A stretch of DNA of 64,000 nt from Hymenobacter canadensis (lineage in GTDB: Bacteria; Bacteroidota; Bacteroidia; Cytophagales; Hymenobacteraceae). Below the pieces are notes generated by a model. It ran no database searches. It saw nothing but the letters and a program-made list of their open reading frames with translations, and was not told the DNA's origin. Location of the stretch: positions 1,240,001 to 1,304,000 of the forward strand of contig NZ_CP114767.1 in assembly GCF_027359925.1 (NCBI RefSeq), written 5' to 3'. Below, in pieces: positions 1 through 64,000 of this stretch. How positions within the stretch are numbered: the first letter of the stretch is position 1; each line of letters begins with the position of its first letter. The translations under genes and the position numbers were made by a program.

Positions 1-1
1 C

Positions 2-700
2 ACGCTCAACCTGAAACTCACGGAGCCGGAGCGCCAGCGCTACGCCAAAATGCCGCTGGTGAAAACGCCCATGACGTCGGATTTCGGCTTCCGGGGCTAC
101 CGCTGGCACTACGGCGTGGATCTGGACCTGGAAACCGGCGACTCAGTGAAGGCGGCTTTCGACGGGGTGGTGCGCATTGTGAAGTGGGACGGCTCGGGCT
201 ACGGCAACTACGTGCTCATCCGCCACTACAACGGCATCGAAACCCTCTACGGCCACATGCAGAAGTCGCTCGTGACGCCGGGCACCTTCGTGAAGGCCGG
301 GGAGCTGATTGGCCGGGGCGGCAGCACGGGCCGCAGCAGCGGCTCGCACCTGCACTACGAGGTGCGCTACGAGGGCAACCCCATCGACCCGGAGCAGATG
401 TACGACTTCCCGGATTACCGCCTCATCAAAGACAACTTCCAGATTACCTCCGGCCTGTTTGCTTACTACAGCAAGTCGCTGAAGTACCGGGGCGGGAGCG
501 TGCCGGGGGCGGCTACACGCAGCGCCAGTGCCAGCAGCAGCAAGCCTACCCAGGCCCGCCGCATAGTGTCGCACAAAATCCGTAGTGGCGATACGCTCTC
601 GGAAATTGCCGATAAGTACGGCGTGTCGCAGGCCCAGATCCGGCGCCTGAACGGTGGCACCGCCGTGCTGCGCGTAGGCCGGACGCTGCGGATCAAGTAA
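2..700 (+). CDS. M23 family peptidoglycan endopeptidase with LysM domain (5' end outside window)
   Basis: The reading frame is open from base 2, so the N-terminus lies upstream; the ATG at 50 is probably internal. The first visible half is a LytM/M23 zinc metallopeptidase domain: the HxxxD zinc motif reads HYGVD and the second motif reads HLHYEV. Enzymes of this family cut peptide cross-links in peptidoglycan. After a Ser/Ala-rich linker, the last ~45 residues form a LysM domain (SGDTLSEIADKYGVS), which binds cell-wall glycan. The order catalytic domain then LysM suits a periplasmic cell-wall hydrolase. Both zinc motifs are intact, so activity is expected. Export cannot be judged because the N-terminus is missing. 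Confidence 0.9.
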   Translation, partial: TLNLKLTEPERQRYAKMPLVKTPMTSDFGFRGYRWHYGVDLDLETGDSVKAAFDGVVRIVKWDGSGYGNYVLIRHYNGIETLYGHMQKSLVTPGTFVKAGELIGRGGSTGRSSGSHLHYEVRYEGNPIDPEQMYDFPDYRLIKDNFQITSGLFAYYSKSLKYRGGSVPGAATRSASASSSKPTQARRIVSHKIRSGDTLSEIADKYGVSQAQIRRLNGGTAVLRVGRTLRIK

Positions 701-711
701 ATAGTGTAAGA

Positions 712-777
712 GTTGAATGGTTAAATGGCTGGTCGTTCATCGCATCGTCGGAACAGCCAGCCATTTAACCATTCAGC
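712..777. repeat. Intergenic inverted repeat, 8-nt periodic
   Basis: Arms 712-732 and 757-777 are 21 bp with one mismatch. Each arm is made of loosely repeated 8-nt units (GTTGAATG, GTTAAATG), and the repeat pattern runs on to about 794, three bases before the bshB1 start codon. It lies between two co-directional genes. Confidence 0.75.
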
Positions 778-796
778 TTTTCAACCTTTCAACAAG

Positions 797-1516
797 ATGA
801 AACTAGATATCCTGGCTTTCGGGGCGCACCCCGACGATGTAGAAATGTCAGCGGCCGGTACGCTTCTGGGCGCAGCGGCGGCCGGCAAGAAAATCGGCAT
901 CGTGGACTTTACCCGGGGTGAGCTGGGCACGCGCGGTACCCCGGCCATCCGGGCCGAGGAGGCTGAGGCGGCCAGCCGCATTCTGGGGCTGCACGCCCGC
1001 GAAAACCTGGGCCTGCCCGATGGTTTCTTCCGCAACGACCGGGAGCATCAGCTGCCGCTTATTGCGGCCCTGCGGCGCTACCAGCCCGACGTGGTACTCT
1101 GCAACGCCATACACGACCGCCACCCCGACCACGGCCGCGGGGCGCAGCTGGCCTCAGATTCCTGCTTCCTGAGTGGCCTGCGCATGATTGAAACCCTTGG
1201 CGACGATGGCCAGCCCCAGCTGCCCTGGCGGCCGCGTCTGGTGTATCACTACATCCAGGACCGCCAGATTCCGGCCGATTTCGTGGTGGATATTACGGCC
1301 CACTGGCCGAATAAATGGGCGTCCATTCAGGCGTATCATACCCAATTTTTCAACCCCGACCTCAACCAGCCGCAGACGTACCTTTCCAGCCGGGAGTTCG
1401 GCAATTTTATGGAGGCGCGCGCCCGGGAGTTCGGGCATCTGATTGGGGTGGAGTTTGGCGAAGGCTTCACCCGGCAGCGGCCCGTAGGAGTGCGCGAAAT
1501 TACGGAGCTGATTTAG
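797..1516 (+). CDS. bshB1: Bacillithiol biosynthesis deacetylase BshB1 (LmbE/PIG-L family)
   Basis: This 239-residue protein begins MKLDILAFGAHPDD, the typical BshB1 start. An upstream in-frame start would translate the inverted repeat, so ATG 797 is preferred. Family enzymes use zinc to deacetylate GlcNAc-malate to GlcN-malate, the second step of bacillithiol synthesis. Visible motifs are the zinc-binding HPDD (residues 11-14), GTRG (44-47) and HPDH (109-112). bshA and bshC are not in the window. A DinB-superfamily gene at 40096, from a group that includes low-molecular-weight-thiol-dependent enzymes, could use the product. BshB1 rather than another LmbE-family deacetylase is supported by the length and N-terminus. 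Confidence 0.88.
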   Translation: MKLDILAFGAHPDDVEMSAAGTLLGAAAAGKKIGIVDFTRGELGTRGTPAIRAEEAEAASRILGLHARENLGLPDGFFRNDREHQLPLIAALRRYQPDVVLCNAIHDRHPDHGRGAQLASDSCFLSGLRMIETLGDDGQPQLPWRPRLVYHYIQDRQIPADFVVDITAHWPNKWASIQAYHTQFFNPDLNQPQTYLSSREFGNFMEARAREFGHLIGVEFGEGFTRQRPVGVREITELI

Positions 1517-1529
1517 GGCTGACCTCAGC

Positions 1530-1593
1530 AAAAAGGTGCCGCCCCGGCTTCCCGCCAGCACGTGCTGGCAGGGAGTCGGGGCGGCACCTTTTT
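1530..1593. terminator. Bidirectional rho-independent terminator
   Basis: A long GC-rich hairpin has outer arms AAAAAGGTGCCGCCCCG and CGGGGCGGCACCTTTTT, flanked by A- and T-runs on both sides. It lies between the convergent bshB1 and universal stress protein genes and can serve both. Confidence 0.85.
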
Positions 1594-1615
1594 GGGCGGT
1601 GAGTGCTGACTGCGA

Positions 1616-2539
1616 CTACGCGTGGTAAGTGGGGTGGAAGTGGCTGAGGGCCGCCACCGCACCGTCATCGTGCGTTAGCCGCTCGGCGCACTTACCGCAG
1701 CATACCGCCTGCGCGGGCGTGCCGGCGCTACGCAGCACCAGCACCGGAATGCGCGTGTGGTAGGCCTGCGTGGTGGTGTAGCAGGCATCGAAGTAGTGCA
1801 GCAGCTCGGCGCGGCTGGCAGGCGCTACTATTAGCAGCTGGGCCTGCTGGCGGGCGCAAAACTCGCTCACACCTTCCAGCGGCGCCTCATCCTCGAGCAG
1901 GTGGGTTTGTACGTTGGGCCAGGTCAGCTGGCGCAGGGCGCGGGTCTGGGCTTGCTTGAGCGGTAGACGCTGCCGGCGGTCAGTAGGTGCGTAGAACTGC
2001 ACCAGATCCAGGGTGCCGGGGAAGGCCTCGGCCAGGGCCGACAGCCGGGGAAGGGTGTGGAGTGGCAGTGTGCTGAAGTCGGCGCTGAACACCAGCCGGC
2101 TGGGCAACGACCGGCGGCCCGGCGGCACCACCAGCACGGGGCAGGCAATGAGGTCGGCAATGGCGGCGGCGTGGTTGCCGGGCGCTTCCTGCCGGCCGCA
2201 GTCGACGTGCTCCAGGCTCATCACCACCAGCTGGGCGGCGCAGCGGGCTACTTCGGCGGCTATGTGGTCATGGAGGCAGCCGCTGAGCACGCGGTAGTGG
2301 TAGCGGATGCGGCGGCCGTCCTGGCGGGTGAGCTGCTGGTAGCGCAGGCGCTCCACGAGGCTGCGCAGACGCTGCTCTTCCGCGGTCAAGTCGGCGGCGG
2401 GGGAGGCCGCATCGGCCGCTGGGGTCTGGCAGTAGAGCAGCACGATTTCGGCCGGCCAGCGCACGGCCAGCTTGTTGGCGTAGGCGAGCAGGTGTTCGGC
2501 CGAAGCCGTGTGGTCGAGGGGAACAAGGAGTGTGTTCAT
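1616..2539 (-). CDS. Universal stress protein, two Usp domains
   Basis: This 307-residue protein has tandem UspA-like domains. The first starts MNTLLVPLDHTASAEHLL and ends near IACPVLVVPPGRR; the second runs to about residue 275 (IPVLVLRSAG). The C-terminal tail contains the cysteine cluster VCCGKC, which is not a usual Usp feature and could bind metal or sense redox state (inference). The gene starts 43 bp after the SafE-like gene on the same strand, so it is probably the last gene of the cco operon. It is one of four usp genes in the first 20 kb. Usp proteins help cells survive starvation, anaerobiosis or redox stress, but the specific ligand cannot be read from the sequence. Confidence 0.85.
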   Translation of the reverse strand: MNTLLVPLDHTASAEHLLAYANKLAVRWPAEIVLLYCQTPAADAASPAADLTAEEQRLRSLVERLRYQQLTRQDGRRIRYHYRVLSGCLHDHIAAEVARCAAQLVVMSLEHVDCGRQEAPGNHAAAIADLIACPVLVVPPGRRSLPSRLVFSADFSTLPLHTLPRLSALAEAFPGTLDLVQFYAPTDRRQRLPLKQAQTRALRQLTWPNVQTHLLEDEAPLEGVSEFCARQQAQLLIVAPASRAELLHYFDACYTTTQAYHTRIPVLVLRSAGTPAQAVCCGKCAERLTHDDGAVAALSHFHPTYHA

Positions 2540-2582
2540 AAAGCAGGCATCAGGCGACGGGACAGGAAGAAGTTTGTGGCAG

Positions 2583-3314
2583 TTAATGGCAATAATGAAC
2601 GGTAGGTGGCGTAACCGGCCGGGCTACTGCGGCCGAAGCGGCAGCGCTCAGGCGCGGGCTCAGGTACGGAATGCCCAGCCCCAGCCCGCGCATGATGAAC
2701 AGCACCGCCAGCACCGAGGCGGCGTAGGGCACCACCCGCCGCATACCGATGCGCCAGGCCAGCGGCACTATGCGGCCGCTCAAACTCAAACCCAGCATCA
2801 GCGGCAGGGTGCCCAGCCCGAAGCAGGCCATGTAGGCGGCGGCCCCGGCCACGCCCGGCGCGCTCAGGGCTCCGGCCAGCGCCAGATACACCATACCGCA
2901 GGGCAGCAGCCCGTTGAGCAGGCCCGTGGTGAACAGTGCTCCCCAGGATGCCCGCTGAAACTGCGACGCTAGGGCCGTTTTCACCCAGTTCAGCGGCCGG
3001 TTCAGGCCAACCAAGGCGGCGAAGCGGCCGGTGTAGCGCTCCGGCACCGCCACCAGCAGCAGAATCAGCAGGCCCGAGGCCACGGACAGGCTTTGCTGCC
3101 AGCCGGCCAGCCGCAGGCCCTGGCCCAGCAGGCCGGCCGCCGCCCCCAGCGTGGCGTAGGTGGTAGTGCGCCCCAGGTTGTAGAGCAGCCGCCCACCCAC
3201 ATACTGCCCCGGCCGGCCGCCGGCTTGGCCCGGTAGTGCTAGCGCAATGGCCCCGCACATGCCCACGCAGTGGAAGCTGCCCAGCAACCCAAAAACGAAA
3301 CCGGCCCAGAGCAT
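2583..3314 (-). CDS. SafE/TauE-like (UreH-type) membrane protein of the cco cluster
   Basis: This 243-residue protein has about six hydrophobic segments. It opens with the conserved GSFHCVGMCGAIAL signature of the sulfite exporter TauE/SafE-like group that recurs at the end of cbb3 oxidase assembly clusters. In other bacteria such proteins are linked to copper or cytochrome c oxidase maturation. The H-C-x3-C motif in the first membrane helix could bind metal (inference). It follows ccoH on the same strand across a 125-bp gap without a clear terminator, so co-transcription with ccoNOQPGH is likely. Real substrate unknown; sulfite export is only the family name. Confidence 0.8.
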   Translation of the reverse strand: MLWAGFVFGLLGSFHCVGMCGAIALALPGQAGGRPGQYVGGRLLYNLGRTTTYATLGAAAGLLGQGLRLAGWQQSLSVASGLLILLLVAVPERYTGRFAALVGLNRPLNWVKTALASQFQRASWGALFTTGLLNGLLPCGMVYLALAGALSAPGVAGAAAYMACFGLGTLPLMLGLSLSGRIVPLAWRIGMRRVVPYAASVLAVLFIMRGLGLGIPYLSPRLSAAASAAVARPVTPPTVHYCH

Positions 3315-3439
3315 AAGGGAGTAGTGAGATGAGAGTATTGGGGAGTGAGTCGGGGTAATGGATGCGGACTTCCCGCACTCAGTGCGTCAGACTGCTTTCT
3401 GAACCGCAGTTCATGGCTGCATAGTGGCAGTGCTACCGG

Positions 3440-3901
3440 TTATAGAACCAGCGTTTTTTCGAGGAAGTAGGCCTGTCCGCCGGCCGTAAAATCGAGGCGG
3501 ATGCGCCAGTAGCCGGGCTGCATGCGGGCCGTGCTGAGCTGCTGCCGGCCCGCCACCAGCTGCAGCGGCAGCGTGAAATCGAGCTGCTGGTTGGAAGGGC
3601 GGAAAAAGTGCAGCGTGCCCCGTGCCCCCTGCGCCGCCAGGGCTGCGGGCAGCTGCAGCAGCAGGCGGTGCGCGGCCACTTCGTAGCGCAGCTCCACCGG
3701 CGCCGGCAGCGCCGCCGTGCGTGCCACCGACTCCAGCCGCTGCTGATACACCAGCTCCTGCTTGTAGTAGTCGGGGCTGACCAGATCGACGGGGGTGCGC
3801 ATGGCCTGCTGCACCATGTAGCCGATGTAGCCCGCAAACAGCAGGAACACGGCCACGATGGCGTAGGGCCAGAAAGTACGGTTGGCGGGAAGAGAAGTCA
3901 T
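3440..3901 (-). CDS. ccoH: CcoH/FixH family cbb3 oxidase assembly protein
   Basis: This 153-residue protein has one N-terminal membrane helix (about residues 10-30, FWPYAIVAVFLLFAGYIGYM) followed by a periplasmic FixH-type beta domain. The segment DLVSPDYYKQELVYQQRL matches the conserved FixH core. CcoH interacts with the cbb3 oxidase during assembly and stabilises it. It lies 27 bp downstream of ccoG in the cco operon. Assignment rests on topology, the YYKQ-like motif and context. Confidence 0.85.
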   Translation of the reverse strand: MTSLPANRTFWPYAIVAVFLLFAGYIGYMVQQAMRTPVDLVSPDYYKQELVYQQRLESVARTAALPAPVELRYEVAAHRLLLQLPAALAAQGARGTLHFFRPSNQQLDFTLPLQLVAGRQQLSTARMQPGYWRIRLDFTAGGQAYFLEKTLVL

Positions 3902-3928
3902 GGCGAAAAACGGTTAGCGGCGACGGTG

Positions 3929-5338
3929 CTACTGCACCGGCCCGAGGAATTTGGTGGAGGTTTCGGCGACCAGCTGCTGGCCGCTGAACAGCCCGATGCG
4001 CAGCGTCTGGTTGGTGCGGTGCAGCGCCGTGCGGGGCAGCTCGGCGAAAAACACGCCCTCCGTGATGCCCTGCGCCGGCAGCGTGAGCGGCCGCCCGCCC
4101 ACCAGCGCAATGCGGCCCTGCGCCGGCTCCAGCACCCGCAGCGTGATGGGGTAGGCGTGGTTGGTTTTGTTGATGACCGAGATGTTGTAGAGGTTGGTGA
4201 TGGTGCCGGCGGCCGTTTTCTGATACAGCTGCCCCGGCGTGCGCAACACCGTGGCAGCCACGTTCTCCCGGGTTGCCAGCAGGCCCGTAAGTGCCGCCAG
4301 CAGCAGCAGCAGTACCCCCGACAGCGCTTTCACCCGGCCCGTAAACCGGAACTTCGTACCGTTGGCAATGCCATTGACCGAGGCGGCCCTGATCAGGCCC
4401 TGGGGCAGATTTACCTGCAGCATGATGGCGTTGCAGGCGTCGATGCAGGCGGTGCAGTTGGTGCACTCCAGCTGGGTGGCGCCGTTGCGGATGTCGATGC
4501 CGGTGGGGCAGACCTGCACGCACTGGTGGCAGTCGATGCAGTCGCCGGCGGTACGGGCCTGGGCTTTGCGTAGCTTTTCGCGCGGCTCGCCCCGCTGGTA
4601 GTCGTAGGCCACTACCAGGCTGTTTTTGTCGAGCAATACGCCTTGCAGACGGCCGTAGGGGCACACAATGGTGCACACCTGCTCCCGGAAGCGTGCAAAC
4701 ACCGCGTAAAACACGCCCGTGAACAGCGTGAGCGAGGCCAGCCCGCCCAGGTGCGCCGCCGGTGGGTCGGTGACAATCCGCGTCAGCTCTTCGGTGCCGA
4801 TGATGTAGGCCAGAAACGTGTTGGCAATGACGAACGACACGGCCAGAAACAGCACGTGCTTGGTGGTTTTGCGCCAGAGCTTGTCCCAGTCCAGTGCGCG
4901 GCGGTCGAGGGCTTTCTGCTGGGGTGCGTCACCTTCCAGCCAGTATTCGATGCGCCGGAATACCATCTCCAAAAAGATGGTCTGCGGGCAAACCCAGCCG
5001 CAGAACACCCGCCCGTACACCACCGTGAAGACGATGATGAACACCAGAAACGTGAGCGTGGCTACTAGCAGCAGGAAGAAATCCTGAGGCCAAAAGATCT
5101 GGCCGAAGATGATGAACTTCCGGGCCGGCAGGTTGAGCAGCAGTACCGGCAGCCCGTTGATACGCAGCCACGGCCCGGCAAACAGCAGCGCCAGAAACCC
5201 GTAGCTGAGCCATTTGCGGTAGCTATACAGGCGGCCGGCGGGCTGCTTGGGGTAGAGCCACACCCGTTTGCCGGCCGCATCTATCGTCGAAAGCGAGTCG
5301 CGGTACGAGTCGTCGGGCTTGAACTGAGTGGCGGGCAT
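3929..5338 (-). CDS. ccoG: Cytochrome c oxidase accessory protein CcoG (RdxA/FixG), polyferredoxin
   Basis: This 469-residue membrane protein has a helical N-terminal half carrying the Cys motifs CGWVCPQTIF and CTIVCPYGRLQG. Two [4Fe-4S] ferredoxin motifs follow: CIDCHQCVQVCPTG and CTNCTACIDACN. The C-terminal third is the periplasmic Ig-like domain of the family. CcoG is involved in copper reduction and delivery for cbb3 oxidase assembly. ATG 5338 is chosen because a longer frame (from 5524) would overlap ccoP with low-complexity sequence that does not fit the family. All expected cysteines are present. It lies between ccoP and ccoH. Confidence 0.92.
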   Translation of the reverse strand: MPATQFKPDDSYRDSLSTIDAAGKRVWLYPKQPAGRLYSYRKWLSYGFLALLFAGPWLRINGLPVLLLNLPARKFIIFGQIFWPQDFFLLLVATLTFLVFIIVFTVVYGRVFCGWVCPQTIFLEMVFRRIEYWLEGDAPQQKALDRRALDWDKLWRKTTKHVLFLAVSFVIANTFLAYIIGTEELTRIVTDPPAAHLGGLASLTLFTGVFYAVFARFREQVCTIVCPYGRLQGVLLDKNSLVVAYDYQRGEPREKLRKAQARTAGDCIDCHQCVQVCPTGIDIRNGATQLECTNCTACIDACNAIMLQVNLPQGLIRAASVNGIANGTKFRFTGRVKALSGVLLLLLAALTGLLATRENVAATVLRTPGQLYQKTAAGTITNLYNISVINKTNHAYPITLRVLEPAQGRIALVGGRPLTLPAQGITEGVFFAELPRTALHRTNQTLRIGLFSGQQLVAETSTKFLGPVQ

Positions 5339-5361
5339 GGGGGCGTAGGTTGATGGGCGTT

Positions 5362-5457
5362 CCGGTCCGACGCCGTAGGCGTCTGACCGGCTGTCGTAAG
5401 GGTAAGCTGCTGAGTTTTGGGGCCAGTCGGCGCGGCTGGAGGCAGGTGTCGGACCGG
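5362..5457. repeat. Inverted repeat CCGGTCCGAC between ccoP and ccoG
   Basis: CCGGTCCGAC at 5362-5371 and its complement GTCGGACCGG at 5448-5457 flank a 76-bp stretch that also contains partial copies. The same core recurs at 6575-6606 between ccoNO and ccoQ. It is a small local palindromic family inside the cco operon. Confidence 0.6.
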
Positions 5458-5465
5458 CCGACGGC

Positions 5466-6344
5466 TTACAGCCCGGCCACGGTCTTAGTAGTGGCCTCTT
5501 TCTCGCCCTGCGGCTCCTTGGCATTGGCGGGTTTGGTTCCCTGTAGGCTCAGCACGTAGGAGCTCACCTGCAGCATCTGCTTGCTGGAGAGCTTGCCTTT
5601 CCAGGCCACCATGCCCTTTCCGTTCACCCCGAACTTGATGGTTTTGTAGACGTGGTTCACCTCGCCGCCGTGCAGCCAGAACTCGTCGGTCAGGTTCGGG
5701 CCGACTTTGCCCTCGCCGCTGGTTCCGTGGCAGGCCGCGCAGTTGGTTTGGAACAGGTCTTTGCCGCTGCCTAGGTCGGCGGAGGCCGTGAGTACCTGGT
5801 AGGTGGTGACCTGGTTGGGGTCATCGGAGCCGACGGGCACGAACAGGGCCGCCTGCTGCATTTCCACGGCGTATTCGGCGGTTTGTAGCGGCCCGGCCTG
5901 CAGCACGTGGTAGTAGCCCACGTAGCCGATGGCAATGAGAATGGTGAGGTAGAAGCCGTATTTCCACCACGGCGGCAGGTCGTTGTCGAACTCGTGGATG
6001 CCGTCGTACTCGTGGTCCATCAGTTCGTCGCGCACCTCGCCCTGCACCAGGCGGGCGTCGCCCACCAGCAGGCCCAGCACCTGGCCGCTCCAGGTGTCGT
6101 GCACGGTTGGGAGTTCGTAGAGCTGGCGCAGCTGGGGCTTCATCTGCACCACCACGCCCACCAGCGTGAGCAGCAGCACTATCAGCAAAAGACCCAGCAA
6201 GCCCAGCAGCACCCAGAACAGCACCTGCTGCCCGGTAAGGGCCGTAGTGGCCGCGGCTGGGGCGGCCGCCGCGGACTGGCCCGCGGCCGCGTAGCCGATC
6301 AGCAACCCCAAGATGCTCAGCAGCACAGTTCGTTTGGTTAGCAT
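5466..6344 (-). CDS. ccoP: cbb3-type cytochrome c oxidase subunit III (CcoP-like), mono-haem
   Basis: This 292-residue protein has a signal-like N-terminus, a long hydrophobic segment (about residues 38-65), a CcoP_N-type membrane helix (PPWWKYGFYLTILIAIGYVGYYH) and one C-terminal cytochrome c domain with the haem motif CAACH near residue 200. The probable distal Met ligand lies in NGKGMVAWKGKL. Classical CcoP has two haem domains; this form has one, as often seen in Bacteroidota. It passes electrons from soluble cytochrome c to CcoO and CcoN. Its start overlaps the ccoQ-like gene by 7 bp, implying translational coupling. Confidence 0.9.
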   Translation of the reverse strand: MLTKRTVLLSILGLLIGYAAAGQSAAAAPAAATTALTGQQVLFWVLLGLLGLLLIVLLLTLVGVVVQMKPQLRQLYELPTVHDTWSGQVLGLLVGDARLVQGEVRDELMDHEYDGIHEFDNDLPPWWKYGFYLTILIAIGYVGYYHVLQAGPLQTAEYAVEMQQAALFVPVGSDDPNQVTTYQVLTASADLGSGKDLFQTNCAACHGTSGEGKVGPNLTDEFWLHGGEVNHVYKTIKFGVNGKGMVAWKGKLSSKQMLQVSSYVLSLQGTKPANAKEPQGEKEATTKTVAGL

Positions 6345-6541
6345 GAGGCGTCGGGTTCGGGGTGCGAGGTTGGGTACAGGTCGTTGTCGGCGAGGGGCAA
6401 TGCACTCATGGCGCGCAGGTGCGGCCGGCTGGCCACCGCCACGTACACCAGCAAGCCCAGGAAAAACAAGAAGAAAATGGCGAAGGAAATAAGCGGGTAG
6501 ATGGTGATGCCCGCAATGGATTGCAAGACGTTCTTATCCAT
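6338..6541 (-). CDS. ccoQ: Small membrane subunit of cbb3 oxidase (CcoQ-like)
   Basis: This 67-residue protein has one strong membrane helix (about residues 13-36) followed by a short charged cytoplasmic tail. Start ATG 6541 (MDKNVLQSIAGITIYPL) is chosen because the frame above it is low-complexity. Its position between ccoNO and ccoP and its overlap with ccoP make it the CcoQ equivalent, which stabilises CcoP in the complex. Sequence similarity within this family is low, so the call rests on topology and context. Confidence 0.78.
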   Translation of the reverse strand: MDKNVLQSIAGITIYPLISFAIFFLFFLGLLVYVAVASRPHLRAMSALPLADNDLYPTSHPEPDASC

Positions 6542-6574
6542 GGTTTGGGGAGGATTGAGGCGGTTTGAAATTGG

Positions 6575-6606
6575 TTTCCGGTCCGACAGCGGCGCTGCCG
6601 GACCGA
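6575..6606. repeat. Palindromic hairpin between ccoNO and ccoQ
   Basis: TTCCGGTCCGAC and GTCGGACCGAA-like halves face each other around a GCGGCGCTGC centre. It shares its core with the element at 5362-5457. It sits in the 73-bp gap of the operon and may act as an mRNA stem-loop. Confidence 0.55.
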
Positions 6607-6614
6607 ACCAGATA

Positions 6615-8828
6615 CTACTGCGCTGCGGCTTCGGCGGCCTGCGCCGGCTGCACCTTAATGTCGGTGCCCAGGCGCTGCAGGTAGGCAATCAGGGCCACGA
6701 TTTCCCGGTCTGATTTCAGCTCGATGTCTTCCTTTTTCAGGTTGGCCACGATGCCTTGCGCCTGCTGCTGGGCGTCGGCCACGGCTTGCTGGTCGAAGCC
6801 GGCGGGGTAGGGAGTTCCCAGGCCCTGCAGCACCCGGATTTTGGCCGGCAGCGTGCTGTAGTCGATGGTGTTTTCAAACAGCCACGGGTAGGGCGGCATG
6901 ATGGAGCCCGGCGACATGCTGGTGGGGTCCATCATGTGGTTGTAGTGCCAGGAGTTGGGGTACTTCTGGCCCTCGCGCTGCAAGTCGGGGCCGGTGCGCT
7001 TGCTGCCCCACAGGAAGGGCCGGTCGTAGACGTACTCGCCGGCTTTGCTGTACTCGCCGTAGCGCTCGGTTTCCGACCGGAACGGGCGCACCATCTGGGT
7101 GTGGCAGTTGGAGCAGCCTTCCTTGATGTACAGGTCGCGGCCCTGCAGCTCCAGCGGCCGGTAGGGCTTCACCGAGGCAATGGTGGGCACGTTGGACTTC
7201 ACCAGAAAAGTCGGAATCATCTCCACCGCCCCGCCGATGGCAATGGCCACCGTGGCGCCCACAGCCAGCTGAAACGGACGGCGCTCCAGCCAGCGGTGCC
7301 AGTGCCCGGACTGCACGTGCGGGTCCTGGGCTTCGGGCAGCAGGGCAGGGGCCTGGGCCTTTTCGTTGGCCAGCAGCGAGCCGGCCTGCGCCGTTTTGTA
7401 GAGGTTGTACATCAGCAGAAACACGCCGCTCAGGTAAAGCACCCCGCCAATGCCGCGCAGGTAGTACATGGGCACCAGCTGAATCACGGTTTCCAGGAAG
7501 TTGGGGTACTGCAGCATGCCCTCGGCATTGAACTGCTTCCACATCAGGCCCTGCGTGAAGCCGGCCCAGTACATGGGAATGGCGTAGAACAGGATGCCCA
7601 GCGTGCCCAGCCAGAAGTGCGTGGTGGCCAGTTTTTTGGAGTACAGCGGCGTGCGGTAGAGGCGCGGCCACAGCCAGTACAGCATCCCGAAGGTGAGGAA
7701 GCCGTTCCAGCCCAAAGCCCCCACGTGCACGTGGGCCACAATCCAGTCGGTGAAGTGGGCAATGGCATTCACGTTCTTGAGGCTCAGCATCGGGCCCTCG
7801 AAAGTGGCCATGCCGTAGGCCGTGATGGCCACCACGAAGAACTTAAGCACCGGCTCCTCGCGCACCTTGTCCCAGGCGCCGCGCAGCGTCAGCAGCCCGT
7901 TGATCATGCCGCCCCAGCTGGGCGCAATCAGCATGATGCTGAAGGCCACGCCCAAACTCTGGGCCCAGTCGGGCAGGGCCGTGTACAGCAAATGGTGCGG
8001 CCCGGCCCAGATGTAAATGAAGATCAGCGACCAGAAGTGCACGATGCTGAGCCGGTAGGAATACACCGGCCGCTCGGCGGCTTTGGGCACGAAGTAGTAC
8101 ATCAGCCCCAGGTAGGGCGTGGTCAGGAAGAAGGCCACCGCGTTGTGCCCGTACCACCACTGCACCAGCGCATCCTGCACGCCGGCGTACATGGAGTAGC
8201 TTTTGAACAAACTCACCGGCACCGCCATCGAGTTGACGATGTGCAGCACGGCCACCGTAATGAAGGTGGCAATGTAGAACCAGATGCCCACGTACAGGTG
8301 CCGCTCGCGGCGCCGGGCAATGGTGCCGAACATGTTCCAGCCGAACACCACCCACACCAGTGTAATAGCAATGTCAATGGGCCACTCCAGCTCGGCGTAT
8401 TCCTTGCTGGTGGTGATGCCCAGTGGCAGCGTGGCCACGGCCGACACGATTATCAGCTGCCAGCCCCAGAAATGCACCTTGCTGAGTACATCCGAAAACA
8501 TGCGGGCTTTGCACAGCCGCTGCAGCGAGTAGTAGACGCCGGTAAAAATGCCGTTGCCGACGAATGCGAAAATGACGGCGTTGGTATGCAGCGGCCGGAT
8601 GCGCCCGAAGGTGGTGTAAGCCGTGCCCATGTTCACCTCGGGCCTGGCTAGCTCAAACGCGGCCAGCACGCCCACCAGCATCCCGATAATGCCCCAGATG
8701 ACGGTGGCAATACCAAAGTCGCGGACAATCTTGTTGTCGTAGAAAAACGTGTCGACGGCCGGCGCGGGCGGCCTCGGGGCCGGCGGCGTTTGCGGGGCCG
8801 CGGCCGGGAGTAGGGGTTCGACTTGCAT
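6615..8828 (-). CDS. ccoNO: cbb3-type cytochrome c oxidase, fused subunits I and II (CcoN-CcoO)
   Basis: This 737-residue fusion has residues ~25-500 as the 12-helix CcoN haem-copper oxidase subunit, with His-rich ligand segments such as WWYGHNAVAFFL, GPHHLLYTALPDW and DWIVAHVHVGALGWNG. After a variable linker, one membrane helix and a cytochrome c domain with CSNCHTQMVRPF near residue 585 form CcoO. Together they are the catalytic core that reduces O2 with high affinity and pumps protons. N-O fusion is common in Bacteroidota. The first ~25 residues are a Pro/Ala-rich cytoplasmic extension. It heads the operon ccoNO-ccoQ-ccoP-ccoG-ccoH-SafE-usp. Transcription probably starts at the promoter at 8858-8922 with its two Crp/Fnr-type boxes. 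Confidence 0.95.
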   Translation of the reverse strand: MQVEPLLPAAAPQTPPAPRPPAPAVDTFFYDNKIVRDFGIATVIWGIIGMLVGVLAAFELARPEVNMGTAYTTFGRIRPLHTNAVIFAFVGNGIFTGVYYSLQRLCKARMFSDVLSKVHFWGWQLIIVSAVATLPLGITTSKEYAELEWPIDIAITLVWVVFGWNMFGTIARRRERHLYVGIWFYIATFITVAVLHIVNSMAVPVSLFKSYSMYAGVQDALVQWWYGHNAVAFFLTTPYLGLMYYFVPKAAERPVYSYRLSIVHFWSLIFIYIWAGPHHLLYTALPDWAQSLGVAFSIMLIAPSWGGMINGLLTLRGAWDKVREEPVLKFFVVAITAYGMATFEGPMLSLKNVNAIAHFTDWIVAHVHVGALGWNGFLTFGMLYWLWPRLYRTPLYSKKLATTHFWLGTLGILFYAIPMYWAGFTQGLMWKQFNAEGMLQYPNFLETVIQLVPMYYLRGIGGVLYLSGVFLLMYNLYKTAQAGSLLANEKAQAPALLPEAQDPHVQSGHWHRWLERRPFQLAVGATVAIAIGGAVEMIPTFLVKSNVPTIASVKPYRPLELQGRDLYIKEGCSNCHTQMVRPFRSETERYGEYSKAGEYVYDRPFLWGSKRTGPDLQREGQKYPNSWHYNHMMDPTSMSPGSIMPPYPWLFENTIDYSTLPAKIRVLQGLGTPYPAGFDQQAVADAQQQAQGIVANLKKEDIELKSDREIVALIAYLQRLGTDIKVQPAQAAEAAAQ

Positions 8829-8857
8829 AGCCAGGAGGAGAGGAAAAGTATCTGCCC

Positions 8858-8922
8858 CAAAGGTCCTGGCCGGCCGTTCCCGAAAAGCTGACGAAAGTCA
8901 GCCCGCTGCGTGATTGATGTCA
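8858..8922 (-). promoter_or_regulatory. ccoNO promoter with tandem TGA-N6-TCA boxes
   Basis: Read on the minus strand: TGACATCAATCA (8911-8922), 10 bp, TGACTTTCGTCA (8889-8900), 23 bp, then GACCTTTG (8858-8865), one mismatch to TAnnTTTG. Box centres are 22 bp apart, two helical turns, and fall near -63 and -41. These are the class I and class II activator positions known for Crp/Fnr proteins. The same geometry occurs at 11772-11836 and 14691-14755. Confidence 0.75.
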
Positions 8923-8931
8923 GGCAGCGGG

Positions 8932-9096
8932 CTAGGGCGCGGGCGTTTCCTGCTCGATTTCGTCCTCGAACAGCATGCGCACGGCCGGCGTGTAGTCGTC
9001 CTCGTACTGGCCCGAGCGCACCGCCCAGAAAAACGCGCCCAGAAACGTAAGCGCCACCAGCAGACTGATGCCGATAAGCAGGAAAATGATGGTCAT
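8932..9096 (-). CDS. ccoS: cbb3 oxidase maturation protein CcoS
   Basis: This 54-residue protein starts MTIIFLLIGISLLVALTFLG, one membrane helix, followed by FFWAVRSGQYEDD, the hallmark of CcoS/FixS. The tail is acidic. CcoS is needed, with the copper ATPase CcoI, for cofactor insertion into CcoN. It lies downstream of ccoI on the same strand, separated by a repeat element, and ends 10 bp before the ccoNO upstream activator box. Too short for ordinary ORF length cut-offs. Confidence 0.92.
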   Translation of the reverse strand: MTIIFLLIGISLLVALTFLGAFFWAVRSGQYEDDYTPAVRMLFEDEIEQETPAP

Positions 9097-9116
9097 GGCG
9101 GGGGAGGAGTTTGCAC

Positions 9117-9218
9117 GGTGTAGAGACGCGTATTCGCGTCTCGTCGTTGGTGATGTTGTTTAGCGGCGTGGTTTGGCGCGGTTCCGGTCGTTCAACGACC
9201 AGACGCGAATCCGCGGCC
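9117..9218. repeat. GAGACGCG-type palindromic element between ccoI and ccoS
   Basis: The left end contains the hairpin GAGACGCG-TATT-CGCGTCTC (9123-9142). The right end (about 9181-9218) has CGTTCAACGACCAGACGCG. Both ends match the element inserted inside ccoI at 9850-9949, so the two are copies of one family. Confidence 0.7.
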
Positions 9219-9220
9219 AT

Positions 9221-11752
9221 TTACAGCCCCCGCCGCCAGGCGGCCAGGTGCACAAGCAGCGTGGCAAACACCATCACGCTCAGCGAGCTGATGGGCATGA
9301 GAATGGCCGACACGATGGGCGTGAACCGGCCCTGCACCGCCAGCGTCAGCCCGATGCCGTTGTAGCAGAACGACAGCGCGAATGTGGCCAGTACGATGCG
9401 CAGGCAGTCCTGCGAGAAACTTAGGATAGTGGCCAGCTGCCCGAAGTTGCCAGCCTCCAGAATGGCGTCGCAGGCCGGGGAGAAGTTGGTGAGCGTGTCG
9501 GTGAGGGCAATGCCGACGTCGGCGCGCTGCAGGGCCCCGGCGTCGTTCAGGCCGTCGCCGACCATGACGACGGTGCAGCCCTGCTGCCGGAGCTGGGCCA
9601 CGTAGTCGAGTTTCTGCTGGGGGCTCTGGCGGAAGCGCAGCTCCGCCTGCGGGCCGAACAGCTCCCGGAGCCGGTGCTGCTCGGTATCGTTGTCGCCGCT
9701 GAGCACGGCCAGGCGGTAGCGCTGACTGAGCTTCGCCAGCACTGCGGGCAGACCCTCGCGGTAGGCGTTATGGAATGTGAAGCAGCCCTGCACCGCCTCA
9801 TCCAGCCTGACATAGACGCTGGATTGCAGGCTCGTCGTGGTTTGATTGGCGTGTAAAGACGCGACACTTCGCGTCTCGTCGTTCGCGCCGTTCGGATTGC
9901 CCACAGTAGTACCGTTCAACGCCGAGGCGCGAATTGTCGCGTCAATACAATCGTTTAACCCCACGAAGTCGGCCGAGCCAACCCGCACCGCCACGCCGCC
10001 CACGATGCCGCGCAGGCCCTGGCCGGGCACTTCGGCAAAGCCGGCTACGGCCAGCGAGCTGGCCGGCAGCTCGGCCGCCAGGCGCTGGCTGAGCGGGTGC
10101 GTGGAGTGGCGAACCAACGCGGCTACGGCCTGTAATTGGTGTGGGTTGAGGGCCAGGCCTTCATAGGAAACGGCGGCGCGGTGCACGTCGGTGAGAGTGC
10201 CGGTTTTATCGAAGACGAGGGTATCGGCGCGGCCCAGGGTTTCTACTACGGCGGCGTTTTTCAGGTACAGCTTGCGCCGGCCCAGCACCCGCAGCGCCGC
10301 CCCCAACGCAAACGGCGTGGCCAACGACAGCGCGCACGGGCAGGCAATGACCAGCACCGACGTGAAGGCCCGCAACGCCATGGCCGGGCTGCGCGGGTAC
10401 CAGTAGGCCACGGCTCCCAGGGCCAGCACCAGCGTCAGGGCCACGAAGTAGCGGCCTACGTGGTTGGCGTAGGTTTCCAGGGAGGCTTTTTCGGGTTTCT
10501 GAAAGGCGGAGTTGTTCCAGAGCTGGGTGAGGTAGCCCTGCGACACGTTACGCACCACTTCCAGCTCCACGGTTTCGCCCATCTGCCGGCCGCCGGCATA
10601 CACCAGCTCGCCGGCCGCCTTCGCCACCGGCTCACTCTCGCCCGACACAAAGCTGTAGTCGATCTGGCCGGCGCCGCGCCGCAGCACTGCATCGGCCGGA
10701 ACAAGCTCCTGGTGCCGCACCCGAATCCGCTGCCCCGGCTGCAGCTCCTTCACCGACACCGACTGTTCGCCGGCAGGCGTAAGCAGCGTCACGGCCACCG
10801 GAAAGTAGGCCGTGAAGTCCCGGTCGAAGCGCAGGGCGTCGTAGGTGCGTTGCTGCACCCATTTGCCGATCAGCATGAAGAACACCAGCCCGGTAAACGA
10901 GTCGAAGTAGCCGGGGCCGCGCTGGGTGGCCACCTCCACCACGCTGGTCACGAACAGCGCCGTGAGGCCCAGGCTGATGGGCACCTCGAGCGTGATGTGG
11001 CGCTGGCGCAAGCCCTGCCAGGCCGCCCGGTAGAAGCCGCGCGCACTCACCAGCAGCACCGGCACGGCCAGCAGCAAGCTCAGCCAGCCAAAAAACTGCC
11101 CGAAAGTGGCCTGCAGTCCCTCGGTGAAGGAAAAGTAGTCGGGGAAAGCCAGCAGCATCACGTTGCCGAAGCCGAAGGCCGCCACGCCCAGTTGGTAGTA
11201 GAGCGTGCGGCTGGCGCGGTGGGGCTGGGCACCCAGCTCGGCCAGCGTAATCTGCGGCTCGTAGCCCACGCTGGCCAGCAGCTGCACCACCGCCCGCAGC
11301 GAAGTGCGCGCCGGCCGGTAGCTGACGGTGAGCTCCTTGCGCAGAAAGTTGACCCGCGAGGACGAAATTCCCGCATCCAGCTTAAACAGATTTTCCAGCA
11401 GCCAGATGCAGGAGGCGCAGTGCATCTGCGGGATGGTGAGCGTGAGCCGCGCCAGCGTATCGGAGCGGAACGCCAGCAGCTGGCTCTGCACCGCCTCGGA
11501 GTCGAGGTAGGCGAAGCGGCCGGGCAGCTCCACGGGCTTTATCTTCTGGCCGGGCGCTGCATCGAGGCGGTAGTAGGTGCACAACTGGCTGGCTGCCAGA
11601 AGCTCATACACTGTTTTGCATCCAATACAGCAAAAGTGCAATTTCGGGTTTTCGGCCAGTTTGACAGGCTCATCGGGGCAGGCGTCGCCGCAGTGGGTGC
11701 AGGCCAGGGAGGTGAGGGTGTCGGCGGAAACGGGCGCAGTAGGCACGGGCAA
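9221..11752 (-). CDS. ccoI: Copper-transporting P-type ATPase CcoI
   Basis: This 843-residue protein has an N-terminal Cys-rich metal-binding region (THCGDACPDEP...FCCIGCKTVYELL), a heavy-metal-associated domain with MHCASCIW, then the P1B ATPase core: CPCALSLATPFA in the ion path, DKTGTLTD phosphorylation site, the STHPLS motif and GDGLNDAGAL. It exports copper for CcoN maturation. Residues ~600-640 (NGTTVGNPNGANDETRSV region) are an insertion in the nucleotide/phosphorylation region. It is encoded by a repeat element that keeps the frame open, which CcoI proteins do not normally have. ccoS follows. The promoter at 11772-11836 carries the tandem boxes also found at ccoNO. Confidence 0.93.
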   Translation of the reverse strand: MPVPTAPVSADTLTSLACTHCGDACPDEPVKLAENPKLHFCCIGCKTVYELLAASQLCTYYRLDAAPGQKIKPVELPGRFAYLDSEAVQSQLLAFRSDTLARLTLTIPQMHCASCIWLLENLFKLDAGISSSRVNFLRKELTVSYRPARTSLRAVVQLLASVGYEPQITLAELGAQPHRASRTLYYQLGVAAFGFGNVMLLAFPDYFSFTEGLQATFGQFFGWLSLLLAVPVLLVSARGFYRAAWQGLRQRHITLEVPISLGLTALFVTSVVEVATQRGPGYFDSFTGLVFFMLIGKWVQQRTYDALRFDRDFTAYFPVAVTLLTPAGEQSVSVKELQPGQRIRVRHQELVPADAVLRRGAGQIDYSFVSGESEPVAKAAGELVYAGGRQMGETVELEVVRNVSQGYLTQLWNNSAFQKPEKASLETYANHVGRYFVALTLVLALGAVAYWYPRSPAMALRAFTSVLVIACPCALSLATPFALGAALRVLGRRKLYLKNAAVVETLGRADTLVFDKTGTLTDVHRAAVSYEGLALNPHQLQAVAALVRHSTHPLSQRLAAELPASSLAVAGFAEVPGQGLRGIVGGVAVRVGSADFVGLNDCIDATIRASALNGTTVGNPNGANDETRSVASLHANQTTTSLQSSVYVRLDEAVQGCFTFHNAYREGLPAVLAKLSQRYRLAVLSGDNDTEQHRLRELFGPQAELRFRQSPQQKLDYVAQLRQQGCTVVMVGDGLNDAGALQRADVGIALTDTLTNFSPACDAILEAGNFGQLATILSFSQDCLRIVLATFALSFCYNGIGLTLAVQGRFTPIVSAILMPISSLSVMVFATLLVHLAAWRRGL
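9850..9949. repeat. Repeat element inserted in frame within ccoI
   Basis: GTGTAAAGACGCG...CGCGTCTCGTCG at the left and CGTTCAACGCCGAGGCGCG...GTCGCGTC at the right match the intergenic element at 9117-9218. It is translated on the minus strand as about 34 extra residues of CcoI without breaking the frame. Confidence 0.75.
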
Positions 11753-11771
11753 AGGGGGCTGGTGGCAGCCC

Positions 11772-11836
11772 CAAAGCTCCGCCGCACGGCGCGCCCGTTA
11801 CCTGACGAATGTCAGGCCCGCCGCTGATTCATTTCA
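11772..11836 (-). promoter_or_regulatory. ccoI promoter with tandem TGA-N6-TCA boxes
   Basis: Minus strand: TGAAATGAATCA (11825-11836), 10 bp, TGACATTCGTCA (11803-11814), 23 bp, GAGCTTTG (11772-11779). Spacing is identical to the ccoNO promoter. The proximal box extends to a 16-bp near-perfect palindrome, CCTGACGAATGTCAGG. The ccoI start codon is 20 bp downstream of the -7 element. Confidence 0.75.
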
Positions 11837-11870
11837 GGTGGCTCCGCTTCGAAAACCCGCGCCAAATATT

Positions 11871-11931
11871 CACCTTTGCCGTGTTGTTCCGGAAGGCCGG
11901 GTCGGAGTTGCTCCCGGCCTGGCCTTTTTAT
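11871..11931 (+). ncRNA. Possible small RNA or orphan terminator between the regulator gene and ccoI
   Basis: On the plus strand CACCTTTG (11871-11878), one base from TAnnTTTG, is followed within 20 bp by a hairpin (GGCCGGG 11895-11901 with CCCGGCC 11913-11919) and a T-run at 11925-11929. Neighbouring genes are on the minus strand, so a plus-strand terminator here serves no visible gene. A short ~50-nt transcript is one reading; a chance or leftover terminator is the other. Confidence 0.3.
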
Positions 11932-11991
11932 TGGCCCGGAGCGGTTGCTGAGTGGCTTTTAGCGCGTGGTTTGGCGCTTGCGGCCGGGGGC

Positions 11992-13024
<1,033 letters not shown>

Positions 13025-13047
<23 letters not shown>

Positions 13048-14641
13048 AGGGTATGGAGATGGTGACGGTGGTGCCGACCCCCAGCTGGCTGTGTAGGGCA
13101 ATGGTGCCGCCCATCAGCTCCAGGTACTTGCCAATGATGTAGAGCCCCAGGCCGGTGCCCGGGATATTGGTGACGTTGCGGGCCCGGAAAAACCGCTCGA
13201 ACAGGTGCTGCTGGTCTTCCTCCGAGATGCCCACGCCTTCGTCCTGCACCACCAGCGTGAGGCGGCCGGCTTCGGTGGCGGCGCGCACCAGCACTGTGGT
13301 GTTTTCGGCGGCGTATTTGAGGGCGTTGGACAGCAGATTGACCAGGATTTTGCGCAGCAGCGACGTGTCCAGCCAGGCGGGCTCGGTGCCCAATAGCTCC
13401 GGTACGATGCGCTGGCCGGGCCGTAGCAGCCCCTGCACGTCGGCCACGGTTTCCTGCAGCAGCTCCGGCAGATCCAGTAGGGCGGGGCGGGCCTGCACCC
13501 GGCCTTCCTCAATCCGGCCCACCGACAGAAACTCCTCCAGAATGTCGCTCAGGTGCTTCACCGAGGTGCGGATGCGGTCCAGGTGGCGCAGGCGCTTGTC
13601 CTGCTGGTCGGCGCCGGGGTACTTTTCGATGAGGGCCGCCGAGGTGAGTACCGTGGTCAGGGGCGTGCGGAACTCGTGCGAGGCCATGCTCACGAAGCGC
13701 GACTTCAGCTCGCCCAGCTCCTGCTCGGCGGCCAGGGCCTGGGTCAGCTCGCGGGTGCGCTGCTCCAGCTGGCCCAGGGTGGTCATTAGGGCGTGGGTGC
13801 GGTCGGCTACTTTGCGTTCCAGGTCGGCATTGAGGCGTTCCACGCGCTGGCGCTGGGCAATCAGCTCCCGCTCGGCGTCCTTCTTGAAGCTGATGTCGAT
13901 GATATAGGCCACCACGAACAGCTCGTCGTCGAGGTGGAAATAGCTGAGGCTGATTTCCACCGGAAATACGCTGCCATCCTGGCGCAGGGCCTCCAGCGCG
14001 CCGCGGTGGGCGCCCATCACGCGGGCCGTGGGGTGGGCGTTGAAGCCGGTGCGCAGCTGCTCGTGGCGGCGGCCGGCGGCATCGGGCACCAGCTCCTCGA
14101 TGCGGCGGCCCGTGAGGCCCTCCGGACCGCCGTAGCCGAAAAGCTCCTGGGCCTTGGCGTTGGCCAGCTCGATGCTGCCCTGGCGGTTGCAGACGATGAT
14201 GCCGATGGTGGCGTGCGCAAACACGGCCTCAAACCGGCGCAGACTCTGGGCCAACTGCTGCTCGGCCTGGTGCAGCGGCTCGGTGTTGGTGAGCCGGATC
14301 AGGAAATACGGCTGCCCTTCCAGCAGCAGTGGCGAGGCTTCTACCTGAGCCCAGAACGTGTGGCCGGCCTGGTGGCGCACCTCCAGCTCCTGCTCGTAGC
14401 GGCCTTCCTGCCGGATGTGCTCGTGCAGGGCAGCCCGCTCGGCGGGGGGCAGCGGCTCGGCGCGCAGCGTGCGGCGCGGGTCGTGGTAGAGGGCCTGGGC
14501 CGAGGGGTAGCCCAGCAGCTGGTAGCCGGCGGCATTCACCTGCGTAAACCAGCCCAGCGTCACGTCGTAGAGGCCCACAAAATCCCGGGCCTGCTCAAAC
14601 AGAATATCGGTCAGCGGATTCTGGTACAGCGCGGTAGGCAT
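13025..14641 (-). CDS. Cytosolic PAS-domain sensor histidine kinase
   Basis: 538 residues without membrane segments. PAS domains at about 10-120 and 135-260 (the second FEAVFAHATIGIIVCNRQGS) are followed by a coiled coil. Then come HisKA (SHEFRTPLTT, phospho-His near residue 322) and a HATPase domain with DEGVGISEEDQ and GTGLGLYI boxes. The N-terminal extension of the longer frame is low-complexity, so ATG 14641 is chosen. No cofactor-binding residue is evident, so the ligand (O2, redox or small molecule) is unknown. It overlaps and presumably phosphorylates the downstream receiver/Crp hybrid. The pair lies among the cbb3, usp and ldhA genes, suggesting control of low-oxygen or redox adaptation. 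Confidence 0.9.
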
Positions 14642-14690
14642 GGGGCAGCAAGAAGCGGGGAAGCGCGCAACTTGCGCAAAAAACAGCAGA

Positions 14691-14755
14691 TGACCTATCT
14701 CAGTGGGTATCCTGACGTTCGTCATATTGGCGCGGGTGGCCGGGCGGTAGTTTTG
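14691..14755 (+). promoter_or_regulatory. Promoter of the thioredoxin-like gene with tandem TGA-N6-TCA boxes
   Basis: Plus strand: TGACCTATCTCA (14691-14702), 10 bp, TGACGTTCGTCA (14713-14724), 23 bp, TAGTTTTG (14748-14755), a perfect -7 element. Because the boxes are palindromic they could also act on the divergent kinase gene, but no good -7 element lies 23 bp away on that side. Confidence 0.75.
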
Positions 14756-14786
14756 GCCTCGTATTCCCCCGTTTTCACTGTTGCCC

Positions 14787-15134
14787 ATGCCAGGCCATCT
14801 TCCACCGGTGGCGCCAGAACTGCCGGCTGCTGCCGTGCTGCTGGTGCTGCTGCCCGCGCTGCCCGTTTCGCCCCAGGCGGCCGGGCCGGCCTTTTCGGCC
14901 CCCGATCTGGCTGCGCTTCAGCGCCGGCTGGGTACGGCCGTGCAGGTAATGCAAATCAATGAGGGGGCTTTTCCGGCGGTGGTGCACAGCTTTGCGCCCG
15001 AGCAGCTGCCCACCTGCGTGCTGCTGCACCAGGGCGTGGAGCTGTGGCGCCAGCCCGGCATGCCCACCAGCGCCGGCGTGGCCGCCCTCAGCCTGGTGCT
15101 GCTGCAGGCCGGTATCGGGGGAGTTGGTGGCTAA
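14787..15134 (+). CDS. Thioredoxin-fold protein without the CxxC motif
   Basis: 115 residues. The pattern of a hydrophobic strand, helix (DLAALQRRLG), strand (AVQVMQIN), the loop-proline strand LPTCVLLHQGVELWRQPG and a final helix matches thioredoxin. However, the place of WCGPC is taken by PVSPQ, so disulfide chemistry is not expected. ATG 14787 is preferred; a TTG two codons upstream is an alternative. It has its own promoter with two activator boxes and is divergent from the kinase gene. Possible roles are scaffold, chaperone or sensor in the stress response; none can be demonstrated from sequence. Confidence 0.7.
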   Translation: MPGHLPPVAPELPAAAVLLVLLPALPVSPQAAGPAFSAPDLAALQRRLGTAVQVMQINEGAFPAVVHSFAPEQLPTCVLLHQGVELWRQPGMPTSAGVAALSLVLLQAGIGGVGG

Positions 15135-15249
15135 ATCGTCCTGGTGAATAGCCTCACGCCCCATCCTTTTCCTAAGATAAAGCGCCAGCCGGAAATTCAG
15201 GCAGCCAACGCGTCGGAAGCAGCCCGGTGGCCTGCGGCTGAAACAGCAG

Positions 15250-15299
15250 CAGGCGGGGCGGGTGTCAGGCTGCTGCCCGATGCCCGCCCCGCCTGTTTT
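15250..15299. terminator. Terminator between convergent thioredoxin-like and usp genes
   Basis: A 13-bp perfect GC-rich stem (CAGGCGGGGCGGG 15250-15262 with its complement 15283-15295) is followed by TTTT. It lies between the 3' ends of a plus-strand and a minus-strand gene. Confidence 0.75.
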
Positions 15300-15324
15300 G
15301 AGGGAGAAATATGCTGCTTTCAAG

Positions 15325-16203
15325 CTATAATAATGCTGGCCGGGCCGGGGGGTAGTGGGGAAGCCCCGAATCTGGCATCGTAGGCAGCAGCAGCACCGGC
15401 CGCTGTGCATGGCGCAGCACATGGTCGATGACGCTGCCGTGGAACAGCTTGTGCACCCAGCCGTGGCCCTGGTCGAGCAGGCCCACCATATCCGCCGACA
15501 GCTGCTGGGCGGCCTGCAGAATTCCCGGCCCCGGCCACTCGCTCATTACGGTGTGCAGCCCGCACCCGGCAATGGCGGCACTCAGGCCGGAGCGCTGCAG
15601 GGCGTGCAGGCCGGCGTGGCCCCCGATTTGCTGCTCCGGCGTGAGCACGCACACGGCCACCACGTCGGTGCCCAGCGCATCGAGCAGAGGCGCTACGGCA
15701 GTGGCCGCCGGGCCCAGCCGGAACGGCCGGTCCTCCAGGGCCAGAGCCAGGCGGCGCGGCGCCCGCAGAGCCGAGTCGGGGAGGTGCTCTGGCACCAGCA
15801 GCAGCGGGTAGCCGGTTTCGTGGGCCAGGGGCAGGGCGCGGTTGCTGAGCCACTCGTCCAGCAGGCCATCGGTGGCGGTGAGGCCGGCCACCAGCAGCAG
15901 CGGATGGTAACGGTTGAGCGCGCGTACTACCGCCCCGGACCAGTCGGTTTCCAGCAGCTCGGCCGTGGCGGGCACGGGCATGTCGGCGGCTACCTGCGCC
16001 AGCGCCTGTCGGGTGTCCTGCACGTAGCGGGCATCGATGGGGGGCATGATGACGCCAAACTCGGTGGCCGTGAGCGGCAGCGGATAGTAGGCGTGCACCA
16101 GGTGCAGCTCGGCCCCCAGCGGCGCTGCCAAAGCGGCGGCATAGGCCCGGGCCCGTTCGGCCGCAGCCGAAAAGTCGGTGAGAACAACCAGATTGGGTTT
16201 CAT
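15325..16203 (-). CDS. Universal stress protein, two Usp domains
   Basis: 292 residues. Domain 1 begins MKPNLVVLTDFSAAAERARAYA and domain 2 follows near residue 150 (ALEDRPFRLG). Domain ends carry strands such as YPLLLVPEH and RPVLLLPTMP typical of UspA. It starts 100 bp after the usp gene at 16304-17164 on the same strand and is probably co-transcribed with it and with the small membrane peptide at 17238. The promoter region upstream of that peptide carries the Crp/Fnr-type boxes. Usp function cannot be narrowed further from sequence. Confidence 0.85.
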   Translation of the reverse strand: MKPNLVVLTDFSAAAERARAYAAALAAPLGAELHLVHAYYPLPLTATEFGVIMPPIDARYVQDTRQALAQVAADMPVPATAELLETDWSGAVVRALNRYHPLLLVAGLTATDGLLDEWLSNRALPLAHETGYPLLLVPEHLPDSALRAPRRLALALEDRPFRLGPAATAVAPLLDALGTDVVAVCVLTPEQQIGGHAGLHALQRSGLSAAIAGCGLHTVMSEWPGPGILQAAQQLSADMVGLLDQGHGWVHKLFHGSVIDHVLRHAQRPVLLLPTMPDSGLPHYPPARPALL

Positions 16204-16303
16204 GGCGCAACGGAAAAGGTAGTGTTGTGGGTTGGAGCTACAAGGCAGCCGGACGGGCGAAGAGCCTGTACGGGCCGTGGCAGCTGCTCCGGCGGCCGGC
16301 TAC

Positions 16304-17164
16304 TCAGCACATCGGCGGCATCCAGCCGGGCTGTGCGGGGGCTTCTACCGGCAGCAGCAACACCGGCACGGGGCTGCTGCGCAGCACCTGGGCCGTCACG
16401 CTCCGGTGAAACAGCCGCCCCAGAAAGCTCCGCGGGCGGGCAATCAGCACCAGCAGGTCGGCCTGCACATCGTCCAGGGCCTGCAGAATGCCGGCGGCCG
16501 GCGGCATCAGCTTGGATTCGTAGAGCACCGGCGCGGTGGCCGGCGGCAGCAGCGCGCTCAGGTGTACGGCCCCCAGGGCCCGCTGGCCCACAAAGGCCTC
16601 CCGCTCGGTGGCGGCGGCCACGTGCACTACCGTGAAGACGGCTCCCCAGGCTGCCAGCAGCGGGGCCACGGCCCGGGTGGCGGCATTCGGCGTAAACTCT
16701 TCGGCATCGACGGCCAGCACCACCCGGCGGGGCCGGTGCCCGGCGGCGGCGGCTGGCACCAGCAGCAGCGGGCGGTGCGTGGCCCGCAGCACGGGCAGGG
16801 CCTGGTTGTGCAGCAGATGGTCGAGCATGTCCGGCTCGGGGCTCAGGCCCATGGCCAGCAGCAGCGGCTGATGCCGCCGTACGGCCTCGTCCACGGCCTC
16901 GGGGGCCGCCCACACCGATACTTCGACGGTGGCGGGCACGGTCAGGCGGGCAGCCAGCTCGTGCAGCGCCACCGACGTTTCGGCCTGGCTGCGGTAGGCC
17001 TGCGCCGTCGTCACGGTTACCAGTTCGGGGTCCAGCACCGGATTGTGGTACAGGTGCAGCAGCACCAGCCGCGCGTGCAGCGGCTCCCCGAGCAGCCCCG
17101 CATAGCGCGCAGCCTGCTCGGCGGGCTCCGCCAGATTCGTCAGTACCAGAAGGGAAGCAGGCAT
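16304..17164 (-). CDS. Universal stress protein, two Usp domains
   Basis: 286 residues with two Usp domains. The N-terminus MPASLLVLTNLAEPAEQAARYAG and the segment FHRSVTAQVLRSSPVPVLLLP near the C-terminus resemble the usp at 18687-19508 (FHQSVTAQVLLHSQLPVLVLP), so these two are recent paralogues. It lies between the 32-residue peptide gene and a third usp on the minus strand. Expression is likely driven from the promoter at 17389-17453. Confidence 0.85.
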   Translation of the reverse strand: MPASLLVLTNLAEPAEQAARYAGLLGEPLHARLVLLHLYHNPVLDPELVTVTTAQAYRSQAETSVALHELAARLTVPATVEVSVWAAPEAVDEAVRRHQPLLLAMGLSPEPDMLDHLLHNQALPVLRATHRPLLLVPAAAAGHRPRRVVLAVDAEEFTPNAATRAVAPLLAAWGAVFTVVHVAAATEREAFVGQRALGAVHLSALLPPATAPVLYESKLMPPAAGILQALDDVQADLLVLIARPRSFLGRLFHRSVTAQVLRSSPVPVLLLPVEAPAQPGWMPPMC

Positions 17165-17237
17165 GGGTCAGAGCTGGAAGGTGAGGAGTTGGATACAAGG
17201 CCGCCCGCACCGCGTGGCCGCCGGAGCGGCCTGCGCC

Positions 17238-17336
17238 TCAGGCGTTGGGCCGGTGCTGCGTGCCGCGCAGATAGGCGCTGGTGAGGGCCAGGACGGCCAG
17301 CAGCAGCGTCGTAAACAGAATTGTGGGAGTTACCAT
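17238..17336 (-). CDS. 32-residue single-pass membrane peptide heading a usp operon
   Basis: The frame from ATG 17336 encodes a short protein with a hydrophobic helix (about residues 6-21) and a basic tail (YLRGTQHRPNA). It lies 53 bp downstream of the promoter's -7 element and 73 bp before the usp start, so it would be the first gene of the transcript. Small single-helix peptides often modulate membrane complexes, but no family was recognised. Support is the promoter position and the helix; the size leaves doubt. Confidence 0.5.
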   Translation of the reverse strand: MVTPTILFTTLLLAVLALTSAYLRGTQHRPNA

Positions 17337-17388
17337 GGCGTTGGGGAGTTTAGGGCAGCGTGGCCTACAGCAGACAAAAGGGTTGGCG

Positions 17389-17453
17389 GAAACGTACGGC
17401 GTTTGTTCTGCTAATAAACTGATAAGCAACGGGCTGGACCATGACATTCGTCA
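17389..17453 (-). promoter_or_regulatory. usp operon promoter with one strong and one weak TGA-N6-TCA box
   Basis: Minus strand: TGACGAATGTCA (17442-17453), 10 bp, CGTTGCTTATCA (17420-17431, only the TCA half conserved), 23 bp, TACGTTTC (17389-17396, 7 of 8 to TAnnTTTG). The strong box is at the distal position, unlike the cco promoters, and overlaps the last codons of the upstream dehydrogenase gene. Confidence 0.6.
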
Positions 17454-18491
17454 TGCCTTTGCGCTGGCCGGCGTAGCGCTGCTGCCGGCTTTGACCGGCG
17501 GCGGTAACAGCTCGTGCGCCGGCGCCTCGCCCTGGCCCCAGGCCGTGAGGCTGGCCACGGTGGCCTCGGCAATGTTGGTGAGGGCCTCCCGGGTGAGGTA
17601 GGCCTGGTGGCCCGTGATGAGCACGTTTTTGAAGGTGAGCAGGCGGGCAAAGGTGTCGTCGAGCAGCAGGTCGCGGGTGTGGTCCGTGAAGAACAGGCCC
17701 TTCTCGGCCTCGTACACATCCAGCCCCAGAAAGCCCAGATGGCCCGATTTGAGGGCCCGCAGCGCGGCGGCCGTGTCCAGCACGCCCCCGCGCCCGGTGT
17801 TGATGAGCATCACGCCGGGCTTCATGCTTTTGAGCAGCCGCTCGTTGATCAGGTGGTGGGTGGCGGGCGTGAGCGGCGTATGCACGCTGATGATGTCGGC
17901 CTGGGCGCAGAGCTGGCTGAGCGGCACGTATTCCAGGCCGTAGCGCTCGGTCAGCTCGGGGTTGGGCTGCACATCGGTGCCCAGCAGCCGGCAGCCGAAG
18001 CCGTGCAGAATGCGCGCCACCACGGCCCCAATGCGTCCCACGCCCAGAATCCCGACCGTTTTGCCGTGCAGCTCAAACCCGATCAGCTGGTCGAGCCGGA
18101 AGTCGTTGGCGCGCAGCTGCTGGTCGGCCTGGTGCAGGTGGCGGCACAGCGTCAGCATGAGCGTCACGGCGTGCTCGGCAATGGCGTAGGGCGAGTAGTC
18201 GGGCACGTTGGCCACCCGGATGCCCAGCTGCCGGGCCGCCACCAGGTCTACGTTGTCGTAGCCGGCGGCGCGCACGGCCACATAGCGCACGCCGTAGCTG
18301 CTGAGCTGCTCCAGCACCGGCCCCGACACATCATCGGGGCTGAACACGCTGATGGCCGCCGCGCCTTGGGCCAGGTGGGCGGTGTCGGCGCACAGGCGCG
18401 TGTCCAGCAGCTGCAGCTGGTGGTGGCGGGTGTTGGCGTGTTGCAGAAAGCTGCGCTCAAACGATTGAACACTGAACAGGGTGGCGTGCAT
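17451..18491 (-). CDS. ldhA: D-2-hydroxyacid dehydrogenase, probably D-lactate dehydrogenase
   Basis: 346 residues, the usual size of fermentative LdhA. The start MHATLFSVQSFERSFL and the catalytic-domain segment AVRAAGYDNVDLVAARQLGI are typical. The NAD site is GVGRIGAVVARIL; the active site includes NTGRGGVLDTAAL and the LGLDVYE region. The reaction is NADH-dependent reduction of pyruvate to D-lactate, which recycles NADH when respiration is limited. Start ATG 18491 is chosen over 18524 because family proteins begin here and a -7 element lies 65 bp upstream. It shares an activator-box region with the divergent usp gene. Other 2-hydroxyacid specificity is possible. Confidence 0.85.
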   Translation of the reverse strand: MHATLFSVQSFERSFLQHANTRHHQLQLLDTRLCADTAHLAQGAAAISVFSPDDVSGPVLEQLSSYGVRYVAVRAAGYDNVDLVAARQLGIRVANVPDYSPYAIAEHAVTLMLTLCRHLHQADQQLRANDFRLDQLIGFELHGKTVGILGVGRIGAVVARILHGFGCRLLGTDVQPNPELTERYGLEYVPLSQLCAQADIISVHTPLTPATHHLINERLLKSMKPGVMLINTGRGGVLDTAAALRALKSGHLGFLGLDVYEAEKGLFFTDHTRDLLLDDTFARLLTFKNVLITGHQAYLTREALTNIAEATVASLTAWGQGEAPAHELLPPPVKAGSSATPASAKA

Positions 18492-18555
18492 AGGGGCAGG
18501 GCGAAACGCAAGCTGGCAACCCACCGAAAGCCGGCAGGCCGGGCAGCTTACCCCA

Positions 18556-18651
18556 CAAGGTTACGGCCCGGCCCGGCCGGTTTCCATGATGAATGTCATG
18601 CCGGCCGCTAAGTTTTGGCATAGGACTGCCGGCGCTGGCGCCGGTGCTTTG
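18556..18651. promoter_or_regulatory. Divergent ldhA/usp promoter region sharing a box pair
   Basis: Boxes TGATGAATGTCA (18587-18598) and TAAGTTTTGGCA (18609-18620, weak) are 22 bp apart. On the minus strand the strong box is 23 bp from TAACCTTG (18556-18563), giving an ldhA promoter. On the plus strand the weak box is 23 bp from GTGCTTTG (18644-18651), giving a usp promoter. Each box is proximal for one gene and distal for the other. Confidence 0.65.
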
Positions 18652-18686
18652 CCTCTCACTTTCTCTTTCCGCTACGCCCGCACCTC

Positions 18687-19508
18687 ATGGCTACTTCCCT
18701 GCTGATTCTCACCGACTTTTTCCAGGCCGCCAACCGCGCCCTCGACTACGCCACCAACCTGGCCGGAGCCTTGGGGGCGCGGCTGGTGCTGCTGCACGTG
18801 CGCCGTAACTCCCTGCTCGACCCTGAAATGTTCACCGGGGAGCTGTCCAACCTGAGTCAGGAGGCCATCGGCCTCGCCCTCAGTAGCCTGGCCGGCAACC
18901 TGGCCGTGCCCGTGGTGGCCGAAGTGGCGCACGGCCGCGTGGCGTATGCCGTGGCCGATGCCGTCAGCCGCTACCATCCGGCCCTCATCATCCTGGGCCG
19001 CCCCGACCAGGCCAACACGCCCGATGAGCTGGTGCAAACCACCGCCCTCGACATCCTGCGCACGGGCCCGTATCCTATGCTGGTGGTGCCCCACAGTCAG
19101 CAAACCACCGCTCCGCCCCGGCGCGTACTGCTGGCCGTTGATGGCGAGCCGTTCACGCTCGGCGAGTATGCCGGCTCCGCCCGCCACCTGCTCACGGCCC
19201 TGCAGGCCCAGCTCACGGTGCTGCACGTCGCCCCCGACGGCGCTTCGTCGGCTGCCACCGAAACCCAGGCCCTGGACTCCGTGTTGCGCACCGGCCTCAC
19301 CATCAATTTGCCGCCGGTGCACACCCGCACGATCGGGCACGCGCACCCCGCCGCCGCCATCCTGCACGCCGCCAACCCCGCCGATTATGATCTGGTGGTG
19401 CTGGTTGCCCGGCACCGGAGCTTCTTCGGGCAGCTCTTCCACCAAAGCGTAACGGCCCAGGTGTTACTGCACAGCCAGCTGCCGGTGCTGGTGCTGCCCG
19501 CGGCGTAG
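18687..19508 (+). CDS. Universal stress protein, two Usp domains
   Basis: 273 residues. It starts MATSLLILTDFFQAANRALD and its second domain begins near residue 147 (VLLAVDGEPFTLG). It is the closest paralogue of the usp at 16304-17164, judged by shared segments in both domains. It is divergent from ldhA with a shared activator-box region, so the two are probably induced together. Confidence 0.87.
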   Translation: MATSLLILTDFFQAANRALDYATNLAGALGARLVLLHVRRNSLLDPEMFTGELSNLSQEAIGLALSSLAGNLAVPVVAEVAHGRVAYAVADAVSRYHPALIILGRPDQANTPDELVQTTALDILRTGPYPMLVVPHSQQTTAPPRRVLLAVDGEPFTLGEYAGSARHLLTALQAQLTVLHVAPDGASSAATETQALDSVLRTGLTINLPPVHTRTIGHAHPAAAILHAANPADYDLVVLVARHRSFFGQLFHQSVTAQVLLHSQLPVLVLPAA

Positions 19509-19600
19509 GGTTGCTGCCAGAACGACCAACGCCGCCCGGGTTACATCCAGGCGGCGCGGTTGCGGAGTTACCGCTGGCGAGGCAGTAAAGGCAACAGTTG

Positions 19601-20098
19601 TCACTTACTGAGCCACTGCCTGGTTATCGCAGGGGATTGTAAACGGAAAAGACTGTCTAAAAATGGAATGAATCTGGGCGCTTCGTAGGCGCTGTCCCCA
19701 ACTCCATCGAGTAGGTCAGCCGTTCCCGGTGGCATCTTATAGACAACCAGCTTACACGTATCACGACCATTGGCTACCTGCAGACTGTAGCGTCTGAGCG
19801 ACGGTCTGTAACCTCCGGCCTGCACCCGCACCGGTCGTAGACCCTTGGCGAGCACACGCAGCTGTTGAAGTGCCGACGCATCTACGATGTGCTGATAAAC
19901 CAGGTGGCCATCATCCGCTTGTCCAACGATGGTCATCATTGTCACAGATGAGCCATGCAGTGAGTTGAGACAGGTCCGGTGGGCTTTCTGTTCAATGACA
20001 AACGCTTCATTCTCACGCAGGCAGCCGTAAAGAATCACTCCTGGGAGAACAATAATCAAACAGGTTTTAAGCAGAAATTCCTGGATGCTCATTCGCAA
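19601..20098 (-). CDS. Hypothetical protein, probable lipoprotein or membrane-anchored
   Basis: 165 residues, not recognised. The N-terminus has a hydrophobic segment ending in GVILYGC, which could be a lipobox or a single membrane helix. The rest is soluble (TMMTIVGQADDGHLV, CKLVVYKMPPGTADLLD), with several cysteines. Start could be 20098 or 20092 (second Met). It ends about 90 bp from the convergent usp gene. Confidence 0.6.
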   Translation of the reverse strand: MRMSIQEFLLKTCLIIVLPGVILYGCLRENEAFVIEQKAHRTCLNSLHGSSVTMMTIVGQADDGHLVYQHIVDASALQQLRVLAKGLRPVRVQAGGYRPSLRRYSLQVANGRDTCKLVVYKMPPGTADLLDGVGDSAYEAPRFIPFLDSLFRLQSPAITRQWLSK

Positions 20099-20395
20099 AA
20101 GGTCATTATTGAGAGCCTACACGAGCAGGCGCGACGGCGTTAACGGCGCGAAGCCCCAGGCTTACCCATGCCCTCGCCCGGCTGCGCCGAATGAGCTGCC
20201 ACGCCTGAGGGATTGCGCCCCGAATCCGTCCGTGCCGCTGACTTCAACAACACCAACGCGCGCAGCATAGCTGCTTGGGCGTAGCGGCTCACTCGGCACA
20301 GCCGAGCGAGGGCGGAATCCATCAGAACTACCCTGTGGTATAAAAGCGAAGCCCAGCCGTTATGGCTGGGCTTCGCTTTTGCATGACTTTACCGT
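20099..20395. other. Gene-free stretch ending in a bidirectional terminator
   Basis: No convincing coding region is seen on either strand. The only clear structure is the hairpin at 20342-20380 at its right end. Confidence 0.6.
20342..20380. terminator. Bidirectional terminator downstream of accC
   Basis: A perfect 17-bp stem (AAAAGCGAAGCCCAGCC with its complement, 5-nt loop) has terminal A and T runs. It lies 16 bp past the accC stop on the minus strand. Confidence 0.85.
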
Positions 20396-21907
20396 CTACC
20401 GCACCCCCAGCCGGTTCCGCTTCCAAGCGGAGCCGGTAGCGGTTGGTGCTTCAGCAGAAGCGGCGGTGGCACCGGGTTTCTTGTCCGTCAGGAGCATGGC
20501 GGTGAGCACGGCGGCGAGCTTGGCGGTGGCTTCGTCCGGGGCGGTGGGTTTCAGGGCGTCGGCCGGGAAATGGTCGCGGATGAAGTTGGTGTCGAAGTTG
20601 CCGCTCACGAAGGCCGGGTGCTGCAGCACGTAGCGGCCGAAGCCCAGCGTGGTTTCGATGCCGGTAATCTGGTACTCCTCAATGGCACGCAGCATCCGGG
20701 CAATGGCCTCCTCGCGGGTAGCCCCGAAGGTGACGAGCTTGGCAATCATCGGGTCGTAGTAGATCGGGATTTCCATGCCCTGCTCGAAGCCGTCGTCGAC
20801 GCGTACGCCGGGGCCCTGGGGGCGCACGTAGGTGGTCAGCGTCCCGATGTCAGGCAGGAAGTTGTTCTGCGGGTCCTCGGCGTACACGCGCAGCTCCAGG
20901 GCGTGGCCGTTGATGCTCAGGTCTTCCTGCTGGAAGGCGAGGGGCAAGCCCTGGGCCACCTTGATCTGCTCCTTCACTAGGTCGAGGCCCGTAATCTGCT
21001 CCGTCACGGGGTGCTCCACCTGCAGGCGGGTGTTCATCTCCAGGAAGTAGAAGTTGTGCTGGTCATCGAGCAGAAACTCCACGGTGCCGGCCCCGGTGTA
21101 GTTGCAGGCTCGGGCCACGTCCACGGCGCAGCGGCCCATTTCGGCGCGCAGCTCGGGCGTGAGCACCGCCGAGGGCGCTTCCTCAATCACCTTCTGGTGG
21201 CGGCGCTGAATCGAGCATTCCCGCTCGAACAGGTGCACGATGTTGCCGTGCTCGTCGCCGAGCACCTGAATTTCGATGTGGCGCGGGCCGGTCACGAACT
21301 TCTCAATGAATACGGCTCCGTCGCCGAAAGCTGACACGGCCTCGTTGATGGCCAACTGCATCTGCTCCTCGAAATCCTCGGCCGAATTCACGATGCGCAT
21401 GCCCTTGCCGCCACCGCCGGCCGAAGCCTTGATCAGGATGGGGAAGCCCACCGTGGCAGCAATGCGCTTGGCCTCCTCCACGTCGGAAATGGCCTCGTCG
21501 GTGCCGGGCACCAGCGGGATGTTGTAGGCTTTCACGGCCTGCTTGGCTGAGAGCTTGTCGCCCATCAGGTTCATGGCTTCCGGCGAAGGCCCCACGAAAA
21601 TCAGCCCGGCCTCCGTGACCATGCGGGCAAATTCGGCGTTTTCGCTCAGGAAGCCGTAGCCGGGGTGAATGGCATCGACGCCCAGCTGGCGGCAGACTTC
21701 CAGAATTTTGTCGCCGCGCAGGTAGCTGTCTTTGCTGGCGGGCGGGCCCACGCACACGGCCTCATCGGCGTAGCGTACGTGCAGGGCGTTGCGGTCGGCC
21801 TCGGAGTAGATGGCCACGGTCTGGAGGCCCATTTCCTTGGCCGAGCGCAGCACGCGCAACGCAATTTCGCCGCGGTTGGCCACGAGCAGCTTGGTGATTT
21901 TTTTCAT
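20396..21907 (-). CDS. accC: Biotin carboxylase subunit of acetyl-CoA carboxylase
   Basis: 503 residues. The biotin carboxylase N-domain begins ITKLLVANRGEIALRV. The ATP-grasp core has the glycine loop GGGGKGMRIV, EKFVTGPRHIEIQVLGD and the active-site EMNTRLQVEHPVTE. It carboxylates the biotin of the carrier protein using ATP and bicarbonate, the first step of malonyl-CoA and fatty acid synthesis. The last ~50 residues are an Ala/Thr-rich extension beyond the ~450-residue bacterial enzyme; no biotin-attachment motif (MKM) is present. No accB is adjacent. A propionyl- or pyruvate-carboxylase alpha subunit is an alternative. Confidence 0.88.
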   Translation of the reverse strand: MKKITKLLVANRGEIALRVLRSAKEMGLQTVAIYSEADRNALHVRYADEAVCVGPPASKDSYLRGDKILEVCRQLGVDAIHPGYGFLSENAEFARMVTEAGLIFVGPSPEAMNLMGDKLSAKQAVKAYNIPLVPGTDEAISDVEEAKRIAATVGFPILIKASAGGGGKGMRIVNSAEDFEEQMQLAINEAVSAFGDGAVFIEKFVTGPRHIEIQVLGDEHGNIVHLFERECSIQRRHQKVIEEAPSAVLTPELRAEMGRCAVDVARACNYTGAGTVEFLLDDQHNFYFLEMNTRLQVEHPVTEQITGLDLVKEQIKVAQGLPLAFQQEDLSINGHALELRVYAEDPQNNFLPDIGTLTTYVRPQGPGVRVDDGFEQGMEIPIYYDPMIAKLVTFGATREEAIARMLRAIEEYQITGIETTLGFGRYVLQHPAFVSGNFDTNFIRDHFPADALKPTAPDEATAKLAAVLTAMLLTDKKPGATAASAEAPTATGSAWKRNRLGVR

Positions 21908-21955
21908 CAGGAGAGAGGTGGAGCGGGTAGGAGAGGAGTCGGATTATGTAAATAG

Positions 21956-22052
21956 AACGTCATGCTGAGCTTGTCGAAGCATCTCTACCGCTTCGTTGTA
22001 TTACTACTGCAACGAAGCGGTAGAGATGCTTCGACAAGCTCAGCATGACGTT
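21956..22052. repeat. Perfect 43-bp inverted repeat (GTCATGCTGAGC family)
   Basis: Arms 21956-21998 and 22010-22052 are exact complements with an 11-nt loop. The arm carries AACGTCATGCTGAGCTTGTC and continues GAAGCATCTCTACCGC. The same family occurs between most his genes. Here it lies between the divergent accC and oxoamine synthase genes. Confidence 0.95.
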
Positions 22053-22161
22053 ACTGTTGGCTGTAACAGGCGTTCAGATACCCAAAGAAACGCCATTCCG
22101 GCCGGACCGTAAAACTGCCCGGCCCAATTCGCGGATGGTTGGAAGCCTGCCTGCTGGGGGT

Positions 22162-22187
22162 TACCTTTGCGGATTGCCATAACTTTG
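22162..22187 (+). promoter_or_regulatory. Two -7 elements upstream of the alpha-oxoamine synthase gene
   Basis: TACCTTTG (22162-22169) and TAACTTTG (22180-22187) both match TAnnTTTG exactly, 18 bp apart, about 65-90 bp before the GTG start. They suggest two transcription starts. No strong -33 TTTG was identified. Confidence 0.5.
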
Positions 22188-22254
22188 TACATTCCCCGGC
22201 GGTTAGCCCTTCGCGGACAGCCGCTCGTTTCCTTTCACATTAACCCGTCCCCTC

Positions 22255-23505
22255 GTGGATCTATTTGAGAAGATTGCCGCCAACCGCGGCCCGCTGGGCA
22301 GCCACTCGCACTACGCGCACGGCTATTTCACGTTCCCTAAGCTGGAAGGCGAAATCAAGCCCCGCATGATTTTCCGCGGCAAGGAGGTGCTCACCTGGAG
22401 CCTGAATAACTACCTGGGCCTGGCCAACCACCCCGAGGTACGCAAGGCCGACGCCGACGCCGCTGCCGAGTTCGGCATGGCTCTGCCCATGGGCGCCCGC
22501 ATGATGTCCGGCAACTCCAACCTGCACGAGCAGCTGGAAAATGAGCTGGCCGAATTCGTGATGAAGCCCGATTGCATGCTGCTCAACTTCGGCTACCAGG
22601 GCGTGGTGTCCATCATCGACGCTATGGTGAACCGCCACGATGTAATTGTGTACGACGCCGAGTCGCATGCCTGCATCATTGATGGCGTGCGCCTGCACGC
22701 CGGCAAGCGCTTTGTGTATACCCACAACGACATGGGTAGCCTGGAGAAGCAGCTGGAGCGCGCCAAGCGCCTCACCGACGAAACCGGCGGCGGCATCCTC
22801 GTGATTACCGAGGGCGTGTTCGGCATGTCGGGCAACCAGGGCGACCTGCGGGGCGTGATTGCGCTGAAGGAGAAATTCCAGTTCCGTTTGTTCGTAGATG
22901 ATGCCCACGGCTTCGGCACAATGGGCGCTACCGGCGCCGGAACGGGCGAAGAACAGGGCATTCAGGATGGCATTGACCTTTATTTTTCGACGTTTGCGAA
23001 GAGCATGGCCAGCATTGGCGCCTTCGTAGCGGGCCCCGAGAACGTAATTGAATATTTGCGCTACAACATGCGCAGCCAGATTTTCGCCAAAAGCCTGCCC
23101 ATGCCGCTTGTAGTGGGCGCTTTGAAGCGTTTGGAGCTGCTGCGCACCCAGCCCGAGCTGAAGGAAAACCTCTGGATCATTGTGCGGGCCCTGCAGAGCG
23201 GTTTGCGCGAGAAAGGCTTCAATATCGGCACCACCACTTCGCCCGTAACGCCGGTGCTGCTGGAGGGTCAGATTCCGGACGCTACCCAGGTAACCTTCGA
23301 TCTGCGTGAGAATCACGGCATTTTCTGCTCCATCGTGGTGTATCCGGTAGTGCCGAAAGGTGTGATCATGCTCCGCATTATCCCAACCGCGGTACATACC
23401 CTGGAGGACGTGGATACGACCATCAAGGCGTTCGAAGTAGTGCAGGAGAAGCTCGCGAAAGGACTTTATTCCAAAGCTGAAGTACCTGCCGGCCTGCAGA
23501 ACTAG
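22255..23505 (+). CDS. PLP-dependent alpha-oxoamine synthase (serine palmitoyltransferase/KBL-like)
   Basis: 416 residues from a GTG start. It is a fold-type I PLP enzyme: VDDAHGFGTMG carries the PLP-contacting Asp and His, and the Schiff-base lysine is in FSTFAKSMASIGAF. Family members condense an amino acid with an acyl-CoA, releasing CO2. In Bacteroidota, related enzymes make the sphingolipid base (serine plus palmitoyl-CoA) or the sulfonolipid base capnine (cysteate plus acyl-CoA). Which donor this one uses cannot be read reliably. The start is fixed by the frame and by conserved MDLFEKIAANRGPL-like N-termini. No other lipid gene is adjacent. Confidence 0.8.
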   Translation: MDLFEKIAANRGPLGSHSHYAHGYFTFPKLEGEIKPRMIFRGKEVLTWSLNNYLGLANHPEVRKADADAAAEFGMALPMGARMMSGNSNLHEQLENELAEFVMKPDCMLLNFGYQGVVSIIDAMVNRHDVIVYDAESHACIIDGVRLHAGKRFVYTHNDMGSLEKQLERAKRLTDETGGGILVITEGVFGMSGNQGDLRGVIALKEKFQFRLFVDDAHGFGTMGATGAGTGEEQGIQDGIDLYFSTFAKSMASIGAFVAGPENVIEYLRYNMRSQIFAKSLPMPLVVGALKRLELLRTQPELKENLWIIVRALQSGLREKGFNIGTTTSPVTPVLLEGQIPDATQVTFDLRENHGIFCSIVVYPVVPKGVIMLRIIPTAVHTLEDVDTTIKAFEVVQEKLAKGLYSKAEVPAGLQN

Positions 23506-23518
23506 TTTCGGCTTCGCT

Positions 23519-23562
23519 AAATACAAAAGCCAGTCCCTGCGAGGGGGCTGGCTTTTGTATTT
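23519..23562. terminator. Rho-independent terminator
   Basis: A perfect 15-bp stem (AAATACAAAAGCCAG with its complement) has a short loop and flanking A/T runs, 14 bp after the oxoamine synthase stop. Confidence 0.85.
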
Positions 23563-23745
23563 GGTACTATTCCGTGGGATAGGTGGTCGGTGGGAAAACC
23601 TGAAATCAACTTTTTTTACTGAAAAGTGGCCCTGGGAGCCGTGAAACGCGTTTAAGAAAAAAAGTGGGCTACTTGCTTGTATTTGAAATCCCTGTATATT
23701 AGGCCCGGTCAAACTATTTTTTCCACTCCACACAACCCCTCACAC

Positions 23746-24015
23746 ATGAGCAATTTCAGCCAACTCAAGGACCTCGTTATGGGCCTGGAAAGCGACTTCG
23801 AGAAGTTCTACGACAAGAACAACTCGGCCGCTGGCACCCGCGTGCGCAAAGGCATGCAGGAACTGAAGAACATGGCCCAGAGCATCCGCACGGAAGTTCA
23901 GAACGCCAAAAACACGGCTGCTCCAGCTGCTGGTGCTGCTAAAGCTGCTCCGGCTGCCAAGAAAGCCGCTCCGGCTGCTGCCAAGAAAGCTGCTCCGGCT
24001 GCGAAGAAGAAGTAG
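23746..24015 (+). CDS. Histone H1-like DNA-binding protein (Hc1-like)
   Basis: 89 residues. The N-terminal ~60 form a helical, charged domain (MSNFSQLKDLVMGLESDFEK). The tail is a Lys/Ala/Pro-rich array of AAPAAKK-type repeats, as in chlamydial Hc1 and eukaryotic H1 tails. Such proteins bind and compact DNA. Start ATG 23746 is chosen; upstream frame residues do not fit. The upstream 180 bp is AT-rich for this genome and probably holds the promoter. A terminator follows directly, so it is monocistronic. Confidence 0.85.
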   Translation: MSNFSQLKDLVMGLESDFEKFYDKNNSAAGTRVRKGMQELKNMAQSIRTEVQNAKNTAAPAAGAAKAAPAAKKAAPAAAKKAAPAAKKK

Positions 24016-24064
24016 TCTGGCATCGGCAGGGCCTAGGTCGCTGCTGATCCTGATTATGCAAAAG

Positions 24065-24095
24065 AAAAGGCCTCACCTATCCGGTGAGGCCTTTT
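24065..24095. terminator. Bidirectional terminator
   Basis: A 13-bp stem (AAAAGGCCTCACC with its complement) is followed by a T-run. It lies between the convergent histone-like gene and tyrS. Confidence 0.85.
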
Positions 24096-24117
24096 TTATG
24101 GCCCGAAGCCACGGTCT

Positions 24118-25416
24118 TTACACCACCTTGATCAGGTAATAGTTCTTCTTGCCTTTCTGGGCCACCACGTACTTATCGTGCAGCAGCGGCAGCTCGGCGG
24201 CCTGTTGTTCCAGCGTGGCCTTGGCGCGGTTCAAACTCACGCCGCCGGCCTGAATCATCTTCTTGGCCTCGCCTTTGGAGGGGAAGATGACGGCGTTGGT
24301 AGCGTCGCTCAGCAGGCTGATGACGTTGTGCTCGGTGAGGCTGGCGCGGGGCACCTCCACGTGGGGCACGCCGGCAAACACGTCGAGCAGCGTGGCTTCA
24401 TCGAGGCTGCTCAGCTCGCCGCCGCCGAACAGCACCTGCGAGGCCGCTACGGCTGCTTCGTAGGCCGCTGGGCCGTGCACGCGGATGGTCACGTCCTGGG
24501 CCAGGGCCTTCTGCAAAGTGCGCAGGTGCGGGGCCAAGGCGTGTTCGGCTTCCAGAGCTTCGATTTCCGCCTGTGGGAGCAGCGTGAACACGCGGATGAG
24601 GCGGGGTACGTCGGCGTCGGCGGCGTTGAGGAAGAACTGGTAGAACTGGTACGGGCTCGTCATGGCGCCATCCAGCCACACGGTGCCGGTTTCGCTCTTG
24701 CCGTACTTGGTGCCGTCGGCTTTGGTGATGAGCTGGCCGGTGAGGGCGTAGGCTTTGCCTTCGCCGCCCGACATGCGCCGGATCAACTCAGTACCGGTAG
24801 TGATGTTGCCCCACTGGTCACTGGCGCCCATCTGCAGGGTGGTGCCCAGCTCTTTGTAGAGGTGGAAGAAGTCGTAGCCCTGCAGCAGCTGGTAGCTGAA
24901 CTCGGTGTAGCTGATGCCGTCGGCGCCGGATTCCTCGTTGCCGCCGATGCGGCGCTTCACCGAGTCCTTGGCCATCATGTAGTTCACGGTGAGGTGCTTG
25001 CCTACTTCGCGCAGAAACTGCAGGAAGTTGAAGTCTTTGAACCAGTCGTAGTTGTTCACCACCCGGGCCCCGGTGGGCGAGTCGTCGAACACCAGGAACT
25101 TCTCTAGCTGGGCCTGAATGCCGGCCTGGTTGCGGCGCAGGGCATCCTCATCCAGCAAATTCCGCTCGGCCGATTTGCCCGAGGGGTCGCCAATCATGCC
25201 GGTGGCGCCGCCCACCAGGGCCAGGGGCCGGTGGCCGGCTCGCTGCAAATGCACCAGCAGCATAATGGTGGCCAGGTTGCCGATGTGCAGGGAGGGCGCG
25301 GTAGGGTCGAAGCCGATGTAGCCGGTGATGGGCGCGTTCTTCAGCAGGTGCTCCTCAGTGCCGGGCATCATGTCGTGAAACATGCCCCGCCAGCGCAGTT
25401 CGTCTATGAGGTTCAA
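24118..25416 (-). CDS. tyrS: Tyrosyl-tRNA synthetase
   Basis: 432 residues, standard length for the bacterial TyrS. The class I signature HIGN is in [14 protein letters not shown] and the KMSKS-equivalent is KYGKS in [14 protein letters not shown]. Tyr-pocket segments [14 protein letters not shown] and [10 protein letters not shown] are present, and the C-terminal ~70 residues form an S4 RNA-binding domain ([11 protein letters not shown]). It charges tRNA-Tyr. The upstream region is filled by the AT-rich repeat at 25427-25639. Confidence 0.97.
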
Positions 25417-25426
25417 AGTGGAAGTA

Positions 25427-25639
25427 GGAATTAAGAATTAGGAATTAAGAATTGAGCCGGCGAAATGCAGAGAGGCAAACTTGCTTTCCTCAGACGGTAC
25501 CAGCCGCCCAATTCTTCCAAAGCTGTTCGGCAAAGGTAAGAGGCAGCCCGTACCTTTGGGTAGGAAGAATTGGGAAGGTGTCCACCAGTGCGCCCACCCC
25601 AATTCTTAATTGCTAATTGCTCATTACTAATTATACGTT
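25427..25639. repeat. AT-rich heptad repeat arms (AATTAAGAATTAG-type) between tyrS and holA
   Basis: The left block (about 25427-25455) is tandem 7-nt units ATTAAGA/ATTAGGA. The right block (about 25600-25639) reads CAATTCTTAATTGCTAATTG and continues in the complementary sense. The right block runs into the first codons of holA. Confidence 0.7.
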
Positions 25640-26714
25640 GAATCTCTCGCCCGACGAAATCCTGAAGCAGCTCCAGCAGCGGCAGTTTGCGCCCGTGTAT
25701 TTCCTGCAGGGGGAGGAGCCGTATTACATCGATCTGCTGGCTGATCTGCTGGAAAAGCACGTGCTGCCCGAACCCGACAAAGGCTTCAACCAAGTGGTGC
25801 TCTACGGCAAGGATACCGACGTGGCCGGCATTCTGGGCCAGGCCAAGCGCTTTCCCATGATGGCCGAACGCTCGGTGGTGATTGTGAAGGAGGCCCAGGC
25901 CGTGGCCGACCTGGAGGCCGAAAAGTCGTGGCCGTTTCTGGAGGCGTACCTGAAAAACCCGCTGCAGAGCACCGTGCTGGTGTTCTGCTACAAGCACAAA
26001 ACCCTGGACGCCCGCAAGAAGCTGGGCAAGCTGCTGGCCGGTGATAAAAAGGAGCCCGCGCCCGCTGGCACCGTGCTCATGACCAGCAAGAAGCTCTACG
26101 ACAACCAGGTGGCGCCCTGGCTGAGCAACTACGTGCGCTCGAAAAACCAGCAGATTACGCCCCAGGCCACCGTGATGCTGGCCGAGTACATCGGCGGGGA
26201 GCTGGGCCGCCTCACCAACGAGGTGGACAAGATGCTCATCAACCTGCTGCCCGGCCACAGCATCGACGAGGATCTGGTGCAGCGCATGGTGGGCATCAGC
26301 AAGGAGTACAACATCTTCGAGCTGCAGAGTGCCCTGGTCCGCCGCGACGTGCTCAAGGCCAACCGCATCCTGCTCTACTTCGAGGCCAACCCCAAGAACA
26401 ACCCGCTCATCCCGAACCTGACGCTGCTGTTCAACTACTTCTCCCGGCTGCTGGCCCTGCACCAGAACCCCAACCCCTCGGAAACCGACTGGCTGAAAAT
26501 GGGCCTGCGCTTCCCCATCCAGCGCAAAGACTACCAGACCGGCCTGAAAGTGTTCGACTTCCACCGCACCCGCGACATCGTGCACCTCATCCGCCGCGCC
26601 GACGCCCAAAGTAAAGGCATCGACTCAGGCTCCATGACCGACGGCGAAATCCTGCGCGAGCTGATCTGGCTGATCATCCACCCGGTGCCGCTGCACGCGG
26701 TGGTGGGAGCGTAG
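25617..26714 (+). CDS. holA: DNA polymerase III subunit delta
   Basis: 365 residues from TTG 25617; TTG 25638 (MNLSPDEILKQL) is a plausible alternative that would leave the repeat outside the gene. The N-terminal clamp-loader segment FAPVYFLQGEEPYYIDLLADLL, the internal AEYIGGELGRLTNEVDKMLI and the C-terminal collar region match HolA. The delta subunit opens the sliding clamp within the clamp-loader complex. The gene is divergent from tyrS. The first codons are repeat-derived, so the true start needs N-terminal data. Confidence 0.9.
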   Translation: MLITNYTLNLSPDEILKQLQQRQFAPVYFLQGEEPYYIDLLADLLEKHVLPEPDKGFNQVVLYGKDTDVAGILGQAKRFPMMAERSVVIVKEAQAVADLEAEKSWPFLEAYLKNPLQSTVLVFCYKHKTLDARKKLGKLLAGDKKEPAPAGTVLMTSKKLYDNQVAPWLSNYVRSKNQQITPQATVMLAEYIGGELGRLTNEVDKMLINLLPGHSIDEDLVQRMVGISKEYNIFELQSALVRRDVLKANRILLYFEANPKNNPLIPNLTLLFNYFSRLLALHQNPNPSETDWLKMGLRFPIQRKDYQTGLKVFDFHRTRDIVHLIRRADAQSKGIDSGSMTDGEILRELIWLIIHPVPLHAVVGA

Positions 26715-26755
26715 AAGATTGCGCTGGCGCCCGAGGGCCAGTGGTACGGCACCGA

Positions 26756-26781
26756 TGCCCCAGGGCTTCAGCCCTGGGGCA
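26756..26781. repeat. Small palindrome downstream of holA
   Basis: TGCCCCAGGGCT and AGCCCTGGGGCA face each other across a 2-nt loop, 40 bp after the holA stop. No T-run follows, so it is not a typical intrinsic terminator. Confidence 0.6.
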
Positions 26782-26808
26782 TGGGCGACAGCAGCTATTC
26801 GAACCAAA

Positions 26809-26870
26809 GGAAATTTTTCCTCGTTAATCAGAAAAATTTCCCTAAGTTCGATTCGTCAACCGGAACTTTG
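26809..26870 (+). promoter_or_regulatory. Operator palindrome and -7 element of the RES/Xre operon
   Basis: 11-bp arms GGAAATTTTTC (26809-26819) and GAAAAATTTCC (26831-26841) flank an 11-bp spacer. GAACTTTG (26863-26870), one base from TAnnTTTG, ends two bases before the antitoxin ATG. The palindrome covers the -33 position, fitting autorepression by the antitoxin. A transcript starting here would have almost no leader. Confidence 0.6.
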
Positions 26871-26872
26871 TC

Positions 26873-27334
26873 ATGGCAACTCCTGCTCATCAACCCAAGA
26901 TTACGGCCCCCATGCCGGCGGCTTTGCGCAAAAAATGGGCCGCCTGGGGCCGGGCCGGGCAGGACGCCTACGCCTTGGTGATGGAGGCCCGCAAGGGCGT
27001 GCCCGCGGCCACGGTCTTTGAGGTGGCCGAGGCCTACCAGCTGCAGGCCCAGGAGCTGGAGGCCATCTACGAGTTGTCGACTAAAACCCTGCGCACCTAC
27101 TCCCAGGAAAAGAAAAACCTGAGCGCGGCCAGCAGCGAGAAAACGCTTAAAATCATCAGCCTCTACAACCTGGGGCTGGAGGTGTTCGGCAACGCGGCAG
27201 CGTACCTGCGCTGGCTGGATAAGCCCGCCCACGGCCTCGACGGCGAGATTCCGCTGCGGCTGCTGGAAACCAGCGGCGGCATTGACTTGGTAGCCGAGGA
27301 GCTCACGCGCATCGCCTACGGCGACTTGTCGTAA
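26873..27334 (+). CDS. Xre/MbcA/ParS-type antitoxin of a RES-domain toxin
   Basis: 153 residues. The helical N-terminal domain (DAYALVMEARKGVPAATVFEVAEAYQL) is the Xre-like HTH of the MbcA/ParS antitoxins. The C-terminal domain (LGLEVFGNAAAYLRWLDKPAHGLDGEIPLRLLETSGG) is the DUF2384 toxin-binding part. It neutralises the toxin encoded 13 bp downstream and probably represses the operon through the upstream palindrome. Confidence 0.88.
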   Translation: MATPAHQPKITAPMPAALRKKWAAWGRAGQDAYALVMEARKGVPAATVFEVAEAYQLQAQELEAIYELSTKTLRTYSQEKKNLSAASSEKTLKIISLYNLGLEVFGNAAAYLRWLDKPAHGLDGEIPLRLLETSGGIDLVAEELTRIAYGDLS

Positions 27335-27347
27335 CTGGGGAGCCCGC

Positions 27348-27809
27348 ATGCTGGTATACCGCATCTGCCTGGCCAAGTACGCCGACGACCTGTTTGCCTC
27401 GGGCTACCGGGCGCGCTGGAATTTCAAGGATCAGTTCGTGATTTACACGGCCGCCACCCGCGCTTTAGCCTGCCTCGAAAACGTGGTGCACCGCAGCGGC
27501 GAAGGCCTCACCGACCAGTTTCGGGTGTTGGTGATTGAGGTGCCCGACGACGTGCTCATCGAAGAAATTACGCCCGCCCAACTGCCCGCTGATTGGGAGC
27601 GGGCCAGCCGCTACGCCGTGTGCCAGCCCCTCGGCGACGCTTGGTACCGCCGCCGCAGCTCGGCCGTGCTGCGCGTGCCCTCGTCCATCGTACCCCAGGA
27701 GTTCAACTACATCCTGCACAGCCGCCACCCCGATTTCAAGCGCATCCGCATCGTGGCCCGGGAGGAATTTCGATTCGACTCGCGCATCAAGGCGCAGGAT
27801 GTGGGCTGA
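27348..27809 (+). CDS. RES-domain toxin
   Basis: 153 residues. RES-fold features are the N-terminal MLVYRICLAKYADD, the conserved region RWNFKDQFVIYTAATRALACLENVVH with the expected Arg and Glu, and RVPSSIVP with the conserved Ser. Characterised RES toxins degrade NAD+ and stall growth. The complete motif set suggests it is active. It follows its antitoxin in the usual antitoxin-first order. A repeat element starts 8 bp after its stop. Confidence 0.88.
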   Translation: MLVYRICLAKYADDLFASGYRARWNFKDQFVIYTAATRALACLENVVHRSGEGLTDQFRVLVIEVPDDVLIEEITPAQLPADWERASRYAVCQPLGDAWYRRRSSAVLRVPSSIVPQEFNYILHSRHPDFKRIRIVAREEFRFDSRIKAQDVG

Positions 27810-27817
27810 GTGGAAGT

Positions 27818-27909
27818 AGTAGCGCGAACTTTGTAGTTCGCGCCCCCGCGCCATTCGGATGATTTCGTTTCAGCGGCGCGGGGACGCGAACTACAAAGTT
27901 CGCGCTACT
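27818..27909. repeat. Inverted repeat, AGTAGCGCGAACTTTG family
   Basis: 25-bp perfect arms at 27818-27842 and 27885-27909. A second copy with identical arms lies at 37884-37969 upstream of folC. Confidence 0.95.
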
Positions 27910-27954
27910 GCGTATCGGTACGCCAACCGGAAATCCTTGCCACAGTACTCCAAC

Positions 27955-28003
27955 GTCAGCACGCGAGATGCTTCGGCTGCGCCTCTGCATGACGTTCATT
28001 TCC
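27955..28003. repeat. Single-arm remnant of the GTCATGCTGAGC/GTCATTCCGAGC family
   Basis: CGTCAGCACGCGAGATGCTTC and the following GCATGACGTTC resemble the right arm of the hisA-hisF element (59232-59290). No matching left arm is present. Confidence 0.5.
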
Positions 28004-28029
28004 AGCCGCTCACTCCGTATTCAAACACA

Positions 28030-28290
28030 ATGCAAGTTCTCGACATCATCCCCGTATCCCCCAAAGAAACCTTCCTCATTGGCCACCTGACGGGGCCGGT
28101 GCAGCCGGGCAAGTGGGCGCTGCGCCTGAACGGCGAAACCGTGGCCGTGCTCGATATTGTGGGCGAGGCCCAGGTCCAGACCGGGCCCAAGGGCAAGCTG
28201 CTGCCGCCCCGCGTACTGGAATGCCGCGGCCCGGTAGACCGTCGCGCCATCGACTTCACCCGCGACGAGGTGACGCTGGAGCGGCAGTAG
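28030..28290 (+). CDS. Hypothetical protein, small beta-rich domain
   Basis: 86 residues from ATG 28030 (MQVLDIIPVSPKETF). The pattern LIGHLTGPVQPGKWALRLNGE resembles the beta-barrel domain 2 of translation factors, but this is only a fold-level hint. No signal peptide. It follows the RES/Xre pair across two repeat copies and abuts the next gene tail to tail with no gap. Confidence 0.6.
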   Translation: MQVLDIIPVSPKETFLIGHLTGPVQPGKWALRLNGETVAVLDIVGEAQVQTGPKGKLLPPRVLECRGPVDRRAIDFTRDEVTLERQ

Positions 28291-29079
28291 CTAATACCGC
28301 TCCTCGCTGCGGGCCGAGCTAAGGTCAAGCAGGTACTCGCAGGCCTTGCGGAAGCCGTCCTGCTTATTGGGGCTGTGGCGGTAAACCAGGTGGTAGCCGT
28401 CGGCCAGGTGGGCTTCCAGCAGCCAGTCGGCACCGTCCATAACGCTGAGGTCTTCGCGGGAGGTCAACTGGCGAAACTCACTTTTCAGCAGTAGCTGCTC
28501 GAAGTGCTGCCACTGCTCTTGGCTGAGTGAGCGGGTGGTTTCTTCGGCACCAACCGGCGTGGGTGGCCGGTTGGCTTCGGCCAATTCCCGCTGCAGGGCG
28601 GGGGCTGCCTGCCAATGGCGAAACTGCGCTTTCAATTTCCTGACTTGCGCCGCCGAGGCGTCCGGTGGTATGTACAGGATGTCTACCATCCTGGGTAGGC
28701 CGGCCGGTTTATTCAGAAACTGCGTGCGAAGCGTTAGGCCATTTGCCTGCCGGGCCAGGGTCAGCAGAACGGGGCGGTGGAAAGCCCGCAGCCACAGAAA
28801 CCGATAGGTGTCGGTGCCTCTGTAATAATTCGCTAGAACCGGGGCCTGAAAGGCGTACAGGTTGCGCGAGGCAAATCGCAGGGAGTGAGGTGGGGTAGGG
28901 TCTGCTGAGTCGATTGGGATACGGAAGGAATCTGCCGGAAAATAGAACGTGGTGGAGTCCCGCGGATGGCCCTGGGCGTCGGAAATGACCGGGTTTTGCG
29001 GGTAGCTGCCCGCAGAATGGGTGGGGGCGGAGCAGCCGGCCAGCAGCAGGAGCGGGAGCAGCAGACGGATACGGCGCAT
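28291..29079 (-). CDS. Hypothetical lipoprotein
   Basis: 262 residues with a signal peptide and lipobox LLLAGC (Cys near residue 15), so membrane-anchored after export. The mature part has no recognised domain; VLLTLARQANGLTLRTQF and CEYLLDLS are visible. Its stop codon directly adjoins that of the convergent 86-residue gene. Confidence 0.75.
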   Translation of the reverse strand: MRRIRLLLPLLLLAGCSAPTHSAGSYPQNPVISDAQGHPRDSTTFYFPADSFRIPIDSADPTPPHSLRFASRNLYAFQAPVLANYYRGTDTYRFLWLRAFHRPVLLTLARQANGLTLRTQFLNKPAGLPRMVDILYIPPDASAAQVRKLKAQFRHWQAAPALQRELAEANRPPTPVGAEETTRSLSQEQWQHFEQLLLKSEFRQLTSREDLSVMDGADWLLEAHLADGYHLVYRHSPNKQDGFRKACEYLLDLSSARSEERY

Positions 29080-29209
29080 AGGGGAGATGCTAACAGATAA
29101 AACAGTGCCCCGAAGGTAACAGCCGCCTTTCGGCTACACCAAACCTGCCTAATCCCTCGTTACCACTAGCTAAAAGGCGATTCTGCCGCAACCCAAGCGC
29201 GTTTTTCGC

Positions 29210-29217
29210 TACTTTTG
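29210..29217 (+). promoter_or_regulatory. -7 element upstream of the large TPR gene
   Basis: TACTTTTG matches TAnnTTTG exactly, 44 bp before the ATG. No convincing -33 box. Confidence 0.5.
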
Positions 29218-29261
29218 GCCATATCCGGCCCTGATGGGGCCGCTTCCCGTAACGCCGAGCA

Positions 29262-32200
29262 ATGAAGTTATTCCCCCGGATTGCGCTGGCCGCCTCCCTT
29301 AGCGCCGCGGCGCCGCTGGCCGCCCAAGCCCAGCAAACGCAGGTGTTCGCCTCCGACGAGCGCCACTTCCAGGAAGGCCTGGAGCTGTTCGACCGTGGCA
29401 AGTATGGCGCCGCCCAGCAGGCGTTCCAACGCTATACCGAGCTGACCCAGCGCCGCACCGGTGAGCTGGCCGAGGGCCGCACCATCGACGCCGAGTACTA
29501 CTACGCCGTGGCCGGCCTCTACCTGTTCCACCCCGACGCCGAGGACCGGATTCTGGCCTTCGCGCGCCAGAACCCGGCTCACCCTAAGGCCGCCGTGGCG
29601 TTTTTCGAGCTGGGCAAGTTTTACTTCGACAAGAAGGACTACGTCAAGGCCATCGACTACCTGCAGCGCGTGGGCGCCGACAACCTGAGCACCGAGCAGC
29701 GCGCCGAGTCGGAGTTCAAGCTGGGCTACAGCTACTTCGCGCAGAAGGAGTTCGACAAAGCCAAGCTGCAGTTCGACCGCAACAAGCAGGGTACCCACGA
29801 GTACCGCTACGCCAGCTCCTACTACGCCGGCTACCTGGCCTACCGCGCTGGCGACTACGCCGGGGCCCGCCAGGACCTGGCCGTGGCTGAGCAGAACGAC
29901 GCCTACCGCCCCGTGGTGCCGGCCGTGATGAGCCAGATCTACTACAAAGAAGGCAACTTCGACGGCCTCATCGACTACGGCACCAAAGCCCTGGCCCAGA
30001 CGCCGCCGCCGCAGTCCAGTGACGAGATTCAGCTGCTGGTGGGCGACGCCTATTATCAGAAGCAGGACTTCAAGCAGGCCGCCGAGTACTTCGACAAGTA
30101 CGCCGCCGGCCGCAAGAAGATCGAGCCCGAGGTGCAGTACAAAATCGGGTACGCCAACTACAAGCAGGGCGACTTCAAAGGCGCCATCGGCTCGTTCAAG
30201 GGTGTGGCTGCCCGCCGCGACTCGCTGGGGCAGAATGCGGCCTATCACCTGGGGCTGAGTTATCTGCAAACCAACCAGAAGCAGTTGGCTTTGAACTCGT
30301 TTGACGCGGCCCGCAAAGCCAGCTTCGACAAGAACGTCACCGAAAACGCCACCCTCAAGTACGCGCAGATCAACTATGAGCTGGGCAACACGCCGGAGGT
30401 GATTGCGGCCCTCAAGGACTTCGGCAAGAAGTACCCGCGCTCCAAAAACCGCGAAGCCGCCGACGACATCCTGAGCGAGAGTTTTCTGAACTCCTCCGAC
30501 TACGCCCAGGCCCTCAACTACCTCGACAACCTCGACGACCGGAGCAGCAAGCTCAACGCCACCTACCAGCGCGTATCCTACCTGCAGGCCGCCACGCTCT
30601 ACAACAACGCCCGCTACACCGAGGCTCTGCCGCTGCTCGATAAGAGCCTGAAATACCCGCAGGACGACGCGCTGCGCGCCGCTGCCCAGGTGCTGAAAGG
30701 CGAAATCTACAGCGTGGGCCAGCAATACCAGCCCGCCATTACGGCCTACACCGCCGCGGCCCGCACCGCCCGCTCCGGCGGCGTCACGCCCGACGAGAAG
30801 GTATTCGAGCAGAAAGCCCGCTACGGCCTCGGCTACGCCTACTACAACACCCAGCAGTATGACCGCGCCCGGCCGCAGTTCCAGGCCTGGCTGCAGGACC
30901 CGGTGGCCAAGCCCGCCGACCCCAACTACTACGACGTGACCCTGCGCCTGGCTGACACCTATTATGTAGCCAAAAACTACACCCAGGCGCTGGAGCTCTA
31001 CAACAAAGTCATTGCGGCCAACGCCGCCGACAAGGACTACGCCTACTACCAGAAGAGTGTGGTGCTGGGTTTGTTGGGCCGCCGCGACGAAGCCGCCAGC
31101 ACGCTGGGCACGCTGCTGCGCACCTCGCCCACCTCGCGCTACGCCGACGACGCCGTGTACCAGCAGGCCCAGCTGGATTTCGAGGCCGGCTCGTTTCAGC
31201 AGGCCGTGGATGGCTTTTCGCGCCTGATTACTAACCGCCCCAACTCGGCCCTCATTCCGCAGGCGCTGCACAAGCGCGGCGTGGCCTACGCCAACCTGGA
31301 GCAGCACGACAAGGCCGCCGCCGACTTCAAGCAGGTGCTGAGCCAGTATCCGCGCACCAAGGCCGCCAGCAGCGCCATCTACTCGCTGCAGGAAAGTTTG
31401 TCGGCGCAGGGCAAGACCGAGGAGTTCGACCAGTACCTGGCCCAGTTCAAGCAGCAGAATCCCGACAGCAAAGCCACCGAAAGCGTGGAGTTTGAGGCCG
31501 CCAAGTCGCTGTACCTGGCCGAGAAGTACGCCCAGGCCATTCCGCGCCTGGAGTCGTACCTGAAGCAGTACCCCGACAACGCGCTGGCCGCCGACGGCCG
31601 CTATTTCCTGGCCGATGCGCTTCTGCGCACAGGTAAGAAGGCCGAGGCGCTGCCTAAGCTGAAAGCCGTGGTGCAGGAAGGCAAGTCGGAGTTTGTGAAC
31701 CGCGCCGTGGGCCGGGTGGCCGAGCTGGAGTTCGAGAACAAGAACTACCCCGAGGCCATCAGCTACTACACGCGGCTGCGCACGTCGTCGCAGAACAAGC
31801 GCGAAATTGCCAACGCCGGGCTGGGCCTGATGCGTAGCTACTACGAAAGCGGCGACCTGGAAAACACGCGTCGCGTGGCCCAGGAACTGCAGACGCAGGC
31901 CGCCTCGCCCACCGCCACCAACGCTGCGCTGCTCTACCTGGGCAAGGCTAGCCTCAAAGCCGGCAACTTCGACCAGGCCATTACGGAGTTGAACACGGCT
32001 GCCACGGCTGCCGCCGCCGACGAGAACGGCGCCGAGGCTCAGTACCTGGTGGCTGATGCCCTGTTTCAGCAGAAGAAGTACCCCGAAGCCCTCGACGCCG
32101 CCTACAAGACCAACACCTCCAACTACGAGCTGTGGCAGGGCCGGGGCTTCCTGCTCATCTCCGACATCTACGCCGCGCAGGGTGAAAACTTCCAGGCCCG

Positions 32201-32474
32201 CGCCACGCTCAACTCCATCATCGACAACAAATTTCCGGTGGCTGAGGTGATTGACGGGGCGAAGAAACGCCTCGCCGCGCTGCCTTCCGACAGCCCGGCC
32301 GGTGGCACCAAACCCGCCCCGACCAAGCCCACCACCACCAAGCCCGGCACCAGCAAAGCCCCGGCTACGCCCAAGAGCAAAACCGCCGGCCGCAGCTCCC
32401 TTCTGCCCAGCACTGCCCAGCCCACCGACACCATCAGCAACCGCACCGATGGCCCGGTAGGCGAGGAGGAATAG
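29262..32474 (+). CDS. Large periplasmic tetratricopeptide-repeat protein
   Basis: 1070 residues. Signal peptide (residues 1-24, ending LAAQAQ), then TPR units almost throughout. One example is FFELGKFYFDKKDYVKAIDY; another is ALHKRGVAYANLEQHDKAAA. The last ~70 residues are a Pro/Thr/Lys-rich tail. TPR arrays bind proteins; large ones of this type are common next to TonB-system genes in Bacteroidota, where they may act as periplasmic or outer-membrane scaffolds. It leads a co-directional run with the barrel protein, HU/SPOR protein, exbB, exbD and tonB. Function unassigned beyond this. Confidence 0.88.
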   Translation: MKLFPRIALAASLSAAAPLAAQAQQTQVFASDERHFQEGLELFDRGKYGAAQQAFQRYTELTQRRTGELAEGRTIDAEYYYAVAGLYLFHPDAEDRILAFARQNPAHPKAAVAFFELGKFYFDKKDYVKAIDYLQRVGADNLSTEQRAESEFKLGYSYFAQKEFDKAKLQFDRNKQGTHEYRYASSYYAGYLAYRAGDYAGARQDLAVAEQNDAYRPVVPAVMSQIYYKEGNFDGLIDYGTKALAQTPPPQSSDEIQLLVGDAYYQKQDFKQAAEYFDKYAAGRKKIEPEVQYKIGYANYKQGDFKGAIGSFKGVAARRDSLGQNAAYHLGLSYLQTNQKQLALNSFDAARKASFDKNVTENATLKYAQINYELGNTPEVIAALKDFGKKYPRSKNREAADDILSESFLNSSDYAQALNYLDNLDDRSSKLNATYQRVSYLQAATLYNNARYTEALPLLDKSLKYPQDDALRAAAQVLKGEIYSVGQQYQPAITAYTAAARTARSGGVTPDEKVFEQKARYGLGYAYYNTQQYDRARPQFQAWLQDPVAKPADPNYYDVTLRLADTYYVAKNYTQALELYNKVIAANAADKDYAYYQKSVVLGLLGRRDEAASTLGTLLRTSPTSRYADDAVYQQAQLDFEAGSFQQAVDGFSRLITNRPNSALIPQALHKRGVAYANLEQHDKAAADFKQVLSQYPRTKAASSAIYSLQESLSAQGKTEEFDQYLAQFKQQNPDSKATESVEFEAAKSLYLAEKYAQAIPRLESYLKQYPDNALAADGRYFLADALLRTGKKAEALPKLKAVVQEGKSEFVNRAVGRVAELEFENKNYPEAISYYTRLRTSSQNKREIANAGLGLMRSYYESGDLENTRRVAQELQTQAASPTATNAALLYLGKASLKAGNFDQAITELNTAATAAAADENGAEAQYLVADALFQQKKYPEALDAAYKTNTSNYELWQGRGFLLISDIYAAQGENFQARATLNSIIDNKFPVAEVIDGAKKRLAALPSDSPAGGTKPAPTKPTTTKPGTSKAPATPKSKTAGRSSLLPSTAQPTDTISNRTDGPVGEEE

Positions 32475-32574
32475 GCGCAAGGTTGTTTGCGTTGTCTGGA
32501 ATATTTGTCTGATTATTAATTGGTTGCTGCAGCGTATCTCAACTGATGCCTGCACTGAATCCACTCCCGAACCT

Positions 32575-34272
32575 ATGACGCTTCATCCGTCGAAAATGCT
32601 GGCGCTGGCCGGCCTGCTGGCCGCCGCGCCCGCCGTGGCCCAGGCCCAGACTACGCGCCCCAACCCCCGCGGCAAGATCGAGGAGGCCGAAATTGAAATC
32701 GTAAAAGAGCGGGTCAATCAGCTGCCCGAAGCCACCCGCAACTTCGAGAAAATCACCATCGCGCCGCCGGCCAAAACCGCGGCTCAGGTGCCGTACACCT
32801 ACCCCGACTACAAGCTGCCCGCCGACTTGCTCAACCCCTCGGTGCGGGTGCTCACCATCCGGCAGGAGGAGCTGACCCCGCAAACTGGCAACTACCTCAA
32901 GGCCGGCATCGGCAACTACGGCACCTTCCTGGGGCGCGCCCATCTGCACAACACCCGCAGCAACGCGGCCTCCTACGGGCTCGATCTGAACCATCTGTCG
33001 TCGAGCCGCGGCCCGATTGACAAGCAGAACTCCGGCCAGAGCCGCACCAGCCTGGGGGTGCACGGCGAAACCTACAGCGGCAGCACCGCGCTGGGCGCCA
33101 AGGTGGACGTGGGGCGGGAGCGGTACAACTTCTACGGCTACAACCGCGACCGGCCGGTGCTGCCCGAAGCCGACAGCCTCAAGCAGACCTTCTTCCGGGC
33201 CGATGCTAAGGTGTACGCCCGCAACCGCGCCACCGACGCCGCCTTCCAGTACGACGTGGCCCTGGGCTTCCGGCACTGGAACGACCGGTTTGAGGCCAAG
33301 GAAAACAACATCTACGCCGAGTTGCGTTCCAGCTACGCCCTCACGGAAACCAGCCGCGTGACCGTCAACGGCGACCTGTCGTTCATCTCCTTCAAGGATT
33401 CGCTGAGCTACCGCCGTCCCTTCGTGCAGGTGACGCCCGCCTACAACCTCACCCTGAACCGCCTGGCCCTGACTGTAGGCGCCACCCTGGGCTACACCGG
33501 CGACACCATCCGCGACGTGTCGCAGTTCAAAGTGTATCCGGCTGTGCGGGTCGGCTATACCGTCACGGAAGACAAACTGGTGGTGTTTGCGGGCCTGGGC
33601 GGTGGTTTGCAGCGCGTGAGCATGTACGACCTGACCACCGAAAACCCCTGGCTGGCGCCCAATCAGCGCGTTGCCGACACCCACCGCGGGCCCACGCTGT
33701 ACTTTGGCTTCCAGGCTGCCCCGGCCCGCGCATTGGAAGTGAATGCCAAGGTGACGCTCAGCAACGACCGGAACCTGTACTTCTACAACAACTCCCGCCG
33801 CGACTCCACCAAGTTCGACCTGGTCTACGACAAGAAAGCCACCCAACTGCTCAACATCCACGGCGAAATCATCTACAACGCGGCCGAGAAAACCCGCATC
33901 GGCCTCAAAGCCGACTACAACGGCTACAACGTGAAGACGCTGGCTGAGGCCTTCCACCGGCCGGCCTTCCAGTCGGTGCTGTTTGCCTCGCACAACGTGT
34001 ATGAAAAGCTGCTGCTGGGCGCTGAGCTGTATACCTACAGCTCCAGCTTCGGCTCGGGCTACCGCTACGGCGCCAATGCCCTGCAGCCCCGCGAATTCGT
34101 GCGCCCCACCGACTCCGTAATCGACCTGAATCTGCGCGCCGATTACCGCATTATGGAAAATCTAAGCATCTTTGCTCAAGGCAATAACCTGCTTAACCGG
34201 CAATATGAGCGGTTCCTCAACTACCCAGTGAAAGGAATCAACGTATTGGCCGGTGTCACCTACGACTTCTAA
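32575..34272 (+). CDS. Outer-membrane beta-barrel protein (TonB-dependent-receptor-like, plug-less)
   Basis: 565 residues with a signal peptide (LLAAAPAVAQAQ). The body alternates beta strands and turns typical of a barrel, and ends in a strand closing with VLAGVTYDF, the C-terminal aromatic expected for barrel assembly. The last third resembles TonB-receptor barrels (YRIMENLSIFAQGNNLLNRQYERF), but no plug domain precedes it. ATG 32575 is chosen over the upstream TTG. It starts 100 bp after the TPR gene and probably works with it. Confidence 0.82.
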   Translation: MTLHPSKMLALAGLLAAAPAVAQAQTTRPNPRGKIEEAEIEIVKERVNQLPEATRNFEKITIAPPAKTAAQVPYTYPDYKLPADLLNPSVRVLTIRQEELTPQTGNYLKAGIGNYGTFLGRAHLHNTRSNAASYGLDLNHLSSSRGPIDKQNSGQSRTSLGVHGETYSGSTALGAKVDVGRERYNFYGYNRDRPVLPEADSLKQTFFRADAKVYARNRATDAAFQYDVALGFRHWNDRFEAKENNIYAELRSSYALTETSRVTVNGDLSFISFKDSLSYRRPFVQVTPAYNLTLNRLALTVGATLGYTGDTIRDVSQFKVYPAVRVGYTVTEDKLVVFAGLGGGLQRVSMYDLTTENPWLAPNQRVADTHRGPTLYFGFQAAPARALEVNAKVTLSNDRNLYFYNNSRRDSTKFDLVYDKKATQLLNIHGEIIYNAAEKTRIGLKADYNGYNVKTLAEAFHRPAFQSVLFASHNVYEKLLLGAELYTYSSSFGSGYRYGANALQPREFVRPTDSVIDLNLRADYRIMENLSIFAQGNNLLNRQYERFLNYPVKGINVLAGVTYDF

Positions 34273-34276
34273 GACG

Positions 34277-34356
34277 AGGGCTTAGGGCTTGGGGTATAGG
34301 GCTTAGGTCGTACGTATCAGTACGGTCAAGGCCCTATACCCCAAGCCCTAAGCCCT
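34277..34356. repeat. 26-bp perfect inverted repeat made of 7-nt units
   Basis: Arms 34277-34302 and 34331-34356 are exact complements. The arm is AGGGCTT AGGGCTT GGGGTAT AGGGC, a clear 7-nt period. It lies between the barrel gene and the HU/SPOR gene, 19 bp before the latter. Confidence 0.95.
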
Positions 34357-34375
34357 AAGACCTACTCCCTGATAT

Positions 34376-35608
34376 ATGCCGCTCTCCGACCATATCCGCA
34401 CCCTGCTCCGGGACCATGACTGCGTCATCATCCCCGATTTTGGCGGCCTGATTGCCGACTACGCCCCCGCCCGCATTCATCCGGTGCGGCACACGCTGGC
34501 GCCGCCGGCCAAGCGCGTAGCCTTCAACCAGTCCCTGACCCGCAACGACGGGCTGCTGGTGGATGCGCTGAGCGCGCGCCTGAACCTGAGCACGGCGCAG
34601 GCCCGCCAGCTGGTGCGCGAGGCCGTAGCCCGCATGCAGGAAGAGCTGGACGCCACCCAGCGCGCCGAGCTGAGCGGTATCGGCACGTTCCGCCGTTCCG
34701 CCGGCCGCGGCCTGGAGTTTGAGTACACCGGCACCGATAACCTGCTGTCGGCCAGCTTTGGTCTGCCGGAGCTGGTGTCGCGCCCGGTGCGCGCTACGGA
34801 TGCGCTGAACTCGCGCGAGCGGCAGCCGGCCGTGCCGCAGCTGGCCACTGTGCGCCGCCGCGCCTCGCGGCTGGTCTACAACGCCCTCACCGCCGTGGTG
34901 GTAGGGCTGATGTTCTCAGCCAGCTACATGTTCGCCGATCAGCAGGGCTACCTGCCCCAGAGTTTGCGCCTGCCGGCTTTCCAGGAGGTAAGTGCCACTA
35001 CGCCGGCCACGCCGCAGCCTGCTGTGGCAGCGCCGGCTATCAGTCGCCAGCAGGCGGCCCTCACGCCCTCCGATAACTACGTAGCCCCGGCCGCCGCTAC
35101 CCCGGCCACTGAAGTAGCCGTGGCTACGCCCGCCGTAGCCACCAAGCCTGCTGCGGCTCCAGTGGCGGCCGTGGTGCGGAAAGCGCCGGTATCCGCGGCG
35201 GCTGTGAAAGTAGCACCAGTCGCTGCCGCCAAGGCCGTAGCCGTGAAGCCCGTGAGCAAGGACGTGCAGGGGCCGGCCGCCAAATCGGCCAAAGCTGCCG
35301 TGAAAGCGCCGGGCTGGGAAAAAGCCCGGGCCGGTAATGCAACCCCGGTAGCCAGCACCGCGACAATTAACAGCCGCACCAATCGTTACTACGTGGTGGC
35401 CGGTTCCTACACCAGCCTCGTTAATGCCGAAAAAGGCCGTCAGGCCCTGATTCGGTTGGGCCACCCGGCCCGCGTGATTCTGCCGCAGGCCGGCAGCCGG
35501 CAGTTCAAGCTCTCCGTTGCCGATTACGCCGACCGCACCTCGGCCGACCGGCAGGCCACCATCCTGCGCAAGCGGATGGGTTCCTCTCTCTGGGTACTCA
35601 ATTACTAG
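34376..35608 (+). CDS. HU-like (CCDC81-type) and SPOR domain membrane protein
   Basis: 410 residues. Residues 1-130 match the bacterial HU-CCDC81 module (DHDCVIIPDFGGLIADYAPA, followed by the helical AFNQSLTRNDGLL). One membrane helix lies near residues 163-185. A long Ala/Val/Pro-rich linker precedes a C-terminal SPOR domain (RYYVVAGSYTSLVNAEKGRQ...). SPOR domains bind denuded peptidoglycan at division sites. The N-domain is cytoplasmic, so the protein could link DNA or cytoplasmic partners to the cell wall (inference). It precedes exbB by 1 bp and is likely co-transcribed. Confidence 0.88.
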   Translation: MPLSDHIRTLLRDHDCVIIPDFGGLIADYAPARIHPVRHTLAPPAKRVAFNQSLTRNDGLLVDALSARLNLSTAQARQLVREAVARMQEELDATQRAELSGIGTFRRSAGRGLEFEYTGTDNLLSASFGLPELVSRPVRATDALNSRERQPAVPQLATVRRRASRLVYNALTAVVVGLMFSASYMFADQQGYLPQSLRLPAFQEVSATTPATPQPAVAAPAISRQQAALTPSDNYVAPAAATPATEVAVATPAVATKPAAAPVAAVVRKAPVSAAAVKVAPVAAAKAVAVKPVSKDVQGPAAKSAKAAVKAPGWEKARAGNATPVASTATINSRTNRYYVVAGSYTSLVNAEKGRQALIRLGHPARVILPQAGSRQFKLSVADYADRTSADRQATILRKRMGSSLWVLNY

Positions 35609-35609
35609 C

Positions 35610-36341
35610 ATGACCGTATTGCTTTCCCTGCTGCTTCAGATGCAAGTCGGCAGCGCGCCCGCCGCCGGCGCGGCCACCGCCGACTCCACCGCCACGGCCG
35701 CTAACGCGGCTGCCAACGCCGCCGCCGCCGACCTCTCGCTGGTGGATTTGATTGTGAAGGGCGGGGGCATCATGATTCCGCTGTTTCTGCTCTCGTTTGT
35801 GTCGCTCTACATCATCATTGAGCGCTACATCACCATCCGCAAAGCCGCGGCCGTGCCGGAGTCGTTCATGCCCGGCATCCGCAACCTGATGGTGAAAGGC
35901 GACCTGCAGGGAGCCAAAATGCTGTGCGCCCAGACGGCCACGCCGCTGGCCCGCATGATCGAGAAAGGCATCCGCCGCATCGGCCTGCCGCTGAAAGACA
36001 TCGAAACCAGCGTGGAAAACGTGGGCAAGGTGGAAATCGCGCGCCTCGAAAAGAACATCAGCATCCTGGGCATCATTGCCGGCATTGCGCCGATGCTGGG
36101 CTTTGTGGGTACCATCATCGGGGTTATCAAGATTTTCTACGCCATCAGCGCCACAGGCGACTTCGGCATTGCCCAGATTTCGGGCGGTCTGTACACCAAG
36201 ATGGTGACGTCGGCCACCGGCCTGATCGTGGGCATCATCGCCCACATCGGCTACCACTGGCTCAGCATCATGGTCGAGCGCCTGGTGTTCCGCATGGAAA
36301 ATTCGGCCATCGAGTTCATGGACATCCTGCAGGACAACTAG
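35610..36341 (+). CDS. exbB: MotA/TolQ/ExbB proton channel family protein
   Basis: 243 residues from ATG 35610. An N-terminal Ala/Thr-rich periplasmic stretch precedes a first helix (IMIPLFLLSFVSLYIIIERY). The conserved MotA/ExbB block follows, with LGIIAGIAPMLGFVGTIIGVI and GLYTKMVTSATGLIVGIIAHIGY. It forms the proton-driven stator with ExbD and energises TonB, or Tol in cell division. Context with exbD and a TonB gene favours the TonB function, though the SPOR gene next door leaves a Tol-like role open. Confidence 0.92.
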   Translation: MTVLLSLLLQMQVGSAPAAGAATADSTATAANAAANAAAADLSLVDLIVKGGGIMIPLFLLSFVSLYIIIERYITIRKAAAVPESFMPGIRNLMVKGDLQGAKMLCAQTATPLARMIEKGIRRIGLPLKDIETSVENVGKVEIARLEKNISILGIIAGIAPMLGFVGTIIGVIKIFYAISATGDFGIAQISGGLYTKMVTSATGLIVGIIAHIGYHWLSIMVERLVFRMENSAIEFMDILQDN

Positions 36342-36347
36342 GTGAGC

Positions 36348-36428
36348 AACTGAGTAGCGGAGTAACTGAGTAGGTTTTCCTTCTGCCCAGTTGTCTGCAC
36401 ATCTACTCAGTTACTCCGCTACTCAGTT
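36348..36428. repeat. 26-bp perfect inverted repeat AACTGAGTAGCGG
   Basis: Arms 36348-36373 and 36403-36428 are exact complements made of units such as GAGTAACT and GAGTAGCG. It fills the exbB-exbD gap, ending 6 bp before exbD. A split copy lies at 46074-46277. Confidence 0.95.
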
Positions 36429-36433
36429 ACTCT

Positions 36434-36844
36434 ATGAACCTCAGCCGCCGCCGTAAGCTTTCCTCGCACGTCGAAACCAGCTCGATGAACGACATCATGT
36501 TCTTTTTGATGCTGTTCTTCCTGATTGTGTCGACGATGGTGAACCCCAACATCATCAAGCTGATGCTGCCCAATGCCAAAAGCAGCAAGCAGATGATGAA
36601 GCAGCCCATTACGATTTCCGTGGATGCGGCCGGCGGTTACTTCATCGACCGACAGCCCACCAGCGCCGCGCAGCTCGAAAGCGAGCTGCAGCGCCGCGTG
36701 CAGGGTCTCGACAGTCCCACCGCCGTGCTGCGCGTAGATGCCTCCCTGAACGTGCAGAAGCTCGTAGACATCCTGGAAATCGGCAACCGCCTCAAGATTA
36801 AAATGGTGATGGCCACCCAGGCCCAGCAAGCCGCCGGGAAATGA
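36434..36844 (+). CDS. exbD: Biopolymer transport protein ExbD/TolR
   Basis: 136 residues. One membrane helix near the N-terminus (MNDIMFFLMLFFLIVSTMV) contains the Asp of DI that carries protons in ExbD. A periplasmic domain follows (LRVDASLNVQKLVDILEIG). It partners ExbB in the stator. Spacing to exbB is filled by a hairpin repeat, as is spacing to tonB. Confidence 0.92.
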   Translation: MNLSRRRKLSSHVETSSMNDIMFFLMLFFLIVSTMVNPNIIKLMLPNAKSSKQMMKQPITISVDAAGGYFIDRQPTSAAQLESELQRRVQGLDSPTAVLRVDASLNVQKLVDILEIGNRLKIKMVMATQAQQAAGK

Positions 36845-36924
36845 GTTGTTGGTTGTCAGTTGTTAGTTGTCAGCCCTGAGACAACAACTGCTAACTGACA
36901 ACCAACAACTGACAACTAACAACT
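36845..36924. repeat. Inverted repeat of GTTGTCA/GTTGTTA 7-nt units
   Basis: The left block (36845-36873) is repeats of TTGTCAG/TTGTTAG with a 7-nt period. The right block (about 36888-36924) is the complementary sense. It ends 3 bp before the tonB ATG and begins immediately after the exbD stop. Confidence 0.9.
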
Positions 36925-36927
36925 AAA

Positions 36928-37812
36928 ATGGAATACCGCGAAGAACATCGGAAGGAAGCCTTGGTTGGCACCGTGCTGCTGCACGCGGCCCTGGCTGCCG
37001 TGTTCTTCTTCACCGTGTTCAAAGGTCCTGATCCGCCCCTCGACGCGCTGGGTGGCGACGGCGTGGAGCTGAACTACGGCGTGGACGAAGCCGGCTCCGG
37101 CGACATCCAGAGCCTGGCCACCGCCAACGACTCGCGCAACCGCGAGGACAGCCGCCCGCCCGCCTCCAACCCCGACCCGCAGCCCACGCCGCCGCAGCCC
37201 CAAACGGCGCCGCCCGTACTGCAGCAGGCCGCCGAGGCCCGCACCGTCACGAGTGAGGCCGAGGAAAGCCCTGTAACGGCCCCGCCGGTGGAGAAACCGT
37301 CGCCGTCTCCGCGTGAGGAGGTGAAGGAAGCGCCCCGGCCTGTGGAGCGTCCGCGCACCCTCTACACCCCCAAAGGCAGCGCCAATGGCGGCGGCAACGG
37401 CGTGAACGGCAGCAGCAACGCACCCACCGGTAACAACAACGGCGACCGGCCCGGCTCCGTTGGTGACCAGGGTGACCCAAATGGCTCGCTGGATGCCAAG
37501 GCCCTCTACGGCCAGCCCGGTAGCGGCGGCAGCGGCAGCAGCCCCGGCTCGGGCGGCCTCGAAATGAGCGGCTGGGCTTTCGTGAACCGCCCCACGGCCG
37601 CAGCCCTCGACAACAACTCGGGCTTCGTGCGCTTCAAGATTAAAGTGAGTGCCGACGGCGAAGTGGAAGCCGTAACCAAAGTCTCCGGCAACGTGTCGGC
37701 GGCGCAGGAGCGGGCCTGTCGCGACGCGCTGGAAAACGCTGAGTTCCGCCGCACCAACTCTGCCAACGGCGGCGGCACCGGGTTCTACACGTTCCGCTTT
37801 ACAGTCCGCTAG
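36928..37812 (+). CDS. tonB: Energy transducer TonB
   Basis: 294 residues. A membrane anchor (about 12-34, LVGTVLLHAALAAVFFFTVF) is followed by a long Pro/Glu and then Gly/Asn-rich periplasmic linker. The C-terminal ~80 residues are a TonB-type domain (FVRFKIKVSADGEVEAVTKVSG ending in TFRFTVR). It transmits the ExbBD proton-motive energy to outer-membrane receptors such as the one at 47003. It is the last gene of the exb-ton run, and a terminator follows. Confidence 0.9.
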   Translation: MEYREEHRKEALVGTVLLHAALAAVFFFTVFKGPDPPLDALGGDGVELNYGVDEAGSGDIQSLATANDSRNREDSRPPASNPDPQPTPPQPQTAPPVLQQAAEARTVTSEAEESPVTAPPVEKPSPSPREEVKEAPRPVERPRTLYTPKGSANGGGNGVNGSSNAPTGNNNGDRPGSVGDQGDPNGSLDAKALYGQPGSGGSGSSPGSGGLEMSGWAFVNRPTAAALDNNSGFVRFKIKVSADGEVEAVTKVSGNVSAAQERACRDALENAEFRRTNSANGGGTGFYTFRFTVR

Positions 37813-37839
37813 ACTTTCAAACGATTAAAACCACACCGG

Positions 37840-37877
37840 GCCGCCGGCTGGAGAAATCCGGCCGGCGGCTTTGTTTT
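37840..37877 (+). terminator. Terminator after tonB
   Basis: The 9-bp stem GCCGCCGGC (37840-37848) with its complement (37861-37869) is followed by TTTGTTTT. Confidence 0.75.
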
Positions 37878-37883
37878 GCGGGC

Positions 37884-37969
37884 AGTAGCGCGAACTTTGT
37901 AGTTCGCGCCCCGCGCCGTTGCAGTCATCCGAACGGCGCGGGGACGCGAACTACAAAGTTCGCGCTACT
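37884..37969. repeat. Inverted repeat, AGTAGCGCGAACTTTG family
   Basis: The 25-bp perfect arms 37884-37908 and 37945-37969 are identical to those at 27818-27909. The inner GGCGCGGGG parts also pair. It ends 14 bp before folC. Confidence 0.95.
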
Positions 37970-37983
37970 GCTTTCCTGCCTCC

Positions 37984-39285
37984 ATGACCTACCAGCAAAC
38001 CCTCGATTACCTGTATAGCCAGCTGCCCATGTTTCAGCGGGTGGGCGAGGCCGGCTACAAGCCGGGGCTGGGACGGACCGAGGCGCTGGCCGCGGCCATG
38101 GGCAACCCCGAGCGGCAGCTGCGGTGCGTGCACGTGGCGGGCACCAACGGCAAGGGCAGCAGCTCCAACCTGCTGGCGGCGGTGCTGCAGGCGGCCGGCT
38201 ACAAGGTGGGCCTCTACACCTCGCCTCACCTCAAGGAATTCACGGAGCGCATCAAAATCAACGGGCAGGACCTGACGCCGGAGTATCTGGTGGCGTGGGT
38301 GGCGCGCTGGCAGCCGCTGTTTGCCGAGCTGCAGCCCTCGTTTTTCGAGATGTGCGTGGCACTGGCCTTCGCTTACTTCGCCGAGGAGCAGGTAGACGTG
38401 GCCGTGGTGGAAGTGGGGCTGGGCGGCCGCCTGGATTCCACCAACATCATTACGCCGCTCGTCTCGCTTATCACCAACATCAGCTACGACCACCAGAACC
38501 TGCTCGGCAACACGCTGCCGCTGATTGCGGGCGAGAAGGCCGGCATCATCAAGCCCGGCGTGCCGGCCATCATCAGCCAGACCCAGCCCGAGGTGCAGGC
38601 TGTGTTCGAGCAGAAGGCGGCGGCCGAACAGGCGCCGCTGCTCTTCGCCGACCAGCACTACCTCGCCGAGCTGGCCGCGCCCACGGCCCCCGACGACGAC
38701 ACCCAGCTCCTCACCATCACCCGGCCCGACGGCCAGCTGCTGCTCTCCGAGCTGGAGCTGGGGTTGGTGGGCGACTACCAGCGACTGAACCTGCCTGGCG
38801 TGCTGGCCGTGGTAGACGAGCTGCGCCGCCAGGGTTTCACGATTCCGGAGGCGGCCGTGCGCGAAGGGCTGCGCGAGGTGCGCCGCCTCACCGGTTTTCT
38901 GGGCCGCTGGACTATCCTGGGCCGCCAGCCACTTGTTATCTGCGACACGGGCCACAACGAGGCCGGCATCCGCTTCATCGTGGGGCAGCTGGCGCGCCTG
39001 CCGATGCAGCGGCTGCACTTTGTGCTGGGCGTGGTCAATGACAAGGACGTGAGCAAGATGCTGAGTTTGCTGCCGCTGCACGCCACCTACTATTTTTGCC
39101 AGGCCACTATTCCGCGGGCCCTGCCGGCTGCTGAGCTGGCTGAGCGCGCTGCTGCCGTAGGACTGCAGGGCACCGTCTGGGGCCCGGTTCCGGCGGCCGT
39201 GGACGCCGCCCGGGCCGCCGCCGCCCCTGATGATGTGGTGTTCATCGGGGGCAGTACCTTTGTGGTTGCCGAGGTAGACTTTTAA
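37984..39285 (+). CDS. folC: Bifunctional folylpolyglutamate/dihydrofolate synthase
   Basis: 433 residues. The ATP P-loop region is HVAGTNGKGSSSNLLAAVLQ. VEVGLGGRLDSTNII and ISYDHQNLLGNTL are conserved FolC/Mur-ligase motifs; the C-terminal ligase domain contains CDTGHNEAGI. It adds glutamate to dihydropteroate and to tetrahydrofolates. The FPGS-only function cannot be excluded. Confidence 0.94.
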   Translation: MTYQQTLDYLYSQLPMFQRVGEAGYKPGLGRTEALAAAMGNPERQLRCVHVAGTNGKGSSSNLLAAVLQAAGYKVGLYTSPHLKEFTERIKINGQDLTPEYLVAWVARWQPLFAELQPSFFEMCVALAFAYFAEEQVDVAVVEVGLGGRLDSTNIITPLVSLITNISYDHQNLLGNTLPLIAGEKAGIIKPGVPAIISQTQPEVQAVFEQKAAAEQAPLLFADQHYLAELAAPTAPDDDTQLLTITRPDGQLLLSELELGLVGDYQRLNLPGVLAVVDELRRQGFTIPEAAVREGLREVRRLTGFLGRWTILGRQPLVICDTGHNEAGIRFIVGQLARLPMQRLHFVLGVVNDKDVSKMLSLLPLHATYYFCQATIPRALPAAELAERAAAVGLQGTVWGPVPAAVDAARAAAAPDDVVFIGGSTFVVAEVDF

Positions 39286-39353
39286 GTTGTCAGCGGCTAG
39301 TTGTCGGTTGTCAGTGAGTATTTCTGACAACCGACAACTAGCCGCTGACAACC
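39285..39353. repeat. 30-bp inverted repeat of GTTGTCA-type 7-nt units
   Basis: Arms 39285-39314 and 39324-39353 match at 29 of 30 positions. The first base overlaps the folC stop codon, and the element lies just before trmB. Confidence 0.92.
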
Positions 39354-39376
39354 GACAACTAAACAACCAACAGACA

Positions 39377-40039
39377 GTGCCCCGTATCAAACTTCAACGC
39401 TTCGCCGAAAACGCCGAACGGCCCGACATTGTAGAACCCGGCAAAGCCAATTACGAGCAGCTGCGCGGCCGCTGGCACGAAGACTTCTTCGGCACTCCGC
39501 ACCCCATCACCCTGGAAGTAGGCTGCGGCAAGGGCGAATACACGGTGGGTTTGGCCGCCCGCTATCCGGAGCGCAGCTTTCTGGGCCTCGACATCAAAGG
39601 CGAAAGAATCTGGCGCGGTAGCAAGCGGGCCGAGGAGCAGGGCCTGCGCAACGTGGGCTTCGTGCGCACCCGGGCCCTCGATTTGCTGCAGCATTTCGCG
39701 CCCGCCGAACTGGCCGAAATCTGGATAACCTTTCCCGATCCGCGCCCCCGCGACCGGGACATCAAGCGCCGCCTTACTTCGCCGCGCTTCCTCAACCTGT
39801 ACCAGCAGATTCTGCGGCCCGGCGGTCTCGTGCACCTCAAAACCGACAACGAAGCCTTGTTCGACTATACCCTGGAAATGCTGGCCGAGCGGCCCGGCGT
39901 GCAGATCCTGGCCCAGACCAAAGACCTCTACGCCACGCCCGAGCTGCTCCCGCACGCCGAGGACATCGTCACCAACTTCGAGAGCAAGTACCGCGCCCAG
40001 GGCGTGCCCATCAAATACGTGCAGTTTCAGCTGAGTTAG
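39377..40039 (+). CDS. trmB: tRNA (guanine-N7)-methyltransferase
   Basis: 220 residues from GTG 39377, since upstream codons are repeat-derived. The SAM-binding motif is LEVGCGKGEYTVGLA, followed by LGLDIKGERIWRG. IWITFPDPRPRDRDIKRRLTSPRFL is the TrmB signature. It methylates G46 of tRNA with SAM. folC lies just upstream on the same strand. Confidence 0.94.
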   Translation: MPRIKLQRFAENAERPDIVEPGKANYEQLRGRWHEDFFGTPHPITLEVGCGKGEYTVGLAARYPERSFLGLDIKGERIWRGSKRAEEQGLRNVGFVRTRALDLLQHFAPAELAEIWITFPDPRPRDRDIKRRLTSPRFLNLYQQILRPGGLVHLKTDNEALFDYTLEMLAERPGVQILAQTKDLYATPELLPHAEDIVTNFESKYRAQGVPIKYVQFQLS

Positions 40040-40095
40040 GCTACCATAAACAGCTAAGCCGGCCGCGTAGAACGCTCCCCGTCCCAGTAGAAAGT

Positions 40096-40935
40096 ATGCA
40101 ACCACTGCCCGTTCTGGATACTGCGCACCTGTTCCCGGTAGTGGACGCGCACCTGATTGCGCTGCTGCGGGCTCTGGCCCCGGCCGACTGGGAGCAACCC
40201 ACGCTGGCCCCGCTGTGGCGGGTGCGCGACGTGGCCCTGCACCTGCTCGACGGCAACCTGCGGACCTTGTCCATGTTGCGCGACGGGCATTTTGGGGGCG
40301 CAGGGCCCGCCAGCCCGGCCTACGCCGATGTGGTGGAGTACCTCAACGGCCTCAACAACGAGTGGGTAGCTGCCGGCCAGCGTCTCAGCCCAGCCATCCT
40401 CACGTGGCTGCTGGAGCTGAGCGGGCCGGCCTACAGTGCCTACATCAGCTCGTTGCCGCCTTTTGAGGTGGCCGCCTTTCCAGTGGCCTGGGCCGGCGAA
40501 GAAACGTCCCTCAACTGGTTTCACGTAGCCCGCGAGTACACCGAAAAGTGGCACCATCAGCAGCAGATCCGGCAGGCGGTAGGGCAGGAGGCGGTAATTT
40601 TCGCGCCCGAGCTGTATCAGCCGTTTCTGAGTACCTGCCTGCGGGCGTTGCCGCACCACTACCGCAAAGTGCCGGCCCCGGCGGGCGCGGTGGTGGCGCT
40701 GGCCATTACGGGCGCGGGTGGCGGCAGCTGGTATCTGCGGCGGGCCGAAACCAGTTGGGAGCTGGGCACCGGGTATACCGGGCCGGTAGCTACCCAAATC
40801 ATACTGGACGGGAACGTGGCGTGGCGACTATTCACGAAAAGCCTGCCGCGCGAGCTGGCGGTACAGCACATGCAAGTGGAGGGCGACTGGGCGTTGGCCG
40901 ACCCGCTGCTTGGTCTGATAACCGTGATGGCCTGA
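40096..40935 (+). CDS. DinB-superfamily (maleylpyruvate isomerase N-domain) protein
   Basis: 279 residues. The N-terminal four-helix bundle begins DTAHLFPVVDAHLIALLRAL and contains RVRDVALHLLDGNLRTL. A later segment, FHVAREYTEKWHHQQQIRQAVG, supplies the third metal-binding His, as in mycothiol-dependent maleylpyruvate isomerase. Related enzymes use a low-molecular-weight thiol; because bshB1 is present, bacillithiol would be the likely cofactor (inference). Substrate unknown. It ends 30 bp from the convergent TrpF-like gene. Confidence 0.72.
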   Translation: MQPLPVLDTAHLFPVVDAHLIALLRALAPADWEQPTLAPLWRVRDVALHLLDGNLRTLSMLRDGHFGGAGPASPAYADVVEYLNGLNNEWVAAGQRLSPAILTWLLELSGPAYSAYISSLPPFEVAAFPVAWAGEETSLNWFHVAREYTEKWHHQQQIRQAVGQEAVIFAPELYQPFLSTCLRALPHHYRKVPAPAGAVVALAITGAGGGSWYLRRAETSWELGTGYTGPVATQIILDGNVAWRLFTKSLPRELAVQHMQVEGDWALADPLLGLITVMA

Positions 40936-40965
40936 TGGCTGACTCGCGGCCCGGAACAGGTAGGC

Positions 40966-41595
40966 CTACGCTTCCAGCTCCTCGAACACGGCTTCCAACT
41001 CGGTGAAGTCGCGCAGGCCGGGCTTGATTTCGTCGCCGCCTTCCAGCACGATGCCGGCCGGGCGCACCGTTTCCACTAGTTTCCGGACGGAGCCGCCGGT
41101 GCTGGCCGCAAAGCCGGCCCCCAGCCACAGCGGAAACATGCGGGCCTGCTGGGTGAGCCGGGTGAGTTGAATGGCGGAAAGGGGCTCTGCCGGCGGTATG
41201 GCCAGCACAAAGCCAGTGAGGTAGGGATGCTGGTCGCGGAAGCGGGTGTCCACGTCCTCGGGCAGCATGTCCGGAATCCAGGTGACGAGCTTCTGAGCCG
41301 GCAGCGCCAGCTGCGCCAGGTCGGCGGGCGTGCGGCGCCGGTGCAGCAGCACGTCTCTCAGCCCGCACTGGGCGGCTATGGCATTGATGCCGGTAGCTGG
41401 CATCGTATCAAACTCGCCGACCAGCTCGATGCCGGCCACCCAGCCGCTGATTTCCTGCACGGCCTCGGGCGTGAGGTAGCCGGGTAAGGCGGGGTCAAGC
41501 AGGAAGGAGAGGCGGTCGGCGCCCATGCCGGCGCAGTAGCGGGCATCGGAGAGGTTGTTGATACCGCGCACCAGCACGGACGTGAGCAAAGCCAT
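40966..41595 (-). CDS. TrpF-like (phosphoribosylanthranilate isomerase fold) protein lacking the catalytic Cys
   Basis: 209 residues from ATG 41595. The N-terminus SVLVRGINNLSDARYCAGMGADRLSFLLDP aligns with the TrpF consensus KxCGI(T/N)xxxDA...GAD. Here the catalytic Cys is replaced by Arg. The rest follows a (beta/alpha)8 pattern, with a phosphate-loop-like GIVLEGGDEIKPGLRDF near the end. Loss of the general base argues against tryptophan synthesis, and no trp genes are adjacent. It may be a paralogue with a new role. Called TrpF-like only. Confidence 0.72.
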   Translation of the reverse strand: MALLTSVLVRGINNLSDARYCAGMGADRLSFLLDPALPGYLTPEAVQEISGWVAGIELVGEFDTMPATGINAIAAQCGLRDVLLHRRRTPADLAQLALPAQKLVTWIPDMLPEDVDTRFRDQHPYLTGFVLAIPPAEPLSAIQLTRLTQQARMFPLWLGAGFAASTGGSVRKLVETVRPAGIVLEGGDEIKPGLRDFTELEAVFEELEA

Positions 41596-41742
41596 AGCAA
41601 AACAGAATTTAGGCGCGCCGCACACCCCCGGCAGGGGCAGGAGCACAACAAACAGAGCGCGAAAGTACAGATTCCGGCCGGCCCGGCGCGTTTCTTCGGC
41701 GCGGTTTCGGTAGGGAAGAAACCACGAGCCCGCCGCGGCTGT

Positions 41743-41750
41743 TATCTTTG
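41743..41750 (+). promoter_or_regulatory. -7 element upstream of mnmA
   Basis: TATCTTTG matches TAnnTTTG exactly, 42 bp before the ATG. No matching -33 element was found. Confidence 0.5.
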
Positions 41751-41792
41751 CCACTGCGGCCGCGGGCCTTGACCCCGCGGGCGCCACTTTCT

Positions 41793-42965
41793 ATGACGCA
41801 ATTTGCCCCCTCGACGCCGTCCGCCCCGCGCGGCCGCGTCCTCGTCGCCATGAGCGGCGGCATTGATTCCTCGGTAGCGGCCGTGCTCCTGCACGAGCAA
41901 GGCTACGAAGTGGTCGGGATGACCATGAAAACCTGGGACTACGCCTCGGCCGGCGGCTCCAAAAAGGAAACCGGCTGCTGCTCGCTCGACAGCATCAACG
42001 ATGCCCGCCAGATTGCTGTGGACCTCGGCTTTCCGCACTACATCATCGATATTCGGGATGAGTTCGGTAACTTCGTGATTTCCAATTTCACTGAGGAATA
42101 CTTGGCCGGCCGTACGCCCAACCCCTGCGTGCTCTGCAACACCCACATCAAGTGGGACGCGCTGCTGCGCCGCGCCGACCAGCTCGGCTGCGAGTTCATT
42201 GCCACCGGCCACTACGCCCAGGTGCGCCACGAAGACGGCCGCTACGTCATCAGCAAAGGCCTCGACGAAAACAAAGACCAGAGCTACGCGCTGTGGGGCG
42301 TCAGTCAGGAGAGCCTGGCCCGCACGCTGTTTCCGCTGGGCAAGATGCGCAAAACCGAAATCTACGACGAGGCACGTCGTCGCGGCTTCACCGAGCTGGT
42401 AAACAAGCCCGAGAGCTACGAAATCTGCTTCATCCCCGACAACGACTACCGGGGCTTCCTGCGTCGCCGCGTGCCGGGCCTGGAGGAGCGCGTGGCGGGC
42501 GGCAAGTTCGTGCTGCGCGACGGTACCGTGCTTGGCACCCACGAAGGCTACCCGTTCTACACCATCGGGCAGCGCAAGGGCCTGGGCATAGCGCTCGGCT
42601 ACCCGGCCTACGTAACCGAAATCCGGCCCGATACCAACGAGGTGGTGCTGGGCAACTTTGATGATCTGGCCAGCTCGCGCACCACGGTGGGCAAACTGAA
42701 CATGGGCAAATTTGCCTCGCTGGAAGGTCGCGGGCTGGTGCCGAGCCGCACCAAAGTGCGCTACAACCACAACGGCGGCGCGGCCGCGTTCCTGGAGCAG
42801 ATCGGCGACAAAATCCACGTCTACTTCGAGGAGCCCGTGCACGCCGTGACGCCCGGCCAGGCCGCCGTGTTTTACGACGGCGACGACGTGATTGGCGGCG
42901 GCTGGATCGAGCGCCACACCATCGGCGAAACTCCTGTATCTTCGGAAGCCGCGGCCGCGTACTAG
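41793..42965 (+). CDS. mnmA: tRNA-specific 2-thiouridylase MnmA
   Basis: 390 residues from ATG 41793. The PP-loop is MSGGIDSSVAAVLL. The catalytic cysteines are in PNPCVLCNTHIKW and ESYEICFIPD. FYTIGQRKGLGI belongs to the central domain. It transfers sulfur to U34 of tRNA-Lys, Glu and Gln using ATP. The first ~15 residues are a Thr/Pro-rich extension. Confidence 0.95.
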   Translation: MTQFAPSTPSAPRGRVLVAMSGGIDSSVAAVLLHEQGYEVVGMTMKTWDYASAGGSKKETGCCSLDSINDARQIAVDLGFPHYIIDIRDEFGNFVISNFTEEYLAGRTPNPCVLCNTHIKWDALLRRADQLGCEFIATGHYAQVRHEDGRYVISKGLDENKDQSYALWGVSQESLARTLFPLGKMRKTEIYDEARRRGFTELVNKPESYEICFIPDNDYRGFLRRRVPGLEERVAGGKFVLRDGTVLGTHEGYPFYTIGQRKGLGIALGYPAYVTEIRPDTNEVVLGNFDDLASSRTTVGKLNMGKFASLEGRGLVPSRTKVRYNHNGGAAAFLEQIGDKIHVYFEEPVHAVTPGQAAVFYDGDDVIGGGWIERHTIGETPVSSEAAAAY

Positions 42966-42984
42966 GCCGCACGTATTTACATCT

Positions 42985-43752
42985 ATGACCGTGGGTTCAA
43001 CTGTTATTTCCGGGCTGCGGGCCCGCCGCTGGCTGCTGCCGGCTCTGCTGACGCTGGCCGTGGCCGGCTGCCAGAACGAAACCGAAACCGTGGAGCCTAC
43101 CGACACCAGCTACTACCAGCTGGAAGTCGGGCAGTTTCGGATCTATGAGGTTTCGGACACGCTCTGGACCAACTACGTGCGCCAGCCGCAGCCCCGGTTT
43201 CAGTTTCGGGAGCGGGTGGAGGAGAAGTTCACCGACGCCAGCGGCCGCACGGCCTACCGCGTGGCGCGCGCCCGCCGCAACACGCCCACTGACGCCTGGC
43301 GCGACGACAGCGTGCTGGTAGTAAGCCCTTCGGCCACCAACGTGCTGGTGACGCGCAACAACCGCCGCACCGTGGAGCTGGTGTACCCAGTCCGCACCGG
43401 CTACTACTGGAACACCAATGCCTTCAACGAGCAGAATCCAGTAGACAAAGCCGACTTCCACTACAAGCAGGTTGGCGCATCCTTTACCACTACCAGTGCC
43501 GCCGGCCAGGCTACCACCTACCCGAACACCGTGACTACCGGGCTGCGGGAAACGGACGCGGAAGAAGGCGGCGAGTACATCAACGCCTTCTACTACTTCC
43601 GCAACCGCCAGGTCTATGCATCCGGGGTAGGGCCCGTGTACCGGAGCCGCCGCCGCTTCATTTACTGCCCGCCCGGCAACTGCGTGCCCGACCCCACGCG
43701 GCCTTTCGCCGGCTCCGTTCGTACGGAAGTGCTGATTGAGTCGGGTCGGTAG
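42985..43752 (+). CDS. Hypothetical lipoprotein
   Basis: 255 residues. The signal peptide ends in the lipobox LAVAGC (Cys near residue 29). The mature part is rich in Tyr and Arg with motifs such as YYQLEVGQFRIYEVSDTLW; no family recognised. It starts 20 bp after mnmA and may be co-transcribed. A terminator follows at 43784-43832. Confidence 0.75.
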   Translation: MTVGSTVISGLRARRWLLPALLTLAVAGCQNETETVEPTDTSYYQLEVGQFRIYEVSDTLWTNYVRQPQPRFQFRERVEEKFTDASGRTAYRVARARRNTPTDAWRDDSVLVVSPSATNVLVTRNNRRTVELVYPVRTGYYWNTNAFNEQNPVDKADFHYKQVGASFTTTSAAGQATTYPNTVTTGLRETDAEEGGEYINAFYYFRNRQVYASGVGPVYRSRRRFIYCPPGNCVPDPTRPFAGSVRTEVLIESGR

Positions 43753-43783
43753 CAAGGCGCTTCACCAGTTCTGTTACTCCCTG

Positions 43784-43832
43784 ACGCCACAGCCGCCGCA
43801 CCGTCTTCCGAGGCGGGCGGCGGCTGTGGCGT
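43784..43832. terminator. Terminator-like hairpin
   Basis: A 15-bp stem, ACGCCACAGCCGCCG and its complement, lies 32 bp after the lipoprotein stop. Only a weak T-rich tail follows. Confidence 0.6.
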
Positions 43833-43916
43833 TTGCGTTGGAGGTGGGTGGCGTATGCTGAATGAAGTACGACACTGAATTCGTATCTTCCGGCACGTCT
43901 ACCAGCTGAGTTTCCC

Positions 43917-45638
43917 ATGCAACATTCGTATTCCGCTTTGTTAGCGGGTTTATTTTTGGCGGCCGCCGGTGCCGCGATGCCTGCCGCCACCCAGGCCCAG
44001 GCCCTGCCTGCCTCCGGGCAGGCCAACACCGTGCGCAAGCACCTGGTGTATTTCCGCGACAAAACCGGTACGCCCTTCACCGTGAGCCAGCCGCAGGCCT
44101 TCCTGTCGGCGCGGGCCGTGCAGCGGCGTACCCGTCAGAACATTGCCGTGCAGCCCCGCGACCTGCCCGTGACGCCGGCCTATGTCACGCAGCTGAAGGC
44201 CGTGCCGGGTGCCACTGTATGGTATACCTCGCGCTGGTTCAATGCCGCCGTGGTTTCCTGCGACTCGGCCACGCTGCGCAACCTGCAGGCCCTGCCGTTT
44301 GTGCGCAGCGCCACTACCCTCAACCGTACGGCAGCCGCCGGCTCGGCCCCGGTGCGGCCCCGCAGCTTCGAGGAAGCCCTTGACCCGGCCCTGGAGCGCA
44401 CCCAGGCAAACCCCGTGTACGGCACCGCCTACAAGCAGGCCCTGACGATTGGGGCCGTGGCTATGCACAATGCCGGCTTCCGGGGCGAGGGCATGCAGAT
44501 TGCCGTGTTCGACGACGGTTTTCCGGGCGTCAACCAAAGCGCGCCGTTTGCTTCCCTCCGCAACGAAGGCCGGGTAGCCGACACCTACAATTTTGTCGAG
44601 CGTACCAGCGACGTCTACCGGATTGCCAGCCACGGCACGAACACCCTGTCCACCATGGCAGCCAACCAGACTGGGGTGTTCATCGGGACGGCCCCCAAGG
44701 CCACGTACCGGCTTTATCTGACCGAGCAGACCTCCGCCGAAAATCCAATTGAGGAAGTGAACTGGCTGCTGGCCGCCGAGCGGGCCGACTCGGCCGGGGT
44801 GGACATTATCAGCTCGTCGCTGGGGTATTATGATTTTGAAATAGCCTACGCCAACTACTCGTACGCCGATCTGAATGGCCGGACGGCTATTTCCTCGCGG
44901 GCCGCTACGGTGGCCGCCCGCGTGGGTATGCTGGTGGTAAACTCGGCCGGCAACAGTGGCCGCAACCCGGGCCCCAGCCTGCTCGCCCCGTCCGATGCCG
45001 ACTCCGTCATTGCCGTGGGTGCTGTCGACTCGCTGCGGAACTACGCTGCTTTCAGCTCCAAAGGCCCCAGCGCCGACGGCCGGATCAAGCCCAATCTGGC
45101 GGCCCAGGGCGTGCGGGCGGCCGTGGTAAATATCGCCGGCCAGGCCGTGCGCAGCGACGGCACGTCGTTTTCGTGTCCGGTGCTGGCGGGCATGGCGGCC
45201 TGTTTCTGGCAGGCTAATCCCCGGCTCACCGCTCAGGAAGTAATCAGTGTGCTACAGCGCTCGGCTTCCCAGGCCACCAGCCCCGACAACCTGCTGGGCT
45301 ACGGCATCCCGAATGCCGTGGCGGCCTATGCGCTGGCCAATCCTGGCGCGCCGCTCTCGGCCGGCCGGCCTCAGGCCGTGGTAGGCCAGCTGTTCGTGTA
45401 TCCGAACCCGATGAAAAACGAGGAACTGAGCCTGGAAGTCAGTGAGGCGTTGCGGGGTAAGGCGCTGCACGTGCGCTTCTATGATGCGCGGGGCGCGCTG
45501 GTGGCCGAGCAGAAACTGCCGGCCACTACGGCGGCTGTGTTGCGGCTGCAGCCCGGCCCGCTGGCGAAAGGCATGTACACCTGCGACGTGACGGCCGGCG
45601 ACACTACCCGGCGCACGGCGCGCTTCGTGAAGCAGTAA
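43917..45638 (+). CDS. Secreted S8 (subtilisin-family) serine protease with T9SS sorting domain
   Basis: 573 residues with a signal peptide (about 1-27). The catalytic triad is Asp199 or Asp200 in IAVFDDGFPG, His239 in ASHGTNTLS and Ser417 in GTSFSCPVLAG. The last ~75 residues form a type IX secretion domain (VYPNPMKNEELSL, then YDARGALV...LPPG-like turns, and GMYTCDV). It is therefore exported by Sec, moved across the outer membrane by T9SS and released or anchored at the surface. Its role is probably extracellular protein degradation. TATCTTCC at 43884 is a weak -7 candidate. Confidence 0.92.
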   Translation: MQHSYSALLAGLFLAAAGAAMPAATQAQALPASGQANTVRKHLVYFRDKTGTPFTVSQPQAFLSARAVQRRTRQNIAVQPRDLPVTPAYVTQLKAVPGATVWYTSRWFNAAVVSCDSATLRNLQALPFVRSATTLNRTAAAGSAPVRPRSFEEALDPALERTQANPVYGTAYKQALTIGAVAMHNAGFRGEGMQIAVFDDGFPGVNQSAPFASLRNEGRVADTYNFVERTSDVYRIASHGTNTLSTMAANQTGVFIGTAPKATYRLYLTEQTSAENPIEEVNWLLAAERADSAGVDIISSSLGYYDFEIAYANYSYADLNGRTAISSRAATVAARVGMLVVNSAGNSGRNPGPSLLAPSDADSVIAVGAVDSLRNYAAFSSKGPSADGRIKPNLAAQGVRAAVVNIAGQAVRSDGTSFSCPVLAGMAACFWQANPRLTAQEVISVLQRSASQATSPDNLLGYGIPNAVAAYALANPGAPLSAGRPQAVVGQLFVYPNPMKNEELSLEVSEALRGKALHVRFYDARGALVAEQKLPATTAAVLRLQPGPLAKGMYTCDVTAGDTTRRTARFVKQ

Positions 45639-45683
45639 ATAGCAAATCTGGTTAGTAGCAGAAGCGAATATTTTTAGTACCTT

Positions 45684-45722
45684 GGAAGGGAATTCGGACG
45701 AACCGGATTCCTTTCTTTTTTT
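45684..45722 (+). terminator. Terminator after the subtilase gene
   Basis: An imperfect stem, GGGAATTCGG with CCGGATTCC, and a 5-nt loop are followed by a run of T (45714-45722). Confidence 0.6.
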
Positions 45723-45753
45723 CAGGTAATAACCTTTCAAAAACCGCAATACT

Positions 45754-46074
45754 ATGTTGCAAATGATGATTTCGAAGCGTCTGGGGCGTCGCCAGTTCCA
45801 CTTCACCGTGCAGGGAGCCAATCTGCACGAAGTTGTAACCGAGTATGAGCGGCTCAGCTTTCCGGATGTAGCCAAGTGCGGCATCTGCGGCTCCGACAAC
45901 CTCGACCTGACGGCCCGCGTGGCCCAGGACAAGTTCAAATACACCTCGCTCCGCTGCCTGGACTGCCGCGCTGACGTGACGTTTGGCAAGCGCCAGGAAG
46001 ACGACCAGACGTATTTTCTGCGCAAAAACGAAGAAGGTAAGCTCGATTGGCGCGCCTACGACAAGAGTAACTAA
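45754..46074 (+). CDS. Small zinc-ribbon protein
   Basis: 106 residues. The N-terminal half is QFHFTVQGANLHEVVTEYERL. The C-terminal half has two CxxC knuckles, CGICGS and CLDCRA, 29 residues apart, a zinc ribbon. Such ribbons often bind nucleic acid or protein; no named family was recognised. The stop codon lies inside the first copy of the AGTAGCGGAGTAACT repeat. Confidence 0.7.
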   Translation: MLQMMISKRLGRRQFHFTVQGANLHEVVTEYERLSFPDVAKCGICGSDNLDLTARVAQDKFKYTSLRCLDCRADVTFGKRQEDDQTYFLRKNEEGKLDWRAYDKSN

Positions 46075-46277
46075 GTAGCGGAGTAACTGAGTAGTTTAGT
46101 GCTCCGAGAACAGGAGAGGCGCCGGTGGCAACGTCCGGCGCCTTTTTTTGTGCCCAACCGGCCGGCTGCGGCATACCAGTTAGGCTCAGATGACCGTTTC
46201 CGACCTTGAGCACCGTTGCAGTTGTTTCTTGCACTACTCAGTTACTCATCTGCTCAGTTACTCGCTACTCAGTTACT
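46074..46277. repeat. Split copy of the AACTGAGTAGCGG repeat around a terminator
   Basis: The left block 46074-46095 and right block 46233-46277 carry the unit found at 36348-36428, in opposite senses. A terminator (46118-46149) lies between the blocks. Confidence 0.75.
46118..46149 (+). terminator. Rho-independent terminator
   Basis: The 9-bp stem AGGCGCCGG with its complement (46135-46143) is followed by TTTTTTT. Confidence 0.88.
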
Positions 46278-46296
46278 CTTTTTCTACCTTCGCGGT

Positions 46297-47001
46297 ATGA
46301 CTCAAAACCGCCGTCCGATGCCGTTGCTGGCTCCTTCTTTGCTTGCTGCCGACTTCGGCAACCTCCAGGCCGAAACCGAGCGCCTCGCCGGCAGCGCCGC
46401 CGACTGGCTGCACTGCGACGTGATGGACGGCCGCTTCGTGCCCAATATCTCCTTCGGGATACCGGTGCTGCAGGCCATCCACCGCCACGCCAAACAGCCC
46501 CTCGACGTGCACCTCATGATTGAGGATCCGCAGCACTACCTGAGCGCCTTCCGCGACGCCGGGGCCCACAACCTCACGGTCCACTACGAGGCGTGCACCC
46601 ACCTGCACCGCGTTATCCAGCAGATCAAGCAGTTGGGCTGCAAGGCCGGCGTGGCCCTGAACCCGCACACGCCCGTGCGCGTGCTCGAAGACGTGGCCGC
46701 GGACCTCGACCTGGTGTGCATCATGTCGGTGAATCCCGGCTTTGGCGGGCAGGCCTTCATCCCGAACACGCTGCGCAAAGTAGCGGCCCTGAAAGAGCTG
46801 CTGGTGGACTGCGGCTCGTCGGCGCTGATTGAGATTGACGGCGGCGTAACCAGCGAAAACGCTTCGGCCCTGGTGGAAGCCGGCGCCGACGTGCTGGTGG
46901 CCGGCTCGTTTGTGTTCAACGCACCCGATCCGGTGGCCACGCTGGCCGAGCTGCGGGCCCAGCTGGCGGCTACGGTTAATGCCGAAGAAGCCAACCGCTA
47001 G
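46297..47001 (+). CDS. rpe: Ribulose-phosphate 3-epimerase
   Basis: 234 residues from ATG 46297; ATG 46318 (MPLLAPSLLAADF) is an alternative. Family motifs are the Ser in APSLLAADF, HCDVMDGRFVPN, DVHLMIEDP, MSVNPGFGGQ and EIDGGV. It interconverts ribulose-5-phosphate and xylulose-5-phosphate in the pentose phosphate pathway. TACCTTCG (46285-46292) lies so close to the ATG that the mRNA would be nearly leaderless. Confidence 0.95.
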   Translation: MTQNRRPMPLLAPSLLAADFGNLQAETERLAGSAADWLHCDVMDGRFVPNISFGIPVLQAIHRHAKQPLDVHLMIEDPQHYLSAFRDAGAHNLTVHYEACTHLHRVIQQIKQLGCKAGVALNPHTPVRVLEDVAADLDLVCIMSVNPGFGGQAFIPNTLRKVAALKELLVDCGSSALIEIDGGVTSENASALVEAGADVLVAGSFVFNAPDPVATLAELRAQLAATVNAEEANR

Positions 47002-47002
47002 T

Positions 47003-49570
47003 ATGCCGCACCGTTCCTCTGGCTTGCCCGGTCTGCCGCGGGTTTTGCGCGTGGCGTTGTTGCTGCTGAGCCCGGCGCCGCTGATGCTGCTGCCGGCCTC
47101 GGCCGTATGGGCCCAGACCACGGAGCGCATCACGCTCAGCGGTACCGTGCGCGACGCTGCCGGTCAGCCGCTGGAGCAGGTGGGCGTGGGCGTGGAAGGC
47201 CAGCCCGGCGGCACCGTCACCGACTCGAAGGGGCGCTTTACGCTGAGTGTGCCGCGTACTGGCCGGCCGGCGGTGCTGGTGGCGCGCAGCCTGCGCTACC
47301 GCGCCCAGCGCCTGCCCGTGGTGCTGAGTGAGGACCGTCCCGAGCTGAGCCTGACGCTGCAGACTGATTCCCGTACGCTGGGCAACGTGACCGTGCGCGC
47401 CCGCACCGACGAGGCCGACACCCGCGAGCAGGTGAGCATGATCAAGCTCGACCCGCGTACGGCCAAGGTGCTGCCGTCGCCGTTCGGTGACTTCAACGCC
47501 ATCCTCAAAACCCTGCCCGGCGTGCAGTCCACCAACGAGCTGACGAGTACCTACTCGGTGCGGGGTGGCAACTACGACGAAAACCTGGTCTACGTCAACG
47601 GGATTGAGATTTACCGGCCGTTTCTGGTGACTACGGCCCAGCAGGAAGGGTTGAGCTTCGTGAATCCGGACTTGGTGAACAAGGTGGAATTCTCGACCGG
47701 CGGCTGGCAGCCCCGCTACGGCGATAAGCTGTCTTCGGTGCTGAACATCGACTACAAGCAGCCCACCAAATTCGCGGCTTCCGCTACTGGCAGCCTGGTG
47801 GGCGGGGCCATGCACGTGGAGGCTACCTCGCCGGGCAAGCGCCTGAGCTACCTGGCCGGCATCCGCTACAAGAACGCCACCTATGTGCTCAGCTCGCTCA
47901 ACCAGGCGCAGGGCGGCTACAACCCCACGTTCTACGACGGCCAGGCCTACCTCAACGCCAACCTGGGGCCGAAGGGCAACGAAGACCGCACCTCGCTGGG
48001 CGTGCTGGCCACCTTCGCCCACAACGATTACCGCTTCACGCCCGAAACCGGCCAGAGCACGTTCAGTACCGCCACCAACCAGGCCACGCGCCTGTTTATC
48101 GTGTACCAGGGCCGGGAGCGGATGCAGTACGACATGGCCCAGGGCGGCCTGAGTCTGAAGCACAACTTCTCGCCGCGCCTGCAGGGCGAGGTGCTGGGCG
48201 GGCTGGTGTACTCGCGCGAGCTGGAATACCGCGACGTGGAAGCCAGCTACAGCCTGGCCGACATCAACCGCGACCCGACCTCGCGCGACTTCGGGCAGGC
48301 CGTGCGCCAGCGGGCCGTCGGCAAGCGCTTCGACCACTCGCGCAATACGCTGCAGGCCTCCGTGGCTACGGCCGAAGCCCGCGCCCGCTGGACGCCCGGC
48401 AGCCGCAATACTGTGCGCTTCGGGGTGAAAACCGGCCGGGAGCGAATCGAGGACGTGCTCAACGAGTACAGCTTCGCCGACTCAGCCGACTTCGTGCCCG
48501 ATGCGCGCCGCACGCGCCTGGTAGCCGACCTCGACCTGCAAAGCACCCGCACCCAGGGCTACGCCCAGCACACCATCGAACTGGATTCGCTGCGTACGCT
48601 CACGTATGGCGTGCGGGCGCACTGGTGGTCCATCAACCAGCAGTTGGTGGTGAGCCCGCGGGTGCAGTACTCGTTTATTCCGCGCAGCCGGCCCAACCAC
48701 TCCTATAAGGTGGCGGCCGGGATGTACTACCAGCCGCCGTTCTACCGCGAGCTGCGCGACCAGCAGGGCAGCCGCCCTACGTCGGGCGGCCCCTTGGTGG
48801 TGGAAGCGCGCCTGAACCCCGAGCTGCGGGCCCAGCGCTCCATGCACTTCATCGTGGGCAACGAAATCCGGTTTCAGCAGTACGGCCGGCCGTTCCGGTT
48901 CACGGGCGAGGCCTACTTCAAGTACATGACCGACGTAGTGCCCTACGACGTCGATAACGTGCGGCTGCGCTACTTCGCCAAAAACCTGGCCACGGCCTAC
49001 GCCGCCGGCGCCGACTTCCGGGTGGGTGGCGAGTTCGTGAACGGGGCCGAATCGTGGTTTACGCTGGGCGTGCTCACCACCCGCGAAAACCTGCAGGGCG
49101 ACTCGCTGAACCTGTTTGAGCCCAACAGTGTCGGGGCCGACAGCCTTATGGGGCGGGAAGCCAAAGGCTACATCCGCCGCCCGCAGGACCAGCGCCTCAA
49201 CTTCGGCATCTTCTTCCAGGACCATTTGCCCAACAATCCGTCGGTGCGGGGCTACGTGAATTCGGTGTTTGGCACGGGGCTGCCGTTCAGCCCGCCCAAC
49301 AACGAGCAGGAGCGCGGCACCACCAAGCTCAGCCGCGCCTACTGGCGCGTGGACCTGGGCTTTTCGAAGGTGCTGACCCTTAATACCGAGCCCGACCGGC
49401 GCCTGGGTCGTCTGGAAAGCCTCTGGCTGGGTTTGGAAGTGCTCAACGTGCTGGCCCGCAACAACGTGGCCGGCTACAGCTACATCCAGGACCTAAACGG
49501 CCGCACCTACGCCGTGCCCAACTACCTCTCGCAGCGCCTCGTGAACCTGCGCGTCATTGCCCGTTTCTGA
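47003..49570 (+). CDS. TonB-dependent outer-membrane receptor with carboxypeptidase-regulatory-like N-domain
   Basis: 855 residues. Signal peptide to about residue 37 (ASAVWAQ). Then a CarboxypepD_reg-like domain (ITLSGTVRDAAGQPLEQVGVGV), a plug (SVRGGNYDENLVYVNGIEIYRP) and a ~22-strand barrel ending LVNLRVIARF, with the terminal Phe used for outer-membrane insertion. It imports a substrate, powered by TonB-ExbBD (36928). No SusD partner is adjacent, so substrate is unknown. It starts 1 bp after rpe. Confidence 0.92.
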   Translation: MPHRSSGLPGLPRVLRVALLLLSPAPLMLLPASAVWAQTTERITLSGTVRDAAGQPLEQVGVGVEGQPGGTVTDSKGRFTLSVPRTGRPAVLVARSLRYRAQRLPVVLSEDRPELSLTLQTDSRTLGNVTVRARTDEADTREQVSMIKLDPRTAKVLPSPFGDFNAILKTLPGVQSTNELTSTYSVRGGNYDENLVYVNGIEIYRPFLVTTAQQEGLSFVNPDLVNKVEFSTGGWQPRYGDKLSSVLNIDYKQPTKFAASATGSLVGGAMHVEATSPGKRLSYLAGIRYKNATYVLSSLNQAQGGYNPTFYDGQAYLNANLGPKGNEDRTSLGVLATFAHNDYRFTPETGQSTFSTATNQATRLFIVYQGRERMQYDMAQGGLSLKHNFSPRLQGEVLGGLVYSRELEYRDVEASYSLADINRDPTSRDFGQAVRQRAVGKRFDHSRNTLQASVATAEARARWTPGSRNTVRFGVKTGRERIEDVLNEYSFADSADFVPDARRTRLVADLDLQSTRTQGYAQHTIELDSLRTLTYGVRAHWWSINQQLVVSPRVQYSFIPRSRPNHSYKVAAGMYYQPPFYRELRDQQGSRPTSGGPLVVEARLNPELRAQRSMHFIVGNEIRFQQYGRPFRFTGEAYFKYMTDVVPYDVDNVRLRYFAKNLATAYAAGADFRVGGEFVNGAESWFTLGVLTTRENLQGDSLNLFEPNSVGADSLMGREAKGYIRRPQDQRLNFGIFFQDHLPNNPSVRGYVNSVFGTGLPFSPPNNEQERGTTKLSRAYWRVDLGFSKVLTLNTEPDRRLGRLESLWLGLEVLNVLARNNVAGYSYIQDLNGRTYAVPNYLSQRLVNLRVIARF

Positions 49571-49600
49571 GGTATCGGCAGGCGTATTTCCTGGAATAGG

Positions 49601-49652
49601 ATAAGCCACCATGGGCCGCTCTGCATGTGCAGGGCGGCCCGTGGTGGCTTAT
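49601..49652. terminator. Bidirectional terminator
   Basis: Long stem ATAAGCCACC...GGCCGC with GCGGCC...GGTGGCTTAT, between the convergent receptor and hydroxylase genes. Confidence 0.8.
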
Positions 49653-49659
49653 TTGGGGC

Positions 49660-50472
49660 TTATGCCGGATCTGTGGCGGGTGTTTCGGTGGGTTCCTCGT
49701 GCACGTCGCGGAAGAGCAGCATGGGCAGCAGGCGCTCCTCTTTGGCCGCATCGAAGCCGCAGGTGGCTTGGAACTCGCGCGGGTTGTGGTAGGTGCCGAA
49801 CAGCCAGTCCCAGAGCGGCAGGTCGCCGTAGTTGTGGCTGTGCTTCTGGTATTCGTGGTGGATGCGGTGCATTTCGGGGCGCTGAAACACGTAGCCAATC
49901 CACTGCGGCGTGCGCACGTTGGTGTGGTAGAAAAACTCGCCTAGCGCCGTGCAGAGCGTGTATACGGCCCCGGCAGCCGGGCTCAAACCCAGCAGCGTGA
50001 ACACAAGTAACCCACCCAGAATGGAGTTAACCGTCATCTCCAGCGGGTGCTTGTAAAAGGAGGTAATCACCTCAATGCGCCGGGGGCTGTGATGAATCTG
50101 GTGAAAGTGCAGCCACATAAAATCGACGGTATGCCGCCAGCGGTGCCACCAGTAGAACACGAACGTGGCCACCACATACGCCAGCACGCCGCCGGCCACC
50201 GGCCCCACATGGTGCGAGAGGTGAAACACGGAGTACTCGGACAGCCACTTCTCCCAGCTGATACCGGCCAGCAGCACCACGCCCAACTGAGCCCCATTGA
50301 TGGCCAGCACGCGTAGCGGCCACGAGGAAATCCGGGGCAGCGGCCAGCCCGGAATCAGCCGTTCGAGTACGAAGCAGCCAGCAAACGCCAGCAGAATGTA
50401 CCCGAGCATGGGCGGCAGGGTGGGCAGCTGCGGGCCACAGTCAAGCAGCAAGGAATTACAGGCGGGAAGCAT
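49660..50472 (-). CDS. Sterol desaturase/fatty acid hydroxylase family membrane protein
   Basis: 270 residues with four or so membrane helices. The di-iron histidine clusters are HRWRH (HxxxH), HFHQIHH and HRIHHEYQKH. Family members hydroxylate or desaturate lipids, for example fatty acids, sterols or carotenoids. In this window the alpha-oxoamine synthase (22255) suggests a sphingolipid or sulfonolipid as one possible target (inference). ATG 50409 is an alternative start. Confidence 0.85.
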   Translation of the reverse strand: MLPACNSLLLDCGPQLPTLPPMLGYILLAFAGCFVLERLIPGWPLPRISSWPLRVLAINGAQLGVVLLAGISWEKWLSEYSVFHLSHHVGPVAGGVLAYVVATFVFYWWHRWRHTVDFMWLHFHQIHHSPRRIEVITSFYKHPLEMTVNSILGGLLVFTLLGLSPAAGAVYTLCTALGEFFYHTNVRTPQWIGYVFQRPEMHRIHHEYQKHSHNYGDLPLWDWLFGTYHNPREFQATCGFDAAKEERLLPMLLFRDVHEEPTETPATDPA

Positions 50473-50543
50473 AGGACAAAGAGCTTGGTGAAACCATGCT
50501 CAAAGGTGTCCGACTTAACGGCGCTTTCTCTTGATCTATATCA

Positions 50544-50643
50544 AGTTGTTAGTTGGCAGTTGTCCGTTGTTAGTTCTCCGTTGATAGTTTTCGGTAGATA
50601 GTCCGGCTTTTAGGTTGAATCAGACTGACAACGGACAACTAAC
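50544..50643. repeat. GTTGTTAG/GTTGTCCG 7-nt repeat blocks
   Basis: The left block 50544-50573 is 7-nt units. The right block 50625-50643 is complementary to its second half only. It lies upstream of the hydroxylase gene, just past the stop of the regulator gene. Confidence 0.75.
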
Positions 50644-50645
50644 CG

Positions 50646-51209
50646 TCATGGCCGGGCGCGCAGGCGGCTGAGGGTTTCGGGGGTGAGGCCGAGGTGGGAG
50701 GCAATGTGCTTGAGCGGCACGTGCTGGAAGATGGCCGGGAAGTCGCGCAGCAGCAGCTGGTAGCGTTCAGCGGCGGGTAGCATGCGCAGGTGCAGGGCCC
50801 GCTGTTCGCTGAGCACATAGTAGCGCTCCGTGAGCACACGGCCCACAAAGTTGAACTCCGGAAACTGCCGGTACAGCTGCTGCAGCTGCTCCCACGATAA
50901 CGACCACAGCACGCAGTCGGTGAGCAGCTCCACGTACTCGTGCGACGGCTGCCGCGAAAAGAAGCTCAGGATGGACACCACAAAGTCGCCGTCGCGCATA
51001 AACCACGCCGACACGTCCTTGCCTTCGTGCAGCGAATAGCCGCGCACTACGCCGCGCTCCACAAAATACAGCCGCCCCGCCACCTGGCCGGGTTGGAGCA
51101 GCTGGTGTCGCCGCGGCAGCTCGTCGCGCCGTACCAACTGCTCCAACGCCTGCTGCAGGCCGTCAGAGAGCGGGCAGATAGTCTGGCATACCTGCAGAAA
51201 AGGGCCCAT
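50646..51209 (-). CDS. Crp/Fnr-family transcriptional regulator
   Basis: 187 residues. The cNMP-binding beta roll includes LYFVERGVVRGYSLHEGKDVSAWFMRDGDFV. A C-terminal helix-turn-helix follows (LKHIASHLGLTPETLSRLRA). No Fnr-type cysteine cluster. Regulators of this Bacteroidota type often sit next to their targets; the sterol-desaturase-family gene follows on the same strand. The recognition helix TPETLSRL keeps E-x3-R, so it could compete for TGA-containing sites, but nothing links it directly to the cco region. Confidence 0.88.
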   Translation of the reverse strand: MGPFLQVCQTICPLSDGLQQALEQLVRRDELPRRHQLLQPGQVAGRLYFVERGVVRGYSLHEGKDVSAWFMRDGDFVVSILSFFSRQPSHEYVELLTDCVLWSLSWEQLQQLYRQFPEFNFVGRVLTERYYVLSEQRALHLRMLPAAERYQLLLRDFPAIFQHVPLKHIASHLGLTPETLSRLRARP

Positions 51210-51300
51210 GAGCAGCTAGGTGAGGAGGTGAATGGTGAGGTGGTAATGAAGTTGAAAGATAGCCTGTAACTACAGGCTGTCTAGGCCGCCAATAAACGAA

Positions 51301-51330
51301 GAAAGCAGGCCGAGAGCCTGCTTTCTTTTC
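51301..51330. terminator. Terminator-like hairpin
   Basis: GAAAGCAGGC and GCCTGCTTTC form a 10-bp stem with a 5-nt loop and a T-rich tail. It lies between the DUF2911 gene stop and the upstream side of the regulator gene. Confidence 0.7.
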
Positions 51331-51354
51331 ACCTCATCCCTATTAACCACATCC

Positions 51355-52272
51355 CTAATACGCCTTGCCCTGCCACTCAATGAGGGCGGTGCGCATGGTG
51401 GGAAGCTGGGTTTTGAAAGCCATATCGTCTTTGTTGCCCATTTTGATGGCCTTGCGGCCGTAGACGATGGCCGTGTCGTAATCGAGCTTGGAAGCCAGCA
51501 GGCGCGCTTTTATCCAGTTGTTGGTGTACACGTCGCGCAGCCGGATGGACTCGTTGATGAAATACAATGCCCGCTCGGCGTGCAGGTTGTTCTGCACCAG
51601 ATAGTCGGCGGCCTGGGCCAGCAGCTGCCAGTCGCCGGGGCGCTGGGCCACGGCTTTTTCGATGCCGGCCACCACCTTGGCCTGCACGTTGGTGTCAATG
51701 TAGAGGCTGACGGTTTTCTTCTCCCAACTCAGGTTGAGGTGAGCCGAGCCGGGCTTCACGTCGGAAAACCAGTAGAGCAGCGTTTCATGGTAGGCCGATA
51801 CTTCGGGTACCACCGGCACACGCAGTACATCGTCCTTCTGGTCGTAGCCCTCGGCTCCCCAGTGCGTGGTCACGCGGTTGAACACCATGTCCCAGTCCTG
51901 GTCGGAGCGGGGGAAGATGTAGAACGAGTACTTGCCGGCTGGCAGGGTTTTGCCGTTGACGCGCACGGTATCGGCAAAGGTGATGACCGTGTTTTCGTTG
52001 GCCCCCGCCCGCCAGATCTGGCCGTAAGGGACCAGGCCTTCCCAGATAACGCGGTTACGGACGCTGGGGGCGTGGTAGTCGAGGTTCACTTCCGACAGGC
52101 CGACGGTGTGCGAGAGCAGCACATGGGGGCTGGCCTGCGGCAGCGGCAGCAGCGAAGCCGGCGGCATAGCCGGGGCGGGGCCGGTTTGGGCCAGAGCCCC
52201 GGAAATGGTTGCCAGGCTAAGCAGCAGGCTGCAAATACCGGGAAATACAAGCTGAACGAATGGACGAAGCAT
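51355..52272 (-). CDS. DUF2911 domain secreted protein
   Basis: 305 residues with a signal peptide (about 1-29). The DUF2911 core contains WEGLVPYGQIWRAGANENT, TFADTVRVNGKTLPAGKYSFY and YWFSDVKPGSAHLNLSWE. The C-terminal third is helical, possibly TPR-like. DUF2911 proteins are frequent in Bacteroidota; function unknown. Likely periplasmic or outer-membrane. Confidence 0.88.
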   Translation of the reverse strand: MLRPFVQLVFPGICSLLLSLATISGALAQTGPAPAMPPASLLPLPQASPHVLLSHTVGLSEVNLDYHAPSVRNRVIWEGLVPYGQIWRAGANENTVITFADTVRVNGKTLPAGKYSFYIFPRSDQDWDMVFNRVTTHWGAEGYDQKDDVLRVPVVPEVSAYHETLLYWFSDVKPGSAHLNLSWEKKTVSLYIDTNVQAKVVAGIEKAVAQRPGDWQLLAQAADYLVQNNLHAERALYFINESIRLRDVYTNNWIKARLLASKLDYDTAIVYGRKAIKMGNKDDMAFKTQLPTMRTALIEWQGKAY

Positions 52273-52436
52273 AGGATAGCAACAGATGGCAGGAGGGAAG
52301 CGGGCCGGTAATCAGGCTGATGTATGAGCAGCAGAAACAATGATGCCAACAATCGGTTAAAGGCAAACGGGAGGGCAAAGGTCCGGGTTCTGGAGAATTT
52401 TTGCCGGATTTAATTTCGTTCTGACCGATTCCCGTG

Positions 52437-52444
52437 TACTTTTG
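52437..52444 (+). promoter_or_regulatory. -7 element of the his operon leader
   Basis: TACTTTTG matches TAnnTTTG exactly, 18 bp before the leader ATG. A TTTCG 18 bp upstream is a possible -33 box. Confidence 0.65.
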
Positions 52445-52462
52445 CCCCGCAACTCTGCTTCT

Positions 52463-52588
52463 ATGCCTGCATCTGCCGCGCTTTTCTTCTGCACCATCAG
52501 CCCCGGGGCCGCGTCTGCTACGTGCGGCGCCCTGGTTGGGCTGCGCGCGGCGCATCATCATCTGCACGGCTACCATTCCTCTTTTTAG
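52463..52588 (+). CDS. hisL: Histidine-operon leader peptide
   Basis: The 41-codon frame from ATG 52463 ends in HHHLHGYHSSF then TAG: five His codons in eight. The last His codon and the stop codon are inside a perfect 9-bp hairpin (CATTCCTCT, TTTT, AGAGGAATG). It starts just downstream of a consensus -7 element and precedes hisG by 197 bp. This is the layout of attenuation by ribosome stalling on His codons. A classic terminator with T-run was not found between it and hisG, so the downstream switch is unclear. Confidence 0.82.
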   Translation: MPASAALFFCTISPGAASATCGALVGLRAAHHHLHGYHSSF

Positions 52589-52785
52589 AGGAATGATACA
52601 CGCATATTGTCCCGTTGGGCGAACCGCCTCAGGTTCCCCGGCCCCCGGAAGTGGTGGCCCCGGCACCCTATTGTCGCCTGCCAGCCCTTCCGCAGCTTCC
52701 CCCAGTCACTCTTCCCGAATTACAGTTAAGCCTTGGCCGTCCGGTCAATTCTTAATTACTAATTCATAATTCTTAATTCAACGAT

Positions 52786-53637
52786 ATGCTCCGTCTGGCC
52801 ATCCAGAAATCGGGCCGCTTAAGCGAAGACTCCCAGAACCTGATTCGGGAGTGCGGCATCAGCTTCCTTGCGGCTTCCAATAAGCTCAAAACCGAAGCCA
52901 CCAACTTCCCCCTCGAAATCCTCTACCTGCGCGACGACGATATTCCCGGCTACGTGCAGGACGGCGTGGCCGACCTGGGCATCGTGGGCCAGAACGTGCT
53001 GGTGGAAGCCGGTTTCCCCAGCCTGGAAGTGGAAGGCCTGGGCTTCAGCAAATGCCGCCTGAGTTTGGCCGTGCCCCGCGCCGCCGCCTACGACTCGGTG
53101 CAGGACCTGCAGGGCGTGAACATTGCCACCTCGTACCCGCGCATCCTGGGCGACTACCTCACGGAGCGCGGCGTGAAAGCTAACCTGCACACCATTAGTG
53201 GCTCGGTGGAAATTGCGCCCAGCATCGGGCTTGCCGAGGCAATCTGTGACATAGTGAGCAGCGGCTCCACGCTGCTGGGCAACGGCCTGCGCGAGGTGGA
53301 AACCGTATTCCGCTCCGAAGCTGTGCTGATTGCCAACCAGAACCTGAACCCCGAGAAAAAGGAGCTGCTCGAGCAGCTGCAGTTCCGGATGCAGGCCGTG
53401 CGCCGCGCCCGCCGCAACAAGTACATCATCCTCAACGCCCCCGTGGCGGCCCTGGATGCGGTGAAGCAGTTGCTGCCCGGCATCAAGTCGCCCACCGTTA
53501 CGCCGCTGGCCGAGGAAGGCTGGGTGTCGGTGCAGTCGGTGGTGAATGAGGACGACTTCTGGCACATCACCAGCCAGCTCAAAGCCGTCGGCGCCGAAGG
53601 CATCCTGGTGCTCCCGATTGAGAAAATGATTTCCTGA
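52786..53637 (+). CDS. hisG: ATP phosphoribosyltransferase
   Basis: 283 residues, the long HisG form with a C-terminal regulatory domain (HITSQLKAVGAEGILVLPIEKM), so no HisZ is needed. The N-terminus MLRLAIQKSGRLSEDS and the PRPP-binding region (ICDIVSSGSTLLGNGL) are typical. It catalyses the first step of histidine synthesis and is normally feedback-inhibited by histidine. It is the first structural gene of the operon, preceded by an AT-rich heptad block at about 52750-52780. Confidence 0.96.
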   Translation: MLRLAIQKSGRLSEDSQNLIRECGISFLAASNKLKTEATNFPLEILYLRDDDIPGYVQDGVADLGIVGQNVLVEAGFPSLEVEGLGFSKCRLSLAVPRAAAYDSVQDLQGVNIATSYPRILGDYLTERGVKANLHTISGSVEIAPSIGLAEAICDIVSSGSTLLGNGLREVETVFRSEAVLIANQNLNPEKKELLEQLQFRMQAVRRARRNKYIILNAPVAALDAVKQLLPGIKSPTVTPLAEEGWVSVQSVVNEDDFWHITSQLKAVGAEGILVLPIEKMIS

Positions 53638-53709
53638 TTAGTGCTTAGTTGTTAGTGCTTAGTAAGCAGAATTTAGAACATACCAAGCACTAACAACTAA
53701 GCACCAAGC
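53638..53709. repeat. Inverted repeat of GTGCTTA/GTTGTTA units, hisG-hisD
   Basis: 20-bp perfect arms at 53641-53660 and 53685-53704, composed of 7-nt units (TTAGTGC, TTAGTTG). It fills the hisG-hisD gap. Confidence 0.92.
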
Positions 53710-53719
53710 ACTATTCCAG

Positions 53720-55021
53720 ATGAACATTTTTCAATATCCCGTACAAGCCGAGTGGGCAGCGCTGCAGCAGCGGGCGGCCCAGCAGCAGGCTCAGGACGTG
53801 GAGCTGCGCGTGCAGCAGATCTTTGAGGACGTGCGCCAGCGTGGCGACGCGGCTCTGCTCGACTATGCCCGCCAGTTCGACGGGGCCGACCTCACGGCTG
53901 GCCTGCGCGTGGGTCCCGAGGAGCTGGCCGCCGCTGCGGCGCAGGTTCCTTCGGAGCTGCAAACGGCCATTCGGCAGGCGCACGCCAATATTCTGCGGTT
54001 CCACAAAGCGCAAATCCCGCAGGAGGAGCGCGTGGAAACCATGCCGGGCGTGACGTGCTGGCGGCGGGCGGTGCCTGTGCAGCGCGTGGGCCTCTACATT
54101 CCGGGCGGCTCGGCTCCGCTGTTCAGCACTTTGCTGATGTTGGGTGTACCGGCCAAGCTGGCCGGCTGCCCCGAAATCGTGCTCTGCACCCCGCCGCAAA
54201 AGGACGGCTCGGTGAACCCCATCATCCTGTTCACGGCCCAACTGCTGGGCATCAGTACCATCGTGAAAGCCGGCGGGGCCCAGGCCGTGGCCGCGCTGAG
54301 CGGCGGAACCGATTCGGTACCGGCTGTGGATAAGATTTTCGGGCCCGGCAACCGCTACGTGACGGCCGCCAAGCAGCTAGCCACCCGCTACGGCGTGGCC
54401 ATCGACATGCCGGCCGGCCCCTCGGAAGTGCTGGTTATTGCCGACGAATCGGCCACGCCGGCCTTCGTGGCCGCCGACCTGCTCAGCCAGGCCGAGCACG
54501 GTCCCGACTCGCAGGTGATTCTGCTGTCCGACTCCCTGTCGATGCTGGAGCAGACCAAAGCCGAGGTAGCGCGTCAGTTACAAGAACTTCCCCGGGCCGA
54601 GGTAGCCGCTCAGGCCCTCACCGAGAGCCGGGCCATCCTGCTGCGTACGCCGGAGGAAATGCTGTACTTTTCGAACCAATACGCCCCCGAGCACCTGATT
54701 CTGGCCGTAAAAAATCCGGAACAGCTGGCCGAAGGCGTCACCAACGCCGGCTCCGTGTTCCTGGGCCACCTCACCCCGGAAGCCGTGGGTGACTACGCCT
54801 CGGGCACCAACCACACGCTGCCCACCAACGGCTACGCCCGCAACTACAGCGGCGTATCGCTGGATTCGTTCTTGAAGAAAATTACCTTCCAGCGCCTCAC
54901 TCCCGAAGGCCTGCTGAACGTGGGCCCTGTGGTAGAAACCATGGCCGAAGCCGAAGGCCTCCGCGCCCACGCCCGCGCCGTGACCCTGCGCCTGGAAGCC
55001 CTGGCCGGTGGGGAGGAATAG
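53720..55021 (+). CDS. hisD: Histidinol dehydrogenase
   Basis: 433 residues. The Rossmann region is AGGAQAVAALSGGTDSVPAVDKIFGPGN. The zinc/active-site residues lie in SQAEHGPDSQ and EHLILAV. The final segment has GVSLDSFLKKITFQRLT. It oxidises histidinol to histidine with two NAD+. Confidence 0.97.
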   Translation: MNIFQYPVQAEWAALQQRAAQQQAQDVELRVQQIFEDVRQRGDAALLDYARQFDGADLTAGLRVGPEELAAAAAQVPSELQTAIRQAHANILRFHKAQIPQEERVETMPGVTCWRRAVPVQRVGLYIPGGSAPLFSTLLMLGVPAKLAGCPEIVLCTPPQKDGSVNPIILFTAQLLGISTIVKAGGAQAVAALSGGTDSVPAVDKIFGPGNRYVTAAKQLATRYGVAIDMPAGPSEVLVIADESATPAFVAADLLSQAEHGPDSQVILLSDSLSMLEQTKAEVARQLQELPRAEVAAQALTESRAILLRTPEEMLYFSNQYAPEHLILAVKNPEQLAEGVTNAGSVFLGHLTPEAVGDYASGTNHTLPTNGYARNYSGVSLDSFLKKITFQRLTPEGLLNVGPVVETMAEAEGLRAHARAVTLRLEALAGGEE

Positions 55022-55039
55022 AAATAGATATATAAAACC

Positions 55040-55137
55040 TGTCATCCTGAGCGGAGCGAAGGACCTTATCACGCCAGAACCAGATGTTCGGTAGTAACCC
55101 AGACGTGATAAGGTCCTTCGCTCCGCTCAGGATGACA
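55040..55137. repeat. 34-bp perfect inverted repeat, GTCATCCTGAGCGGAGCG family, hisD-hisC
   Basis: Arms 55040-55073 and 55104-55137 are exact complements. Same family as the hisH-hisA element; related to the GTCATGCTGAGC version. Confidence 0.97.
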
Positions 55138-55151
55138 ATAAGAACTAACCG

Positions 55152-56204
55152 ATGTTCAACCTCGATAGCCTCGTACGCCCCAACCTGCGGGATATGAAGC
55201 CCTACTCGTCGGCCCGCGACGAATTCCAGGGCGAGGCCCAGGTCATGCTCGACGCCAACGAGAACAGCCTCGGCAGCGCCGGCCCCGACCAGTTCAACCG
55301 CTACCCCGATCCGCAGCAGCGGGCCGTGAAGCACGAGTTGGCCCAGCTCAAAGCCGTACGCCCCGAGCAGATTTTCCTCGGCAACGGCTCCGATGAAGCC
55401 ATCGACCTGCTGGTGCGCCTCACCTGCGTGCCCGGCCACGACAGCCTGCTCATCCTGCCGCCCACCTACGGCATGTACGAGGTGGCCGCCAACCTGAACG
55501 ATGTGCGCGTGGAGCGCCTGCAGCTGACGCCCGACTTCCAGCTCTCGCCCGAAATTGTGGCCGGGGTACTGGCTTCGGACGCCAAAATCGTGTGGCTCTG
55601 CTCGCCCAACAACCCCACCGGCAACCTGCTCCACGCGGAGGCCATCGAGGAAATCCTGCGCGGTTTCTGTGGGCTGGTGGTTGTAGATGAGGCCTACGCC
55701 GATTTCGCCGCCGCCCCCAGCTGGACCACCCGCCTGGCCGAATTCCCGAACCTAGTGGTGCTGCAAACCTTCTCGAAGGCCTGGGGCCTGGCCGGCCTGC
55801 GTTTGGGTATGGCCTTCGCCTCGCCGGCAGTCATCGGCTACCTCAACAAAATCAAGCCGCCCTACAATGTGTCGGAAGCCACCCAGCGCTTCGCCCTGCA
55901 GGCCCTGCGCGACGCGCCCCGCTTCGCGGAACTGCGGCGACAGCTGCTAGTGGGCCGCGACTGGCTGGCCGAGCGTCTGCCCGCGCTGCCCATCGTGGCG
56001 GAGGTGTTCCCCTCGGATGCCAACTTCCTATTGGTTCGTTTCCATCCCGATGCCACGGCCGTGTACGATTTCCTGGTTGCCCGGGGCATCATTGTGCGCA
56101 ACCGCACCACCCAGCCCGGCTGCGCTGGCACGCTCCGCCTCACCGTAGGCACCCCCGCTGAGAACGAGCTGCTGCTCCAGGCCCTGCGGGAGTTTGCGGG
56201 GTAG
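55152..56204 (+). CDS. hisC: Histidinol-phosphate aminotransferase
   Basis: 350 residues. PLP fold-type I enzyme: CSPNNPTGNLL, VVVDEAYADF, and the lysine in LQTFSKAWGLAGLRLG. It transaminates imidazole acetol phosphate with glutamate. Confidence 0.96.
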   Translation: MFNLDSLVRPNLRDMKPYSSARDEFQGEAQVMLDANENSLGSAGPDQFNRYPDPQQRAVKHELAQLKAVRPEQIFLGNGSDEAIDLLVRLTCVPGHDSLLILPPTYGMYEVAANLNDVRVERLQLTPDFQLSPEIVAGVLASDAKIVWLCSPNNPTGNLLHAEAIEEILRGFCGLVVVDEAYADFAAAPSWTTRLAEFPNLVVLQTFSKAWGLAGLRLGMAFASPAVIGYLNKIKPPYNVSEATQRFALQALRDAPRFAELRRQLLVGRDWLAERLPALPIVAEVFPSDANFLLVRFHPDATAVYDFLVARGIIVRNRTTQPGCAGTLRLTVGTPAENELLLQALREFAG

Positions 56205-56226
56205 TATAATATAAGGAGTAAGGAAC

Positions 56227-56318
56227 GTCATGCTGAGCTTGCTGAAGTATCTCTACTGCTTCGTTTGCATGAGTAAAGTTTGCCAGAGGTAGAGATGCTT
56301 CGGCAAGCTCAGCATGAC
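56227..56318. repeat. Inverted repeat, GTCATGCTGAGCTTG family, hisC-hisB
   Basis: 30-bp arms 56227-56256 and 56289-56318 with a few mismatches. Closest to the element at 21956-22052. Confidence 0.92.
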
Positions 56319-56337
56319 AATGATTTATGAATCAAAC

Positions 56338-57450
56338 ATGAAAAAAGTACTCTTCATTGACCGCGACGGCACCATCCTCATTGAGCCGCCGACGGATTTC
56401 CAGGTGGACGCGCTGACGCGGGAAAAATTTCAGTTTGTGCCCGGCGCCATCACCGGTCTGGCCCGCATTGCCCACGAGCTGGATTACGAGCTGGTGCTGG
56501 TGAGCAACCAGGACGGCCTCGGCACCGCCAGCTACCCGGAGGATACCTTCTGGCCGGCGCACAATATGATGCTCGACGTGCTGCGCTCGGAAGGAGTGGA
56601 GTTCGTGCGCGAGCACATCGACCGGAGCTTCCCCCACGAGAACCTGCCCACCCGTAAGCCCGGCACCGGCATGCTCACTCAGTACCTGGGCGAGGGCAGC
56701 GGCTATGACCTCAAAAACTCCTTCGTCATCGGCGACCGGCTGACCGACGTGGAGCTGGCCCAGAACCTGGGCAGCCAGTCTATTCTGCTGAAGCCGGAAG
56801 GGGAGGGCGACGAGCGCGCCGCGCTGACCACCATGAGCTGGGAAAAAATATACCAGTTCCTGCGGTTGCCCGCCCGTACCGCCGTGGTACAACGCGACAC
56901 CAACGAAACCAAGATCAGCATCGAGCTGAACCTCGACGGTAACGGCCGCCCCGAGATGCACACCGGTCTGGGCTTCTTCGACCACATGCTCGACCAGCTC
57001 AGCAAGCACTCGGGCGTGGACATGAAAATCACCGTACAGGGCGACCTCCACATCGACGAGCACCACACCATCGAGGACACGGCTATTGCTTTGGGCGAGG
57101 CCTTCACCCAGGCCCTCGGCGATAAGCGCGGCCTGGCCCGCTACGGCTTCCTGCTGCCCATGGACGACGTGCTGGCCCAAGCTGCCATCGACTTCTCAGG
57201 CCGCCCCTGGATTGTGTGGGACGCTGAGTTCAAGCGCGAGAAAGTAGGGGACATGCCCTGCGAAATGTTTTACCATTTCTTCAAGAGCTTCTCCGATGCC
57301 GCCCGCTGCAACCTCAACATCAAAGCCGAGGGTCAGAACGAGCACCACAAGATTGAAGCCATTTTCAAGGCTGTAGCCAAGTCCATCAAAATGGCCCTGG
57401 TGCGTGACGCCGGCCGTATGGAAATCCCCAGCACGAAAGGCATTTTGTAG
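56338..57450 (+). CDS. hisB: Bifunctional histidinol-phosphatase/imidazoleglycerol-phosphate dehydratase
   Basis: 370 residues from ATG 56338 ([20 protein letters not shown]). The N-terminal HAD phosphatase has [13 protein letters not shown] and [14 protein letters not shown] are further HAD motifs. The C-terminal dehydratase contains [16 protein letters not shown] and [16 protein letters not shown], both manganese-binding His motifs. It performs steps 6 and 8 of the pathway. Confidence 0.97.
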
Positions 57451-57451
57451 C

Positions 57452-57664
57452 TTATCCATTTGTATAAACAAATGGATAACTGGTTGTTTGGTTGTGATTT
57501 GCGTGCATAACTGTTATCCTGAGTGGAGCGAAGTGCCTTACACATTGCACCGATTCGTGCTACCGTAACAAGGCTCTGCGGTTCCAGGCAGGATGACGAT
57601 TTATAAGCAAAAACCTCTTTAAACATTTGTTTAAACAAAAGAGTAAACGACGTCCTTCGCTTGA
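57452..57664. repeat. Patchwork of palindromes and a degenerate GTCATCCTGAGC element, hisB-hisH
   Basis: A perfect 12-bp hairpin (TTATCCATTTGT and complement, 57452-57479) lies right after hisB. A worn family element follows (CTGTTATCCTGAGTGGAGCG at 57511; GGCAGGATGAC near 57587), then TTTGTTTAAACAAA (57626-57639) and a stray GTCCTTCGCT half-arm. Confidence 0.7.
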
Positions 57665-57673
57665 TATGTTCAA

Positions 57674-58264
57674 ATGGAAATAGCCATAGTAGATTACAAA
57701 GGCGGCAACGTGCAGTCGGTGCTGTTTGCGCTGGAACGCCTGGGCGTACAGGCCACGCTCACGGCCGACCACGACGTGATTCGCCGCGCCGATAAGGTGC
57801 TTTTCCCGGGCGAGGGTGAGGCCGCCTCCGCTATGAAGGAGCTGCGCGCCCAGGGCCTGCACGAGCTGCTGCCTACGCTCACGCAACCGTTTTTGGGCAT
57901 CTGCCTGGGCATGCAGCTGCTGGGCCGCCACACCCAGGAGGGCGGCGGTACCGAACTGCTCGGTATCCTCCCGTTCGATGTGGTTCGGTTCCCGGCCACC
58001 GCGGACTATAAGGTGCCGCACATGGGCTGGAACAATCTGCAGACGTTGCGCGGTCCATTGTTCGAGGGCCTCAGCGCCGAGGACTATGTGTACTTCGTGC
58101 ACAGCTACTACGCCCCGGTGGGCGAGTATACCATTGCCGAGGCCGCGTACCCCGCGCCGTTCAGTGCCGCCGTGCAGCACGAGAACTTCTACGCCGTGCA
58201 GTTCCACACCGAAAAGAGCGGCCCCGTCGGCACCCGCATCCTGGAAAACTTTCTCAAGCTGTAA
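57674..58264 (+). CDS. hisH: Imidazole glycerol phosphate synthase, glutaminase subunit
   Basis: 196 residues. Class I amidotransferase: nucleophile Cys in LGICLGMQLLG, catalytic His and Glu in VQFHTEKSGP, plus HMGWNNL. It supplies ammonia to HisF. Confidence 0.96.
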   Translation: MEIAIVDYKGGNVQSVLFALERLGVQATLTADHDVIRRADKVLFPGEGEAASAMKELRAQGLHELLPTLTQPFLGICLGMQLLGRHTQEGGGTELLGILPFDVVRFPATADYKVPHMGWNNLQTLRGPLFEGLSAEDYVYFVHSYYAPVGEYTIAEAAYPAPFSAAVQHENFYAVQFHTEKSGPVGTRILENFLKL

Positions 58265-58271
58265 GCCCTGT

Positions 58272-58360
58272 CTGTCATCCTGAGCAGAGCGAAGGACCTT
58301 ATCGCACCAGAACGAATCGTTACAACGTGATAAGGTCCTTCGCTCCGCTCAGGATGACAG
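58272..58360. repeat. 32-bp inverted repeat, GTCATCCTGAGC family, hisH-hisA
   Basis: Arms 58272-58303 and 58329-58360 match except for one base. Nearly the same as the hisD-hisC element. Confidence 0.95.
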
Positions 58361-58381
58361 GTGACTGTTCTTAGATCCAAC

Positions 58382-59098
58382 ATGGAAATCATTCCCGCTA
58401 TCGACCTCATCAACGGCCAGTGCGTGCGCCTGACGGAGGGCGACTTTGCCCAGCAGACCACCTACGATGCCGACCCGCTGGCCGTGGCCCAACGCTTCGA
58501 GGCCGCCGGCGTGAAGCGCCTGCACCTGGTGGACCTCGACGGGGCCCGCGCCAAGCGGCCCGTGAACCTGCCCGTACTGGAGCGCATCGCCCGCCACACC
58601 AGCCTGCACATCGACTTCGGGGGCGGGCTGCAGAGCGAAGAAGCCGTGCGCCAGGCCTTCGACGCCGGGGCCCGGCAGATTACGGCCGGCAGCATTGCCG
58701 TGCGTGAACCCGAAACCGTGAACGGCTGGCTCCGCACCTTCGGGGCCGACCAGATTATCATCGGGGCCGACTACCGCGACAACCACATATCCATCAATGC
58801 CTGGGCCGAGCAGAGCGAACGGACCCTGCGCGAGTTCGTGGAGGGCTACCTGGCCAGCGGGGCCACCACCTTCATCTGCACCGACGTGAGCAAGGACGGC
58901 AAGCTCCAGGGCCCGTCGCTGGCTACGTACACCGAACTGCGCGAGCAGCTGCCCGCCGCCCGCCTCATTGCCAGCGGCGGCGTCACCACCATTGCCGACG
59001 TGGAGGCCCTGGCCGCTGTGGGCATGCACGGGGCCATCATCGGCAAAGCCATCTACGAAGGCACCATCACGCTGGAGCAGCTGCAGCCCTGGCTGTAA
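58382..59098 (+). CDS. hisA: ProFAR isomerase
   Basis: 238 residues from ATG 58382 (MEIIPAIDLINGQCVRL). The (beta/alpha)8 barrel has the catalytic Asp8 in PAIDL, the second Asp in ICTDVSKDGKLQGP, and phosphate loops GGGLQ and ASGGVT. It isomerises ProFAR to PRFAR. Confidence 0.96.
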   Translation: MEIIPAIDLINGQCVRLTEGDFAQQTTYDADPLAVAQRFEAAGVKRLHLVDLDGARAKRPVNLPVLERIARHTSLHIDFGGGLQSEEAVRQAFDAGARQITAGSIAVREPETVNGWLRTFGADQIIIGADYRDNHISINAWAEQSERTLREFVEGYLASGATTFICTDVSKDGKLQGPSLATYTELREQLPAARLIASGGVTTIADVEALAAVGMHGAIIGKAIYEGTITLEQLQPWL

Positions 59099-59108
59099 GA
59101 TGTAATAC

Positions 59109-59290
59109 AGAACGTCATTCCGAGCGAAGGCGGAGCCGGAGTCGAGGAATCTCGCGTGCTGACGTTGCTAAAGTAACCTAACGGAACCTTAAAGGTGCTT
59201 CGACGAGCTCAGCATAACGTTCTTTTTTCAACAACGTCAGCACGCGAGATTCCTCGACTCCGGCTCCGCCTTCGCTCGGAATGACGTTCT
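59109..59290. repeat. 59-bp perfect inverted repeat with a nested half-element, hisA-hisF
   Basis: Arms 59109-59167 and 59232-59290 are exact complements (AGAACGTCATTCCGAGCG type). The 64-nt loop contains GGTGCTTCGACGAGCTCAGC and ATAACGTTCT, which resemble the right arm of the GTCATGCTGAGC family. Confidence 0.95.
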
Positions 59291-59313
59291 ATAAACTTTG
59301 AAAACCTACCTAG

Positions 59314-60072
59314 ATGCTTACCAAACGAATCATACCCTGCCTCGACGTGAAGGACGGGCGCACCGTGAAAGGGGTGCGCTTTGAGGGCCTGCGCGACGCC
59401 GGCGACCCGGTGGCTTTGGCCGCCCGCTACGCCCGCGAGGGCGCCGACGAGCTGGTGTTCCTCGACATCACCGCCACCAACCAGAAGCGCGCCACGCTGG
59501 TAGCCCTGGTGCGCGACGTGGCCCGGGAGCTGGACATTCCGTTCACCGTGGGCGGCGGCATCGGCACCGTATCCGACGTGGAGGCCCTGCTCATGAACGG
59601 AGCTGACAAAGTGAGCATCAACTCGGCCGCTTTGGCGCGCCCCGAGCTGATCGACGAGCTGGCTGCCCGCTTCGGCTCCCAGTGCATTGTGGTGGCCGCC
59701 GATGCCCGCTATAACGACGCCGACGGCTGGCAGATCTACACCCGGGCCGGCACCCACAACACCGGCCGCGACGCCGTGCAGTGGTGCCGGGAAGCCGCTG
59801 AGCGGGGCGCCGGCGAAATCCTGCTGACCTCCATGAGCAACGACGGCACCAAAGACGGCTTCGCGCTGGACATCACCGGAGCCGTGAGCCGGGCCGTGAC
59901 TATCCCGGTCATTGCCAGCGGCGGGGCCGGCTCCAAGCAGGACTTCACCAACGTGTTCCAGCAGGCCCACGCCGACGCCGGCCTCGCCGCCAGCATCTTC
60001 CACTTCGGCGAAATCGGCATCCGAGAGCTTAAGGAACACCTGCGCCAGGACGGCATTGCCGTGCGGCTGTAA
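59314..60072 (+). CDS. hisF: Imidazole glycerol phosphate synthase, cyclase subunit
   Basis: 252 residues. Catalytic Asp11 in IPCLDVKDG and Asp130-equivalent in [14 protein letters not shown]. Phosphate loops GGGIGT and ASGGAGS are present. Pairs with HisH. Confidence 0.97.
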
Positions 60073-60076
60073 ATAA

Positions 60077-60160
60077 GAGTTGTCAGTTGAGAGTTGTTGG
60101 TTGTCAGTAATGATAACGGCGCCCACTAGTACTGACAACCGACAACTACTAACTGACAAC
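60077..60160. repeat. Inverted repeat of GTTGTCA-type 7-nt units, hisF-hisIE
   Basis: The left block 60077-60108 and right block 60131-60160 are largely complementary. It is the same family as at 36845 and 39285. Confidence 0.9.
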
Positions 60161-60168
60161 TAAACCAA

Positions 60169-60807
60169 ATGGATTTTGCCAAAATGCCCGATGGGCTGAT
60201 TCCGGTGATTGTGCAGGACGCCCACACCGGGCAGGTGCTCATGCTGGGCTACCAGAACGAGGAAGCTCAACTGGCGACCCGCGAAACGGGCCACGTGACG
60301 TTCTTTTCCCGCTCCAAGCAGCGCCTCTGGACCAAGGGCGAAACATCAGGAAACTACCTCACCGTGGTGAGTGAGCACGAGGACTGCGACCAGGACGCGC
60401 TGCTCATCCGCGCCATTCCCGACGGCCCGACCTGCCACCGGGGTACCACCAGCTGCTTCGAGCAGCCCGCCCAGACGGCCTACCCGGCGCCGGCCGTGAG
60501 CTTCATCGCGGAGCTGGAGCGCCTGGTGCAGCGCCGCCACCAGCACCCCGACGAAGACCCCAAGTCGTACACCGTCTCCTTGTTCCGTAAGGGTATGCCC
60601 AAAATTGCCCAGAAAGTGGGAGAGGAGGCCGTGGAAACCGTTATCGATGCTGTGGGGGGCAATGTGGAGGGCTTGAAGGGCGAAGCTGCCGACTTGCTTT
60701 ACCATTTGTTGGTACTGCTGACGGCCTCGGGTCTCTCGCTGGAAGATGTGGTGGCCGTTCTCAAGCAGCGCCATACCACCATTTCCGGCGGCGTGCGTCG
60801 GGATTAG
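60169..60807 (+). CDS. hisI: Bifunctional phosphoribosyl-AMP cyclohydrolase/phosphoribosyl-ATP pyrophosphatase
   Basis: 212 residues. The N-terminal HisI part has FFSRSKQRLWTKGETSGN and the zinc Cys in DCDQDALL and TCHRGTTSCF. The C-terminal HisE part has GEEAVETVIDA. It performs steps 2 and 3. It is the last his gene, and a strong terminator follows. Confidence 0.97.
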   Translation: MDFAKMPDGLIPVIVQDAHTGQVLMLGYQNEEAQLATRETGHVTFFSRSKQRLWTKGETSGNYLTVVSEHEDCDQDALLIRAIPDGPTCHRGTTSCFEQPAQTAYPAPAVSFIAELERLVQRRHQHPDEDPKSYTVSLFRKGMPKIAQKVGEEAVETVIDAVGGNVEGLKGEAADLLYHLLVLLTASGLSLEDVVAVLKQRHTTISGGVRRD

Positions 60808-60819
60808 CTAAACGCTCCT

Positions 60820-60873
60820 AAATCAAAGAAGCCCCCTACCGACTGCGAGTTGGTAAGGGGCTTCTTTGATTTA
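60820..60873. terminator. Bidirectional terminator ending the his operon
   Basis: A long stem, TAAATCAAAGAAGCCCC with its complement at 60857-60873, has A and T runs at both ends. It lies between hisIE and the convergent gene at 60883. Confidence 0.88.
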
Positions 60874-60882
60874 GGGCATTAT

Positions 60883-61905
60883 CTACCTGTTAGTCAAATT
60901 CTTCCTAATTTTTTCTAGTAGAATCCGGACAATCTCTAAGTCGTCCACGTCCTGAATGCTCAGTTGGGTATCCAGGCCCGGCCCGGCGATGTGAATCAGG
61001 TAGCCCTCAGCGGGCGGAGCCATCGGTGGTTCGGATACTCGGGGAGGAGCCGGCGGGGCTGGCCGGGGCGCCGGGATAGGCTCAGGGGTAGCGGCGGCAA
61101 CCTGAAGTATAACAGGAGGTACAACGGCTGCTTCCTGGGAATACTGTGTGGCTGCGTTGGGAATTGTCCGGTTTAGCCCAAACAGCGCCGACACCGGGTC
61201 TGAGTCCATTGCAGCCTCTGTAAGCGACTCAGGGGGCGCAGACGGTACAAGACCCGTCTCAGGGAATGTGCTATCCATGGCGTAGCGCTCTGGAGGGTCT
61301 AAACGGGAGTCCTCAGAATATGCTACAGCAGGAGAGGAGGAAGACGCGGCGGGTACATCTGAAGCCTTGAACAGATTCAGCGGCATCTCGCCACTGGCAA
61401 GCTCGCGCCGCGGGCCTTGTTGTGCGGCCAGTTGGTCGATGTCGGCCACTACGTTGCGTTCATCCAGAATCCCTGCCATGCGTGCGCCATCGACGAATGC
61501 CTTGGCCACATTCTGCGCATTAATCTCTTCCACCCCAAACTCCCGGATCAGCATGATGTCAAACATCTGCACGGGTAGTTCCTTGTTTCTGAATTTGCGG
61601 CTTATCTGGGAGAATAGTGGCGGATGCAGGAAGGCTTCGCGGTGGTACAGCAATTCCTCCTGCTTATCGTAGGCATGCTTGATGCGGCGAAACAGATTTG
61701 TGGTTGTGAGTAACTCACGTTTGCTGGTGAGCAAACCAAATTTCACAGCCGATCCTAGGATGGCTTTGAAGGAGCCGCTCACTTTTCGGTTCAGCTTACG
61801 GGCACAAGCCTCAATAGAACACTTTCCACCAGTGTCATCAACCACTTCTGCTACTTCCCAGGCTCCTGCGTAGGAAGTCCTAGGATAATCGATAGTCTTA
61901 GGCAT
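60883..61905 (-). CDS. Unrecognised protein, winged-helix-like N-domain and Pro-rich linker
   Basis: 340 residues from ATG 61905 (MPKTIDYPRTSYAGAWEVAE). Residues 1-140 look like two small helical domains: one begins CSIEACARKLNRKVSGSFKA, the other begins IMLIREFGVEEINAQNVAKA. This resembles the layout of DUF5343-like proteins, at pattern level only. Residues ~170-300 are a Ser/Pro/Ala-rich linker and the last ~35 a charged helix. No signal peptide. AT content is higher than in neighbours, and the upstream region holds a phased AAAAGT array, so recent acquisition is possible. Confidence 0.65.
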   Translation of the reverse strand: MPKTIDYPRTSYAGAWEVAEVVDDTGGKCSIEACARKLNRKVSGSFKAILGSAVKFGLLTSKRELLTTTNLFRRIKHAYDKQEELLYHREAFLHPPLFSQISRKFRNKELPVQMFDIMLIREFGVEEINAQNVAKAFVDGARMAGILDERNVVADIDQLAAQQGPRRELASGEMPLNLFKASDVPAASSSSPAVAYSEDSRLDPPERYAMDSTFPETGLVPSAPPESLTEAAMDSDPVSALFGLNRTIPNAATQYSQEAAVVPPVILQVAAATPEPIPAPRPAPPAPPRVSEPPMAPPAEGYLIHIAGPGLDTQLSIQDVDDLEIVRILLEKIRKNLTNR

Positions 61906-61972
61906 ATAACAGGTGGCTTGAAGTGTAAAGAGTAAGTAAATATAAAAGCATATAATCATTATACAAGTAGCA

Positions 61973-62026
61973 AAAAGTACATAAAAGTCAATAAAAGTAA
62001 TACCTTTTTATACTTTATGTACTTTT
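61973..62026. promoter_or_regulatory. 10-bp-phased AAAAGT array with inverted half
   Basis: AAAAGT occurs at 61973, 61983 and 61993, exactly 10 bp apart. ACTTT follows at 62012 and ACTTTT at 62021. The outer AAAAGTACAT and ATGTACTTTT are complementary. It lies about 70 bp upstream of the minus-strand gene at 61905. It could be an operator, curved DNA or a protein-loading site. Confidence 0.55.
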
Positions 62027-63033
62027 ATATGCCTTTGACTTATTATGCTATAAATTTGATAATAATCGCCTGCCTATACATCACTCGATAAAACTGGTAA
62101 ATTATATACCACACTAATGTCGGGCGGGAGCAGGGCCTGGCGAGAGGTCTGAATAAGGTAGTGTAACGGCCTTAACTTGGTGTCCATAGAGTATTGACTA
62201 GACCACAGGCAATTTTTGGCTGGTAATGAACTGCGGCTGCTACAAGCGTCAATATGATCCAGCAAGGCATGTCCGCACAAACGCCTGAGACGAACATTAC
62301 ATTTCTGATGCACTAAGTAGGAGAGTGGAAACAGGGAAATTTAACCTGGGTAGGGTAGAAGACTATCTTCTTTCCCGACGAGACCTTCTTAACACAGTAG
62401 AAATTAAGCCTGCAAAATGAAGTCCCATACGCTACTTAGTTTCGGCCGAAACTTGGGACCAATAAGAATTCAGTGCTGGTATGAAACCATACAGGTATCC
62501 AGCCTAAGCTGGGTGGTACTTGATTTTGCCGGGGTTTGGGCCCTACACGTCAGCCGTGACCGGCCATCCGGAATCTGCGCATGCGTTCTGACACCCAGTG
62601 CAACCATAGTCGTGGCGGATTTTCACAGCCGAGCCAGGGCCGACATTTCCAGCCAGCTACGTAGTTGCAGCACCGTCCGGCGTGCAGGACGGTGCGGACA
62701 AATAGCGTACTCAACGCAGGATTACCCGCTACGGACACAGCCGTAGCTGCTGCTTCGCTTGTTCCTAATCGACGCTGGATTCATTTGCTGCAGTGGCTGA
62801 AGCACTGGTAACTCCAGCTACTGAGTTTACTGCAGTAGCAGTCATACTATATGGTTTTACGCTCTCCTTGATCTTGTCCGTAATCAGCAGGCGTAAGTAT
62901 AACAACAATGTATATCTACTATTTTCGTAAACTCAGTAATAGCTCAGATGTGGTTGAGTAACCATAAACGTGCTACCGAAAACGGCCGCTGCTTATTGTC
63001 TTATAATTTATATTATGTTAAGTAGAGTTTTGA

Positions 63034-63066
63034 AAAATCATCCCGGCGCATTGCCGGGATGATTTT
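63034..63066. terminator. Terminator of the TPR gene
   Basis: A 14-bp perfect stem, AAAATCATCCCGGC with its complement, lies 35 bp past the stop of the minus-strand TPR gene. Confidence 0.85.
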
Positions 63067-63101
63067 AGGGTACTTCCCTACTGCCCGAAGGTGCAGTAGA
63101 A

Positions 63102-64000
63102 TTACTTCTTCAAAGCATCAAGCTTGGCGTTCATTCGCTCAGCATCAGCATTGCGTCCGAGCTTGGTATATACCTTGCCCAACGAAGAAATAGTAGAACG
63201 GTCATCGGGCTGGGCGGCCAACGCTTTTTCGAAATACGGCAAGGACTCGGCGAAATACTTTTTGCCATCCGCCTCAAACTTCTTTCCTGACTTATTGTAG
63301 GTAGCCAAGTCCATCTTGCTGGCTTTGGTATACAAATCAGCCGCCTTGTTGTAGTTGTACACGCCCAGGTTGAAGTTGGCGTCAAAGTTGGTTGGCTCCG
63401 CTTCCACAGCCATGCGATACGCCTTCACGGCTTCTTCAGGCTGCTTAGCCCCGTCGAGCAATGAGCCTTTCACTGCGTACAGGTTGGCGTTCTTCGGGTC
63501 AGCGGCAATGGCTTTATCGATTTTAGCCAGTGCTTCCTTGCCGCGGCCAGCGCTCAGATCAGCATTCAAGTCTTCCAGCATGAACCCCTTGTTGTTTGGG
63601 TACGCCTGCAGTGCCTGCTGCAGCACTTTGGTAGCTTCGGCTTCGTTCTTTTCCTGCCGCGCAATCTGCAGCATGCGGCCGTACATCTGCGGCGACTTGT
63701 AATTCATGGCTATCAACTGGCCATACGTAGACTTTGCGGTGGCAAAATCGTTCTTGGCTTCCGCAGCATAAGCTGAGTACAGATACGCCGTGGTATCCTG
63801 CGGGCGAATCTGCTGAGCCATCTGGTACGACTTGATGGCCCCGTCGTAGTCTTTGCCGTTGTAGCTTTCCACACCGGCATTCAGCGCCATACCGTACAGG
63901 TTGTCGAGCTTGGCCGTAGCCTGCTTGCCGTACTCACCGTCTTTGCCTTCCAGCTCGATGGTTTTCTTGTACGACTCGAAGGCCACGCGTGTGCCTTCGC
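63102..64000 (-). CDS. Tetratricopeptide-repeat protein (5' end outside window)
   Basis: The frame is open to the window edge, so the GTG at 63986 is probably internal; 299 residues are visible. TPR units include VESYNGKDYDGAIKSYQMAQ, NLYAVKGSLLDGAKQPEEAV and LGKVYTKLGRNADAERM. It probably mediates protein contacts; the N-terminus that would show location is missing. Lower GC than the first 60 kb. Confidence 0.85.
   Translation of the reverse strand, partial: EGTRVAFESYKKTIELEGKDGEYGKQATAKLDNLYGMALNAGVESYNGKDYDGAIKSYQMAQQIRPQDTTAYLYSAYAAEAKNDFATAKSTYGQLIAMNYKSPQMYGRMLQIARQEKNEAEATKVLQQALQAYPNNKGFMLEDLNADLSAGRGKEALAKIDKAIAADPKNANLYAVKGSLLDGAKQPEEAVKAYRMAVEAEPTNFDANFNLGVYNYNKAADLYTKASKMDLATYNKSGKKFEADGKKYFAESLPYFEKALAAQPDDRSTISSLGKVYTKLGRNADAERMNAKLDALKK

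Follow-up and report, generated by a model that had tools for sequence, protein, structure and literature searches.

Genes of the locus and the twin-box promoters

The window (the whole 64-kb stretch of DNA analysed here) carries a fused ccoNO gene for cbb3 oxidase, ccoS-like and ccoI-like genes, and a gene for a regulator that joins a receiver domain to a CRP/FNR-type half (REC-CRP). It also carries an overlapping gene for a PAS sensor histidine kinase, and genes for a thioredoxin-fold protein, three universal stress proteins, and a D-2-hydroxyacid dehydrogenase (Table 1). The small product of 8932..9096 is presumably CcoS, a name given by resemblance. The ccoI name reflects resemblance and place, because only the general ATPase_P-type model among the NCBIfam models reached its cut-off; for the dehydrogenase, no NCBIfam model did. 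The thioredoxin-fold protein has neither a CxxC motif nor a Pfam match.

Table 1. Genes and candidate promoter sites in the window. Mismatches refer to the 17 scored positions of the twin-box layout.
Feature	Position	Strand	Details
ccoNO fusion, cbb3 oxidase subunits I and II	6615..8828	-	NCBIfam NF011053, 1311 bits, above cut-off
ccoNO promoter	8858..8922	-	Distal box 8922-8911, proximal box 8900-8889, -7 GACCTTTG 8865-8858; ATG 8828; 0 mismatches
ccoS-like small protein	8932..9096	-	Translation; end 10 bp before ccoNO boxes
ccoI-like heavy-metal P-type ATPase	9221..11752	-	Pfam domains
ccoI-ccoS promoter	11772..11836	-	Distal box 11836-11825, proximal box 11814-11803, -7 GAGCTTTG 11779-11772; TTG/GTG start 11752/11746; 0 mismatches
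REC-CRP regulator	11992..13047	-	Pfam receiver domain, cNMP-binding fold, Crp helix-turn-helix
Sensor histidine kinase, two PAS domains	13025..14641	-	Pfam; overlaps regulator gene
Kinase-regulator operon side of thioredoxin boxes	14660..14724	-	Weak -7 CGCGCTTC; kinase ATG 14641; 3 mismatches
Thioredoxin-fold gene promoter	14691..14755	+	Distal box 14691-14702, proximal box 14713-14724, -7 TAGTTTTG 14748-14755; 0 mismatches
Thioredoxin-fold protein	14787..15134	+	AlphaFold2 mean pLDDT 77; Foldseek matches to thioredoxins, best E 2.4e-5
usp1, universal stress protein	15325..16203	-	Pfam Usp
usp2, universal stress protein	16304..17164	-	Pfam Usp
Promoter of 32-codon ORF (ATG 17336), usp2, usp1	17389..17453	-	Distal box perfect, proximal degenerate (CGT...TCA), poor -7 TACGTTTC; 3 mismatches
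D-2-hydroxyacid dehydrogenase, ldhA-type by resemblance	17451..18491	-	Pfam 2-Hacid_dh domains
ldhA promoter	18556..18620	-	Distal box degenerate, proximal TGACATTCATCA, -7 TAACCTTG; 3 mismatches
usp3 promoter, ldhA box pair in opposite direction	18587..18651	+	Distal box perfect, proximal degenerate, -7 GTGCTTTG; 3 mismatches
usp3, universal stress protein	18687..19508	+	Pfam Usp
Fatty-acid-hydroxylase gene	49660-50472	-	Pfam FA_hydroxylase
Site before fatty-acid-hydroxylase gene	50501..50565	-	28 nt upstream of ATG; 2 mismatches

Bacteroidota promoters carry TAnnTTTG at -7 and TTG at -33. The full layout considered here (TGA-N6-TCA, N10, TGA-N6-TCA, N23, NAnnTTTG) spans 65 bp, of which 17 positions were scored (12 box bases and five of the -7 element). 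The initial annotation proposed a genome-wide pattern search, and this search found exactly three perfect copies of the layout in the 5.09-Mb genome. Each copy is in the window, upstream of ccoNO, ccoI-ccoS, or the thioredoxin-fold gene and at most about 4 kb from the REC-CRP gene; the reversed-pattern control gave no site genome-wide. When up to three mismatches were allowed, the genome had 13 sites, eight of which are in the window. At a spacing of 22, the window has three sites with no mismatch, four with at most two, and eight with at most three, while 100 dinucleotide shuffles of the window gave 0, 0, and 0.01 sites at these thresholds. The window has no site at a spacing of 21 or 23. The sequence TGACNTTCRTCA has seven copies in the genome, five of them in the window, and the other two (C1:1473323 and C2:48515, in stretches L239 and L236) lack the twin layout at up to two mismatches.

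These counts bear out much of the initial annotation. The six promoters to which it ascribed a shared layout all lie where it placed them, among the eight window sites at up to three mismatches (0.01 expected), and its view that the repeated spacing is improbable by chance agrees with the shuffles and with the empty reversed control. Both boxes are perfect, as it stated, at ccoNO, ccoI, and the thioredoxin-fold gene, where the sites lie in intergenic gaps, and one box is degenerate at ldhA and at both usp promoters (three mismatches each). Its description of the -7 elements as TAnnTTTG-like needs correcting in that three of the six start with G (GACCTTTG, GAGCTTTG, and GTGCTTTG) and the usp2-usp1 element (TACGTTTC) is poor. 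The six positions hold, but they are not six separate promoters: ldhA and usp3 use one box pair, read both ways.

Two window sites lie beyond these six, at 14660-14724 (-) and 50501-50565 (-). The former is the thioredoxin box pair read towards the kinase-regulator operon, and autoregulation is possible. From its fit to the pattern, the latter is probably a further member site.

Conservation and spread of the layout

Related loci were compared in a set of 80, picked for holding REC-CRP and drawn from species that are not independent. In this set, TGA-N6-TCA pairs numbered 104 at a spacing of 22 and 37 at a spacing of 23, and the reversed control gave two pairs in all. Of 288 orientations, 142 had a -7 element (at least five of six matches) whose start lay exactly 23 nt downstream. 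None of these 142 promoters has a TTG at a spacer of 19 or 20, with about two each expected by chance; its absence at spacers 21-25 is uninformative because the box letters exclude TTG there. With only two spacers free to hold it, the missing -33 TTG is a weakened argument for dependence on an activator.

Orthologues of the window genes often have the site in the same place. With at most two mismatches, it precedes 35 of 36 ccoNO and 26 of 27 ccoI orthologues, four of seven for ldhA, five of eight for usp3, two of four for usp1, and none of four for usp2. It was found before none of 31 downstream genes of the cco cluster (ccoP 0/12, ccoG 0/7, FixH 0/12), and the reversed control never came within three mismatches. 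Kinase orthologues have it in 7 of 73 cases at up to two mismatches and in 17 of 73 at up to three (reversed control 0/73). The thioredoxin-like gene is short and gave one orthologue only, the others being dropped by the cut-offs, and its promoters were counted in the related loci instead, where a thioredoxin-fold gene is the commonest assigned gene downstream (36 of 155 rows, the row of the window among them). In one related locus (L063), an ldhA-like and a usp3-like gene flank a perfect common box pair spaced at 23 bp.

Sites clustered in 10 kb could conceivably have arisen by promoter copying. However, the N10 and N23 sequences vary from one promoter to the next, but the boxes, their spacing, and the -7 element are retained, and the layout is conserved across genera and families with the control near zero. 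A chance origin was ruled out by the shuffles, the reversed-pattern controls, and this conservation, and it is very improbable that either chance or common descent of duplicated promoters, without regulation, accounts for the sites. Conservation lends strong support to the initial proposal of a shared regulon whose activator boxes keep fixed positions, but the layout is not special to the regulator at 11992-13047 or to this cluster. In distant relatives, several genes behind the boxes have no respiratory theme.

Across the class, the layout is present in 232 of 345 sampled genomes. These searches, like that of the whole genome, covered the 22-bp spacing only, so per-genome site counts are low. 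Within the order, the site is present in 50 of the 129 genomes that lack a REC-CRP hit, and all 18 such genomes of one family (f19) have it. The boxes therefore do not specify REC-CRP, and REC-CRP as their sole reader is untenable. Where a REC-CRP hit is lacking, the layout can occur beside stand-alone CRP proteins, mostly FNR-like. The sequences of this stand-alone family in our midpoint-rooted tree came from 24 genomes, 22 of them picked for lacking a REC-CRP hit, and 22 of the 23 distinct sequences have CxxC and a later conserved Cys. The present genome also encodes an FNR-like stand-alone protein (C1:3117050).

The REC-CRP regulator and the adjoining PAS kinase

The product of 11992..13047 matches PF00027 (79.4 bits) and PF13545 (62 bits), both above cut-off, and PF00072 (92.1 bits), which places it in the CRP/FNR superfamily with a receiver domain. 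A cognate kinase gene overlaps its own and has a match in 79 of the 80 related loci (almost complete in 72 of them), as expected for a response regulator. An E...R pair in the recognition helix is expected for a TGA half-site. Here the helix reads E-S-L-(I/S)-R, with E316 and R320 unchanged throughout the 81 REC-CRP sequences; E...R is also present in 25 further rows, of which one is a second REC-CRP copy and two are identical.

FNR proteins have an N-terminal cysteine cluster and a later cysteine. The window regulator was rejected as an iron-sulphur FNR: its single Cys is in the receiver, and the CRP half has no Cys in 73 of 81 REC-CRP rows. The cAMP pocket of CRP has a conserved Glu and Arg-Ser. 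A cAMP-type CRP was likewise rejected, as the pocket positions, aligned by eye, read Y211 (79/81) and D222 (77/81).

REC-CRP and the sites are associated within the genus. With REC-CRP scored as present at E below 1e-50 (lowest accepted match 2.7e-52 in G244, with a broken frame; best rejected near 1e-35), at least two sites were found in 82 of 89 genomes with REC-CRP versus 3 of 31 without (120 genomes; Fisher 1e-17). Among the 89, seven have fewer than two sites and two have zero sites of the searched spacing. No ccoNO match was found in the 31 genomes without REC-CRP. Mere loss of the cbb3 cluster as the source of the association is contradicted by the genomes without a ccoNO match, in which it persists (18 of 24 versus 3 of 31; 8e-7). 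The regulator at 11992-13047, initially suggested as the box reader, is the best candidate by this association, but the layout in genomes without a REC-CRP hit shows that it has no exclusive claim.

The signal to the kinase may be oxygen. Its second PAS domain weakly matches FixL haem-PAS structures (E from 8.7e-7, the best, to 9e-6), and an aligned His (71/73) and Arg (54/73) are conserved, residues which we take to have haem roles. The conserved His is no proof of haem binding, because it is also aligned in the better-scoring PAS of 10jx, and a haem PAS was set aside as proof of oxygen sensing. The same observations leave some room for a kinase that senses nitric oxide, redox, or general stress, as does the prominence of universal stress proteins beside cbb3 among the targets. 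We regard such a signal, which would be compatible with the promoter mechanism, as plausible but somewhat doubtful. Against it, low oxygen typically controls the cbb3 oxidase together with its assembly factors and globin-like genes. In rhizobia, this oxidase is under FixL-type signalling (PMC7888657).

Candidate readers of the boxes and relation to known systems

The preferred reading, with a probability of about 0.7, is that these promoters depend on an activator and form a local regulon, most likely under the REC-CRP at 11992-13047. Two dimers of a CRP/FNR-family activator would bind the abutting TGA-N6-TCA boxes on the same DNA face, with box centres near -41 and -63 relative to start sites predicted from the -7 element. 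The bound activator would recruit the Bacteroidota sigma factor to the -7 element, with the proximal box in place of the -33 TTG. Phosphorylation by the adjoining PAS kinase may activate REC-CRP, and the predicted targets turned on are the cbb3 oxidase and its assembly gene, the thioredoxin-fold protein, the universal stress proteins, and the D-lactate-type dehydrogenase. The trigger would probably be limiting oxygen or electron flow.

The boxes might instead be read mainly by the stand-alone FNR-like protein of this genome, a predicted iron-sulphur oxygen sensor, as may hold in relatives without REC-CRP, leaving REC-CRP with other targets. The cysteines of the stand-alone family and the same E...R pair in its recognition helix fit this account, as does a cysteine-bearing FNR-like protein encoded within a ccoS-ccoNO-FixH cluster whose promoters have perfect boxes (G105). 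However, the perfect sites of the present genome all cluster round the REC-CRP gene, and in the genus at least two sites are found in 14 of 18 genomes with REC-CRP as the sole CRP-type match versus 3 of 21 with stand-alone CRP only and 0 of 10 with neither. We consider this account unlikely. Sharing of the boxes by REC-CRP, the FNR-like protein, and the second REC-CRP copy (C2:116917), with kinase input and iron-sulphur oxygen sensing converging, overlaps with the preferred reading and is not exclusive of it. The common layout and recognition residues suggest such sharing, as does a separate thioredoxin-type promoter belonging to the second copy, with one mismatch and a 23-bp box spacing (L237). 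Against it, 18 of the 21 genomes with stand-alone CRP only have at most one site, which suggests few targets in common, and we regard sharing as plausible but somewhat doubtful.

For the class as a whole, we lean slightly towards an activator promoter that is Bacteroidia's own. It would have abutting CRP/FNR boxes at 22-23 bp, a -7 element exactly 23 bp further downstream, a proximal box replacing -33, and a need for two touching dimers. An iron-sulphur FNR would read it in some lineages, and elsewhere a REC-CRP fusion that lost its cysteines and answers to a kinase, a sensor swap under one grammar. To our knowledge, little is known about the control of high-affinity respiration in Bacteroidota outside gut genera. 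The layout is strict enough (17 positions within 65 bp, with a near-zero reversed control) for candidate regulons to be identified directly in the genome sequences of about two thirds of the class members sampled. It may offer a natural experiment, as the same boxes appear to serve iron-sulphur-type sensors in some genomes but elsewhere a fusion driven by phosphorylation, and a testable case of two CRP-type dimers binding cooperatively with Bacteroidota RNA polymerase.

FNR/ANR regulators have the CRP/FNR fold, TGA-N6-TCA half-sites, and cbb3 and Usp targets. REC-CRP is alike in its fold and in its predicted half-sites and targets, but most REC-CRP sequences lack cysteine in the CRP half, and the input comes via the receiver domain. 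The mycobacterial DosS/DosT-DosR dormancy regulon also combines a kinase-regulator pair with universal stress protein targets, but its output is of the LuxR-type family and its boxes are unrelated. Tandem sites also occur at class II and class I/III promoters of E. coli CRP, where the proximal site is near -41 and the second lies upstream on the same face, as predicted here. The present boxes differ in abutting at a fixed 22-23 bp, with pairing the rule, and in the sigma factor and -7 element.

MalR-like CRP/FNR homologues have been reported from Flavobacteriales and Saprospiraceae bins, where carbon sensing was predicted with a Bacteroides MalR matrix (PMC8510549). They share the family and the phylum, but the word tandem is absent from that text, and its relevant passages do not mention a receiver fusion. 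Neither the twin-box layout nor a Bacteroidota REC-CRP regulator was found in titles and abstract openings of the open-licence literature, which is weak evidence.

In the FixL-FixJ-FixK route of rhizobia, a kinase and a regulator lead to a CRP/FNR-type activator and on to cbb3. The rhizobial hFixL-FxkR-FixK cascade likewise links a FixL-type kinase and response regulator, through a CRP/FNR-type activator, to cbb3 genes (PMC7888657). The present system is similar in these components but differs in its Bacteroidota -7 element and twin boxes, and haem binding by its PAS domain is only putative. Its cascade would be one step, because the receiver and the CRP/FNR output are a single protein.

Twin boxes in the window and the genome

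The initial annotation proposed that six promoters share two TGA-N6-TCA boxes separated by N10 and followed, after N23, by a TAnnTTTG-like -7 element. Sequence reading and a position-by-position scan located all six at the claimed positions, and the window scan added two further sites. A genome-wide search for the pattern, proposed at the same time, found the perfect layout at 22-bp spacing exactly three times in the 5.09-Mb genome, all in the window. With up to three mismatches the whole genome has 13 sites, eight of them within the window, and the reversed pattern has none. Such exact repeated spacing had been considered unlikely by chance, and this view holds: 100 dinucleotide-preserving shuffles of the window gave an expectation of 0.01 sites at up to three mismatches, versus eight observed.

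Features of the twin-box locus in window coordinates (mismatches are in 17 scored positions, 12 of the boxes and 5 of the -7 element)
Feature	Position (strand)	Mismatches	Description
ccoNO promoter	8858-8922 (-)	0	ccoNO fusion
ccoI promoter	11772-11836 (-)	0	ccoI-like P-type ATPase with ccoS-like gene
Thioredoxin-like promoter	14691-14755 (+)	0	115-residue protein, no Pfam match
usp2-usp1 promoter	17389-17453 (-)	3	Universal stress proteins
ldhA promoter	18556-18620 (-)	3	D-2-hydroxyacid dehydrogenase
usp3 promoter	18587-18651 (+)	3	Universal stress protein
Further site		3	Boxes of the thioredoxin-like promoter in the opposite direction, facing the kinase-regulator operon
Further site		2	28 nt upstream of the fatty-acid-hydroxylase gene starting at 50472
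REC-CRP regulator	11992-13047 (-)		Receiver domain, CRP-type cNMP-binding fold, helix-turn-helix
Histidine kinase (HK)	13025-14641 (-)		Two PAS domains
Short ORF	17336-17238 (-)		32 codons, opening ORF of the usp2-usp1 unit at 52 nt past its -7 element
cNMP-binding protein	50646-51209 (-)		187 residues, no listed DNA-binding domain, directly upstream of the fatty-acid-hydroxylase gene
REP-like palindromes	9856-9877, 9924-9945, 9121-9142		GAGACGCG...CGCGTCTC, 1 to 3 mismatches

The regulator gene overlaps the HK gene. The nearest named relatives of REC-CRP are from Hymenobacter species, with identities up to 81% in a search that may omit records very near this genome, which makes Hymenobacter the probable genus of this genome too. 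The model of the 115-residue target (mean pLDDT 77, from a 27-sequence alignment) matches thioredoxins (best Foldseek E 2.4e-5), and the protein has no CxxC motif. The product of the short ORF looks like a single-membrane-span peptide. Two of the REP-like palindromes (9856-9877 and 9924-9945) are placed within the ccoI reading frame and the third (9121-9142) in the ccoI/ccoS gap; none are expected from shuffles.

Conservation of the layout and of the genes behind it

Related loci were retrieved from named genomes via the regulator protein, and the best 80 of 406 were compared. TGA-N6-TCA pairs in these loci were spaced by 22 bp in 104 cases and 23 bp in 37; the next commonest spacing was 44 (n = 5), and the reversed control gave two pairs in total. 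Adding the window's three pairs gave 144 pairs in 288 orientations. In 142 of these orientations, a -7 element (five or six of six matches) started exactly 23 nt past the proximal box, compared with 13 for the next-best offset. The ccoNO start codon lay 27-30 nt past the -7 element in 30 of 33 cases. A -33 TTG was present in none of the 142 promoters at the free spacers of 19 and 20 before the -7 element, and spacers 21-25 are occupied by the proximal box and cannot contain one. This arrangement fits an activator that would replace the -33 contact, for which absence of TTG alone is weak evidence.

For 82 of 155 oriented promoters from these loci and the window (-7 element with at least four of six matches), the downstream gene could be assigned to a window protein. 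The assignments were thioredoxin-like (36), ccoNO (33), HK (4), ccoI (4), FixH-like (2, weak matches at 32-36% identity), usp3 (2, of which one has 24% identity), and ldhA (1); the other 73 had no assignment, in part since ATG starts alone were considered. Sites with at most two mismatches lay upstream of 35/36 ccoNO, 26/27 ccoI, 4/7 ldhA, 5/8 usp3, and 2/4 usp1 orthologues. At this threshold none lay upstream of orthologues of usp2 (0/4) or of the later cluster genes ccoP (0/12), ccoG (0/7), and FixH (0/12), or of two more cluster genes (window ORFs at 1616, Usp, and at 2583; 0/8 each), and the reversed control gave none upstream of orthologues at up to three mismatches. HK orthologues had an upstream site in 7/73 cases within two mismatches and 17/73 within three; any autoregulation is thus only partly conserved. 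The REC-CRP genes are placed after HK, and 2/84 had an upstream site within two mismatches. Within this genus the twin-box system is genuine, with strong conservation and functional coherence.

Three Hymenobacter loci (L029:13750, L035:12699, L041:13129) carry a 130-residue gene, resembling a truncated globin by eye, divergent from ccoI; both genes use one box pair, which has a -7 element to either side.

Across the class, a site with at most one mismatch is present in 232 of 345 genomes, with a maximum of 59 per genome. Two members (G553 and G647) have 59 and 58 sites, which suggests that their regulons are global, not local. In other classes of the phylum, 13 of 223 genomes have a site, just one in 12 of the 13 (counted by reading the table), and the reversed control gives two. 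Genes behind the boxes in the distant relatives examined include those for FixH, universal stress proteins, histidine kinases, a BON-domain protein, and a TerB-like match under its cut-off. A respiratory theme is not evident for others (DUF2267, DUF4136, DUF892, a GH130-like enzyme, an SprB-repeat protein, and a beta-type DNA polymerase).

Candidate readers of the boxes

REC-CRP had been named as the candidate regulator, and the association within the genus favours it. Among 120 genus genomes, at least two sites occur in 82/89 with REC-CRP vs 3/31 without (Fisher 1e-17). All 65 genomes matching ccoNO have REC-CRP by the same count, so oxidase loss could explain the link; however, the contrast persists in genomes without a ccoNO match (18/24 vs 3/31). 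A stand-alone CRP protein, lacking the receiver and mostly FNR-like, could also read the boxes. At least two sites were found in 14/18 genus genomes whose single CRP-type match is REC-CRP, vs 3/21 with only stand-alone CRP and 0/10 with neither. These counts favour REC-CRP, rather than the genome's own FNR-like protein, as the probable reader. Across 241 genomes of the order, at least one site occurs in 107/112 with a REC-CRP hit vs 50/129 without, a scoring that took at most eight candidates per genome and may miss some REC-CRP genes.

The layout is not confined to genomes with this regulator. One family of the order has REC-CRP hits in 6/24 genomes, and sites in 18/18 without; a stand-alone CRP protein was present in all nine of these 18 that were searched with the CRP half. 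In one genome (G105), a stand-alone CRP with cysteines lies inside a ccoS-ccoNO-FixH cluster, whose promoters have perfect twin boxes. In 22 of 23 distinct stand-alone sequences, an N-terminal CxxC is followed further on by a Cys within a VCFIP-like stretch; we take these cysteines to be FNR cluster ligands. The exception (L171, on contig C3 of G132) lies near several sites and counts against a simple picture; another CRP protein of this genome, on C22, has the cysteines. The CRP half has no cysteine in 73/81 REC-CRP proteins, and one branch separates the two types in a tree of 62 sequences (support 100/99). The reader of the twin boxes looks interchangeable, Fe-S or receiver-driven.

Predicted mechanism and known systems

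The sequence shows the layout, conservation, domain make-up, and association. In the predicted mechanism, HK would phosphorylate the REC-CRP receiver, two REC-CRP dimers would bind adjacent boxes at a distance of some two helical turns, and the dimer on the proximal box would contact RNA polymerase at about -41. Oxygen may be the signal. The second PAS domain of HK shows kinship with FixL at E 8.7e-7. At the position of the haem ligand 71/73 kinases carry His, but a better-scoring PAS chain (10jx) also aligns a His there, so that haem binding is only a possibility.

In Rhizobium leguminosarum, the same oxidase genes are reported to lie at the end of a chain formed by hFixL kinase, the regulator FxkR, and FixK (PMC7888657); the window locus fuses receiver and FixK-like output in one protein. 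The portions of the literature searched, including those of PMC8510549, PMC4999443, and PMC7888657, gave no description of twin CRP/FNR boxes or a Bacteroidota REC-CRP regulator. Each part belongs to a known kind; what looks new is the combination of fixed twin boxes and a Bacteroidota -7 element with a seemingly interchangeable Fe-S or receiver-driven reader.

A second REC-CRP (68% identity) is encoded in this genome on contig C2 (L237:7034), where a thioredoxin-type gene lies behind 23-bp-spaced boxes with one mismatch. Five plasmid records (from Hymenobacter, Spirosoma, and Runella) also carry REC-CRP relatives; the annotation under the match there is a sensor kinase or PAS protein.
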